A program made the translations under genes and the position numbers. DNA of 64,000 nt, taken from contig JBANDB010000007.1 in assembly GCA_037576215.1 (NCBI GenBank), forward strand, positions 1,085,001 to 1,149,000. Direction: 5' to 3'. The notes under the pieces were generated by a model. That model saw nothing but the letters and a program-made list of their open reading frames with translations. It was not told where the DNA came from and made no database searches. Origin of the DNA: Armillaria gallica (lineage: Eukaryota > Basidiomycota > Agaricomycetes > Agaricales > Physalacriaceae). Below, one piece after another: positions 1 through 64,000 of this stretch. Position 1 is the first letter of the stretch; the number at the start of each line of letters is the position of its first letter.

Positions 1-3000
1 CACCAAAAAACATGATAGTAGCATAGGTCGAAAGAAGCTGTCTGTATGCTTCATTGGAGTGCCTGCGCCAATTGAAGAGGAATCAAGGATCACATTGACA
101 CTGGTCACTTCAACTTTCTGCTGTTGCTGTTGCTGGTCGTCCCATCTATCTCTGTCGCCGAAATACAATACGGTCGTCTCAACGCAAATTGGCATGGCAT
201 GCTGAGGTCAAGATACACAGTGTTGGTGAAGGGAACATGTCTCTTGAATGGATTTAGACAAGAATGGACATTGGAACACTGACAATCTCTGGAAGAAAGA
301 TCTGAGGATGTTGTGTTGTAGGTGGTACGAGAAACAGAGGAAGTTGCCATCACGATCCATGTTCCTCCCAAAGAGGAATCGACCTTGTTTTCCTTCTTAC
401 CCCTTCCTTCAAAGATTCACTTTGCTTTACATCGTCTATCTGCTCATTCACTGTATCCTCTGTCCGTGATTTTTATTTCCATGACCTTGATTCAGATAAA
501 ATTGTGTGGTTATGTGTTTCTCTCCATTCCGTCACCTTGTGCCACCCTCCAGATTCTTGAGAATTATCCAATACCGTTATACCCCAGATCATCAGGTTGT
601 GGCTCCTGTCATTAGTCAGAGGACTGCGGCTATTTGTTCAGGTGAAGATGGCAAGGCTGAAGTGATTACGACCCGAATGGTGTATGAAATTATCTTCACG
701 AGAGTTGTTAGATATGCAAAGGTGTGTGCTGCATTGTTTGTTTTTCAGCTGTCTTTTAATACATTTCCCAGGAGTACCATATGATGAAGAACATTATGAT
801 CTGCGGGAATGGTATGGAAGGGTATATCATTGCCAAGCTCCCAAAGGACCACAACAAGAGCAAGTTTGTTGTTCATCCCGTATTCATGGAAACGGCACTC
901 CACATAGCCAGATTCCTTGCAAATATGCAAGGCAGTGATAATGACACCTATATCTGCTCAAAAGTCAAGTCTGTCAAAGCTGTCCCACGTTTGATCAGCA
1001 ATGATGCTACGTATGGTGTGTTCATCGTGAATGCATGGGTGGAATCTGAAGGTATATGTTATTGGATGTCATTGCAGTAGACATTTTGGGTATGTCTTTA
1101 TTTCAGTGGTACTCAAAGATTGGTACTAAAGAGCCTGGCCAAATTGTAGCACAGCTCAAGGGCATGTGCTTCAAGAAACTTTGCCTGAACACCCTTCAAT
1201 GTGGTTTGGCTATGCATGCTGGTCATAGTGTGCCAATGCTGGCCCAAAAACGCAGTTGCAGCCGCTTTGAAGCCCAGGATCACAGAGGTTGCACCTGCTC
1301 TTGGACCTCATTTCTCTCCTAGGAAACATCCTGTTGATATCCAGAACACAGTACTTAATACTGTTGGTGACACCTATGATACTGAAATTTTGGCACTTGA
1401 TGTAAATGCAGATCTTGGGACTTGCAGCATTGATTCGCTTATGTCTATTGAAAATTTGTGCAAGTTTGAAGAGTCTTTCCCTCAAATGCAATTTGACATG
1501 AATATCTTTAGCACCTGCAATATAACAGAGCTAGTGTGTGAGATCTTGTCCACAGTTGGATCACAAGCAGCCTCTGTGATAAATACCGCAGAGACAGCAT
1601 CCACTCCAGAACCTACTCTGCAAGGTGATGCATCTCAGTCGACCGATGTCTGTTCCATCCTGCTGGGACTCATATCCTCCTTCAAGGGCTTCAAAATATC
1701 AAACCGTGACCTGAATGCAGACACAGATACCACCCATGGCTTAGTGAATCCCCTCTTCAACAGCAAACTTCAGACATTCTTCCCTGATGTTACCCTCGAT
1801 CTCACCAAACCTTCTGTCTGCAGCACCCTCTTGGATGAGGTTGCAGTGCAGAGCCATCATCCTCAAATCCTGATTTGGTTGATACAAAGCCCATGTCCGT
1901 GTCTGTTCTTGGGTTGGATGAGTCGGATATCCAGGATGACACCGAGTTTGAGACTATCGGGCTCGACTCTCTGACCGCTACCAAAGCTCTTCATGCTATT
2001 CAGACAAAATATAGCCTCGAGTTCCTGTCCAGCCTCTTCGAACTGCACACTACAGCGAAGGCAGTTAACCAGTATATATCTTCCAAGCACCCGGGAAAGT
2101 TGCTGAAACCAGTTCAAGAGATGGTGATGGATCCTGATAAAGAAGAGGATCTTCTGATCTTACTCTGAGCAGGTCCAGTCTGTTGTCTGGGTTTTGTGAC
2201 TCGACAAAGTGCCTATATCTGTGCAAAAGTCTTCTAGCAATGAATCTCTGCTCTTCCTCTTCCATGATGGCAGCAGAGCAGTCAATTACCTTCGTTGCTT
2301 GGGCTTTGTTGGTGGTGAATTCTGGAGATTTGACAACCCAAGTGAGATCCCTCTGGTGTATTTGTGTCTTGCTTTCTGATCATTCATGATAGATCATGCG
2401 ACAGATAAACCATGGGAATCTGTAGAGGCTGTGGTGTCTGCTTATGCTGACTATGCTGTGAAAGTCACTGGCTCTAGGCCCATGATATTTGGTGGTAAGT
2501 GCTATCTTTCACATATACCAGCCTCCATTGACTCAGACCCTTCAGGCTGGTCTTTGGGTGGTGTTGTCGGGTTTGAAGCAGTGCAGCAACTAATAAGAGG
2601 GGTCTCTGTGAAGGACGTCATGCTCATCAACTCTCCATTTCCGGTAGACCATGTCCCCTCATAAAATGAGTTCATGATGGTGATTTCAGGTACCTTTCTG
2701 TGTGGTGGTCACCCTCTGATTGGACAGATGATGTGAAGGCAGCTGCAGCAAAATGTGTCATTATTGAAGACATACGATCCTAGAATTGCTGGCGGGCCAT
2801 ATCCTCCCTTGGTGTTGCTGCATAACAAAGACAGGATCCTGCCCGACGTGTTATTGCCATGCTTTGTTCCTCGGTGGCTGTCGGAGAAGGAGACAGACCC
2901 ATGTCCTTTGGCTGATGATTGGTTAGGGCTGGTGGGTGCACCAATGAAAGTCATCCACCTTCTGGGACGCACTTTACAACCTTTGCTATGCCTCATGTGA

Positions 3001-3270
3001 GTCTATTCTCCCCATTGTTGATTGATGTGCCCTGACTTGTTACTCTCAGCTGGGAGTTGTGACTCAGGTGCTTGTTGATGGATGTGTGTATCTGGATGAA
3101 CTCTGAAAGTGCACCACCCTATCATGGTAGTTTTATAATAGATGCCCTTGATAGACAGCCACTTTATTTACATACATAAATAATGTATCAAATAGTTCAA
3201 AATAAAATCTTCAAGAGAAGATGGCATAAACAGTGAGCAGGGGAGCACCTGGTGGTCATCTTGGCCATCA
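1..3270 (+). repeat. Duplicated PKS block, copy 1 (cut by window start)
   Basis: This stretch aligns along its whole length with 57.2-59.77 kb in the same orientation, with indels. Similarity begins at the window edge, so the duplication extends further left. It ends shortly after the phrase gagcaggggagcac, near 3250 here and 59750 in the other copy. Many differences are CG in copy 2 against TG or CA here, for example ggcacgctg against ggcatgctg and cacggcgttggcg against cacagtgttggtg. Copy 1 is therefore the more CpG-depleted copy. Confidence 0.9.
545..3000 (+). pseudogene. Non-reducing polyketide synthase 3' remnant (PT-ACP-ACP-TE), copy 1
   Basis: Only the C-terminal third of a basidiomycete orsellinic-acid-synthase-like PKS is present. 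The product-template domain runs from about 560 to 1220 (YRYTPDH..., then [18 protein letters not shown] and VAQLKGM). A 50-nt GT-AG intron lies at 722-771, joining RVVRYAK to EYH. The first ACP carries [10 protein letters not shown] near 1425-1450 and the second GLDSLTA near 1960. The thioesterase follows in pieces ([11 protein letters not shown] near 2260; GWSLGG nucleophile elbow after an intron at about 2494-2546; [21 protein letters not shown] near 2775). Lesions seen are a one-base frameshift near 1055 (shared with copy 2), a frameshift after AQKR near 1250 (private; copy 2 has two extra bases) and stops in the linker and TE. KS, SAT and AT are absent from the window. A functional product is very unlikely. 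Confidence 0.85.
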
Positions 3271-4489
3271 ACAGGAAGTTTATGTATTACTATTGAAACC
3301 ATGCTTCTCGCCAATTGCTAATATTATTCTTTATTTCTCATTCAATGTGGAGTCATCTTCTAAAAACTGTGGCTTCGTTGTGTTGAAACTATATGAAGAA
3401 TTGATACCAGGTTTCTTTTCCACACCTCCCATGACCGCCACATTAGTTAGTGCTGAGCACCTTGCTTTCTGGCCCAGTTCTCAGCAAGTTCTATGTCTCT
3501 GGAATCATTCTCAGTGGACTACGAGTATTGAGAGGGAGGCTTGTGGAAAAACATGACCCAGAAATGGCTCACAAAGAGAGTGTAGTGCACTGTGCACAAC
3601 CTGTGCAACTCCTTCACACAAACAGAACTGCCAGATGCTATGAAAGATCAGGAATATTTCTGATCAGTGATGACAGGAGAACCTGTGGCGTAAGAGCTTT
3701 CTTTTGATACAGATCCTGGAGGAGAAGAAGGTCAGATGCTGCTACAAATAACTTGGTGAGTTGTAAATCTACTGACGACTTTCCTTCTTCTCATAGTATG
3801 TTCTAGGAGTAATTTCAATGTCAACTTGATATCAATGCACCACCAATATCTCTTCTGAGCTGGTGGAAAAGACTCATCATAATCAATTTGATGGGCTATG
3901 TGCAGTGGCGCTCAGGCTCCACTGATGAATATGTTGAGCACCTTTCAGCTGGGCTGGGCTGGCCTTTTCAGCTCAGTTTCAGTGATATGATACTGACTAT
4001 CCACATGGCTGTTAAGTATATATCTACAGATTCTTTCTCTTCATGATTGGTAAAGCAACTCCAGATTCCACATCATGTAGCCCATCCCCACAGGTTATCC
4101 AATAGCAGAACTGTAAGTCATAATCCTGGAATTGCACAGTGGTATTTCCTGAGTCATCTCATTTCAGGACTGGACCTTTCGTTTGTCAAAATGTACATTC
4201 AGTCTATTCAGTCCCTGACACAAGAATTTAGGTCATAGGTTGTCTCTTGAATTGAGGATTCTTCAGGACCCTTTCTGTGCAACTGTGTGCGACACTCTGA
4301 GTGATTCTCCAGCAGATTGTTTCTAATGCATTCTCTTGGCATTCTTGTTAGATCTATACTATCTAGCATTTCCAAATGACAGGTGATTCAAAAAACATCT
4401 CATCTATGGTGTCTATGTCGTTGAATCTGTGCAGACAATGCTCATTGCCCACGACATGTTTGCAATGTTTGGGTGTGGCTTCGGTGACA
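3271..4489. other. No recognisable gene
   Basis: This stretch follows the duplicated PKS block. It holds only short ORFs, the longest in several frames being near 3233-3707, with no family motif I recognise. A phrase at 3240-3290 (gagcaggggagc...tcatcttggccatcaa) recurs near 42785-42825, which suggests both derive from the same former neighbour of a PKS gene. I see no RNA gene or promoter signal. Confidence 0.5.
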
Positions 4490-4494
4490 TTGAC

Positions 4495-4879
4495 TGTTAC
4501 GATTTATTCATTTCTTCCACCTCGGCATCTCGGCATCTCGGCACCTCAGCATCACATGCCTAAATCGAACAACTTGAACGTTTTCCTTCGACGCCTGGTG
4601 ACCACATGGTTTCCATTCATCAAAGCCTTGATAGACAGATGGACAAATAGATACAGACAACGGACGAACCAGTATATAAGTAACGCAGCTCTCAGCTATG
4701 TACCTTAGCTTCGAGCTACATCCTAAATACACAGACCTCACTCTTCTCTTAATCGAGCCCAGAGTCTAGCGTGTTATATGCTCGCTGTAGCAAACTCCAC
4801 GGTACTATCGCCCTGCCCAAAGTGAGAGGCAGTGCAGCATTAGTCGCCTTGTTTGTTATTCCCGAGTCCGTCCATAACA
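4495..4879 (+). repeat. 5' LTR of the gypsy element
   Basis: This 385-bp repeat matches 31484-31868. It begins TGTTACGATTT and ends CCATAACA. It contains a TATA box (TATATAA, 4673-4679). I count 17 differences from the 3' LTR, all transitions and 16 of them at CpG/TpG/CpA positions. Confidence 0.95.
4673..4718 (+). promoter_or_regulatory. LTR promoter: TATA box and predicted transcript start that doubles as self-primer
   Basis: TATATAA lies at 4673-4679, and 34 bp downstream of its first base comes AGCTTCGAGCTA (4707-4718). These 12 bases are the exact reverse complement of the PBS just after the LTR. In Tf1/sushi-type retrotransposons the first bases of the transcript anneal to the PBS and prime reverse transcription. 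The spacing from TATA fits a transcript starting at or very near 4707. Confidence 0.75.
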
Positions 4880-4881
4880 GT

Positions 4882-4893
4882 TAGCTCGAAGCT
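4882..4893 (+). other. Primer-binding site, self-priming type
   Basis: TAGCTCGAAGCT begins two bases after the LTR terminus. It is complementary over all 12 bases to 4707-4718 in the LTR, the predicted 5' end of the RNA. I saw no resemblance to a tRNA 3' end at this position, although I could not test all tRNAs. Confidence 0.75.
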
Positions 4894-5000
4894 TTCTACT
4901 AAACTTCCTAATGCACACCACGGAAGTCTTTTTATGCCCTCGAACCGACGAAACACCTGACCCCTGAAACACATACAGAACCAAAAGAACCCCAAATACA

Positions 5001-8000
5001 GTGGCACCCCCGGCAGCAGAAAGAAGCCCCATCGCTACCACAAGAGATGACCCAAGCGACCGATCCCAACCCCAGACTACAGTGAAGATGAGCAATACAA
5101 TTACTGCGGGTACTACAGAGGAGACTACGACCTCAACATCGATTGAGGAGCAAACCATTCGCATAACAAGAAATGCAAACCTTTCCCTCCTTGACGTTCT
5201 TCACACCCTCCTCGCCATCATCATCACCGAAACTAACAAAGCTGCATGCAAGCCACCTGGTCACCAGGAACAATCACAGCAGTCGCCGTCTCCGCCACCA
5301 TCGCCATCTGTGCCCTATTAGCGCTCACCATCCTTGACTGTTTCCTTCTCTTTCGCCACTGGCGTATTGAACGATAGCTCCAGCAACAGGCATAAACAAA
5401 GAAGATCAGGCAACTTGGCTTGCCCTGAACATCTTCGCCTTCATCCTCGTCCAGCTCACCCTCTGACAAATCGCGCTCTTACTCCGCAATATAGACCACG
5501 CCCAACAGCAACGACAACGGCGCCTATGACCCCCGACCTGACAATACCACAGACCATCGCCATTGGAACCGCCCTCATAGGGGCCCTCTTGATCTTTTTC
5601 TTCACCTCACTTATTCTCCTCGCATACAGAGAGGAGATTCGACATCGATTACAGCGTTGGGGACTCCTCGTCCCTGTTCGAGCACGATACAATCTAGACT
5701 ACACCAACAACCCTAGGCATTATGTCTTCCCCCGAATGGCTGTACACCCCAGCACCTACCCCCACACCGACTTCACAAGGAACACGGTGACTACAACAAC
5801 ACATCGCCGCCAGCGTACCAGTGCCTGGCTCTCCTGGCACTCCGCAACAGAGTTCGTACAGGATAGGGAGGAGGTCAGCACCTCCGTCCCACAGACTGAA
5901 CCCAGAAATGCCACGCCCGGTCCAAGCAATGTTCCATGAACCCCCAGTCTGCACCCCGTCCCCAAAACCAGGGATGTATGGACTACTGTCCTCGACAGAC
6001 CAACCAACGATGACCAGGACTACCCTGTGGGGACCTGGCAACCAAGAGATACCCCAGAGCAGTACCAGACATGGAACCAACCCGTGGCCCCTTCTGATGC
6101 ACCCAGTTTTATCGCCGCAGAGCTGGGCGTCCCCGTCATCACAATATGGGACACCGATTCCGATGACCCCACCCCTCCATACCCCGGCGGCCCGATACAG
6201 GTACCACGCCCCCAGGTCATCATCCCACACCCAGATCGACTTGGCCTGGGGATCCGTATGGCTCCCCCAGGATGATTCCCCGACTCGGACACAGATGACT
6301 CCGATTCCTCGGGAGAGGATTTCCTCTCCTACCAGCAACGACTCGTCAGAGACCACGAATTTGACCCCCTCTGGTACGATCATCGCGGTAGAATCCGTGT
6401 TGCCGGTGACCCCTTCTTCCCGAATAGAACTGACTATGACTGGCCAGAACTATCAGTCCAAGATCACGAGATCCTCAGGCCCGAACGAACCGCCGCCTGG
6501 GATCTCAGGTGGCAGGATTTGGAACGAAGGTTCAACGCACGCAATCGACACGTACGAGAACCCATGGGCTACTTCTTGGCCACAGAACGAGGGGACCTCA
6601 TCGAGGGGAACATCCACCAATGACATGATACGATCATGGCTCACATCTTCGCAAACCAGAACCGGGAGCAATATCTCCCCGCTGAAGGAAACCAAGTCCG
6701 CGACGTACGATTCCATACCACTGACAAACAGAGGGGATTGGAGGACGCTCTCCACCCACTGGCCACCAGAGAGAACGATAGGCTACGGAACCAGGAACAG
6801 GTTCGAGTACCCACGTGGGCAGATGACGAGAGACCCGGGGACCATGAGCCGGTTCCCGATGCCTGAAACCTTCCACTACCCCTTCCCCGCCGGGTTCGTA
6901 CCCTCCCAGGACCCAACTGATGTGCCCGACTTTCACGTCGGGCCACTACCAGACTCCCCGCTGCTTCGAAGGGACCCACAAAGCAGGGAGTACAGAGGAC
7001 CCCAGACAAGTCGACTGATAGTGGGAAGCGGCTGGGAGGCGAGGTGGACATGGGAATGGAAGATGAACAGCTGGCAGAAACAGCTGACGAGAGAGCAGCC
7101 TGAATAGAGGGGATGCTCGCACAGCTGCGAGACGAGAACACGTGGCTGCAAGAGGAACTGACCAACGAGAAGAGGAAAAAGATGCCACCCAGGGGACGGG
7201 CACCAAGGCCGGGACCGGATCCCAACAAGTATTTGATTCCCCGACCACCACCAGGTGACGATCCGCCGCCTCACGGCCCCCTTGGGCCATGGAACGCTGA
7301 CCACCCACCTACGATGACGGGGGTCAAGCCGATTCTCGTCAACCTCCTCAGAAAGTTCAAAGGGGAACATGACGATATCGAGCGATTCATCGGAGATTGC
7401 ACTACGTACTTCTCCATTTTCCGACACCATTTCCAGGGACTGATGTCCCTGATGATCCTGTTCTTCACCTCCTTCCTGGAAGGAGACACCGAAGACTGGT
7501 GGGTACACCGACGCCCCGATTTCCTGTATGTACCCCTCGAACCTGACTACGGCGCCACCCAGGCCGAAATCGATGACTTCGACGCCGGCCCGTGATACCG
7601 ATTCCCATGATGGGAATACTTCGAAGAAGAATTCCACGAGCAGTTCCGGGACCCCATGATCGAGCTCATCCATGAGAAAAGGATGGGGGAGATCCGGATG
7701 GGTGGCAACCCTGCCTACCTCTTCTTCAGGAAGTTAGAACGAGAGGCCAAGTTGGCCAACAAACTTGCTGATGAAACCGCGGACGGGCCGCTTGTCCGTG
7801 TGGTACGAAGGGGGATACCACCGGGCTATGGAAATGCCATCGCCAACATCGGATATGGCATCCCATGCAACTACCAGGAATGGAAGTGGCACATCATACA
7901 AATGTACGAAGAAAGGACGAAGCAGCAGGTCTTCGAGCAGACCCAAGGGATTGATCAACGCCCCGAAAGCAGACGACCGCCCCCTCCGCCTCAACGGCAG

Positions 8001-8291
8001 ATTACCGCCACCAGCAACAGGAATGTTACAGGTGGCGCAACAAGTTCGACACCGCCCAAAGCACTGGCACCACCTAAGGGCCGAGACTTGGGAGGAAGGT
8101 GGGTAGCACCCGTAGGGGCAGACACGAGAATGCAGGTGGACCGGGCACGATATATGAGGGAAGGGCTCTGTTTCAAATGCAGTGGCAAGGGACACCTATC
8201 GAAGGATTGCCCCAGGCCGAGACAGGAGGTTAGAACAGTGATGATGACAGAGGAAGTACCCAAGCCGAAAGTACTCAGGTGGAGGAGGTAA
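5001..8291 (+). pseudogene. gypsy gag, one frame interrupted by stops
   Basis: A single frame (frame 3) reads from about 5001 to the TAA at 8289-8291 with no frameshift needed, but with about ten in-frame stops, mostly TGA (for example at 5937, 6276, 6618, 6867 and 7596). A hydrophobic segment of about 24 residues (TALIGALLIFFFTSLILLAY, near 5575-5635) sits in the N-terminal third, which is unusual for a Gag. The central part is acidic and proline-rich (SGEDFLSYQQRLVRD near 6305). The capsid-like part (LRKFKGEHDDIERFIGDC, near 7350) precedes a CCHC zinc knuckle (CFKCSGKGHLSKDC, near 8170-8210). A 428-aa ORF in another frame at 5821-7107 is only the Ser/Thr/Pro-rich shadow of this frame. Length is about 1,100 codons if the start is at 5001; the true start is uncertain. 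Confidence 0.75.
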
Positions 8292-8454
8292 AAGATTAGG
8301 TCGCTCGGGTTCTGATTTGCCCGCAGCGACCACGAACTTTACTGGTGCGCATTCTCATACCGTTGAACGGTCTTATTATGCTTTACAAACAGACATTTTT
8401 ACTATGCATTCGGCTATACCCTGACCCTCACGTGCAGGGTCAGTTTCTACTTAT

Positions 8455-9820
8455 GTGACTTTAAAAGAACAAAAAAATATTGATACGAAAAATTTACGGC
8501 CTACATGCCATTTTTCGACTTCTACGCACCCAGTTACAGAATCAGTGAACCAATACAATGCCCTTCGGGGCATAGATTTTACTAACGACGAACCAGATGT
8601 CTCTCCCCCACAAGGAGAGATAACTGTGGGCTCTCACTCAACGCATGCTGAAGTGGGGAAACCTGCAGCAAGAAGAGCGGCTAATCGACCGGCAAGTAAC
8701 TCATCGCAAGCGAACGCATTGATCGAAAAGGTGACCACCATATCACCACCCATCATAATGGCGGCGCCTGGGGCACATAGTCTCAAGACTCAAGGTGACG
8801 TCAAGGGCCAACCAGATGGGGCAGGAGTTACGACGCCTCCGCTCGCAGAGTGTGCATGACCTGACGAAGTGGCCCCCCGGGCTCGGCCAATAGATGTGTT
8901 GAGTTCGTCAAAAACCGGCCTGAACTCAGGGAGAACTGCAAGGATGGATGAACCGGCTATCAGAGTACGAGTAGCCGAGGCGAAGACCACTTCCCGTGAC
9001 CAGTCACGGGGCCTGCACCCCCAGGGACTAGATCCACCGATGACCAAAGGGAGGTTGGGAACCCCAAAAGCAACGAGGGACCCTATGGGATCACAAGATC
9101 CCCATCAGGGCCTGGGAGTGAGTGACGTGACTGGTAAGTCCGTTCATTCGGCACAAGTCAAGTCTGGCACCTCCACGCATGGCGGCAATGGCGACTCTCC
9201 CAGGAAACGCACCTCCAGTTCCTCACTTGCGACTGGGGAGGATGACAAGAAAGCCGAATGGAAGAAAGCCACTAGCGCCCAGGCGGTAAAGAGGGGGCAC
9301 GTAAGTATGATCAAAGTACCAGATGAGGAAGACAACATGTCTTTCCAATGATGGCTTGCCGCAGGCAGCCTGACGACTTCTCCGAGGCAGTGTCAGAAGA
9401 CGCTCCTGACTCCCCCAGAGTCCCCAACACACGCGACCAAGTCTCTCCCTAACGAGGGGGTTGAGACTCCGAGAAGGGTGACCTCGCCAATGGTAGCTGT
9501 ACCCACCAAGGTCAGTGCGAAGGTTCGAGAGGTCCCTCACCAATGGATGAAACCTTTCGAGGTTGATTGGACGCTACGAGCCGTCCGCGAAGCGTCAAGT
9601 GACAATGCCGCTCGCACCGTCCTTTGTTTATGGATACACAAGGACTGACTCAGAGAGCTCTCTGACGAGCTACTCCATGAACTCCGAACCAACGACGAAG
9701 AATACTCCTGGGAGAAACTCTACAAACTCCGGGAGTCGATCCAATATATCCGTGGAGCCACCAGCGATCTGATGATCCTGATCAAGCTCAAACCCTGCAC
9801 AGGATGGAAGGTCCTGAGCC
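8455..9820 (+). pseudogene. gypsy pol-like reading frame, 5' part, truncated by KDZ insertion
   Basis: Frame 1 stays readable from about 8455 to the KDZ border at 9820, with TGA stops near 8857, 9350 and 9646 and no frameshift. It follows gag, so this is probably the N-terminal region of Pol. The sequence is basic and Ser/Thr-rich, then becomes a charged helical stretch (LRELSDELLHELRTNDEEYS, near 9650-9710). I see no protease DTG/DSG motif or reverse transcriptase motif, so those domains would have lain to the right of the break. The 160 bases between gag and this frame hold nothing I recognise. Confidence 0.5.
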
Positions 9821-9851
9821 AGCCTGGGCTGCTAGATTTCCGCTTGAAATG

Positions 9852-9897
9852 TGTCAGTTGACAGATGTAATTAATGTATCAGAAGTGTCAGTGGACA
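9852..9897 (+). promoter_or_regulatory. Paired TGTCA-N2-TGACA motifs, 34-bp spacing (one of six element ends)
   Basis: TGTCAGTTGACA (9852) and TGTCAGTGGACA (9886) start 34 bp apart. The same pair with the same 34-bp spacing occurs at 13205/13239, 18666/18700, 21593/21627 and 29779/29813. At 16096/16146 the spacing is 50. The position close to each end suggests binding sites for transposition or regulation. Confidence 0.65.
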
Positions 9898-10008
9898 GTC
9901 CAGGCTATATAGGGTAATCTCGCAGTACTGCATAGCATATGAGTCAGCAAACCAGCTTGGATTAGTCATCACTCTGAACCAAGTCAATGATGACATCATC
10001 TGAGAATG

Positions 10009-10112
10009 CGGTGAAGGCAGGAATCAAACCCAAGACCTTAAAAAGGTTGCCAATATAATCACATGACTTTACAAAGATTACTTGTACTAACCACTACACC
10101 ACACTGGCATTA
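10009..10112 (-). repeat. tRNA-like (Pol III box A/box B) segment, KDZ left end
   Basis: Read on the minus strand, a box A-like TGGTGTAGTGG is followed about 75 bases later by a box B-like GGTTTGATTCC. The interval contains 'gtcatgtgat' and 'tttttaagg', which recur in the other copies. The spacing is longer than in an intron-less tRNA and I cannot fold a complete cloverleaf by eye. I call it tRNA-derived, not a functional tRNA gene. Confidence 0.6.
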
Positions 10113-13100
10113 AATGTATTGCTATTCATGTTCTCATATGGCATCCTTTTTTATATGTTATAATATTATATTAACTATATTTTTGATGGCACGCTTTGTT
10201 GCGCTTTCCTTTCCTTTTTAGGATAGTGATGCGATCCAATTAAATTCCATAAAGTTTTACTGATACTATTGGGATTCGAACACATGTTTGGCATCGTAGT
10301 GTATAGTTTTCAAAATGATGATACTGCTAAAAATCTCCACGTGGGATCAGAGATCCGCAAAATCCTCCTCATCCAGCTCCTGCTCATCCTCCTCGTCTCA
10401 AATTCCGACATCCTCATCATCAGCATCCTCGTTGATGTCATCCTCATGATCCAGTTCATTTATCGGTGTATCCTTGAGAGCCATCGACCAGGTATCTCGA
10501 AACTTGACCGCTAGTTTATGCTGTAGGTCACTTTGTTTGAGAGCATAGGCTGCTAAGGCTTCAAGCAATGTGGCACCCACGTTCCGTGTGCTGCGTTGTT
10601 CCATCCACCACTCCCCTCGCCATTCCAAGAACCTCAAGGTCCTACGCATCTCCTCCCAAAGGAGTAAAACCTCCTTGCGTGCTCGATGCGCTCTTGCACG
10701 GCTACGGCACCATTCGGAACGTAGGACTTCATCGCTATTTTCATCAGCCCCATCCTCTAGGTTAATCTTCGTGGTCGTCCAGATCCAAGAAAGAGTACGC
10801 CAAGTTTGGCCCATCCCATCCCGTTTTTTGTGATCATCCTGGTACAAGTCAATACCATGCTCTACAGGTTCGGGGGTAGATCCTGGGCCCCAGCTATCTT
10901 CATTTGTTCCTCGGTGACCTGTTCCTCTGTGAAGGTGATCTGGATCCTGATAGGAACGTATATCGCTATCCTCAAGCTCACGCAGTGTCCTCTCCCAATC
11001 TCCAGGGCCGCTCAACTTCAGCTTCGCCTCCCTTGCTGTACGGTACTTGAGTGCTGCCGCTAGTGCCCATTCGTGAATGGCATCAATGCCCGCCTGCGAT
11101 CGTGTTCCATCTCGCTGGCCTCGCACATTCTTGTTCTTGTACTCAACCATCCGCATTTTTAGGCGCAAGACGTGGCGAACCGAATTCAATGCATCGTGGC
11201 ATTGGGCAGTGTGTAGACGCTCTTCCATGTCTGATAATGAGCCACATACTTGGCCCCTACGATCTGCTGGTAGGCTGGAGGGCAGCCATAGCTGGACTTC
11301 CTCAGCTAATGTTCCACCTGAGGGGTGATCTACCTCCTGGGTCTCGCTGACAAACTGCAAGAGCCCAGGCATGTAGGTCGCACGTAATTCTTCAAATTTT
11401 TTGATCTTCGCCTGGAGGAGACTTCGCTGTTCTGCAGTGTGGGCATCTTGGTGAGCTGTCGGATTGGCTTTGAGCTTCTTGATCTCTGAATGTAGTTTTC
11501 GTCTAAATAAGCCATCAGACCAAGTTTCCTAAAGGTACGGTACTCACTGTGACTCCTCGAGGACTAAACTGAAAACCATGGACGCCGAAGGACTCATGTC
11601 GTGAATCACCCTTCCTCCACTCCTCCTGCGAGCTTCCTCCTCCTCAGCCAGCTCTTTATGAACTTGGTCTTCGGTCAAATCTACGGAACTATATGAATAC
11701 CTGTAGATCCAAAGTGAATTGACCAGCCTACCATCGCTCAGAACACAGAAAGGGTTCAGTGTTGTCTTAGGAACCTTATCAGCCTCCCATGCCACACACA
11801 GATCATCCCATTCGCTGACCATATCTGGTGGCAAGCTTTGTGTGAACCCCCGATGTGCTTCTTCCTGCCAGTTTCGCTCTGTGAGAGCAACCTTGTACCA
11901 TTTCCAAAGTGTTAACCCTAATCACGATGAATACAGATCCCGGCGAGTTTGAAAAATGCTCACCCATGCAACAATATTTGACCCAATTCCAAAATCCAAG
12001 ATGGTCATCAATCAAGTCCTGCCATGTACCAGGTCCCGCAGTTTTGGTGGAATTTTCAAGGGCATTGTGACCCGCCCAGATCCTTTCGGGACATTCTCCA
12101 TCTGATAAACCAACACCTTCAGCAAGATTGAAGGAGAATTGTTCGTGTTCCTCCGCCTTATGGCCTGGTTCATGGAACTTCGGTACGAGTGGGGTTATTC
12201 TGATATTAGGATTGAACTGAAGCTCGGAAGGCCAGTGCGAGGTCATTCGTGTAAATATCGTCTTGATCCACTGGCAGGCGATATCATAACTAATGACGAC
12301 CCAAAGCAGGTCCGAGAATTGGTGGATGGCTGCTGCAGCGAGGGGGTCGACGTTGGCATATTTGTTGACCGAGAGTGAGTGCTCGACTTGATGGCGTAGC
12401 TATGACAGCGCACCTTTCGCCCTTGTTTGTATTTCTGACACATGTCAGTAGAACCATCTCACTTCTTCCACAGGAGACGGCAACCACACCGGTGTATCTG
12501 AGCCCCTTTGAAAACTTTGTATTTGACTTTGCCATGGCGGAAAACTCTACACAAGTACTAATCTGCAGCAACGTCAGTAACAGTGATCATAAAGGAAAGA
12601 AGTAAGAACCAACGTCTGCGTCCGTTGCTCAACTTCGAACGTAGTCCTCATAGGGCTCACGAGCAGTGAAGTACGACCAACCAATGCCAAGACCTGGGTC
12701 CCTCAAGTACGACGACACAATCTGGTTTTTAAGACAAAAGTTCGCGTCAATGCATATCAGTAAAAGGTACAAAAATCTAGCTCAGCAGGTTAATACCAAC
12801 AGACAGTCGTATTGTAACATTTATCCCTACTTCAAATGGGGGGGCGCTTGATCCCAGTCAGAAGGGAGGTTTAGTCCTGGCTGAGGGCAGGATGGACAGA
12901 GGACAGCTAGCTTGCCTGGCTTCGTACCCTCAGGTCCAGTGACATCATGTGCCCGGCCACCCCTCTTTAACAGCCACAGGTGTCGCCATTGAACAAGCAT
13001 ACACATCAGCGCTGCTTTACGAGAGGGCAGCGTATTCAACCCCGTATTGTCGGTCATCCTCTCCAAAGTGTGATAGAAATGATACGTAGATGTCTTGGAG

Positions 13101-13330
13101 ACAAGGGAAAGGAGGTGGAGCATTTCCAACAACCGAAATGTTGCACAAGTCCTCACCACCTGCTGGCTAGCCACCTATAGCTGCTACTTTAACAGATCAA
13201 ATAGTGTCAGTTGACACACACTGAAAAGACAATATGAGTGTCAGTTGAAAATATTCAATTTCTCAGGATTATATGGTAGATTAGTCAGCAGACCAACTCT
13301 TGACATCATGACATCATCAGAAAATCCCAG

Positions 13331-13428
13331 CAGACCCGGGAATTGAACCCAGGATCTTAAAAAGATTTATAATAATATCACATGACTTTTCCAAGCAGAC
13401 ATGCTAACCACTATACCATACTAGCATT
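13331..13428 (-). repeat. tRNA-like segment, palindrome A left arm
   Basis: On the minus strand it has box A-like TGGTATAGTGG (11 bases) and box B-like GGTTCAATTCC (one mismatch to the usual GGTTCGANTCC). It is the inverted partner of 15919-16019. Confidence 0.65.
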
Positions 13429-15918
13429 ATATATTTATGTAATCATCACTCTATATGACCTCCCTCTCTTAGATTTATAATATCCCAATTGGGCCCTCCC
13501 TTTGGTGCGCTTTGTTGCGCTTTTTTTTCCTTATTGGGTTGGTCAAATCGGCCCATCAATTGCACCTAGAATTAGCTCTCCCATGGCATTGATGGCATCA
13601 ATATCAGGCTATTTTCGGACAAAATTCGCATTTTGGCTCATTTTGGGCTTCCTCAGGCTACTGGGTGGGTCAGGGGATGGTACTAGTATATGCCTAAACA
13701 TAAATAGCATAAAAGCGAACCCTCTGGTGAGGTATGGGGGCCCTGGGGAGGGGGTAAAAAGGGTAAAATAGTGAAAAATAGCGGAAAATCACCGAAAATT
13801 CGCGTTTTGGGGGTACTACGTGCATCGGATCGCTTCGAAAACTTGACCAATGAATTCCTTGACCTTTAAAACCCCCAAACGGCCCCTCCACAGTACATGT
13901 GGCGCATTTTATGGCTAGGCATAATCGGGAAAATTGGCTTTTTATGGTACTGCGTACATTGGATAGCTCCGGGAATGCTACCAATCGATTTCTACACTAT
14001 ATAAACCCTAGAATACATCTTCATATGCTATATATGACCACCGGAATGCGATGAAAAATGGGGGATTGGGGGGGAAACACGGTTTATTTTGTTTTCTGGC
14101 CATCGCGTCGGTCTGGGGACATCACCAATCGATTCCTCGACCTTTAAAACCCCCAGGCGACTCTTGGTTACATTTATGGGGTCTCAGGAACGATGGCAAT
14201 AATGATGTAACAGTTTAGGAGGAGCACATAGGAAAACTCGCATTTCTGAGCTTCGGAAAACTTCGGAGTTGTTACCAATGGATTCCTTGACCTTGAAAAC
14301 CCCAGAACACCCCAGGAACACATTTAAAACCTTTGAAATCCGTGGTAAAAAAGGTGATAATGAAAATATGCGAAATACCATATATCTCGCATTTCTGAAT
14401 GTCGGAGAAGGTAATTCTGCTATAGAATACACGATATATATTGTATAATAGTGTGTACAAAAGATTAGGGTGATCAGAAATGTATTGGCAGAGATATAAG
14501 GAGATCTTTCTGAAAAAAGGAGGAGCACCCCCAGATTTCGAGTTTCTGGTCATCCCATGGCCTGGGGACTATCAGATTCGGATTCCTGGACCCAAAAAAC
14601 ATAAGACTCATCTATCATCCATGGGGCTCATTTTTACTAGTGCATGATCCTTGCAGACAACATAACTTTGTGCATAAATGAGAGCACACTCATTACTTCG
14701 GAGTTTTGATACATGAACCCCATGGATGATAGATGAGTCTTATGTTTTTTGGGTCCAGGAATCCGAATCTGATAGTCCCCAGGCCATGGGATGACCAGAA
14801 ACTCGAAATCTGGGGGGTGCTCCTCCTTTTTTTCAGAAAGATCTCCTTATATCTCTGCCAATACATTTCTGATCACCCTAATCTTTTGTACACACTATTA
14901 TACAATATATATCGTGTATTCTATAGCAGAATTACCTTCTCCGACATTCAGAAATGCGAGATATATGGTATTTCGCATATTTTCATTATCACCTTTTTTA
15001 CCACGGATTTCAAAGGTTTTAAATGTGTTCCTGGGGTGTTCTGGGGGTTTTCAAGGTCAAGGAATCCATTGGTAACAACTCCGAAGTTTTCCGAAGCTCA
15101 GAAATGCGAGTTTTCCTATGTGCTCCTCCTAAACTGTTACATCATTATTGCCATCGTTCCTGAGACCCCATAAATGTAACCAAGAGTCGCCTGGGGGTTT
15201 TAAAGGTCGAGGAATCGATTGGTGATGTCCCCAGACCGACGCGATGGCCAGAAAACAAAATAAACCGTGTTTCCCCCCCAATCCCCCATTTTTCATCGCA
15301 TTCCGGTGGTCATATATAGCATATGAAGATGTATTCTAGGGTTTATATAGTGTAGAAATCGATTGGTAGCATTCCCGGAGCTATCCAATGTACGCAGTAC
15401 CATAAAAAGCCAATTTTCCCGATTATGCCTAGCCATAAAATGCGCCACATGTACTGTGGAGGGGCCGTTTGGGGGTTTTAAAGGTCAAGGAATTCATTGG
15501 TCAAGTTTTCGAAGCGATCCGATGCACGTAGTACCCCCAAAACGCGAATTTCCGGTGATTTTCCGCTATTTTACACTATTTTACCCTTTTTACCCCCTCC
15601 CCAGGGCCCCCATACCTCACCAGAGGGTTCGCTTTTATGCTATTTATGTTTAGGCATATACTAGTACCATCCCCTGACCCACCCAGTAGCCGAGGAAGCC
15701 CAAAATGAGCCAAAATGCGAATTTTGTCCGAAACTAGCCTGATATTGATGCCATCAATGCCATGGGAGAGCTAATTCTAGGTGCAATTGATGGGCCGATT
15801 TGACCAACCCAATAAGGAAAAAAAAGCGCAACAAAGCGCACCAAAGGGAGGGCCCAATTGGGATATTATAAATCTAAGAGAGGGAGGTCATATAGAGTGA
15901 TGATTACATAAATATATA

Positions 15919-16019
15919 ATGCTAGTATGGTATAGTGGTTAGCATGTCTGCTTGGAAAAGTCATGTGATATTATTATAAATCTTTTTAAGATCCTGGGTT
16001 CAATTCCCGGGTCTGCCGG
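15919..16019 (+). repeat. tRNA-like segment, palindrome A right arm
   Basis: This is the plus-strand copy with TGGTATAGTGG, then gtcatgtgat and tttttaaga, then GGGTTCAATTCCCGGG, which can form a T-arm-like hairpin. The gap between the boxes is about 30 bases longer than in an intron-less tRNA. Confidence 0.65.
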
Positions 16020-18624
16020 GATTTTCTGATGATGTCATGATGTCAAGAGTTGGTCTGCTGACTAATCTACCATATAATCCTGAGAAATTGAATATTTTCA
16101 ACTGACACTCATATTGCAACCTTTTCAATGGCAACATCATGAATGTGTCAACTGACACTATTTAAACTTTGGTGGTTCAGCTGAAGAAATGCTAAAGACC
16201 TGTCCATTGCTTAGAGGGAAGTCAGCGCTGAACGGACAATGAGACACAACAGGACATGCAAACCAAATCATTGAGGAAGCAGTCTTTACAACGAATCTCT
16301 GGTTCCCCCTGAGCCCCCTCCTCAAGATTCCAGGCGATACAGTCAGGGCATTTCAGATTCTGGTGACTGTCGCCTTGTCTGTCGTGGCGAGTAATCTCGT
16401 CGAGATAAAGGGATCTGAACTGCTCCTTCCACACCAAATGAGGCCGTCTCTGTGTCAATTAGCCTTAGCATCCAAGCTGGTTTCACAGGACTTGCCACCC
16501 ACCGAAAGTTTCGACCTGCTTGACTGTTGAACTTCCGCAGCATTATCTTGGAAGATACTGCTTTCAAATACTTCTGAATTCATCTGGTCCTCGTAATCCC
16601 TCCCGTCCACGTCGAGTGAAAGCTCAGAGTCGTCAGGAGAGATCCATGTATTTCCAAGCGACCACCCTGCTTTGCCGTGTAAGGGCTGAGGCTGAGAGGA
16701 GGATACGTGTCCAAGCTGATCGGTGTGAGATGTCCGGAAGCGCACATTGCCATAGCCATCCTCATATTCTATGCGACGGTGGGTAGTTTCCGAGCGTTTA
16801 GGAGGACGACCATGCCTCATTGCGACAGCAGTGAATGTGATGAACGAGTGACGGAGTAACGTCTCGGCAGCATTTGCCACGTAGAACGTCGGTGTCAACC
16901 GGGCTCTCAAAATAACCGAAGAGCGCGCAGCAGACGGCGCGTGTGCACACTCAGGCTATTCATACTGAACACACAATTGGGATATATATCCACCACACCC
17001 AGATATATGTAAGTAAATAACATAGAAGTAAAAACGAGGCTTTAACCCAACATACTCTGCAGCACATACGTGACATCTCCCATAGCAAACTCCAGCTCCT
17101 TCCGCACCTCATTGTATCTAGCCCTCTCACAATGCGTGGTCTGAGGAAGAGCTTTCACCCCCACAGACCAGAAGAAAAGCGCCGCCATTACACTGACCAA
17201 ACCGTTCTTCCCCGAGTGTGTCTTCAAGCACCCCCAGTTAACGTCCGTTGATGGATGAATTTGGATAGGGCGACCGTCCGGTTCACGTTTGAGATCCTCG
17301 ATGCTATCCTCTGATCCATCCACACGATCTTCAGGCTGGAGATTCGCCCACCAGGCCCAGAAAGGCTCCTGAAACTTGGAGACTACATTGAGATTCACGT
17401 AAGTCGGTCGCCACTTCTGTGATCTTGCACAAGCAATCCACTGCCCTACGCACTCGGGACGCTCTTCAGCGGATAGCTTGTCGCTGCTGTCGAAATCATT
17501 TGTGAACTGGAATGCTACCCATGAATAGACGACTTGAGACCAGTCAGGTCCAAAACTACCCGACTTGAACATCTCAAGTGCCTTTATTGCCCAAGGAGGA
17601 GCATTGGAGGGGAAAACGATACTGGCAAGGAGGGGTACGGGGTCCTCAGCCCCCGCAGGCTCCTTCACGATGTTTTTGGGACCCTTCTTCTTCGGCATAT
17701 TATCACCTTGCCCATCAACCTTCCTTCATTTGGTAACAGCACCATCACAGGGATCATCCCCAGCCGGTCGCTTTTTGATACTCAATTGCCCCGTACGGAA
17801 CCCTAGTGCCGAGCCACCTTGCACCGTACGGGAGAGGCCCACTCTCGCGAATCGATTTGGCCTGCAGGTAAGGTTCAAAGTGCTGATCTGTACCGCGTTG
17901 GTGTCCTTCGTTGCTAGGGCTTTGCTTGAAATAAGCGAGATATCTGTATTTATGGAAGGCTGGGCGAGGTGTCCAGATGATGCAGTCAAATTGGAAGCGG
18001 CCTCAGACATAACGGGAGGAGACGCCAGCAGAGGCGGCGGAGAGATCAGAGGGGATGGCGGCTGTGAGACGGGTGGTGGTGTAGCAGGACGCGAGGGTGG
18101 GGGGGGTGAAGCACCGAGTGAGGGAGCGAGCAATGATGGTCGAGAAGCTGGTTGCATTTGTGCAGGCACTGTGGCTCCCGTCTTAACTACTGTCGCTGAT
18201 TTTGATGCCAGAAGTTGGGAAAGGGTTGGAAGACTGCTAGGCCTTCCGGTGTGTCCCGATGGCTTGGTTGCTTTGACAACGGCGGACTTGTTGCCTTTGG
18301 GAGGCTTGGTAGATGCAACTGTCGATGAAGAGGAAGTGGAGGGGGAAGAAGCCTTGGACCCGACAGTATTTGGCCCATCAACCTCATCTACAATGGCGGC
18401 CTCATACTCCTTCAACCCCAATCCCAACTCCTCCAGAGCCTCCAGACCTGCATCGTCGGGTAAGGCCATAGCTTGACAATCTTCAGGACCTGTATCATCA
18501 ATGACAGTCAGGATGAGTGGATAACAAAGTATTGAACTTACGGTAACACTTTTTTAAGAATCTGGCGTACATTGGTTCGACGATCTTGCGGTAAAGGATC
18601 CTCTCTGAGTCGACAAAGTTCTGC

Positions 18625-18632
18625 GCTCCAGG
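18625..18632 (+). other. Target-site duplication of palindrome B, left (GCTCCAGG)
   Basis: GCTCCAGG here and GCTCCGGG at 21670-21677 flank palindrome B with one difference, a transition. Removing the palindrome with one copy joins ...KTLGPGA to QNFVDSE... in one open frame, which supports these exact borders. Confidence 0.85.
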
Positions 18633-18800
18633 CACCTAATGCTGCTACTTTTCCCCTTGAAATAGTGTCAGTTGACAGTGGTAATTAAGGTATCAGGACT
18701 GTCAGTTGACACACCAGCCTATATAGGGTATTTTCGCAGTACTGCATGGTCTATTAGTCAGCACAGAAACCCAGACCAAATCATGTGATTATCAGAAAAT

Positions 18801-18903
18801 CCGGCAACTCTGGGAATTGAACTCAAGACCTTAAAAAGATTTACAATAATGTCACATGACATGGCCAAAGTGTGCATGCTAACCACTATATCATACTGGC
18901 ATT
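18801..18903 (-). repeat. tRNA-like segment, palindrome B left arm
   Basis: On the minus strand it has TGATATAGTGG (box A-like) and AGTTCAATTCC (box B-like). It is more degraded than in palindrome A and is the partner of 21402-21503. Confidence 0.55.
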
Positions 18904-21401
18904 ATATATTTATGTAATCATCTCCCTATATGGCCTCCCTTTCTGAGATTTATAATATTCCAATTGGGCCCTCCCTTTGGTGCGCTTTGGTGCGCTTTTT
19001 TTTTTCCGTATTGGGCTGGTCAAATTGGCCCATCAATTGCACCTAGAATTGGCTGTGCCATGGTATTGATGGCATCAATATCAGGCAATTTTTAGACAAA
19101 ATTCGCATTTTTGCCTATTTTGGGCTTCCTCAGGCTACTGGGTGGGTCAGGGGATGGTACTAGTATATGCATAAACATAAATAGCATAAAAGCGAACCCT
19201 CTGGTGAGGTATGGGGGCCCTGGGGAGGGGGTAAAAAGGGTAAAATAGTGAAAAATAGCGGAAAATCACCGAAAATTCGCGTTTTAGGGGTAATACGTGC
19301 GTCGGATCGCTTCAAAAACTTGACAAATGAATTCCCTGACCTTGAAAACCCCTAAACGGCCCCTCTACAGTACATGTGGCGCATTTTATGGCTAGGCATA
19401 ATCGGGAAAATTGGCTTTTTATGGTACTGCGTACATTGGATCACTCCGGAGATGTTACCAATCGATTTCTACACTATGAAAACCTTAGAATACATCTTCA
19501 TATGCTATATATAACTACCAGAATGCAATGAAAAATGGGGGATTGGGCGGGAAACACGGTTTATTTTGTTTTCTAGGCATCTCGTCAGTCTGGGGACATC
19601 ACCAATCGATTTCTCGACCTTGAAAACCCCCAAACAACTCTTGGGTACATTTATAGGGTCTCAGGAACGATGGAAATATTAATGTAACAGTTTAGGAGGA
19701 GCACATATGGAAACTCACATTTCTGAGCTTCGGAAAACTTCGTAGTTGTCGCCAATGGATTTCTTGACCTTGAAAACCCCCAGAACATCACAGGAACACA
19801 TTTAAAACCTTTGAAATCCGTGGTAAAAAAGGTGATAGTGAAAATATGCGAAATACCATATATCTCGCCTTTTTGAGTGTTGGGGATGGTAATTCTGGTA
19901 TAGAATACACGATATATATTGTATAATAGTGTGTACAAAAGCTTAGGATGATCCTACATGTATTGGCAGAGATATAAGGAGATCTTTCTGAAGAAAAGAA
20001 GGAGCACTTCCCAGATTTTGAGTTTCTGGTCATCCCATGGCCTGGAGACTATCAGATTCGGATTCCTGGACCCAAAAAACATAAGATTCATCTATCATCC
20101 CTGAGGGTCATTTTTACTAGTGCATAATCCATGCACACAGCATATTTTTGTGCATAACTGAGTGCACACTCATTACTTCGGAGTTTTAACACATAAACCC
20201 CATGGATGATTGGTGTTCCTACCATTTTTTGGGTCCAGGAATCCGAATCTGATAGTCTCCAGGCCATGGGATGACCAGAAACTCAAAATCTGGGAAGTGC
20301 TCCTTCTTTTCTTCAGAAAGATCTCCTTATATCTCTGCCAATACATGTAGGATCATCCTAAGCTTTTGTACACACTATTATACAATATATATCGTGTATT
20401 CTATACCAGAATTACCATCCCCAACACTCAAAAAGGCGAGATATATGGTATTTCGCATATTTTCACTATCACCTTTTTTACCACGGATTTCAAAGGTTTT
20501 AAATGTGTTCCTGTGATGTTCTGGGGGTTTTCAAGGTCAAGAAATCCATTGGCGACAACTACGAAGTTTTCCGAAGCTCAGAAATGTGAGTTTCCATATG
20601 TGCTCCTCCTAAACTGTTACATTAATATTTCCATCGTTCCTGAGACCCTATAAATGTACCCAAGAGTTGTTTGGGGGTTTTCAAGGTCGAGAAATCGATT
20701 GGTGATGTCCCCAGACTGACGAGATGCCTAGAAAACAAAATAAACCGTGTTTCCCGCCCAATCCCCCATTTTTCATTGCATTCTGGTAGTTATATATAGC
20801 ATATGAAGATGTATTCTAAGGTTTTCATAGTGTAGAAATCGATTGGTAACATCTCCGGAGTGATCCAATGTACGCAGTACCATAAAAAGCCAATTTTCCC
20901 GATTATGCCTAGCCATAAAATGCGCCACATGTACTGTAGAGGGGCCGTTTAGGGGTTTTCAAGGTCAGGGAATTCATTTGTCAAGTTTTTGAAGCGATCC
21001 GACGCACGTATTACCCCTAAAACGCGAATTTTCGGTGATTTTCCGCTATTTTTCACTATTTTACCCTTTTTACCCCCTCCCCAGGGCCCCCATACCTCAC
21101 CAGAGGGTTCGCTTTTATGCTATTTATGTTTATGCATATACTAGTACCATCCCCTGACCCACCCAGTAGCCTGAGGAAGCCCAAAATAGGCAAAAATGCG
21201 AATTTTGTCTAAAAATTGCCTGATATTGATGCCATCAATACCATGGCACAGCCAATTCTAGGTGCAATTGATGGGCCAATTTGACCAGCCCAATACGGAA
21301 AAAAAAAAGCGCACCAAAGCGCACCAAAGGGAGGGCCCAATTGGAATATTATAAATCTCAGAAAGGGAGGCCATATAGGGAGATGATTACATAAATATAT
21401 A

Positions 21402-21503
21402 ATGCCAGTATGATATAGTGGTTAGCATGCACACTTTGGCCATGTCATGTGACATTATTGTAAATCTTTTTAAGGTCTTGAGTTCAATTCCCAGAGTTGC
21501 CGG
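21402..21503 (+). repeat. tRNA-like segment, palindrome B right arm
   Basis: TGATATAGTGGTTAGC is followed by gtcatgtgac, tttttaaggtc and GAGTTCAATTCCCAG. It is the same layout as the other copies. Confidence 0.55.
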
Positions 21504-21669
21504 ATTTTCTGATAATCACATGATTTGGTCTGGGTTTCTGTGCTGACTAATAGACCATGCAGTACTGCGAAAATACCCTATATAGGCTGGTGTGTCAACT
21601 GACAGTCCTGATACATTAATTATCACTGTCAACTGACACATTTCAAGCAGAAATCTAGCAGCCCAGGCT

Positions 21670-21677
21670 GCTCCGGG
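21670..21677 (+). other. Target-site duplication of palindrome B, right (GCTCCGGG)
   Basis: It pairs with 18625-18632 at seven of eight positions. Confidence 0.85.
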
Positions 21678-22728
21678 ACCTAGTGTTTTTCCTGAACATA
21701 TGCTGTGGAAACTGTCAGAGCTAAAACACAGATATTGACCTAGCATACCTGATGACATTCAGGTGCCCTCCGTCATTAGGTTCAGGCCCCCCCCATAGCA
21801 AGGCGAGCTTTCCATTCGTAGCCTTTGCCACCTGATCGAGGATTGGAAGCATAAATTGAGAAAGATTATCGATGCATCTGGAGGTAATTCAGGATGGGAA
21901 CACCTTAAGCAGAATAGCACACGTACTTCTGTATTTTGATTGGATCTGACGATGCCTTCCTGTTCGTGTTAGCTTCCCACTCCGCTAAGGCAGCGGTGTG
22001 CTCATTCTCACTCCTCTTCATCCATTCCTTCTTTTCCTCCTCTGGAAGGGCATTGTAGCGGTCGCTCCGCATGCTCTGGCGTTTGCCTGGTTTCTGCTTT
22101 TCTGACACCTCGCCTTGATCGACCATCTTCTGCAGTTCCTCTTCAATCTCTTGGCCGTATAATTTGCACCATAGATTGTACGCAGTTCGTCGACGTGGTT
22201 TCTGAGTTGTATGACCGGTTAAACTCGCAAGGAGGAAGTTGTAAGGATTGTCAGTATCTCTGGCCATGTTGTTTTGGCTCAGATCGTCATGATATCGGAG
22301 CCAGCGGTCGATTCGCTGACAAATCGACATGTGAGTCAGCAGTCATGACGGTAATTTCAAAAATGGTCGTGACTTACACCTATGCGCGATTTGACCGTGT
22401 CCTGGTGTTCCTTGTAATCTTTCATGGCCTTCACGAACTCTTCCGGTTTTAATTTAGTCGCATCTGGGAAAAGCTTTTCGGAGATCGGCGCATTATCATC
22501 CACGAGTGCTAGGGCTTCCGCAGTGGGTTCTTCGTTCTCTGGGAGAGAGGGAGAGAACCTTTTAAAGTAACGTCGATGGACGCCAAGGCAAAACGCTCGG
22601 AGGTCTCCGTCTCTTTTTGCCTTTGCATAGCCGGGCAGCTGCTCCGTCAAGAAAACCTGCCGAGCCCCTCGGAATGTTCCAGGATTGACCATACTGGCGA
22701 CAAGATCAGTCTTTGCATGCCTGATCAT

Positions 22729-23282
22729 CAGTGATCATTGGACTTACGTTTTTTGTAGAAGGTATGTGTGGATTTTGTTGAAAGTGGGAAGGCAAGGATG
22801 GTTTTCCCAGATTCGACTCAAGGAGCACACCTAAGTACCAGTGGACGGGCCCATCTAGACAGTAATCGGTGACGATTTATCTGAGGTATGTAAGTTTCTC
22901 GTGACATGAAAATTTGCTAAGTCTAGGCGTCAACTGACATATATTAGTTGACAGGGTTAGTGCATCCAAATAGAATACCCAGGTGTCAGTTCCCAGGTGT
23001 CTCTTGACCCGGTCGCCTTGAGAAGTCATACAATGTGACAAATTGCAAGACCTGGATCCCCCGGTCATCGGTGGGATGCTCCCAAATAGAATATCCCCTT
23101 CGCCCTTGAAACTTGAAGCTTTAATAAGGACCCAGACGTGTACTCCCACCACCTCGATATTGATGCCCCCTCCCCCGAGTGCTGTTCCAGCCCAATCCGC
23201 TGCCACATCTGGTACAACCTTCGCCCTTCCCTTGCCTGAACTCCCACTAATGGCACTCCCCAGCTTTAGACTTTGTGTCAAT
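22729..23282. promoter_or_regulatory. Divergent intergenic region between HMG-box gene and RNase H1 N-domain gene
   Basis: The two genes are transcribed away from each other. The region carries GTCAACTGACA (from 22929) and GTTGACAG (about 22946), the same motif that is paired at the element's ends. A further upstream exon of the HMG-box gene probably lies at 22.75-22.84 kb, before a GTAAGT donor. An ORF at 23043-23315 overlaps the start of the RNase H1 N-domain gene but has no recognisable domain; it may be 5' UTR. Confidence 0.45.
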
Positions 23283-23991
23283 GATGGCCGCCCTTGCCAA
23301 TCTCAACCTCTCTAATGGTGGTATGTGTAGTATTTCCCTCAGATCTTCCCCTTGACTCACAAGTATTTAGCTACTCTGACGACCACCACAACAACCACCA
23401 ATAGACTCCACCTTCCCGCCTCGAGTGCTGGTGTAGGCACCCCGACTCTTCCTGTGACTGCTGCCAGTACCACAACCGCTGGGACCCCTAGCAGTACCAC
23501 CAGTATTTCCCTCACCACTGCTACGCCACCCACTGCTCGTGCTACTGCTAATATGGCTCCTGCTGCAACGGCCCCCGCCCCTGCTTGTGCAGAACGCTGG
23601 GTCTATCACGTTCCTAGGCCAGAGGACCTTCCCCATCCTCCCGCCATCTGGCCCCCTCAAAATAACTTTTATGTCGTCACATCCGGACAAGAAGTCGGGA
23701 TTTTTTTCACTTGGTATGTTTTCTTTTTTCTTCCTGGCGTCTTGAGCTTACAGGACCATCAGGACTGAGACTGCGGAGAGGGTCATCAGTGTTCCAGGAA
23801 ATATTTATGAGTGGAAGAATAACTACTACGATGCTGTCGACATCTACCGCCGTGCCTATGACAAAGAACAAGTCCACGTCACCCCCCTTGCTGGTTTCCA
23901 CTTTGATGTATCCATCGAAGACGAATGGGGTTTGTTGGACTGGGGTAGCGACAATGAAGACAGCTTCCTGGCTGCTACGAGCCAGGATTAG
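23283..23991 (+). CDS. RNase H1 N-terminal (viroplasmin-like) domain protein, KDZ cargo
   Basis: The first exon reads MMAALANLNLSNG, with a GTATGTG donor near 23322. The second exon is very Thr/Ala/Pro-rich, then gives NNFYVVTSGQEVGIFFTW. A GTATGT...ACAG intron (23714-23753) follows, then RTETAERVISVPGNIYEW and YYDAVDIYRRAY, and an acidic tail (DEWGLLDWGSDNEDS) to TAG at 23989. The FYVV-G-GIF-TW...VSG-like pattern is that of the hybrid-binding N-terminal domain of RNase H1. No catalytic RNase H domain follows, so it would bind nucleic acid without cutting it. I found no internal stop if the two introns are removed. Start choice is tentative. Confidence 0.6.
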
Positions 23992-24747
23992 AAGTAGGGT
24001 GATGGACCTAGTAGCTGCTTCTTACATTTACATTTCTTTTGAAAAAATGTCGATTTAGTTTCTTTTTGTTTAGTATAGAAAACCCAACAATGTCATCTGC
24101 CATGCATCTGTCTGAATTGAGTCTTATGAAGAGGGTCTGCCAAATGAAACATATATTGATTCAGATGAATCATCTGAGCTTAGAAGTCATGAGATTGGAA
24201 TGAAAAGGTACCAGATATCATGGTACACTTTCTCCAACATCTCTCGGCGACCTCGCCGCCAGACAGTCCAGCTTTTTCCTATTGAGGTGTCTTCGACCAT
24301 TGAATCTTGATCATCCATAGTCGTTATATTATCACTTTGATAAAGATCGGTTTGGTATCTATGCCATTCAGATTTAGGATCTGTTGTAGCTATTCTGAAA
24401 GTGTTTCCCCATAGGATTCGTTGATAGATGTCGTCCGTTAATAGCTTAGTGGGTTACCTCGGAACTCCCTCGTTGACAAAGTGGTTCCATCATGTTGATA
24501 GAGATGAGCAAAAAGATCAGGAGACAGTCGAAGCCGTTTGAATGTGCTGCTAATGTAGCAAGATGCCAATCTTGCTGTCAAACAATTCTACACATCATAA
24601 GAAAGTACTTCAGCAGCAAGGAGTAGGATAATCAGGATACCTGGGTGCTTTTAGAACGCACTGTGTTTTATGGGTTCATGTTCATGTCAATTTGCGGTCT
24701 GTCGTTGTTATTTGATTGAGAGTGCTCCATTATGAATGGTATACTCA
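23992..24747. other. Intergenic region, nothing recognised
   Basis: This AT-rich stretch lies between the RNase H1 N-domain gene and the 3' end of the TET/JBP gene; the two genes converge here. It contains short ORFs only. Confidence 0.5.
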
Positions 24748-26556
24748 TCATTTATCCTCCTTAAGTACAGAAAGTTTAGAATATAGACCTAGGCCCATCT
24801 CCCATCGCCCAGCGCGAGTTCTGAGGGCAGCGTCGCGCTCCTCACCATTCAGCTGGCGCCAGTAATCCTCACTCAGCTGAAACCCATGATCCACCCAGCG
24901 AAATAACCCCCCTGCCGTATACTGCGTAAATGAGTACCTCGTTTCTCCACGGCTAATGGTCGTGTTGGAGTGTCGGAGCACGGCTGATGGAATCAGTATG
25001 GTGGAACCTGGAGGAAACTCAATCACTAATTTGAGGTCCCACAAAATCAGGTGGCTGCCCTTCTTGGGGTTGAACCGACCAAGCGCTGTTATGGCGCACC
25101 AACCGAAGGGTAGATTGCCAGAATCCGTATGTTCGACAGTTACAGTTTTTGGCCCGAAATTGAATATGCAGGCAGAAAAGATGCTGTTGGCGAAGTTGAG
25201 AATCAGGCTGTCGTCACTGAGGAGAAGGGCCTTGAGGTGCATGGCATAGTACTGAAACAGGGATGGGGCCCATGCTGCGAAGACACCTAACATACTTCTC
25301 AGCCTAAGTGATGGCAATAGTCACAGTGCCGTAACATACCTGAGGCGAATCCTGCCAGACGTATGAAGGCGATATGATTGATGAGGGTCGCCAAGACTTG
25401 TGCCGTGGTGCCCTCATGATGAAGATTCTGCGGGAACTGGGGACGCATTAGTCATAACCGACACTTTGAGGGAGGGTGGAATTTCGCACCGTTTGCCCTC
25501 CGCCAAATGAAATTCCAACTGAGAGTGCCGAATAGCGCCCACGGCGATGCTTCCGCTGTTTCCGTGAGAAGGTACATTTGCCTCAACTTTGTTCCAGGAG
25601 GTCGGACGCTGATGTATGTATGCTCTCCCAATCAGGATCTTCGGGCTGCCCCACTAGAACAGTGATGACACACCCCTCGTCGTCGGCTATGGGTATCGCC
25701 TCTCTAGGGGTTTGTGAAGAGTCGGGGTTGTAGCTGGGGGTTGAATGCTCACCTTCCGCTCCAAGCCTTGTAATCAAATCCATACTGGCTGTTCGGTCCC
25801 ACTAAATCCTGCAGGGCAACTGGTCGTTTCCAACCCTCATCAAAGTGCTTACCTACATAGGCAGAGGACGCTACGGGGGCTTTCTCAGTGGCGTACGCTG
25901 TTTGGACTTCTTCGGGCTGGGTCTGGTGCTTGCGCTTTGTATTCGCCCGGGCTTGATAGTTGTAGGGCTTGTTTGATTCACGTTGTTTTGCCCGTTGTTT
26001 CTTGCGGTTCACGTGGCTCTGCTTTTTCTGGTGATTTCAGGGGTTCAAGGACATTGGAAGGGGCGATATATCAAAGGTTCCTGGCTTTGGTGAATGGGGC
26101 AGCATGGGATGTGGCATTGTGGGAATGGAAGAGAGGGGATCGCTGAGGTCGTTGAGGTCATATGCATCCAGAGGATCAAGGATCTCTTCGTGGTCGACGC
26201 AATCACAGACCAGGTGTGAGAAGCTGAAGTCAGGATCTGAGCTCACCTCCGGCTGGGTTGAGACTTGCCATGGAGAGAAATGGCTACCAGATCTGGTCTA
26301 AATACACAGTTAGTGGGCGGCTGGGGGAATGGGAATAATGTTACACACCGTTCGGAAGGAGAAGAATTCAGTAAGGACACCTATGGGTTCCAAAATCAGC
26401 GCCTGCAGAGATTTGACATAAGACCCGGCCATCGCAATGCACCCATACCATACAGCAGTTACCTCGATGCCTCATATTCCCAGGCTTGAGTATTTGTAGG
26501 CATGAGGTAGTCGCTGTAATGGTGGATGCTGCAAATGTAGCTAAAAATGGACTCAT
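24748..26556 (-). pseudogene. TET/JBP-family 2-oxoglutarate/Fe(II) dioxygenase, KDZ cargo, two in-frame TGA stops
   Basis: The family oxidises 5-methyl-pyrimidines in DNA. The double-stranded beta-helix core is complete in the 24748-25317 exon: the HxD pair in VEHTDSGNLPFGW (about 25130), GGHL-type strand GSHLILWDLKLVIEFPPGS, distal His in PSAVLRHSN (about 24970) and 2OG-binding Arg in GETRYSFTQY (about 24935), then GGLFRWVDHGF. Upstream exons give RYSALSVGISFGGGQT and LINHIAFIRLAGFAS, linked by GT-AG introns near 25.47 and 25.32 kb. Another intron near 25.73 kb joins FDYKAWSG to REAIPIADDEG. The N-terminal part is acidic, then very basic (RKKQRAKQRE). TGA codons at 25583-25585 and 26037-26039 interrupt an otherwise continuous frame. 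Both are readable as mutated CGA. First exons (26.3-26.56 kb) are tentative. Confidence 0.85.
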
Positions 26557-27015
26557 GCGGTAGGATCTTCATGGGGGGATCAGTTGTGTGGTGGTGGCGC
26601 GAAAGTCAAAGGTGAAAGTTTCTACTGTCAACAACCAATCAACAACCTTTGTTAGAACGCATTGTGGTCACATGTTTGTTATATAACTTAGTTTAAGCCT
26701 CGTGTTTCAGAGTTTAAAACTCCAAAACCTTGCCGAACCAAAGCCGAGGATCCAAAACGTACTTATCTTGTGTTTCTTGCCTCGCCGACCGCTATATGAG
26801 AACCCGGGATATGCCCAAAGTTAGTCATAATGTTTCTTTGACGATGTGCAATTCTTTGGACCCAGCATAAACAGTAGGTGGCAAGGACACTGTCGGTCAT
26901 GACCGGACCAAGCATGAACAATCTGAATGCAACATTGACAATGCAACCTGGGTATAAGTACTAGGAATGATGAATCCCAGTAGCAACACATGCCTAACCA
27001 CTCCGCATCCTGATC
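26557..27015. promoter_or_regulatory. Divergent region between TET/JBP gene and coiled-coil gene
   Basis: The two genes diverge from here. A TATA-like GGTATAAGTA lies near 26950, about 65 bases upstream of the ATG at 27016. No other motif stands out. Confidence 0.4.
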
Positions 27016-27912
27016 ATGCCTCCAGCCCCCCAACCTGTACCCCTCAGGCCGATTATGCCACCAGAGCTCCCTCCCACAGTCGCACTGTTCATTACTCGGC
27101 TTGAGGTACCCGATGTCCCACCGTCTCTAAAGAATATCACCAACTCAGACAGATGGGTTACCCAAGTCAAAACCCATGTCTGTGAGACTACTTCAATGCA
27201 TATCATTCGTATTTAAGCTTACTTGTATGTGCAGATACAAACGAGAACCCGACATTGACAGAAGATCATGTTGGCAAGGCGTTAGTAAATCAACACAGGT
27301 TGTTGACTGCTCACACAGCGAGTGCGTTATTTTCCTGGCTGGGTCACGTGTATTTTCTGATGCAATCAAACAGATCACCCTGAACAGATGCCCGCCTGGG
27401 CGAGATTGATGGAGCAGCAGTTGCAGCAAAACGCAACTTTGAACAAGAATGAACTGACAGCATTGATTACGGGGGTTGAAGAGAAGTTAACACTTGTTGA
27501 ACAGGATATAAAAGGAAAGATCGATGAGGTTGATAAGAAGGTTGAAGCTCTAAGTAAGAGAGTCATCAATGTTGAAATCCTTACAGCCCGAGTACGTTGC
27601 TTAGTGTTCTGCCTAAGTAACTTCTAACCTGTTGTGTAGGCCCACAATCTTTCATGTGGTGATGGCAACGACCGTGCTTATGTACCCATTGCGTCACCGA
27701 CCGGGCACTTTCCCAATGAGGATGGATTCAGCCATAATGTTTACGAATTACCCCCCTTGTGTCATGCTGATGATCTCCGGAATCTCATCGACTCGCACCT
27801 CAATGCCTACATCCAGGGATATGGCATCCGCTCTGGTCGGCGGAATACGACGAGGCGCGAGGAGAAGCTTGGAAAGTTACGATATTACATTGGAAGTCAA
27901 GCAGCTCTTTAG
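27016..27912 (+). CDS. Coiled-coil KDZ cargo protein
   Basis: The N-terminal exon is Pro-rich (MPPAPQPVPLRPIMPPELPP...) with VTQVKTHV before a GTGAGA donor near 27180. Short exons follow (ENPTLTEDHVGKALVNQH). The main exon has a heptad-like charged helix (LTLVEQDIKGKIDEVDKKV, 27.42-27.58 kb). After an intron near 27.59-27.64 kb the last exon reads HNLSCGDGNDRAYVPIASP ... PPLCHADDLRNLIDSHLNAY ... KLGKLRYYIGSQAAL and stops at 27910-27912. I recognise the layout (coiled coil, then a hydrophilic DGxD...PPL domain) as common in Agaricomycete KDZ neighbourhoods, but know no function. Exon borders in the first half are uncertain. Confidence 0.55.
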
Positions 27913-28233
27913 GTTCATACATTTTTCGAAGTACATACTGTGTGGTTTATAAGATAGTGCTGCGATATCATCTTTTATCATTCCCGGATCTTGCACAAGA
28001 ATAAGCCCTTACTTTTTGCCTCCCCGCCTGTGTCCCTGCCTTTTGTGTAGGCCCCTGAGAGGCCGCACCCTGGGTGTTCACAATGGCAGATAATTAGAAG
28101 TACATATTCATTCAGACAAATTATTGGTAATGTTAGCGACAGTGTAGCTGTCCCCTCTGCCCTTCTATCCTCGGTGGCTCAAAAGTCGACTTCGGGGTTA
28201 AGCTGAGGTGAGCCGAGTCGCGGCAACACTAAT

Positions 28234-28420
28234 CTGGTTGGAAATACGTCTGAAAATACCACGGGAGGTTTTTCTGAATATCGTACCAAGGGTTTTCTAT
28301 GCGTCCTTTGTGTGCAAAGACCTATGAAGATATACCTCCTGAATTATAATATAAGGTCTTTCTGCACAAAGGACGCACAGAAAACCTCCCGTGGTATTTT
28401 CAGACATATTTCGAACCAGA
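28234..28420. repeat. 187-bp palindromic MITE-like repeat
   Basis: The two ends are inverted copies: CTGGTTGGAAATACGTCTGA at left and its partner ending TCGAACCAG at right, followed inward by 'ataccacgggaggtttt' in both arms and then 'gcgtcctttgtg'. Arms are about 75 bases. No target duplication is evident. Confidence 0.8.
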
Positions 28421-29569
28421 AAACAGCTGAAAGATAAATACGTGGAAATCTGTACTGTATTTGGATAGGCATTTACACGTCAGTCTTTCGGTCTCTAAAC
28501 TTGCCTAAAAATGTATGCTTCTTTTGAACGGATCTTTTCATCTTGATTACTCACTACCCGTTCAAATGGCCCACGATGTTGACGATGGGCATTGCCCCAA
28601 TCGCAGGCCCACACTCAACCTTGACCATGGATCCCACATCTATTGCTATTTACATGTAGGACGACACGTGTGCCAAAATCCTGCCCAGCGATGACGACAA
28701 CAGTGGTAGTGTATCAATAGGCGAAGGGGGTGGCAACCAAGAGAAAGGTGCCGGGTGGCCTGAAAGTGATGTGACGACGGTGTGGAGGCACGGAAAGGGG
28801 AAGGTGTGACCAGGAGGGCAGTGGCGCGGGTACAGTAGGGGGCGGGAATCCTAACACATTTCTTCCATACAACAGCGATGACGGTCACTGCTACTCCACC
28901 AATGCTCACAGCCCACACCCGTGTTAGGATAATGACATTACTACCTTGCCAGCTGAATTGAGGACGACGCCACCACCATCCAGCCCCACCGGCATCAATT
29001 CACCGCGACGAGCGTATGGCCAGCCGTCATGTTCGACTGCCCACGACGATGAGGGATACAACAGCGAACACCGTGCTCTGTCGTCATCGCCGCTACTGCC
29101 TCAATGGAATCCAACCCAACCCTGACCCCGTATATCATTCCCGGTGACCACACCCTGCCACACTGCCATCTGGCCGCTGTACCCGTTTTCTGGTATAGCG
29201 AAAAGGGTAGTGCCGTTCGGGGGCGTCCACCCCCACATACGTGCACACCACAGCAGCCACTGGATATTGCACAATTTGTCTGCCCACCGACCTCCTACCA
29301 GCACATTGTCTCGCACCACCATTTTGGCATCATCCCCGTCCCCATGCAAGGCCTCTCTATCCCTATCCTGATGGCGAGAGTCTACACACCTAATCCTATA
29401 TTTAAAAAATGTAAATTGCACATAATTAATATATAATAATTAAAATCAAAAAGTATTGCATAAACAAATCTATCTGCTTATTTAGGCCACTGGTGGGCGC
29501 AGCGGCGGAATCAATGTCGGTGGTGATGGCAGGCCTGATGACATCGCAAATATATGGGTGGAGGTCATA
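28421..29569. other. KDZ internal region, no recognised gene
   Basis: Short ORFs occur on both strands, for example 28646-28918 (minus) with one hydrophobic stretch. None shows a family motif. A short inverted repeat, TAACAC/GTGTTA, sits at about 28852 and 28920. Confidence 0.45.
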
Positions 29570-29857
29570 TAATTATGCAGTAAACATCAACTTATAACAG
29601 TGGTTTGGTGTAGTGGTTATATTGTCACTTGTAGATCAATCACATGATGCTTGTTTTTGAAGGCCCCGAGTTTGACTCTCGGCACTGCCGAAAATATTTC
29701 ATGCGGTCATGGGTCGGTTTGCCAGCAGTAGCTTACTAATGCTCTCATAATCACATAAGTACTCTATATAGGCTGGGCTGTCCACTGACAGTCCTGATGC
29801 ATTAATTACATCTGTCAACTGACACTGTTTCAAGCATTAAAGTAGCAGCATTAGGTG
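29570..29857 (-). repeat. Right terminal inverted repeat of the KDZ element
   Basis: Read inward on the minus strand it gives CACCTAATGCTGCTACTTT, TGTCAGTTGACA (29813-29824), the 'gtaattaatgcatcagga' phrase, a second motif TGTCAGTGGACA (29779-29790), ctatatag and then the tRNA-like segment. It matches the left end base by base over the phrases quoted. Confidence 0.85.
29597..29691 (+). repeat. tRNA-like segment, KDZ right end
   Basis: TTGGTGTAGTGGTTA (box A-like) and GAGTTTGACTC (box B-like) flank a divergent middle with 'tcacatgatg'. It occupies the same place relative to the end as the left copy. Confidence 0.5.
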
Positions 29858-31447
29858 CCAAGGCGGCCTCCTCTATTACGATGGAAGAATCTATGTACCC
29901 CGCAAGAAGACACTATGGGGCAATATCATTTCCTAGTACCACAACCACATCACCGCCGGCCATCCAGGAATTGAGAAGACGAAGGAGCTTGTGCTCTGCG
30001 ACTATTGGTGGCCAAAATTGAAGAAAGACGTTGAAGCCTACATCAAAGGCTGTGAAACGTGCTAGTGAACGAAGTCAGACACGCACACGAAGGCAGCACC
30101 GTTGCATCCAAACGAAGTACCAGTCGGACCATGGACACACATATCCGTCGATATGGTCACTGGACTCCCTGACTCTAACGGCCACGACGCGATGCTCGTA
30201 GTCATCGACAGATTCTCAAAGGCGATCATTCCCATTGCCTGCAACACTGAACTCTCAGCAGAAGGATGGGCGCGGCTTCTACGAGACCACGTATATGCAC
30301 GTCACGGGATGCCTCGAGTCATCATATCTGACCGAGGACCCCAATTCATATCGCAGTTCATGAAAGAACTGTACCGACTACTCGACATTACGCTGAATGC
30401 TTCTACCGCATTTCACCCGCAGACCGACGGACAGACCAAACGAGTCAATCAGGAAATCATCAAGTACCTCCGGATATTCGTGAACCATCGACAGACCGAC
30501 TGGAGCGACTGGCTGCCCTTAGCCGAGTTCGCTCACAACAACCAAGTTCATAGCGTGACCGGGAAAAGCCCATTCATGGTGCTTTATGGTCGAAATCCCC
30601 GAGTCATGCCCGACTCTAGATGCACCACTCCATTCACAAACCCAGCAGTGGAGGACTTCGCAAAAAAGATGACAATGATTCATGCAGAAACCGAGAAAGC
30701 CCTCAAAGAGGCAGCCGAAAAGATGAAGAACCAGTATGACAAAAGGAAATGCGACGCTCACCCCTATTCTATCAGTGATTGCACCTGGCTCAATGCGACT
30801 AACCTGCATCTCCCTCGACCAAAAAAGAAGCTGGACGACAAATGCGTTGGACCCTTCTTGATCCTCGAAAAGGGGGGCGCTAGCGCTTATAAGCTAAAGC
30901 TACCACCTCACTGGAAGATTCACCCACGCTTCAACAAGAAGCTGTTGACCCTGTACACGCCCCTGGTGTTCCTGAACCAGGAGCTACCACCTCCCCCACC
31001 ACCAGACCTCATCGAAGATGAAGAAGAATTCGAAATCGAAGAAGTCCTCAACGCACGACCAAGACAGATACATGGATGACGAGGACAGAAATCACGAACG
31101 ACTACCGACTACTTCGTGAAATGGAAGGGGTGGACCCGGGAACACAACTCCTGGATACGAGAAGAGGACATGGGACACGCACAAGAAGCCATAGAAGAAT
31201 TCGAAGCACGACGCCGTTCAGTACGACGCGTCGATACCGAAACCCCACAAGAAAACAAGCGCGTAACCATGATTCTCGACTTCAAGTATGAAAAGGACAA
31301 CAATGGCGAGTGGAAAAGAACCTATCTCACCCAGCGACTTGACAGAAAGCAGAAGTGGGTTACAGAACCAGACATCAACATCTGGGGAAAACTCATAGAG
31401 GAATACTGGAATTCAACAAGAAGTGACTCCAAAAACGATGAGCCTTA
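29858..31447 (+). pseudogene. gypsy integrase with chromodomain (3' part of pol)
   Basis: The frame resumes right at the KDZ border: GGLLYYDGRIYVPRKKTLWG, then the HHCC zinc finger (YHNHITAGHPGIEKT ... GCETC, to about 30064). The DDE core has D in HISVDMVTG, D in IISDRGPQF and E in QTDGQTKRVNQE. A C-terminal extension ends with a chromodomain (DYFVKWKGWTREHNSW, about 31100-31150), which in chromoviruses steers integration to chromatin marks. Stops are TAG near 29935, TAG-TGA at 30061-30066 and TGA at 31077. All lie in one frame, with no frameshift from 29.87 kb to the TAA at 31445. Confidence 0.9.
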
Positions 31448-31483
31448 ATGGCAGTCGGGACGTCTGCCTTAACGAGGAGGTGA

Positions 31484-31868
31484 TGTTACGATTTATTCAT
31501 TTCTTCCACCTCGGCATCTCAGCATCTCGGCACCTCAGCATCACATGCCTAAATCAAACGACTTGAACGTTTTCCTTTGATGCCTGGTGACCGCGCGGTT
31601 TCCATTCATTGAAGCCTTGATAGACAGATGGACAAATAGATACAGACAATGGATGAACCAGTATATAAGTAATGCAGCTCTCAGCTATGTACCTTAGCTT
31701 CGAGCTACATCCTAAATACACAGACCTCACTCTTCTCTTAATCGAGCCCAGAGTCTAGCGTGTTATATGCTCGCTGTAGCAAACTCCACGGTACTATCAC
31801 CCTGCCCAAAGTGAGAGGCAGTGCAGCGTTAGTTGCCTTGTTTGTTATTCCCGAGTCCGTCTATAACA
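31484..31868 (+). repeat. 3' LTR of the gypsy element
   Basis: It is 385 bp like the 5' LTR, preceded by a purine-rich tract and followed by TTGAT. At some sites the two LTRs show the two possible products of one ancestral CpG, for example catCAaag against catTGaag. Confidence 0.95.
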
Positions 31869-31873
31869 TTGAT

Positions 31874-32166
31874 GCCCTGACTAGAATGTATTTTACTTGG
31901 CTCACTGTCCCCATCGTGAGCGCTGTTGGTGTGCAGAGCATTGCTACCTGTTTTCTGTTACTTATCATGAGTTCAGCTGCTTGTGTCAGGCAGGTCTTCT
32001 ATGCATACTAGATCTTCATATTATCAAAATCACGAATCATCCCATCATTCATCATTTGTGTTTGTTGCTGTGCTCCTTCTCCATAGCAGTCTAGCTCATC
32101 TGTTTGCAGATATCCTTGACCAGTTCCATGGCAGCTATAATCACATGCATTTATTCTTTACAAGCA
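31874..32166. other. Short spacer between gypsy and copia elements
   Basis: Single-copy-looking sequence with short ORFs only. It is the original flank into which both retroelements inserted. Confidence 0.4.
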
Positions 32167-32171
32167 GGTAA

Positions 32172-32424
32172 TATTGATAGAAGAATATAAGTAAGGATCT
32201 ATGAACAAGGGTGAGTAATATAGTAAGGAACACAGTAATAGTATACATACCTCAGTCGGGCACAGCATGGGTGAAATGACTGAGGTACATGGGTATCTAT
32301 GGCCAGGCTATATAGGCGATTGAGTAAGGACAGGAGTTGTATAAATAAGGTAAGTAAGAATGAGGGACAATCAAAAGATAAGATAAAGCGATAAGCTGAG
32401 TATACATATGGATATCCTCCAACA
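32172..32424 (-). repeat. 3' LTR of the copia element
   Basis: It matches 38840-39092. The roughly 20 differences I see are all transitions. Confidence 0.92.
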
Positions 32425-32429
32425 CTCCC

Positions 32430-33835
32430 CCATATCTGTATCACTCCACTGGGAGAATATTGAGCATATCAAGGTAGCCATGGTGGGTATCTCGAGGCAA
32501 GGGTTTAGTGAACATGTCAGCAGGATTGGCATTGCCACGAATGAAGTTGACTCATAACTCCCCATCCTTGACCAGTTCCTGAATAAAGTGCTTGCATATG
32601 CAGATGTGTTTGACTTTCTGGTGAGACCGTGTATTCATTGTCAGCGTGATGGCTCCCTGGTTATCACCATAAAGAACACCTGGTCGAGGTTGGGGAAGCT
32701 CAACTTCTTCCATCCATGACATGACCCACATCATCTGCTGTGCTATGCGAGTAAGGGATACATATTCAGCCTCAATGGTGGAGAGAGCGACAGTAGCTTG
32801 ACATTTGGAGCTCCAGCAAACTGGTCCCTCAGCCATCATGAAGACGTATCCCAAAGTCAACCATGTGGTATCACGACATCCACCGTAATCAGCGTCCACA
32901 AAGCCAATGGGAATCAAAGATTGGTCACGCGAGAAGACAATGTCATAGTCAATGGTTGCCTTCACATATCTGAGAACATGCAATAAAGCCTTCCAGTGTG
33001 CCAAACCAGTGTTAGATTGGAAATGAGCAAGTAAGCTCATAGGGAAATATAAGTCTAGGTGAGTTGTGAGCTGTTCCCACATGACGTGGCCTAAAAGTCA
33101 TTGATATGGGTAATGTTCCATCTCGTCTTTTTCAGCCTGAGTTGTCGGTGACTGCAAGGTGTCGAGTGCGATACCGACAGGTAATGGCATGGAACGTGGT
33201 GTTGAGTACCCAAGATCGAAGTCCAGGATGATGTTCTCCCAGTATGGGCACTGTGAGAACGTGATAGTGCCAGCCTTGAGGTCTTGATCAATCTTCATGC
33301 CCAGAAAATAATGATTCTCCTCCATATCGGTAAGCTCCCACTTCTCCTCTAGTTCCTTCTTGTGCTGGCTGGCCTCCTTTGCACTTGACGATGCTTCCCA
33401 TATGTTGTCAGTGTAGATATCCATAATGGTGTACTTACCACCCGGTTTGCCAATCATCCTGATGCAAGGGTCTGCCTGTGACATGTGATATCCCAGGTCC
33501 TCATAGGTCTTCCCAAGGGTTTTAAACCAGTCATGACCTTCCTGCATGGTTTCATAAATAGTATGAATGAGTTTGCACACCTTGTCTTCTTGCCTCTCAA
33601 TGACATATCCTGGAGGCTGTCACATGTAGATATCTTTCTTCGTTTCGCTGTTTAAGTAGGCTGAAATAAAGTCCACTTGCCATAGAACAAGGTCAAGCTT
33701 TGCTGCAACTGCTGCAGACATTTGAACAGACTCGAGACAAGTTATGGCAGCCCAGGTTATTGTAGTCAAGCCCATACTACTGGGTATACCCCTTCCCAAC
33801 AAGTCTCGCCTTATCCCTGAGTCAGTTACCGTCAC
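32430..33835 (-). pseudogene. copia reverse transcriptase-RNase H
   Basis: The RT starts with LWQVDFISAYLNS, then HTIYETMQEGHDWFKTL and YHMSQADPCIRMI. The catalytic site reads DIYTDNIWEAS, where YxDD/WTDD is expected, so the second Asp is Asn. RNase H follows with D in FVDADYGGCRDT, E in STIEAEYVSL and D in LYGDNQGAI. The frame is broken between RT and RNase H near 33.09 kb and by a stop near 33.62 kb. It cannot encode an active enzyme as it stands. Confidence 0.88.
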
Positions 33836-35170
33836 TGTCCTATTTCATGCCATAGACCCACTTGCAATCCATCACGTTAACTCTCTCCAGCCTGTCAATG
33901 AGATCTCATGTGTGTTTCGCTATATGCATCTGGTATTCAAGGTCCATGGCTGCTTTCCAGCATTCTTCATCAACATGTAGCGCATCTTGGTAATTTTGAG
34001 GAATGTATAGGTCAGGTGAGTTGCCAGATGCCATTGATGCATGTGGCTGTTTGCTGTTTGTTGCCCAATTGTTTCTGGTTGCATGGGCTTTGGCTTCACG
34101 TTGCTCTGACAGCAGGGACTGAGTAGCATCAGTACTAGAATGTGTTAAGCATATTGATCAGCGAAGAGTCAGCTCTGTGGTGGGTTCAGGTGTTGGAACA
34201 GTGGGCATGGATTCTGTCAGTGGATTAGCAGGCAAGGATGAGGTTGTCAAATTAGCCGAAGTAGTGAGTGGAGGTTCATCCTTTATCTCTCCCACACTCA
34301 TAGTTCAGTGTGCAGGGCCTTCATCGAAGATGACATCATGAGAAATAAACATATGGCCCAATTGATTGAGCATGTAGTAGTTGGACCCTGCATAGCCTAA
34401 AAATATGCACTTCTTTGATTGATCTTTCAATTTGCTTCCGCTATCCACCAAAACACCACCAGACATGGGTTTCTTCACCTAACAGGTCAATCCAAACATG
34501 CGGAGGAAGGCAACATCCTGGCAATGCTTCAAGAATGCCTCCACTGGTACCACTCTGGGGTGACAACTCGAAGGAGCCAGGTTTCATGTGAAAATTGACA
34601 TGGATGCCACCTCAGCCCAGTAATGATCAGCAAGTCCAGAGTCACTCAACAAGGCCCACATGTCTTCCATTGTCGTACATAGAGCATGTTCAGCCAAGCC
34701 ATTTTGTGCAGAGGAATGAGAAGCCGTTAACTCGAGCAAGATGTCATGCTCAGCACAATACTGGACCCACTTTGCCCCTGTGAAAGCTCAATCAGCACGT
34801 ACTTGCTTAACTTTTCAGCCTGTCTGAGTCTCTGTCATGTGTCTGTACCTGTCAAAGGCAGCCACAGTTGTATCATCAGCCTTATTTACCAGAAACTCCC
34901 CTGCTTTGAAAGATGTCCCACTGTCCACAAAAATCATCATATGCATCTTCCTGCTAGGCGATGCTGTTCGAGACAGTTCCCACAAGTCTGTCGCCACCAG
35001 TTCTAGAGGATCAACATTGGGGTCGGTGAGTTCATCAAAAGGTCGATGAGCATGTCATACAATTCTCGCACTGGCCCCAGAGAGGATCAGAGGTAATCTC
35101 CAACCCATCCACAAGGTTCTTTGATGCCATCTCCTCAATCTTTTTAGGACTCATGTGAACGAAATGACGA
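33836..35170 (-). pseudogene. copia integrase and linker
   Basis: The pre-integrase motif (SPKKIEEMASKNLVDGLEIT ... LWGQCENC) is at about 35.15-35.06 kb. The core reads ELVATDLWELSRTA, then KVKQVRAD and, near 34.7 kb, a QNGLAEHA-like stretch with the third acidic residue. Several stops and frame changes interrupt it; the stretch 33.8-34.6 kb toward the RT is poorly conserved. Confidence 0.7.
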
Positions 35171-35739
35171 TGCCCACCCAATGCCCTAGGTCTTTTGCAA
35201 AATATCCTATTATATTTGGAAACGGAATCAAAAAAGAGTCCTATTGAATAGATCTATCATTATAAGCTTGTATTTTTGCCTATGATATAGGATATAGGCT
35301 GTGATATTCTATTATGGGTTGCAATATGGGTAGAGGGTCTAGAAGGTGCTATTTTTAGGATGAGGTGATGGAGAGAGGGTGTATTATTAGTATCAATTTC
35401 ACATTTTTTTCTATTTTTTGCATCAATAGCACATTTTTGCTATTTTTAGGGTTAGGGTCAGATTTAGAATGCCAGATCAATGTTTCTCAAAAATGTAGCC
35501 CATTCCTTATTAGGATAGGCTATAATTAAATTCTAGGCCTCTTATAATAATCTATAATTAGATAGTATAGTGACCCCATCAATATTCGGCCGAATATGGC
35601 TGGATGGATCAAAAGAAAAAAAGATGCATTAAAATCTACTGTTTTTTAAAATTCTGGCTCATTTCTCAATAGATTAGGCTAATATTAAAGAGAGGATCTT
35701 GCCCAGTATTGTTCTTGATGTCTGTGAGGTTATTTCATC
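35171..35739. other. AT-rich segment left of palindrome C
   Basis: This non-copia sequence was inserted together with, or beside, palindrome C between the copia protease and integrase regions. It does not match the arms of A or B and has no coding signal. Confidence 0.45.
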
Positions 35740-37381
35740 GAAATGCGACCAGAAATGGATGGATGTGTCGAAATTGGTTTGGATGTAGTGGCAGTGCAGA
35801 ATGCCATCAATAATATCAGTCTATTTTCGGACTAAATAGGGGTTTAGGCTTATTGGAGCATCCTCTGGGTGGTTGGTGGGCCAGGGGATGGTACTATTAT
35901 ATACCCAAATATAAATAACATAAAAGCAAACCATCTGGTGAAGTATGGGGGCTCTGGGGAGTGGTTAAAAGGGCTAAAATTGTGAAAAATAGCAAAAATG
36001 AGCAGAAAATCTGCATTTGGGGTGGTTTCTGGGTACTGGATGGGCCAGGGGATGGTATTAGTATATGCCTAAAGATAGATAACACAAAAGCAAAGCCTCT
36101 GATGAGGTATGGGGGCCCTGTGGAGTGGGTAAAAAGAGTAAAATAGTGAAAAATAGCGAAAATAAGCAGAAAATTCGCTTTTTATGGTGCTACATACATT
36201 GGATTGCTTCAAGGACTTCACCATTCAATTTCTACATTATGAAAACCTTAGAATACATCCTCATTAGTTATATATGAGTAATAGAACACTATGAAAAATA
36301 GGGAATTGAGGGGTAAATATGTATTATCTTGTTTTCTAAGGATTGGATTGCTCTGGGAGTGGTACCATTCAATTCCTTGACCCTTAAAACCCCCAAACTA
36401 CTCTAGGTTTCATTTATGGGATCTCAGTATTGATCATAATAATGGTATAACAGTTTAGAAGGAGCACATATGAATACTTATGTTTCTGAGCCTCAGAAAA
36501 TTTCGGAGTTGTTTCCAATGAATTCCTTGACCTTAGAAACCCCCAGAATACCCCAGGAGCACATTACAAACCTTAGAAATCCATGGTAAAAAGAGTAATA
36601 GTGAAAATCTCCAAATTACCATATAGCTCACATTTCTGAGTGTTGAGGAAGGTAATTCTAGTATAGAATACATGATATATTGTATAATAGTGTGTACAAA
36701 AGACTAGAATGATTCAAAATGTATTGGCAGAGATATAAGGTGATCTTTCTGGAAAAAAGAAGGAGTATCACCCTGATTTCGATGTTCTGGTCATCCTATG
36801 GCCTGGGGACTATCAGATTTGGATTCCTGGACCCAAAAAACATTAGACTCATGTATCATCCCTAGGGATAATTTTTAATAGTGCAATATCTATGCACTGA
36901 GGATATCTTTGTGCATAACTGAGTGCACACTTATTACTTCAGAGTTTTGACAAATAGACTCCATGGATGATTGCTGTTCCTACCATTGTTTAGGTCTAGG
37001 AATCCAAATCTGATAGTCCCCAGGCTATAGAATGACCAGAACATCGAAATCAGGGTGATACTCCTTCTTTTTTTCAGAAAGATCACCTTATATCTCTGCC
37101 AATACATTTTGGATCATTCTAGTCTTTTGTACACACTATTATACAATATATCGTGTATTGTATACCAGAATTACCTTCCCCAACACTCAGAAATGTGAGC
37201 TATATGGTAATTTGGAGATTTTCACTATCACCCTTTTTACCATGGATTTCTAAGGTTTGTAATGTGCTCCTGGGGTATTCTGGAGGTTTCTAAGGTCAAG
37301 GAATTCATTGGAAACAACTCCGAAATTTTCCGAGGCTCAGAAACATAAGTATTCATATGTGCTCCTCCTAAACTGTTTCAC
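35740..37381. mobile_element. Palindrome C: older, truncated relative of palindromes A and B
   Basis: The left arm (about 35.74-36.84 kb) and short right arm (about 36.98-37.38 kb) match the arms of A and B (for example 'aggggatggtac', 'ggtatgggggccctg' and the conserved centre with gtgcataactgagtgcacac). Part of the left arm is present twice (near 35.89 and 36.05 kb). The right arm stops at the phrase cctcctaaactgttt and rejoins copia sequence directly. No tRNA-like segment or TGTCAGTTGACA end is kept. It is clearly more diverged than A or B. Confidence 0.75.
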
Positions 37382-37856
37382 AGGTAAAGTGCCCCATCTC
37401 TTTAACTTCATCCTCATCAAAGTCAGCATCAACTAGAGGTGGCATCTCATTCTCGTTGTCATTGTCATCATTGTCATCATTGTCAATGTCTGTGAGTGGC
37501 AGCATATCAAGATCTGTCTCATTCCCCACATCCGAGTAATTGGTAAAGGACTCTGTCTCACTTCTGAAAGTAAAACTCCAATTGGAAAACTCAGCACTCA
37601 ATGTGGATTCAGAGTCATTGGCAAGTTTGTCCCATCACCAGAACAAGCAGGTACCATTCCACTCGTATATTCTCTCACCCATGCTACCATCCTCAACCAC
37701 AAGACCATCGTCATCTCAATCAACTTCAATGGTAGTTGCACATGCAGCAAGAACAAAGTGCCTGGTGGTATCAGCTGTGTTATTTGTGCTGGCTTGGTTC
37801 GCATGTCAAGATCAACCAAAGTTAGGAGGAAACTGGCCCTCCTTTCCACCACCTGG
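37382..37856 (-). pseudogene. copia Gag-Pol junction and protease region
   Basis: Directly after gag the minus strand reads PGGGKEGQFPPNFG and later SNWSFTFRSETESF and an Asp/Asn-rich stretch (DIDNDDNDDNDNENE). Stops are frequent. A protease active-site triad is not clear. Confidence 0.55.
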
Positions 37857-38630
37857 CTAATAACAATTTTTCGTCATGTGTTGGGTCTTATCGCGGGCCT
37901 TGCAATCAGGGTTGCGACACCTATGAGTGGTTGCAGGGGCTCCAGCCACAAGTGCCTGGGATTGGGATGGTCCTTTGCCCACAGCACGAGTCGCCACGTG
38001 AGTCTGGAGGTGAGAGATAACATCACTGGAAGTGGGCATCTGATACAGACTGGGGAGGATAGGCATCCAATGGTCCATAGGAACTATAGAGCGAATAATG
38101 ATTCCCTTGAACTCCTGATCGCTCAGAGCTGTCGTACGAAGATCATTCACAGCACGTCGCTTCGTGCGTAGGTCAGCAATGTGAGCATTGATGTTGCTGC
38201 TCCCATCAAACTTTACTGCATTCAGCACCACTTCAGCCTCCGAGAGGGCCATATTGGTCTTCTTTGCATGCTCTGCAATGATGGAGTCCCAGCATTCTTT
38301 CACCGTTCCATCAGTCTTAACCCCTAGTCCAATAGGGTTAAGAATGTTAAGAACAATGTGGGAGTGAGCGAGTTGGTCACAGAAAATCCATTCATCATAG
38401 GATGGAGAGAAAGAATAGATGGGGGTAGGGTCTGGTGGTAAAGGTACAGTTGTAGGTGTGGTTGTGGTAGTCCCTGGGGCAGCAGGACAAGTTGTGGTTC
38501 CCTCAATGTATCCCCATAGGCCTTTACTCTTCAGCAATTTGGTTATTTGAAGCTTCCAGGAGGCATAGTTCTTCCCATTGAAATGGCTACTTGTGTCAGG
38601 GAGGATTGTAACTCCTGATGTCAACAACAT
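37857..38630 (-). CDS. copia gag
   Basis: This uninterrupted 257-codon frame begins MLLTSGVTILPDTSSHFNGK and has the copia Gag/UBN2 pattern: YASWKLQITKLLKSKGLWGY, a Thr/Pro-rich insert, ECWDSIIAEHAKKTN, then ADLRTKRRAVNDL. It ends in a zinc-knuckle-like CRNPDCKARDKTQHMTKNC, where the second Cys-x2-Cys spacing is atypical. It stops at 37857-37859, where related elements read on into a Gly-rich linker. Confidence 0.8.
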   Translation of the reverse strand: MLLTSGVTILPDTSSHFNGKNYASWKLQITKLLKSKGLWGYIEGTTTCPAAPGTTTTTPTTVPLPPDPTPIYSFSPSYDEWIFCDQLAHSHIVLNILNPIGLGVKTDGTVKECWDSIIAEHAKKTNMALSEAEVVLNAVKFDGSSNINAHIADLRTKRRAVNDLRTTALSDQEFKGIIIRSIVPMDHWMPILPSLYQMPTSSDVISHLQTHVATRAVGKGPSQSQALVAGAPATTHRCRNPDCKARDKTQHMTKNCY

Positions 38631-38839
38631 AGTTTAGGGGTGTAAAAGTGGTAGTGAGGACTGTGGTATGGTGTTAGGTATTATGGGTAAAGTGGTAAGT
38701 TGAGTTGAAAATCTGCTGTGTATTCTTCTTGACTGAGTTATAGGCAATGGGGCCACATAACCTATTGATAGAAAAATATAAGTAAGGATCTCAGTCAGGT
38801 ACAGCATGGGTGAAATGACTGTATTGAAGGTACTGTACC

Positions 38840-39092
38840 TATTGATAGAAGAATATAAGTAAGGATCTACGAATGAGGGTGAGTAATATAGTAAGGAACA
38901 CAGTAATGGTATACATATCTTAGTCAGGCACAGTGTGGGTGAAATGACTGAGGTATATGGGTATCTATGGCCAGGCTATATAGGTGATCGAGTAAGGACA
39001 GGAGTTGTATAAATAAGGTAAATAAGAACAAGGGACAATCGAAAGGTAAGGTAAAGCGATAAGCTGGGTATATATATGGATATCCTCCAACA
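38840..39092 (-). repeat. 5' LTR of the copia element
   Basis: It matches the 3' LTR. Just inside it, at about 38764-38839, a partial extra copy of the LTR's terminal sequence occurs (tattgatagaaaaatataag), which looks like a local duplication. Confidence 0.85.
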
Positions 39093-39097
39093 GGTAA

Positions 39098-40884
39098 CCT
39101 CACTAAAATGAACAATGGTGACAAGGCTGGTGATGGGCACCCATGAAACTGAGCACAGCCTAGCATGAACACATACAAAACCTAACTCAATCCCACAAAA
39201 CACACACACACATACAATCTCCTTAAGTGTGAAGGGGAGCAAGGATTTTAATTCCACTTGTGCGCTGACAGTATCTCAATTTCTCTCAGTGAGCTTGCTA
39301 GAACGATACACACAACAACGTAGTATTTTCAAGCTAGTCTCAAATTCTCTATCTCTTCAGAGCTTTTTACAAGAGAGCATGGTGAACCATGCAACCCTCG
39401 AGGCAAAAGATATTTCAACAGACAAAACACATGGATATGCAGATCTGCAAAACGACCAAGTCCAATCAGTGAGCTCGCTAAGTACGACCCACCGCAAGAT
39501 CTAATCTGCACATGACACTGCCTTTCTCTTAGTGGCTAAACCTGACTTCCAAACTCATCACGATGGAGGCCCTCAGCACTCCCACTCAAGTTTTAATTAC
39601 TCTCAAAACCATCCCCACAAGTCCTCACACACAGTGTGCTCACCCTAACAACAATGCTGCAAGGTCCAACTGTGCACACCTGTCACACTTCGTGCAACTG
39701 CTAGAACAGCTCAATCTGGCTGATTCCCTTGCAACTACTTCTAGACCTACACAGAGGCCGGCACAATACAACTTCTCTTTCTTACACTAAACCAGAAAGG
39801 GAACAGAGCTCTCTCTCAGATGTAACCAAGTAAACCTCTTGAGACAGGCACAGCATCACTGCTTCCGACTCTCTTTATTATCTCAAGTAAACCAAAGTTT
39901 GTATCCAAAATTTCTCTCTTATTCAATTTCTCTGTGAGCTCACTAAACTTGCATTGTAGCTGAGGCTCGAAGTCACTAACTCTTATGTGGCACAACAAGT
40001 CCAGATCCAAACTGAAACTTTATTATGTTACGTGGGAGGTAGGTAGCTTGCCTTTAATACATGAAAATCTACTCTACTTATACTACAGGAGATTGATTAT
40101 TACAAATGGATTTTTAGTAATTTACTTCTTTTTCGGCTGGGTATTCCTCATCTGAGTTGGCCCAGCGCTCTAGGCAGTGTGCCACTTGTTCCTCTTTTTA
40201 GTATCCTCAAAGAGCTAAGTGATGTCGACGTCACTTGCCCTAACAGCAGAGTAGCTTGTGAGCATGCACTCAATAGCTGCTTAATCCTCAATCACCAATC
40301 ACACTTTGTATTTGGCTTTTGGGTCTGCTCCGAAGGTGACAGCATCATGTTCTAGACTTGGTAACCAAGAAATGCCTCAGCTTTCCAGTCCGCTTGCTAT
40401 TTCCATCAGCCGAAGCCTGTTTCTAGGCCATGCCTGGGGTTCTCTTGATTACCCCATGCATGATATCGTTTTTCTGGATCTCCAGGGACCACACGTCATT
40501 ATCTAAATTAGCCTTGGCCTGCGTACAAGCGCATCCCACTCCAGCTGAGTCCTCTATTGCAAACGGGTGGTTTGGCAATCTAGCTCGCCCTTCGGCCTTG
40601 TTGCCGTGCATGCCCGTAAGGTACAGTGCAACAACAAAGTCCTTATGTTTTGATTCCATTGCTTCTTTTTCTGTCATAGAGCTCTCTACCTCAGTGACCT
40701 TGCTTCTTCACATGCCACTTGCACTGTCAGCCCACTCACGATGCCTCTACATTGCTAAAGTGTAAGGTATGACATTTTGCAAAATTACACCCTTAGACAC
40801 GCTGCGGGCATGACAACAGGAAGACATCCATTGCTATTGGGGTGTGTAGCTGAGTAGGTGTCTAGAGTTCATTGTGCTGAATCT
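39098..40884. other. No recognisable gene
   Basis: ORFs are short on both strands; the longest (40423-40677 minus and 40430-40765 plus) overlap and show no motif. Phrases such as 'tctctcagtgagct' recur imperfectly in 39.27-39.97 kb. It may be a decayed LTR element, but no ends are found. Confidence 0.4.
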
Positions 40885-41520
40885 AGGGCTTTGCACCATA
40901 CCGTATACAGTATACAGCCATCAGCTCCAATCCATCGACAGCGTACAGTCTGTATGAGTATGTCCGTCATGGCCATGTGTATGGCTGTATGTGAAGTAGG
41001 ACTTCACGCCGTACTGTATATGGTATATGGCCATCAGCTCCAATCCATCGACGGCATACGGACCATATTGGTATGTCCATCATGTTCGTATGTACGGCCA
41101 TATGCCAGGAGCTATGCTTGGATTATCAAACTTGTATAGGACTTCACCTCATAATCACTAAACTAACCTAACTTGATTCCAGACATATCTGAACATCACT
41201 TGGACATCACTACTGTCCTTGGACGAAACACAAAGAGGCATTCCTGACAATCACATGATTGTGTCATCCATTCCAAACATGCAAAAAATCATCTGGAAGG
41301 TTATAAATAGGCTAGAAATGATTCACAACGAAAGGTACGGCACCCTACATGGCCCTGGATCTCCATATCATCACTTAGCTTCGCTCACGAGTGATCCAGT
41401 GTTGTATACCGTACACACAGCCGTCAATATGGGTGCTTCTCGAGCTCTTGACAGTACGGTTACGGTACCTGTATGACAGCACCTGTACAACCGTATTATA
41501 CGGTGACGGTGCAAAGCCCT
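40885..41520. repeat. MITE-like repeat with AGGGCTTTGCACC inverted ends
   Basis: It begins AGGGCTTTGCACC and ends GGTGCAAAGCCCT, exact inverted copies over 13 bases, next to TA on both sides. Two tandem units of about 110 bp with 'atggccatcagctccaatcc' type sequence lie at its left (about 40895-41115). Confidence 0.75.
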
Positions 41521-41817
41521 AATGTGAAGAGCTGGCCTTGGTAGGTCAGACTGGCATTAAACTATATGATCTAGTAATTAAAACTTACCTAACTTGTTTT
41601 CTGATACACCTTGACATCATTGCCCTTGTTGAAGAGCAGATTCTCACTATAAAGAAGTACCCCTAACGAGTGTGCAATTACATCATCAGTGCCAAGTACA
41701 CAAGAACACCTCAAAGTTAGTCCGCGATGGCCTGGAAATAAACAGTAATGAAAGGTATTGCTTTGTACTTGGCTTCTGAGCCTGAGGGATAGCCTGAATT
41801 GTACTCACCAGCGATTC

Positions 41818-41950
41818 AGGGCTTGATACCATACACATGGCCATTAATGGCCATCAATACGGGTGCTTCTCAAGTCCTTGATGGTATGGTTACAGTACCC
41901 ATACGACAGCACCTGTACAACTGTATTATATGGTGACGGTGTGAAGCCCT
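41818..41950. repeat. Short relative of the AGGGCTT repeat
   Basis: It is a 133-bp copy sharing the right-hand part of the 40885-41520 repeat ('gggtgcttctc', 'gacagcacctgtacaac') with ends AGGGCTT and AAGCCCT. Confidence 0.65.
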
Positions 41951-44900
41951 AGCTGAATCACATCCAGATTTGGTGTGGAGCCTCTGCCCTATGTGATATC
42001 CTCATTGCTATCTGCATGACCTACTATGTGAGCTCTTTCCCTCTTTCAATTATCTTCATTGATGTTGATGTTATTTCATAGTTTATTATGCACAGCACCA
42101 ATTTCTGTTGCACCCAAATGCTGGTCACAAAGATAATTCATTTCACTATTGAAACAGGATCTGTGACTGGTATTTGATTTGCACCATCTGCCGTTGTCAG
42201 AAGATTAACTCCACTTACTTCCAGCTGTTGTCGCTCTGCTGAACTTTGTCCTTTTTATTGTGTTCCCCCATCAAACTTTTTCCATAACTCCTGGCCTGCT
42301 TGTCCCTAAGCTATATGCTAATGCCATTTACATGATGCTGAATTCCTGATTCCAAATTATCGGAGGACGAGACACCTATCCGTGTTCAACTGATATAAGC
42401 ATCACGACAACAATGATAAGAGATATCATCTCTCAACCAGCTGAAGGTACATGGCCTGCGGACGGGATGCATGGACGGGCGCAAGTTGGCGCAATATCTA
42501 GTGAGGTATTCAATGATACTTATGAAATGGGTCAGATGAACATCACTCATGGTACTTCATGTGCTTTATTAGAGCTGATTTTCCCAAAGAATAAGCCACA
42601 GGATGGCTGTAGCCTGTATGAGCCTCCCCATGTAACTGGTAGCTTGCCCCAATTTACTTATTTGTTATAAACAATACATTCCGATGCTATCTATATACTG
42701 CATTCAAGAATTGGTGTCATCAGACACTCTACTATGAGACTAGATTGAGCACCCGAACAGAGAGAAGCTAGCGTATAAAGCAAGCAGGGGAGCGCTGTCA
42801 TCTTGGCCATCAAGTATATTGAACTTGTTTGATAACAATATCGTAGCTGGTAACCTGCTGACTTTGGAATAACGAGAGAAGAGTTTGTCCGCTGCAAGTG
42901 AGCTGGATGATAAGGAATAACGAAGATTTCCTACCGGTAATTGTTGCTTGCTGACTGTACCTCTAGCTCTGAACATTCCACAAATCAGATGTAATAAACA
43001 GACAATGGGCAAAGACGAATGAGAAAGGAGACAACTGTGCCTACTGACTCTGCGCCTCAAGAGATTTAGCCCTCACCATCCAGTTGTAGGAATGGCAGAG
43101 GACTTTCCACTATCACCATGCGACAACGACAATATCCAAAGCAGCTACATATAAGTGTGCCATGAGTCTGAGAAGACCCCCGAGTGGAAAACACAGCAAC
43201 AAAATTTTATACTTTCCCAAATTCTGAACATTGAGCAGGAAACATATCACTATTAATCCGTCTCAAAGGGGAGATCCGAGGCATTTATTCCCATTGCTGC
43301 TATTCCATGTACAGCATGAAACTAAGAATCATACAATTGATCTACATCTTGTTGCGGTAATGAGTTGCTGGTCCCCACACACGAGGATTCAGATTGAACA
43401 GGGCAACTCAGATCTATGTATGATGAACAGAAAATTGCAAGGAAGGATTTGTAATCTTACCTAGCCAAAATGTAGGAGAAAACTCGGACATTGTGTGAGA
43501 CAAAGTGGAGCCATGCATATGTCACAAGTGAGGTAGGTTGCAAAGTTGTACTAGCAAGAGTGAAGTTGCCATCGTACTGAATGCGCCCCAGAGATGGGCT
43601 AGGTTTCGTAGCGAACAACGACAAATAAAAGTGAGGGAACCTCTTCATACAGATGAGTTGCCAGAAATCACAGAGCAATGTCCACCATCATCCACAGCCT
43701 CAGTGCACCTTATTCTACAGACTTCAGACGATGAGATCTGCCGTGTATCAGAAAAGACACAAAACACCGAGAAAGTCCAATACCTCAACTGTATACAGAT
43801 TAAGTTTGGGCGGCCTTGCCGGTGACGTTGAAAACGCAGCCAGGATGAGCGATTGAGCAGTTGGTCCAGCATATCGGAAGCGTCCAGATACGAAATGCAT
43901 TGTAGCGGAATGGCATTTCTTCCTCTAGTAACCAAATACAGGAAGATAGGCATGGTGGTAATACTGTCTTTGGTCCTTTGATGCCTTAGCACACCCAGAG
44001 TGAAGTGTATACATTGTGCCAGACAGCCTACTAGTCCCAACAAGTTGCACGGTGCGTTGCCAAATCTGACAATGGTGTGTTTCTGAGATGACATTGTGGT
44101 GCTTGTTACAGAGAAGTCTCCTTTCATGCATCATGACTTCAGTAGCGCGTTCAGGATTTCATAGAGTGACATTGAGAATTAGAACTGAGGGCAGGAAACT
44201 CCTAGAGGGCATTGGTTAACCAGTGGATATAGATCAACATTGCGTACCCATCACCCAAACTGTGGTTGTCATCGAGGCTGACAAGACTGAACATGACAAA
44301 GGACTCAGTGATACACAGCTTTGCCTAAAAAGAGGATAGTTGGAGGATAGGTGAGAGGTCGTTGTAGTCGATGAGGAAGTGACATCAGCAGATTGGGAAA
44401 AAAGTTTCCGAGGCTTGCGGCAACCACGGTCTGGCGGAATGCTTATTTGCCTTGTCAAGGCCTTACAAAGTCCATATAACCAGGGCTCAATGTTGCGTTC
44501 TTCTCATATGCTATTAGAACCTTGCAGAATAATAATGTTGCCTTCAAGATTATATAGAATTGTTTCCAGCTCGTATATCACTACTATAAGCTCAATAAAA
44601 TGTAGTCTAGGTCCTGCAGACTGATTGTATTTAAAAGCTTAGGTGCCCAAAATGAAGTAAATATTTAAATGTACTACAAGTCGGTAAACCCCATAATGAC
44701 ATCGAGACAGCAGTTTGACCTCTACTGGCCCATCAGTGTCTTCTTCGGAAAGCCCCTCACCAATGAGTCACCATTGTCTCGTTTGTTGGTCCTGCGGAAG
44801 ACTGCCTAGATTTATTTCAACTCATATTTGAATACTGGCTTCACAACAGTTCTTACGAAGGCTGAAGCGAGCCCTTCAAATGTAGTGCTGCACTACTGAA

Positions 44901-47350
44901 TTTTCAGCTAAACTCGGCCCACTTCAGTGGGAATACTGCAGGAAGTTTGGTTATTAAGAGAACTGAGATGAGGAGCGAGACAGGGTGCATAGCATGACAA
45001 AACAAGCATCCGAGTTGGAGATCTCGCAATCACTAGATCAATGCTGAATGTGCATCCTATGTGATGCACTGTGATGTGACATCGCGCGTTATTAACTCTG
45101 TTTCCTTCTTCCCCTTCTTGTTTCCTTCTCGTCACAGAGTGCTATGTGTCCATTCGTCCCACATGGCTTTCTCCACATGGTCCATGCATCAGATCTGCAG
45201 ACACCGACCCTACAAGACCACTTTGCCTCTAGACCTAACCTTCTCTGATACAGACTTCTTCTTCTGAGCCAGAACTAGAGTGTAATCAGCTATTTCAACA
45301 TAAATACAGTCCAAAGCCGCCACCATTGAAAGCCCCAATGTCTCGAGCAAGATATCATCACCTGTCCAACCGTCACAAATTCCTTGCCTATGCAACTCTT
45401 CTCAGTCATCGGTGCATCCAGTTCAAATTTACAAGGTCTTCTGAAGTGATGTATCAGTGCAGAGTTGGAGGAGGAAGTGGCCATGTTGAAAGGTACTCAA
45501 GTCAAGTTAGTTACAGCTGTCACAATCAGTGAGTTAATCTTTTGGAAATTTTGGAATCAGCTCTGTATAGCATCTTAGGGAATTTTTTAAGCTGTTAGGG
45601 TGCAAACTTCTCTATGCACTGTCCCTCTTTGATTAATGGTCTGGAGCGCCATGGATTTGGATGAGTACGTCCCACACCAACAATTGAAATAAGTAATTCT
45701 TCTGTAGCTTTCAAGGATGTACGCTGATATTCCTTCTCCTAGCCGTGTCCTCAAGGCCAAAGAATTCAGTTATCCAAATCCTGTCGGACCTTTCCTGACA
45801 GCAGCTCCGGAAAGCGATCAGCAATGAAGAGGGAGAGACAAAGACAATAGGATCTTTGTATAGACTGCATTATTTACATAAAAGTACCTGTATTCTGTTT
45901 ACAGCAATGATAATAAATTTACTATTCCAAGTTTATATGTCTCCATGAGTGAAAACATTTGTAGTATATGATATGGCCCCCCAGCCACCTGAGAAAATAG
46001 AGATTATCAACTTGTTTTGCGATAGCGATCACGTTATACCTGTGTATAGTGCCAAGTAATTATACTAACACCTTTCAAAGCCGGATAGGCATTACCGACA
46101 TCAGAAACAATCATAATAATACATGTAGATTGCTATTCCTCCACACTTCATATGGGTGTATAAGTCTGCCGCAATTATTTTGGACGTTGTCATGCATTTC
46201 AAGCCTTGCCAAGGGCTTATACTGCCATATATATTACTGTCCAATTTGCTGATGAAAGAGCTGTTTGGTGCTGACAAACAAACTCGGCCCAGTTTCCCTT
46301 CCACCATCACTAGGTCATGATGCAGCCTGTTCCGAGTCCTGTGTATACAGGCTCGGTCTTATGTGGTTTTTGGGGTAGGTCCTCAGTGGCTGTGCATTTT
46401 GGTTAAGTCGGTCTTTGCTGGCTTGGTCATCATGCATTATGTCATCATTGCCGCATTCATTGTTGGCATCTCATTGGCTATTTCGGATTGTTCCATGGCT
46501 TGCAGCATTGTTGCTCTGTCCTTTTTCACTTGTCTCTTGTCTGTATTGAACTTGCTGTTACGTAGCTATGTTGGTACTAAGTATTCAATAACCAACTTTG
46601 CGTTTCAATGTTCTGACTGTAGGCTCCTCTCCCTCTTTATTATGATCCTTCTGCTCCGCTTTCTCCTTTACATTTTTGCAATGTATTGTTCTTTCTCTCT
46701 CCTGTTCATGGCTGTCAGCTCAAACTTGTCTTTTTGGATGCATGCTTGCAGCTCACCTTCAAAAATCCCTTGTCTATCATAGCTACTGATCGTAACTTCA
46801 GCTTCAACTTCTTTTAGCCATTCTTGAGAGCTACCACTATAATGGACAGTTGGACTTCAAGTATGTCTCCGATGTGAAATGTCTGTGGTTCAGTTCCCTT
46901 GAATCTGTGGCCGCTGTGTCAGCTCCTCTTTTTCTGGTTCAAAATCGCTCTCAGCTCACCTTCTTTCCCTGTTTTCATCAATGCTGCTTGAGAAAAATCT
47001 TACTTTGTTGTCCTCTGTATGAAGGAGGTTTCTCCTTGTGCAAGCTGCAGCAAGTATACCTTTCAGATTGATGCCTTTCTCAAATGACACTTGTTCCTGT
47101 GGGTAAGCCTTACTCATTTCAAGATAACAGTTGCTAATATTGATGCCAATACGGCCATCCATGTTGTCTGGTATCCATTTCTCGAATGCACCTTCAGGAA
47201 ACTGCCTCTTGAAGACCAGCTGTGCTTCGAGGATATTGTCTGTAGCATCTTTGAATCCCTCACAGCCAAGACCCATCAGGCAAACGTGCTGCTGCAGGAA
47301 CATGTAGTTGTCTCTCCTATATTGTGCTGTAAGTCTTTGATATTTCGGCT
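41951..47350. other. Relic-rich region without a supported gene
   Basis: Many ORFs of 60-160 codons occur on both strands. At 42740-43060 the minus strand reads LDGQDDSAPLLALYAS, matching the flank of PKS copy 1 near 3240-3290. At 43.45-43.68 kb the minus strand reads LCDFWQL ... HFYLSLFATKPSPSLGR, faintly like a wax-synthase-type acyltransferase. At 46956-47303 the minus strand reads FPEGAFEKWIPDNMDGRIGIN ... LLHTEDNKVRFF, which looks like a fragment of a real protein of unknown family. A hydrophobic plus-strand ORF at 46363-46782 is probably chance. Confidence 0.4.
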
Positions 47351-47857
47351 ATGGGTCATAAACTTACAATGGTGTGTCATTATATGCCTCGTGTTCCCAT
47401 CTTGTATGTACCAGAACAAGGCATACAGATCAACTCAATACAGGCATGGCTATCAGACAGTGCTCCTCATTCTCACGTAAGAAGACAGTGTCTGCATTGT
47501 GACGAAGACGTAGTTAGAAGAATACGGTTTCTATCAGCCCCTTCATTGCTATGCTTGGACCTTGGAAATGTGAACATATCTGATGTTGAATGGTGTATAC
47601 AAGTGGTAACCGGGGATGTGACCGTGCTATATGATCTAGTCGGTCTTGTTTACTTTGGTCAATCACACTTTGTCACTCGCTTCATAGACAGACATGGTGT
47701 GTTGTGGCACCACAATGGCATCGCAAACGGAGGTTCCTTTATCAATGAAGGTTATGCAGAAAACCACACATCTTCATCGCTAATGCAACACAACAATACA
47801 AGATTAGTAACACTTGTATACGTGAAGAGGATTGATGGAGACCAGTGGCGATTCTGA
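47351..47857 (+). CDS. Fragment resembling the C-terminal part of a USP-like cysteine protease fold
   Basis: A 168-codon frame has a Cys-x2-Cys-like start (RRQCLHCDEDVVRRI), then LVGLVYFGQSHFVTRFID and LWHHNGIANGG. The 'YFG-x2-HF' strand resembles the His-box region of ubiquitin-specific-protease-like proteins that are frequent in basidiomycete repeat regions. The catalytic Cys region is not seen upstream, so this is at best a partial or decayed gene. The first 40 codons may not be coding. Confidence 0.35.
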   Translation: MGHKLTMVCHYMPRVPILYVPEQGIQINSIQAWLSDSAPHSHVRRQCLHCDEDVVRRIRFLSAPSLLCLDLGNVNISDVEWCIQVVTGDVTVLYDLVGLVYFGQSHFVTRFIDRHGVLWHHNGIANGGSFINEGYAENHTSSSLMQHNNTRLVTLVYVKRIDGDQWRF

Positions 47858-48536
47858 GTGTATTCTACAATTATTTTATCAGTTTGTATAATCACAGCAG
47901 TGGCGAATATAAGTGTGGATGTGATCTTATCTTATCAATTGTATAATTGTGTAATGTGTATTTGAAATGTAATTTTAGCATTGTTGCTGTAGCTCACACA
48001 GGACTCGGACCTGCCGCGCCCCGCGACGGCTCACCACTTCATTCGCGATAATACGTCTGCTTTCGAGGCTCGTCATCGTATAGCTTCTGACGATCCACAA
48101 CATTAAGCAGTGCCGAGTTCCTTCGGTTCTTTGACATCATTCTTTCCGACTCGCATATCCGCTGAAGATTCCAAGTAAATCATAGAAACCGTACTACAGC
48201 AGTTACCTCAAACGACCCTTGAATTGCGGAAAGATTCAAGAGAAATTGCGCACTAATAACTAAACTTGTAGCCGGAAAAACATTGTGCAGGGGCCAGCAC
48301 TGCCACTCACGTCGCTCCCGTCGCAACTCAACTACGACCCTCATGCCACCTACAGATATCCATTTACTGGTACAAAAACAATCGTGTCTCTGAAGGCGCT
48401 ATTTTTGTGGAAGTCGCGGATGATGCTTTGTGTCCTCATGTAAAGGAAACACCTGCTGCCAAAAAACAAATTCCCGAGGAAAGTATATTACTATGGAAGG
48501 TACTGTCTTATCTGCTATTATCGTTGTTATTTTTTC
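47858..48536. other. No recognisable gene
   Basis: The stretch includes a GC-rich phrase near 48010 (cctgccgcgccccgcgacgg). No RNA gene was identified. Confidence 0.4.
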
Positions 48537-49121
48537 ATGCTCCCAAAGCCACACGAACACCCAAACTCGAGCGGTGGAGGTTCTGCCAACCTGCGGGGCC
48601 GTCTGCTGGATAACGATTGTCGACTGGACGTATTTTGTGATCCAATAATGGACATGGACTTAGTCTGTGATGTATTGCCCACGAGTAGCCACCATCGTCA
48701 GGCAGGACTGACAGCTCTTGTTCCTGCGACTACACCTATGGAGTAAACAGCGGCATTGCCAGGCAAGACGCAAGGCGAGCTCGCAGAGCAACTGGATATC
48801 TTTGGGATGCTGAGTCAAAGTGTGTTGGTCTTCACTATCTTGCAGCATGCACTAACTAACCGTTCGCACTCAGAGCTTGACATCGCCGTCAAAAATATCT
48901 GTCGTGGCATGACTCCATCCAGATGCGCTAAATTAACGAACTACTTCGACCACCAAGGCGGCGTGACACCGATCCTGTGGCTTATATCTCTTTATCATCT
49001 CTGTGCTGATTTTTTACTTCTCCAGCCCGAAATTTTTTCAAAGTGTGCTGTTGTCCGTCGTTCATTCATTTCCATGGCAGGACCTTGGATCGTCACCCTA
49101 GGCGCTGTCTTCCCGACTTGA
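48537..49121 (+). pseudogene. Unrecognised frame with one TAA stop
   Basis: One frame runs 48537-49121 with a single TAA at about 48744. Its second half reads GELAEQLDIFGMLSQSVLVF and LDIAVKNICRGMTPSRC, then a hydrophobic segment (ILWLISLYHLCADFLLL). I recognise no family. It might be a decayed gene or chance. Confidence 0.3.
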
Positions 49122-49825
49122 CGACCGCTCAAAGTACTACCAGGAGCTTGAGCTCCCAGATTCCCTTTCCATACAGCCCTGATTACCTACACGTGTAAAT
49201 ACAACGAATCTGACAGCGACGCTGACCAGAGGTCTGTGCTCCGCTGTGTCCTCTCCACCATCTGCCTCCCCTTTATATAGAGAAGAAGAATGAGGCACGC
49301 CAACTCAAGGCATATTTCCAGATGACGCAGTTGGGGATCGCAGACGGCTGCAATTAATTTAACTTATTACCGACTCGTCCTAGGGCACTGCAGATGCGAA
49401 CATGTTGATACACCGGTTTCCCATGCGATTGGTTCGATGCAAAGTACGTGTCTCGAAAGGCTATCACTTAACTCGTTGCTGACCAGTTCTTGGCATTCAA
49501 CACGTCTCCGGTATGTTGGGAAATTCATCTTGATTCCTAAATATCGGATAGAGAGAAATTTTCTGTAGAGAGATTAAACTTTTCAGGATGAGTCTAACGA
49601 GGCAGTGACGAGAGAGCGGTGATCAATGGGCACGGTAGCTTGACTATCAAATGTTAAACGTTAAACAGGTATAGGAATACAAGGAACGCTAAATCTTTCA
49701 TTTTAACAAGTGATGCATATAACCAAGCCATTAGGTGGGGACCCGGTCTTAGAGATAGCTATAATACCGGAATCCTGTTCAAAATCTGAGTACTGCAAAC
49801 ATTTATTCATGTCATTATCATGATG

Positions 49826-51412
49826 TCAAGCAAGATAGGTAGTGCGAGCCCTTGTAGCGATGCCCTCTGACACCAATGTCAATGCATTCATATCCATCTG
49901 GAATACGGACGACTTCTCTAGCTTCTGATCTTCCAGTCTCCGCCCAACTACCCAAAATGACACCTTGCTCTCAAACTCGAATTTAGGGTCACTGTGAGAG
50001 TTGGTGCCTAGCAATGTGTATGAGTCATCCGGTATTGGGTACTGATGGCGTGCGACGATCTCTAATTCCCGCTCTATCCCGGTGTCATCTTTGACAACAA
50101 GTGTTCCCCGTCGTGTTCGCCCTTGCAAGTCTCCCTCGGACAGTCCCTTCACAGCGGCCGCTTCAATGATGTATCCGTTGTTGTATGCATCCATCTTGCC
50201 AGATGCAAATTCGTTGAACGGACCCTCATTTGCGTCGGTCGATGGAAGTTGAGAATCAACATGGATGATCTGCTTCCATGATGGCCGCCAACGTTTCGTT
50301 CCGTCAGGACCGTCACCAGGTTGAGGATACAAGAAGAGCAAAGCCATCGTGCAAATGCTCTCAGCTGCATCCAACAGTGCTATCCATGCATCCTCGTCAG
50401 ACTGCTTTTCATAGTACGCTGGTATGGAGTCTGAAAGCAGAAGGTATGCCATCCCTGCAACTTTATCCGTGGGATTCGTCGATTCCCGCTTCTGCATCTC
50501 CGACAGCACATCATACAGTCCATAGGACTTACGCCACAGTGATGAGAGTTTCTCCTCAGCCCATAGCTTTTCATCGACATCACCGGTGTCCCCGCCAATG
50601 ATTGAATTCGCGCTGATCTCCTGCAGTGTCCATGCACGCCTGAACCAACACCGTTTATTGTCCAACTTAATAGCTTCAGCCCTCAATGGCTGCCCCAGCC
50701 CACTCAAGTAGCACACCACTCTCTCAGCCTTGTGGTACACAGATCCGATGGTGGGTACGTCCACTTTCCACTCTTCCTCATGCAAATCCTCTCTGATCCC
50801 CCCTTTTTGTCTCAGGCAGAGCACATCAAGCCACACATACTCTGCCCCGAGATTGAGCATCTCGATCCGGATGAGATCCAGGCTGGTGCCTTTAGGGATC
50901 GGTACAGGCCACTCGCGTCCATTGATGGGTGTCATGATATCCTTGCGATCTCCGTCATCCATCCAAGCATGCGATATTGCCCACAGAGGCTTTTGTCGGG
51001 CGACCCACCATGGCACCACCCGGTTACTGTACAGATCCCAGACACGCCGAGGGGGCACATGCGGAAAGATGATTCTGTCGTTGATGAGTACATCTTGCCG
51101 CATCTTTTGGTCCTGCACTTTGCGCTTGAGTAGCTCATGCACAAAGTTGATCAAGTGGTAGTTCCAAAATGGGCGGAGATAGGCATATGCAGTGCCAAAG
51201 TCGAATTCTTTCAGGATGTAGGCCTCAAGAATGGAATCTTCCCCTGGGGACAGAGTGTGTGACGCATGAAGGGTGGTGTTGAGCTTCTCCAACAGTCCTT
51301 GAATGCCAAAGTCGGAGCAAGGAGTGTTTGCAAGAGTGGATCGTATGACGGGCTTCTTGCCGGTGTAGGACCGTTGCTTAAGTACCGGAAATTTGGATCC
51401 ATTTTTGCGCAA
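49826..51412 (-). CDS. HET-domain (heterokaryon incompatibility-type) protein
   Basis: A 528-codon uninterrupted frame on the minus strand. Residues 1-120 form the N-terminal region common in Agaricomycete HET proteins (PVIRSTLANTPCSDFGIQG; PPRRVWDLYSNRVVPWW). The HET domain follows (WAISHAWMDDGDRKDI, LGAEYVWLDVLCLRQKGG, EEWKVDVPTIGSVYHKAERV, CWFRRAWTLQEIS). The C-terminal part has STNPTDKVAGMAYLLLSDSIPAYY and RPSWKQII. No signal peptide or membrane segment. HET proteins trigger incompatibility or cell death in ascomycetes; the role of the expanded basidiomycete set is unproven. It is one of the few undamaged genes here. The ATG at 51412 is the first in frame, but an upstream exon is possible. 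Confidence 0.88.
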   Translation of the reverse strand: MRKNGSKFPVLKQRSYTGKKPVIRSTLANTPCSDFGIQGLLEKLNTTLHASHTLSPGEDSILEAYILKEFDFGTAYAYLRPFWNYHLINFVHELLKRKVQDQKMRQDVLINDRIIFPHVPPRRVWDLYSNRVVPWWVARQKPLWAISHAWMDDGDRKDIMTPINGREWPVPIPKGTSLDLIRIEMLNLGAEYVWLDVLCLRQKGGIREDLHEEEWKVDVPTIGSVYHKAERVVCYLSGLGQPLRAEAIKLDNKRCWFRRAWTLQEISANSIIGGDTGDVDEKLWAEEKLSSLWRKSYGLYDVLSEMQKRESTNPTDKVAGMAYLLLSDSIPAYYEKQSDEDAWIALLDAAESICTMALLFLYPQPGDGPDGTKRWRPSWKQIIHVDSQLPSTDANEGPFNEFASGKMDAYNNGYIIEAAAVKGLSEGDLQGRTRRGTLVVKDDTGIERELEIVARHQYPIPDDSYTLLGTNSHSDPKFEFESKVSFWVVGRRLEDQKLEKSSVFQMDMNALTLVSEGIATRARTTYLA

Positions 51413-51534
51413 TTCAGTGCGAGCGGAGAGGGTGACCTTCGGATAGATCTTGGACGTGTGCTATACATTATTTATTGCCCTTCTTTTCATGTTTTTATAT
51501 GCTTACCCGTTCATCCCTGTGCTTGCGAGGTCTA

Positions 51535-54500
51535 ATATCATCGCCATAACGCCGATACCATTCATCCCTGTCCATTTCGAATATTCCTGACCCTAGCTGA
51601 ATAAACACATTGAATATTGCAAGTAACACGAACACACATACGTTCGTGTATTCAGGGTGTCGATGGGGTGCGGTACCAGGTCGTGCACCAATTCCAAGGA
51701 AGCGAAACTGGTGCCATCAAGCCGCTTCGGCAAGATAGACGCCCCAGGAATTCAATTGTAGCCTGCCCTGAAGAGGCACATAAGTACCCACACGACCGTG
51801 CCTGCGACACAGCATGCTACCGTAAGAATTATACTGACCTGCTTGTCGTTGCTCCAGCTCCCTACACCGCTAACAGTCTCATCCAGCTGACGATTATTGC
51901 AGCAAACACAACGAAGTCTGAGAATCACGACTGTCCACTGGTTCCTTCGTCTATGAACCCACACCAGTAATCGGACGACTTCTTGACGAAGGAGCGGTTC
52001 CAGTGGAACAAATGGATCCACATCGGCACCGAAGGCTCTACAGAATGCCCAGACCGGGACCTTCTACTTTGCGTCGTTGACCCGAAACTGCTGCAAAAGC
52101 GGAAGCTCCCTCGAATGGCCTCTGGGCATATCTTGCAAAGCTGCAGATTGCTCAAGGAGACCTTACTTTGATGGATTGTGTGTAAATCGGCTGGACGACA
52201 TCCAGGTGCAAATTAGGCACCACGGCGACTTGTACCTGCAATCAATCGTGTTGCCTGACCGCGTACCTCCAGCTTGAATGGCCGGAGTACGGTACTGCGC
52301 AGAGTCGTACGTTGCTCAGGGAGCATCTGTCCCAATGGACGGTGTCTAAAAGAGCCAGCGAAATAGGGGTTGCAACGGTTCCCTTGCGGTATCTTGGCCA
52401 CCCTTTCTCGAATAAGCCTCTGAGTGCATCCCGCGATGTCGCCGGTTGATCTGGACGCAAATTTATTTACGAGGGACGGTGCCCAAATGATCTTGAGCAG
52501 AAAACAGGGGTTGCAATGCTTCTTACTACGTCCCGACTCCCTCTTTCGCTGCTTTGATTCATATTATTCTGTCATTCTATTCATAATCTAAGGCTTTCAT
52601 GCCTTTCTGACCACACTTTTTACCTCTCCATCGCTGAGGCCGTGAGGGAGTACTCTTGGTGGGGCTTTACTATAGCGGCAGAGCATGGTTGAAGTTCGGT
52701 CCTGTAGCAGTTATTAATTTGTGGTCCATCTTACTTATATCTAACTGTAGTCCGGACGTCATTACGTTTCTGTTCAGGAGCACCGATGACCAATAAAACC
52801 ACCTTCCTTCCTTCTTGCCATATTGGCAATTGGTTTCAATCAGTTGACTTTCGTTCGGGCGAATGCGTCCCAAAGGACTAGTGGGATTTGACGCTGCAGT
52901 CGGACTCGGCTGTATGCGCCGTCCAGTCCGTCGGCTGTCGCCCAGTGTGTAAACATGCTGTCCTTCAAATTTTCCTGCCGTCGAACCTCCCTTAGCGGAT
53001 TGTATGCAAAGATCGCTAAAAACACTGGTATTGACTCAATATGGTCCGGTTGCGAACCTGGGAGGGGCATGAATGTAGCGCTTGGTTTAAGGACCGACTA
53101 CGATCAAAGACAGAACTCAAACCCACTCGCGGTCTGGATACTTCCTAGACGTAGGGGAACCCTCCTCCGGTACGAATCCCTCTAACCTACTGCCCGTCCC
53201 TTTTGTCCTCTGAGAACTCCGACATCTTGCTTGCCTGAACGTGCTACATCGTCTTGTGATCCTCGTCCCACGTAATGAGCTGCGGATGAGGATCACATGG
53301 CATTCCTTTTTCCATTCTTTAGTGAGGACTGTCATGTTCGTGACTGAGACGGCTGACTTCCACGGTGGTTCCGAGGCGGTTTTTGTCGGTGTCGGTGATA
53401 CTAAGATATTGCCAGCGGTGTCGTGGAAATTCTGGTGTCGCTGGCGTACATTGCTTTGATGAGAAAATGGGCGTTGAATATTGTGCGAGGACTGCCTCAC
53501 TTGCTATCCAAGTCTGAGACCTTGGAATGCCGCCATGCTCCAGTATTCGGCGTAGAGAAAAATGACAATCAATAGGGCTAAAAAGGTATCTTTAACGTCT
53601 CACAAATTAGTCGGATAGTTGATCGCACCTCGAGTACTTTGACCGCGGGTTCGGGCTCGAAGCCCCAGCTAACATTGGGCAAGTCATCGAGAAAGGACAG
53701 GGATCAAGAATACTAGAAGTCTTCATCGCAATCTGATGGATTTGGGACAAGAACGGGGCCGTTATCCTTGGGGTAGCACAAACTGCGGGCTTGGAGCGAC
53801 CAATGAGTCCGCCAGACGTATGAAGGTGATGGACAGCTGTAGGCGGTGCCGAGCTTGGAGTTACAGGCGGAAAAGCCGTCTTCAACTAACAGGCGCACAT
53901 CAGGGTATCGATGTTGAGCCATACAAATTCTTGTCTTCGTATCGGTACGGTGCTGCCTGAGGATGAGTAAAATACCCACATGGACTGAAAATGTGCTCAC
54001 CGTACCCATTGATCGCGTAGTCGGTACTTGTCATCTTTTTCGGCTTCCATGGGCTTTGTCTTACAGACGTGCCATTTTGTTTGTATATCGCAGCTTCGTG
54101 TTGCTTTTTGTCTAGGATTTTGTCGTATCGTGACTGAAGCGCCTTCAGCTGGGCCGTCAGTAAGTAGACGTCTTGAAGGTGAAGGGGGCTCTATCAGAAA
54201 TATATGTTCTAGTTATAATTGGCGGATAACTAAAATAGAACGCACCGTTTCTTCGTCCAGCTGAGCTGAGCCTGTAGATGGTCACTTTCGTCCGTCGCAT
54301 CTTCTCAACACATCGTCCACCAGCGCCAGTCGAAGAGGAATGGAGGGCCGCATTGGCGTGTCCAGATTGATATAAATTTGATCATTAGGCAGGTCCCGTT
54401 TTATGTCAGGTTGTCATGATGACCCCGTTCGTGCCGCGGTCAAGCGTATGAACGCGATTCAGTAGATTATCCATACCCTGTTCCCGATTAAACGAGAAAC

Positions 54501-54640
54501 CGAAGCTGTCCGTTTTTGGTTCGACATATATATAGGCCCAAAAAAAAGGCACGAGCGCGCAATAACTGCTGAGAGTAACCCAAACCCCGTGGACCTAACT
54601 TTAGCTGAGCGACGATGTACTGGAGCAGAGGAACGTTAGT
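51535..54640. other. Decayed duplicated region, left copy
   Basis: Parts of this stretch match 60.4-61.2 kb in the same orientation: 'gacacagcatgctaccg...agaattacactg' (51.81 and 60.68 kb) and 'cagaat...caggccagg/ccagaccggg...cttc' (52.04 and 61.09 kb). ORFs are short (52840-53070 minus, 53117-53500 minus) and no family is recognised. Confidence 0.45.
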
Positions 54641-54729
54641 GCGAGAAGAATCGGTGCAAGGAATGGCGCACTAAAATGTTTGTTCAAACTCAATGTCGTA
54701 GACTACTCCTATGACTTCCTCCATGGCGG

Positions 54730-56890
54730 CTATTCCCTCAACCGCGACGGTTGGTAAAGGGGATGCAAGTTCCGCGTCTTGAAGGTCGCGCGCACACCAA
54801 ACAACAGCATCTGAAAAATGATGTTTGAGTAAAGGAGAACAGACAAAAACAAAGGAAACCCACTGTAGACGGCGTAGGGTATATCGTCGGTTTTGGAGAA
54901 GATATGAAATATTGATATTAAATTGATATTAATAAACGAGTTCGAGGGAAAAGGCCATACTGCAAGCAAAGCACAGTGGATTCACAGACTGAAACAATGC
55001 TTAACCAACAAAATATGGGCAGGGAGTCAGCAACGTACCTCGTAACAGTTATTTGCGTTTCCAGCAACCCTATTCAATGAAAAGAGCGAATCGAGCATCA
55101 AATTCTCAGCGACGTGCGGCCAAGATATGATCTTCGAAGGTGTGAGTCTCCCGAAACAATAAGTCGGTCGTGCCGTACCTCTTCCTACGGCACATCGCCA
55201 CCTCTGATGCTGAGTCAGGTGGGATTGGGAGGTTGGTGATGGGCGGCGTTCTCCACGCAACCGAACATGGAGAACACGATGTCTGATCCCAAGGAGCAAT
55301 ATTTTCCACCAATCTCGTCATAAATGCATAGTACTGAACACTCCACAGTGATGCCATAAGCGCCATCGCAGCAACGAGCTTCTCCAGCTTCTTAAAGTTC
55401 TTTTCCCTCCACCGTTCGAAGAATCGGCCCAATGGGATTATTGGGTCTGGGAGCTCCAGCGAGACGAGGTATAATTGCATTACATATTGCGCCAATGTCT
55501 TGCCCGAAACGAGGTTTCACGTTCCGTATCGATGACCAACGTCTCAAAGACGTGGGGTATGGCAAACGCGCATAAGAACGTACACATGTATCGGAGGGCC
55601 GTGCACCCAATGTTGCAACATTCATAGAGGACGCACCCCAACAGTTCGGCGGGCAAAGAAAATGACAAGGGTGTATAGAATATCGCGCAGAAGTTTAGCA
55701 AGTCATGGTCTTGATGCCGGGAACGCGGGCAGCAAAAAGTTTCGAATCAAATATTGGGGAGGATGGGTCAAGAAACCAGTGGCCTAGTTGTATTTGTGGA
55801 ATGATGTATCCGGTCCACGGGGACGATGTCGAGCGCAGCTTTCCGTATCTTAGGGCACGTATACACCTAATACTGTTCCTGCGAGATGATTAGAACGATG
55901 CGAGAATAGGCATCGATAAGGTAAACATACCGCAGGCGATGAAGCTGAAGGGTATAGCCTTTCGTTAGTTCCATAACCTTGGGGACAGGAGTTGCTGATA
56001 TCAAAGCGATGTGAATGAAAAAAAAATGTTACATTCAAAAAAGCACATACCAGTCAGCAAAAGATGCATATATGCAGGTCAAAAGAAAGTTAGGATTGAT
56101 ACCGGCTTGATCTTGATCTCGATATTGATAACAATCTGCGCACCAAAGTCAACACTTGATGCGTCCGTGTCAACTACCAAGCACATACCTCTCCAGCGGA
56201 CAAAACCCAGCTTACCTTCCCTCGATTACCACAGCGCAAGACGCCGGTTCGTCGTCCCTCCTCGCAGCATAGCAGACTGCGAGTAAGATACAGGGCGGAA
56301 TTGTTCAGCGAAGATGGGTGAGCAAAGTGGCACAGATCAGTGATCGGACCCTTCGCGAGTAGACAGATCTTCTCCTTAAATCCCCTCGCATCCGTATCCT
56401 TCAACCGAGGACCGTCGAGTCAATGCGCAAATCGCCTCAAGTTTTGGTCTTGAACGTGTGAGGAGGAGGGAAGATTCCTGGGAGAGAAGGGGTTTTTAGC
56501 GCATGAATTTATGGGATAGTTGAGGACTCACCATAATCAAACTTCAGTGCCCATTCTTCCCCCGCGCGTAGCGAGTCCATCCTTCAATCCAACCCGTTCC
56601 AATTTATCAGTCCGACTTGCTGCCGTCTCTGGCCATCGCCCGCATAGTGCGCGCAGGAACACGATACATGGTAACCATGGTCCGATAAAATCGAGGCTGA
56701 CGCTATACGTGTAAGGGACGATGTCGAGGGAAGAAAGTCCACGAACTTAGGGATCCAAAGGGAGGACGTGGGAGGAGAATCTATGCAAAGGTGTGTTGGC
56801 CACAGAGAAGAAAAAACAAGAATCGACAGCTCACCTGAAGTCAAAAGAGAAGGTCCATCCCGGAGAATGCGTAACCGCCATGCTTAGATG
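54730..56890 (-). CDS. Multi-exon putative membrane protein, family unknown
   Basis: Minus-strand exons suggest a spliced gene. It starts MAVTHSPGWTFSFDFR before a GTGAGC donor near 56.84 kb. Hydrophobic exons follow near 55.7-55.5 kb (LPAELLGCVLYECCNIGC; YMCTFLCAFAIPHVFET) and 55.49-55.1 kb (LEKLVAAMALMASLWSVQYY). The last exon is hydrophobic (SGFPLFLSVLLYSNIIFQML) and ends FKTRNLHPLYQPSRLRE at 54730. Several phrases recur in a truncated copy at 61.86-62.3 kb. Exon borders were not resolved, and damage cannot be excluded. Confidence 0.4.
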
Positions 56891-57219
56891 GAGTTGCAAT
56901 GAATTTGTGCAGGGGTAGTGGATTGCGCATGGAAGAGGTTCGGAGCGTGGTCGACGATGAATCGCGCCTCTAAACTCCTGCACGACGGCTTGCGACAAGC
57001 CAGCTTCGTCGTTCCATCGTTGGTCGCCGGAACACGAAGGGTGTATAGATGCGAGGTTGGAGCTGCCCTCAGTAACATGGGATGAAGGAAAGATGTCAGG
57101 AAGCTGGTGTAGTAATGTCAGCCACCAAAGTCAAGGGCTCTACAGAAAAGATGTACGCAGATTCGTGTTCTGTGCCAGTTTGGTGGGCCCGACAACGACA
57201 TTGGTCCTAGTCGCCGAAA

Positions 57220-59765
57220 ATCATGGTAGTACCATACGTCAAAAGACGCTCTCTGTATGCTTCGTTGCTTGATGGAGCAGAAACCGAGGGCCGCGTTGAC
57301 ACCAGTCACTTCAACTCTCCGCTGTTGCCGTTGGTAGTCGTCCCATCCATCTCTGTGGCCGAAATATGATACGATCGTCTCAACGCAAATTGGCATGGCA
57401 CGCTGAGGTCAAGATACACGGCGTTGGCGAAGGGAAGACGTCTCTTGAATGGATTGGGACGAGAATGGACATTGGAACGCCGACAATCTCTGGAAGAAAG
57501 ATCCGAAGATGTTGTGTTGTGGGTGGTACGAGAAAAAGAGGAAGTTGCCATCACGATCCGCGTTCCTCCCAAAGAGGAATCGTCCTCGTTTTCCTTCTTA
57601 CCCCTTCCTTCAAAGATTTACTTTGCTTTACATCGTCTATCTGCTCGTTCACTGTATCCTTCGTCCGTGATTTTCATTTCTGCGACCTTGATTCCGTGCT
57701 TACGCGTTTCTCTCCATTCCGTCCCTCCAGATTCTTGAAAATTATCCAATACCGTTATACCCCAGATCATCGGGTTGTGGCTCCTGTCATCAGTCGGAGG
57801 ACCGCGGCTATTTGCTCAGGCGAAGATGGCGAGGCTGAAGTGATTACGACCTGAACGGCGCATGAAATTATCTTCACGAGGGTTGTTAGATATGCAAAGG
57901 TGTGCGCTGTATTGTTTGTTTTCTAGTTGTCTTTTAATACGTTTCCTAGGAGTACCATACGGTGAAGAATATTACGATCTGCAAGAGCGGTATGGAAGGG
58001 TATGCTGTTGTCAAGCCCCCAAAGGACCACGACAAGAGCAAGTTTGTTGTTCATCCCGTATTCATGCTTACGACGCTCCACGTAGCCGGATTCCTTGCAA
58101 AAATGCAAGGCAGTGATAACGACGCCTATATCTGCTCAAAAGTCAAGTCTGTCAAAGCTGTCCCACGTTTGATCAGCAATGATGCTACATGCGGTGTGTT
58201 CGTCGTGAACGCGTGGGTGGAATCCGAAGGTATACGTTATCAGATGTCATTGCGGTAGACATTTCAGGTATGTCTTTATTTCAGTGGTACTCAAAAATTG
58301 GTACTAAAGAGCCCGGCCAAATTGTAGCGCAGCTCAAGGGCATGTGAACTTCGCCTGAACACCCTTCAACGTGGTTTGGCTATGCACGCTGGTCATAGTG
58401 CGCCAACGCCGGCCCAAAAACGCTCAGTTGCAGCCGCTTCGAAGCCCAGGATCACAGAGGTTGCACCTGCCCTTGGACCCCGTTTCTCTCCTAGCAAACG
58501 TCCTGTTGACGTCCAGAACACAGTACTTAATACCGTTGGCGACACCTGTGACACCGAAATTTCGGCACTTGACGTAAACGCGGATCTCGGGACTTGCGGC
58601 GTTGATTCCCTCATGTCTATCGAAAATTTGCGCAAGTTTGAACAGTCTTTCCCTCAAATGCAATTCGACGCGAATATCTTTAGCACCTGCAATATAACGG
58701 AGCTGGGGCGCGAGATCTCGTCCCCGGTTGGATCGCAAGCAGCCTCTGTGATAAATACCGCAGAGACGGCATCCACTCCAGAACCTACTCTGCAAGGTGA
58801 TGCGTCTCAGTCGACCGACGTCTGTTCCATCCTGCTGGAACTCATATCCTCCTTCACGGGCTTCGAAACATCAAACCTTGACCTGAATGCGGACACGGAT
58901 ACCGCCTACGGCTTAGTGAATCCCCTCTTCAACGGCAAACTTCAGACGTTCTTCCCTGATGTTACCCTCGATCAAACCTTCTGTCTGCAGCACCCTCTTG
59001 GATGAGGTCACGGCGCAGGTCCAAGCAGGGCCATCGTCATCGAGTCCTGATTTGGTTGATACAAAGTCCACATTCGTCTCTGTTCTTGGGTTGGACAAGT
59101 CGGATATCCCAGACGACACCGAGTTTGAGACTACCGGGCTCGACTCCCTGACCGCTGCCGAAGCTCTTCATGCTATTCAGACGAAATATAGCCTCGAGTT
59201 CCCGTCCAGCCTCTTTGAACTGCACACTACGGCGAAGGCGATTAACCAGTATATCGCCTGGTAAAGTCGCCGAAGCCGGTTCAAGAGACGGTGATGGATC
59301 CTGATAAGGAAGAGGATCTTCTGATCTTACACCCGAGCAGGCCCAGACGGGATCCCGCCCGACGCGTTCGTGCCGTACCCTGTTCCCTGGAGGATGTCGG
59401 AGAAGGAGACAAGCCCATGTCTTTTGGCCGATGATTGGTCAGGGCTGCCAGTGGTGGGTGCACTGTTGAAGGTGATCTGCCTTCCTGGGACACACTGTAC
59501 GACCTTTCCTACGCCTCATGTGAGTCTATTCTCCCCATTGTTGATTAGTGTGTCCTAACGCATTGCTATCAGCTGGGCAGGCACTTGTTGATGGATGTGC
59601 GTATCTGGATGAACTTTGAGAGTGCACCGCAATATCATAGTAGTTTTATAATAGATGCCCTTGATAGAGAGCCGCTTTATTTACATAAATAATGTATCTA
59701 GTTCAAAATGAGATCTTCAAGAGAAGATGGCGTAAAAAGCGAGCAGGGGAGCACACGGTCGTCTT
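57220..59765 (+). repeat. Duplicated PKS block, copy 2
   Basis: It is the direct-orientation partner of 1-3270 and richer in CpG. It lacks about 650 bp in the TE region relative to copy 1. Confidence 0.9.
57740..59560 (+). pseudogene. Non-reducing polyketide synthase 3' remnant (PT-ACP-ACP, TE mostly deleted), copy 2
   Basis: The PT domain ([39 protein letters not shown]) has a TGA where copy 1 has CGA near 57850, the same 50-nt intron, and the same one-base frameshift near 58235. An 8-base deletion near 58345 (private) ends the next frame. The ACP pair is in better shape: 58376-59005 carries [10 protein letters not shown], and 58959-59264 carries [11 protein letters not shown]. Soon after the second ACP the sequence jumps to the last part of the TE, so the GxSxG elbow is gone. 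It cannot give a functional synthase. Confidence 0.85.
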
Positions 59766-61780
59766 GGCACTCCAGCATTTTGCTCGGTATATGGCCTAGG
59801 TGCAAATTCAAAAATGTCGAGGGAAAATCCATATGAAGAGATCAGAAGACAAGAGACAGGATGCTGGCGAGCATTGACAGCTCTCACCTAGATGTGATGC
59901 CAAAAGCGAACCAAAAAATGTCTCGTACCTCGTACAGGCGGTTGTACAACCGAGTACTGGTCACAAATACTGTCCCGCATCTTGCTCGCCAGAACGAAAT
60001 GTTTTTGAACACGTTCGAACAAGACGACCAAGGGAAGACACGAGGTACAAAGAGTGAATTTCTGCGTAAGGGGAACGGGATTGTCGACGTCCGTTGCCTT
60101 GCATGAGTCTGTGTCGAACAGAAAGGCTTTGCAGTCACGACATTTGTTGTGGTCTCGTTCAGCTCCTCGTCCAAGAGTTCATTGCATCATGACTGGAGAG
60201 ATGTCTTGATGGTGAAGGAGGCGCTGGTCAGAACTATTGTCAGATAGCTACAAAGGGAACGTACCTTTTCTTCCCTTGGCGTTGGCTTCTCAGAATCCCT
60301 TCCGCCCGCCGCACGATGGAGAATCTTTTCTAGATCCTGCCCTGTACTTCGTACCATGCTCAGCGAACTGAGTATCTTCGTCGGTGTATACTGGAGAACG
60401 TCGTGCCGTCCAAGCGAAGCCGTCAAGGGTTAGACACCATGTCCCACGAAGCGAACGAAGACCGGGCCGATGCTATCCAGCCGCCCTCAGAAATCCTACG
60501 GCAAGACGCCCAGGAATTCGATCCCAGCCTGCCTAAAGAGGACGTGTTGACGAGAACTTGAGACGGGTGCGCAAGTACTCACAGAAATAGTAACTCGTAT
60601 GGTTTTGACATGTATCTTTCCCTAAGTGTTGACGAACTCAGACACAGTCTGGTACCCAATTTCCAGCGCGACACAGCATGCTACCGCAGACCAAGAATTA
60701 CACTGGGCCTGTCCATCCTCGCTCCAGTGAGTCTTCTCACATTTCATCGAACCGACATTTGTCGAACATGTGTTCCATGTGGTATGGTGTCGTGATTCGT
60801 ACGTTTTAATGCGTGAGATAGTGCTCAGGGCTTGAATTTGCCGGATCTTGTGATGAAAAGGAGTCTATCATCGCAGTTGGTGTATTAAGCGGTGTTGGTA
60901 TTCAATATAGCGGACAGACATTGAAGGCGCCCCCGGCACCATGCAATACGACAACATTGGAAAGGTTACAAAAACCGCCCGTTCTTTTGTCAAACCATTC
61001 TGCAATGTTGGATCTAGGCCAGTGACCAGATGACTTCTTGAAGAAGAATAGGTTCCAGCACACACCAGTGCCAGAGTAGAAGAAGCTACAGAATACTCAG
61101 GCCAGGACACATGGGCGTGAATCAAGCGACCTACTTTGCGCTGTTGACCCAAAAAAGCGGAAGCCCTTGTTGATATCAGGCGACTGTCGTAGCGTCAATC
61201 TATTGACCTTCGTTGAGACCAAATCATTCCAACCAAGTGTTATCAATGGTGTCCGATGCGGATGCAAGGAAAACGCCATGAACAGATGTTCCCCTAAAGG
61301 CTGAACCCAGACGCCAGTTCCAAGATCAACGATGGCGACAGAATCATCTTCCCGTGCTTTAGAATAGAATGGTCGCATAAATTGTTGCGATTCCCAGAGA
61401 AGCGAGATAAGCGAGCGTGTCTGAATCGATGACCCCCTTGTCCCTGCTCGGCGATCGCTATCTCGACGGGAAAAGGTAAGCTCTCTCGACGACGACGAAA
61501 GGGAGATAAGGATTATATTGATATTGTTAGAGTATAAAAAGTAAGGATTGAATATTCAGAAAGCAAAGAATGAAATGTCGGTTCCGCTAATACTCAGAGC
61601 ACGTAGGGTCGTAAACTTCTCAACCCGTCTCTGATACTCGAATGGGAAGCTAAGTTTGTCGTTGTAGGTCCGATATGCCCCTGAAAAATAATACACGCTT
61701 CAAAGACTCGACGAAAACCTTGGATGCTGAGTAACCCTAACCCTGGGGAGAGGCAACATCAGGGCGAGAAGAATCAGGAA
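59766..61780. other. Decayed duplicated region, right copy
   Basis: It partly matches 51.6-52.2 kb. The minus strand near 60.43-60.27 kb could hold a short exon (STGQDLEKILHRAAGGRDSE before a GTACGT donor). No family recognised. Confidence 0.4.
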
Positions 61781-61859
61781 AAGTAAAGGAAACGCAAATT
61801 TTGCTCAAACTCCTCTCGAGACAAGGCCTGACATCGTACACCGCCTCTACGAATTCCTC

Positions 61860-62300
61860 CAGGATGGCTAGTTACTCCGCAACGGTTGTCAAGGGTTGGT
61901 GGACGGCATTGCGTCGTGCCTTCCTCATCTTTAAGGTCGTTGTGTACAGACCCAACACTGCACCTGAGATATGATGTTTTAGTGAAGGGAAACGACCGAA
62001 AACATAGGAAACACATCGTAGGTTATGCAGGGGTGTATCGTGGGTTTTGCGCAAGGTGGTAAATATTGATACTAAATCGATGTCAGTAAAAAACACATTC
62101 GAGGGGGGGAAATGCATACTGTACGCATAGTTCGTTCACAGACTGAAACGAAGGTTAATGTATGGGCAGAGAGTTAACGACGTACCTCATAACAGTTGTT
62201 CGTGTTTCCTGCACCCCGCTCCTCCATGCAAAGAGCGATTTAAGTCGGATTCTCAGTAACGCGTGGCGGAGATCACCTTGGTCTCGATGATCTTCAAGGG
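61860..62300 (-). pseudogene. Truncated paralogue of the 54.7-56.9 kb membrane-protein gene
   Basis: The minus strand aligns with 54.77-55.14 kb: 'acagactgaaac', 'gtatgggcagagagt...cgtacctc.taacagtt' and a last exon TTLKMRKARRNAVHQPLTTV against ATFKTRNLHPLYQPSRLRE. The upstream exons are missing. Confidence 0.55.
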
Positions 62301-62655
62301 TATGAGCCTCCGAAAGCAATGAATCGGTTGTGAACTACGCACCGCTCTCCAGACTCATGGTTGTCATTGGTAGCCCGTGACATCTTGTCGCATCTCTTCT
62401 CTTTGAGTGAGTGCATCTCGTCCTGTAGCCAAAGTTCTGTAAAACGGCATCTCGGCGAAGCCAGAACAAGGCGGGATAACGCATACCTACGGATTTACAC
62501 CCCGCGCCTCGATATCGCTGATACCGAGGCCGTTCATTGTTAAAATCACACAAGTGACGGCTATTCAGAGAGTTGAGAATCGATATCGCCAGGATAGAGG
62601 ATCAGCCAGAGGCACGCGAAAGTGGCACGTATTATGTAAGTTATTCACGTGAGTC

Positions 62656-64000
62656 GTGGATTCGTTGGAGTTATTATTAACCTTCCAACGTTTCCTTTCC
62701 TTTCTCCCGTCTTACCTGCCACCCACTCTACGAAACCCTGGTAGGCAAATGGACCCTGCTACATCTTCTGACAATGAGTCTGCGTCGTTCCGGCCCCGCG
62801 ATATCGATACAGTGAAGGAGACTCCTAGGAAGGTCAACAGCACCGAAACCAGGCGCCATGCGCGGGACAATATGTCCTACCATCGCGATATGGTTATCAA
62901 AGACCTTTCTCCAACAATTCCCCAAGTTTCACTCCAATTCTACCAAGAATCCGTCCTTCCTCAAGTGGACGCACAGGACATCGATAATGTTTTCGACGAG
63001 CTTGTGAAGCGCAAAGTGTTATTGGATGGGCGATGGAAACACTTCCCGAAGACGCCCTCAGAAAGCGGGGTGAACGAGAATGCAGCTTTCCAACCCATGC
63101 AGGAACTCTGGAAGGACGTTGTTGCTGCAGCTCGCGCTGCTGTCTCCCCGCCGAAGGCCACCATCTTTATGGAGACAAGAGCCGACGAAAGCGCCTTGTC
63201 GGAGGGAAGAAACGGTGGTTTCAAGTCAGATGGACATACGAGACTGCGTGCGTCAAGGAAAGCGCGTGTTGTGACGAAGAACTCTGCTACACTGGGTAAC
63301 CAGCTACACAACGCCGGTGGGAGCAGCAAAGTAAGTGGCATCGTGTGTCATAGTAATCATAGGGCTTACGTCTGTGTAGGACTTGATGGCCTGTGATCTG
63401 GCCACTATTGAAGAATACAAATTGAGGAACCGTGTGCGGGATCTACGTGACGTGATTCGTCTTCAATTTTTTTCTTCTTTCTTTGCCTGATCGACAATGC
63501 TAGAATGTCAGGAAGATCTCTGGCAATGCCGCGCAAATTTTATACTCCGACCCTTGCCGTAAATTTATCCGTGGTACCACTATCGGGGACGTGTCGACGA
63601 GGTTCTGGTTTTTTTCAAGATCGCATGTTTTTGTCACAGAGGCTTTCGATTTCATCTTGGTTCGTGCTCACTGATGTCTCTTTGGTTGTTTTCACAGTGC
63701 TCATCGCCACTCAGAATCCCCGCCCCCTCATTCATTATATCATCTCTCTCGTCTTTGCCTCTTTGAAAGATCTCGGGTTTGATCCTACGGTCCGGCGCGT
63801 TGCAGTACCGTTGCAAGAATCTCCTGGGAATAATACCCAATACGCGATCCAATACGATTATCGCGTCGGTAGCCATATATATCGAACCGTGGAGTGTCTG
63901 AGCTCCTTCCGTGCGGCCGGTCTGATCAGCCGCGGCAGTCGAGTGTGGAAGGTTTATCGTGTTGGCGACCCAGAGGATAAGTATTACGCTTTGAAAGATG
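62656..64000 (+). CDS. FunK1-type fungal protein kinase, 5' part (runs off the window)
   Basis: The likely start is the second in-frame ATG at 62749 (MDPATSSDNESASFRP), since the longer frame from 62656 begins in a hydrophobic leader not typical of the family. The first exon covers the N-terminal domain (FYQESVLPQVDAQDIDNVFD ... LLDGRWKHFPKTPSE). An intron at about 63330-63379 leads to DLMACDLATIEEYKLRN. After another intron near 63.45-63.50 kb come QILYSDPCRKFIRGTTIGD and FWFFSRSHVFVTEAFDFI. A third small intron near 63.67 kb precedes NPRPLIHYIISLVFAS, LGFDPTVRRV, HIYRTVECLSSFRAAGLISR and GSRVWKVYRV. These are FunK1 family landmarks. The kinase catalytic core would lie beyond 64000. I see no internal stop with these introns removed. 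Confidence 0.8.

Follow-up and report, generated by a model that had tools for sequence, protein, structure and literature searches.

A probable TET-positive Kyakuja-type KDZ transposon in Armillaria, nested in a Ty3 chromovirus and interrupted by palindromes that share its ends

Ends and gene content of the element

The window analysed here, a stretch of 64,000 nucleotides of Armillaria gallica DNA, carries at positions 9820..29857 a KDZ element of 20,038 bp (no strand assigned) that encloses a KDZ transposase gene, a long accessory gene, an RNase H1 N-terminal-domain gene, a TET/JBP dioxygenase gene and a small ORF. Its limits were set by comparison with a sister copy on contig C1 (1950762-1964998, 14,237 bp), which is free of the two palindromes that interrupt the window copy, is colinear with it across 9820-13171, 16244-18638 and 21670-29857, and stops at the same terminal bases on both sides. 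The original prediction of an end-to-end KDZ unit with a TET/JBP gene, and the check on the ends of other copies that it proposed, were borne out by this sister, except that the left end starts one base earlier, at 9820 and not 9821 (CAGCC... and not AGCC...).

The left or A end (CAGCCTGGGCTGCTA..., 9820..9864, plus strand) and the right or B end (CACCTAATGCTGCTA... on the minus strand, 29812..29857) both recur in the C1 copy and in the palindromes, and the element runs from CAGCC to AGGTG, with CA..TG termini. These ends had been described as matching and inverted, which applies to the next inner stretch only (GTGTCAGTTGACAG..., from about 30 bp inside), whereas the outer ~30 bases are unlike (CAGCCTGGGCTG... 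at the A end, CACCTAATGCTG... at the B end). Plain terminal inverted repeats (TIRs) were rejected on these grounds and on the pairing of distinct end types, an A end being joined to a B end in 22 of the 23 end pairs. The C1 copy is bordered by a perfect 7-bp target duplication (TSD); the window copy has none, its flanks being CCTGAGC and CCAAGGC. Over the 23 end pairs, window copy excluded, the duplication was perfect in 12, carried one or two transitions in 8 and was absent in 3; the best candidates were scored, and copy counts from the genome searches are lower bounds. A duplication of 8 bp was discarded, as adding the outer base of the element fitted only 6/23 pairs on the left and 3/23 on the right. 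Functional tRNA genes at the ends were also discarded: A/B-box-like modules are present, yet neither ARAGORN at standard settings nor Rfam reported a tRNA, and the three A/B-box pairs in the window lie within the shuffled range of 0-6.

The transposase gene (10350..16955, minus strand, exon limits read by hand) was delimited by Pfam matches and comparison with C1. As predicted, it encodes a KDZ transposase (PF18758, E 2.9e-32) with a CxC2 cluster (PF18803, E 1.7e-12 in the window and 2e-33 in the C1 copy). Palindrome P1 splits its CxC2 exon in the window, and one premature stop lies close to the end of the last ORF. The long accessory gene (17042..22734, minus strand) consists of an HMG-like amino-terminal part (21905-22734) and a long proline-rich, carboxy-terminal part (17042-18553). 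Two separate genes were ruled out, single Armillaria proteins of 729 and 597 aa spanning both parts. The HMG-box-like gene of the original prediction thus exists as an ORF, but forms the start of a longer gene split by a palindrome, and it lacks Pfam support (PF00505, E 0.73; HMG_box_2 in 1 of 23 relatives, E 0.31). Besides palindrome P2, one premature stop interrupts this gene in the window, where the 507-aa ORF that is open in the C1 copy reads as two ORFs. Because the HMG-like ORF and the next long ORF form one gene, the element holds four genes plus a small ORF and not the five genes first counted.

The two-exon RNase H1-N gene (23331..23988, plus strand) agreed with the prediction on the hand-spliced C1-copy ORF only, whose splice junction, placed approximately, falls within the matched region (PF01693, 24.0 bits against a cut-off of 21); its single exons gave no PF01693 match in Pfam. 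The predicted coiled-coil gene corresponds to a small ORF (27361..27624, plus strand) judged coiled-coil-like by eye. It is present in both copies of the window family and had no match in the stretches of two relatives searched, one on contig C18 and one on contig C15, where the search covered the element up to its final ~0.6 kb.

The remaining gene (24751..26297, minus strand, several exons) encodes a predicted TET/JBP dioxygenase, as originally proposed, which may remove methylation marks. It has 2,564 homologues at E <= 0.001; among the 120 of these that were listed, two bear a JBP1/TET name and three a prolyl 4-hydroxylase name. The putative catalytic residues H64, D66 and H117 (HxD and distal H) were invariant in 32 aligned sequences with identity to the window protein down to 51%, the D being only nearly invariant in another alignment of 38 sequences. 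The fold predicted for one ORF covering the last exon resembles that of CcTet, with CcTet, NgTET and TET2 heading the VIA list; Foldseek with this model gave no match below E 0.001, and sequence searches of the PDB returned no TET or other relevant match. CcTET of Coprinopsis cinerea (PDB 7vpn, 7w5p, 8jkk) is 14% identical to the modelled ORF over the aligned part.

The C15 relative belongs to a second family. It measures 13,979 bp, has A and B ends and a perfect 7-bp target duplication, and carries the same four genes as the window element: KDZ transposase, TET/JBP dioxygenase, RNase H1-N gene and one long gene. Relative to the window element, where they are inverted as a block, the long, RNase H1-N and TET/JBP genes lie the other way round in the relatives. 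The predicted content therefore stands for four genes between such ends, the fifth, small ORF having been seen only in the two window-family copies. The element has two unlike ends with CA..TG termini, shares its four-gene cargo with a second family and, in other copies, is flanked by 7-bp TSDs. That its gene set is instead an accident of nested insertions is highly improbable: giant transposons of Ectocarpus, KDZ elements included, do mostly carry unrelated nested insertions (PMC12477816, in the part available), but the C15 member, flanked by a TSD, has the four genes again between its A and B ends, and the long gene and TET occupy consecutive locus tags in Gymnopilus dilepis.

The TET gene might alternatively be a mere passenger: a host gene trapped between the ends that brings the element no benefit. 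The window copy has two premature stops in upstream-exon ORFs of this gene, and at most 10 of 32 TET loci (an upper bound that includes the window's own, at 12.8 kb) have no KDZ match within 10 kb; in the random control for this proximity, the sizes of contigs C3 and C8 were guessed. We consider a passenger unlikely, as the C15 and C18 members, both with RNase H1-N homologues, still combine KDZ, TET and RNase H1-N with some or all of the long gene, although their TET proteins share only 79% and 64% identity, respectively, with the window's. The invariance of the HxD and H residues also speaks against it, as do the TET exon ORFs, which are open in the C1 copy. The gene sits between the element ends in both the C1 copy and the C15 member.

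Chromovirus host and palindromes

The element lies within a Ty3 chromovirus on the plus strand, whose left part (4491..9819) contains an LTR (4491-4879) and a zinc knuckle ORF (7611-8291) and whose right part (29858..31868) contains integrase (PF00665), chromo domain (PF00385) and the paired LTR (31481-31868), confirming the nesting originally proposed. This insertion is not clean, since the TSD is absent and about 2.05 kb of Ty3 is replaced; in a relative, the missing segment holds protease, RT and RNase H. The loss would most simply reflect recombination or deletion following insertion. We give even chances to a composite origin, in which a single Ty3 element received two Kyakuja insertions in the same orientation and recombination between them produced one element whose outer flanks are 2.05 kb apart; the alternative is one insertion followed by deletion of a flank. 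The absent TSD fits a composite, and so does the resemblance of both flanks to native Ty3 sequences that 16 of 18 paired relatives carry at a spacing of ~2.05 kb; recombination also accounts for two intact ends better than a deletion halting exactly at one. However, no second element or relic was seen at the insertion site, and a transposase-mediated adjacent deletion would also halt exactly at the element end.

As predicted, the element is itself invaded by palindromes with its own ends, neither of them assigned a strand. P1 (13172..16163; arms 13230-14631 and 14713-16116) has a B end on its left, lacks an A end and has a right flank rearranged with small deletions. P2 (18633..21670, 3,038 bp) has a B end on the left, an A end on the right, arms of 1,447 nt, a spacer of 81 nt, the target duplication CTCCAGG/CTCCGGG and an empty site in the C1 copy. 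At least 16 full-length copies of such ~3-kb near-perfect inverted repeats were found, with both of the unlike element ends and 7-bp duplications. Long inverted repeats are usually unstable. The least expected result was that the central spacer is opposite to that of P2 in nine of the 16; the arms within one copy are also far more alike than those of different copies, which denotes concerted evolution. Recombination between arms may both keep them alike and flip the spacer, and the palindromes offer a natural system for its study.

The palindromes would be non-autonomous partners mobilised in trans via the same A and B ends. We tentatively regard them as a dedicated class of non-autonomous Kyakuja elements with frequent arm recombination, in which every TET-positive family is paired with a separate palindrome family, the window family with the P2 type and the C15 family with the P1 type; we rate this at slightly under an even chance. 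The 18 copies compared would require at least four spacer flips. On this view, movement would need two unlike ends, which could therefore cap a near-perfect 3-kb palindrome. An active role, in which long hairpin RNA silences Kyakuja elements, appears unlikely. The many full-length inverted repeats and their CpG depletion (observed/expected 0.54) are compatible with it; against it, no match was found between the palindrome interiors and either autonomous element outside terminal stretches of ~150-260 bp, so that any small RNA would target the ends only. An 18.8-kb B..A interval on C1, considered as a third autonomous family, proved to be a palindrome copy with a ~15.7-kb insert.

Relation to known elements, proposed activity and decay

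Linkage of basidiomycete KDZ elements to TET/JBP genes, though without defined ends, was reportedly described by Iyer et al. in PNAS in 2014, whose abstract is said to place a divergent HMG domain among the accessory proteins. The window element shares that linkage and differs in having defined ends. As judged from its ends and TSD, it is of the TET-positive Kyakuja type (Kojima 2025, PMC12730594; statements on this and the papers below concern the parts of their text available). These Agaricomycetes elements have 7-bp TSDs, CA..TG termini and no TIRs, and carry a KDZ transposase and an AG-type TET/JBP gene. Kyakuja-1_LB and Kyakuja-2_LB of Laccaria bicolor share TSD, termini and KDZ and TET genes with the window family. 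Because CA..TG ends and a 7-bp TSD, as in the C1 copy, are the published marks of that type, the end-to-end element represents a known kind, contrary to the original prediction. Zisupton and Dileera fit less well, as their 8-bp TSDs (with TIRs in Zisupton) disagree with the 7-bp duplications here. The inverted subterminal stretch, inverted three-gene block and palindromic partners are not stated in that part of PMC12730594, whose main text contains no mention of HMG, RNase H or tRNA and uses 'palindrom' once, on another subject.

KDZ1-KDZ3 of Cryptococcus neoformans, experimentally mobile elements with a CxC-domain KDZ transposase, differ in their 139-241 bp TIRs and 4-8 bp TSDs, and a TET gene is not named in the portion of PMC12810828 consulted. 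Foldback elements (Tetris of Drosophila virilis, Tm1 of root-knot nematodes) have, going by their name, long inverted arms like the palindromes, which differ in being capped by two unlike Kyakuja ends and in having the spacer in both orientations; no KDZ counterpart was found among the literature entries searched.

Taken together, the window very probably holds a decayed, dead copy of a TET-positive Kyakuja-type transposon of an Armillaria-like mushroom, with palindromes mobilised in trans. By analogy with its family, the KDZ transposase would direct cut-and-paste movement via the A and B ends, with the RNase H1-N and long HMG-like proteins as putative accessory nucleic-acid-binding factors. 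The TET/JBP enzyme may oxidise 5-methylcytosine in the element's own DNA and so relieve CpG silencing, as Kojima proposed (PMC12730594). Two TET-positive Kyakuja families are now described end to end in one genome, with an empty site, TSDs and a four-gene cargo, and the question of a methylation eraser kept for the element's own benefit therefore becomes testable.

With its transposase, long and TET genes broken, the window copy would be dead as it stands, through C-to-T decay mostly at CpG and the two palindrome insertions. This decay, like the inverted gene block and the behaviour of the palindromes, did not feature in the original prediction. The differences of the window copy from the C1 copy are almost only of C/T type, with CpG sites accounting for about three quarters, and form a record of methylation-type decay. 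Both copies have lost CpG sites, 202 of them in the window copy alone and 48 in the C1 copy alone, hence the enzyme gave them no long-run protection.

Ends, copies and nesting of the window element

Judged by its ends and by the target duplications of other copies, the element at 9820-29857 is a KDZ transposon of the TET-positive Kyakuja type, a kind that is already known (Kojima 2025, PMC12730594); a literature search found no paper linking Armillaria with Kyakuja. We searched the genome, 86 Mb in 28 contigs with the window at C7:1085001-1149000, for the left end, which gave a 99% match on contig C1, and for the right end, which also matched C1, 14.2 kb away. The resulting C1 copy (1950762-1964998) aligns colinearly with window positions 9820-13171, 16244-18638 and 21670-29857, and is free of both palindromes found in the window element, P1 (13172-16163) and P2 (18633-21670). 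It is bounded by AATTTGG on either side of CAGCC...AGGTG, a perfect 7-bp duplication, while the window copy has no target duplication at its flanks (CCTGAGC vs CCAAGGC). The left (A) and right (B) ends are unlike over their outer ~30 bases and have an inverted subterminal stretch in common. We regard the ends, the duplications and the order of nesting as established.

The element is flanked by a Ty3 chromovirus encoding a zinc knuckle, an integrase and a chromo domain, with an LTR pair 95.4% alike across 389 bp. Each flank was searched in the genome and the best 40 of 107 and best 40 of 289 candidates were scored; rows from the window itself and a single 49-bp row were set aside ahead of pairing. 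Among these best candidates the gap between flanks was 2,047-2,056 bp in 16 of 18 nearby pairs (the others being 3,849 and 5,030 bp), and in one relative this interval carries protease, reverse transcriptase and RNase H domains. The whole ~2.05-kb interval is missing from the window and the element has therefore replaced it, through either recombination between two insertions or an adjacent deletion.

Cargo and gene order

A second complete member was identified on contig C15 (364119-378097), with an A end, a B end of another type (CACCTATAGC...) and the target duplication ATTTTCG/ATTTTCG. Its gene order is KDZ minus, TET plus, RNase H1-N minus and long gene plus, the last being an accessory gene with an HMG-like amino-terminal part. 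The stretch fetched from C18 has this order read in reverse, its long gene being a 56-residue match only. In the window family the order is KDZ minus, long gene minus, RNase H1-N plus and TET minus; the three-gene block of long gene, RNase H1-N and TET is thus inverted relative to C15 and C18, and the family members carry a common cargo. Among the matches listed, the nearest to the TET protein was from Armillaria fumosa (82% identity) and the nearest to the long gene from A. ostoyae (83%), which suggests an Armillaria-like mushroom as host.

Genome-wide, 40 listed TET rows were reduced to 32 loci by merging 8 second-exon rows by hand, and 125 KDZ positions were taken from the listed matches (at least 125). 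At least 22 of the 32 TET loci had a KDZ position within 10 kb, compared with 1.2 on average and at most 6 under random placement (lengths of contigs C3 and C8 guessed). The pairs were divergent in 21 of 22 cases, the sole exception being the C1 copy. In the window copy TET and KDZ lie 12.8 kb apart because of its palindromes. Most of the 125 listed KDZ matches had none of the 32 relatives of the window TET gene within 10 kb.

The KDZ transposase would move the element by cut-and-paste, TET may demethylate the element's own DNA, as Kojima proposes (PMC12730594), and RNase H1-N and the long gene would play accessory roles.

Decay of the window copy

Over two gap-free blocks (11,540 bp) the window and C1 copies differ at 322 positions, 317 of them C/T or G/A (247 at CpG) and 5 others. 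Of the CpG dinucleotides that occur in either copy or both (661), the window copy alone has lost 202 and the C1 copy alone 48. A third stretch (16244-18640) contained 61 transitions, 4 transversions and 15 gap columns. Judged from sequence context rather than an outgroup, the change probably ran from CpG to TpG. Three genes of the window copy are broken: P1 interrupts the transposase gene, which also carries a late stop; the long gene is interrupted by P2 and by a single stop; and two stops fall in the ORFs of upstream TET exons. According to Kojima (PMC12730594), no hypermutation is detected in Agaricomycotina, whereas CpG-biased C-to-T hypermutation is described in Tricholoma matsutake (PMC6980582).

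Palindromes sharing the element's ends

Loci were fetched for 30 of 41 left-end and 30 of 40 right-end matches. Among 23 end pairs at these loci, 7-bp duplications were identical in 12 (including the C1 element itself), one or two transitions apart in 8 and absent from 3 (including one B..B pair); the window element falls outside this set because the B end of P1 lies between its ends. Sixteen were full-length palindromes (2,984-3,038 bp), which may be mobilised in trans. A literature search found no paper naming Kyakuja with MITE, nonautonomous, palindrome or foldback among the matches listed. The two ends of P2 are of the types seen in the window family; P1 has the same B end as the C15 element and is 97% similar to a C15 palindrome (381342-384348, flanks TCGTCCC/TCATCCC) situated 3.2 kb from that element. 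An interrupted copy (C1:2598208-2616977) holds an insert of ~15.7 kb and keeps its 7-bp duplication, one transition apart, and a diverged relative of the palindromes (79-87% alike) lies outside the window element at 35875-37380.

Outward-reading tRNA-like A-box/B-box modules occupy corresponding subterminal places at the element's left end (10020-10101, minus) and both ends of P1 (13339-13418, minus; 15928-16007, plus); they were not recognised as tRNAs, and such modules were not enriched over shuffled sequence.

The two arms of a full-length copy show 10.6 differences on average over ~1,400 positions (range 5-18, 16 copies), and left arms taken from different copies show a median of 49 (range 3-78; one near-identical pair accounts for the lower limit); between copies, left-to-left and left-to-right distances are equal. 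A tree of 36 arms (18 copies) accommodates the copy labels with the minimum possible number of changes, 17, with one copy's arms intermixed with those of its near-identical copy and P1's two arms in an unresolved fork. With A and B as reference, 9 of the 16 copies have their central spacer in the orientation opposite to that of P2 (ends and centre of the 16 rechecked), and P1 and its C15 relative are likewise opposed. On a tree of 18 left arms the spacer orientation requires 7 changes, of which well-supported branches force at least 4, and it shows no clustering (a count this low arose in 457 of 500 shuffles). The likeness of arms within copies and the spacer flips are best read as resulting from recombination between arms, with assembly errors at palindromes as a caveat.

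By eye, the right flank of P1 (16090-16270) is rearranged when set against the C1 copy: there are several small deletions, and a short flank-like stretch lies within the arm, a pattern suggestive of template switching.
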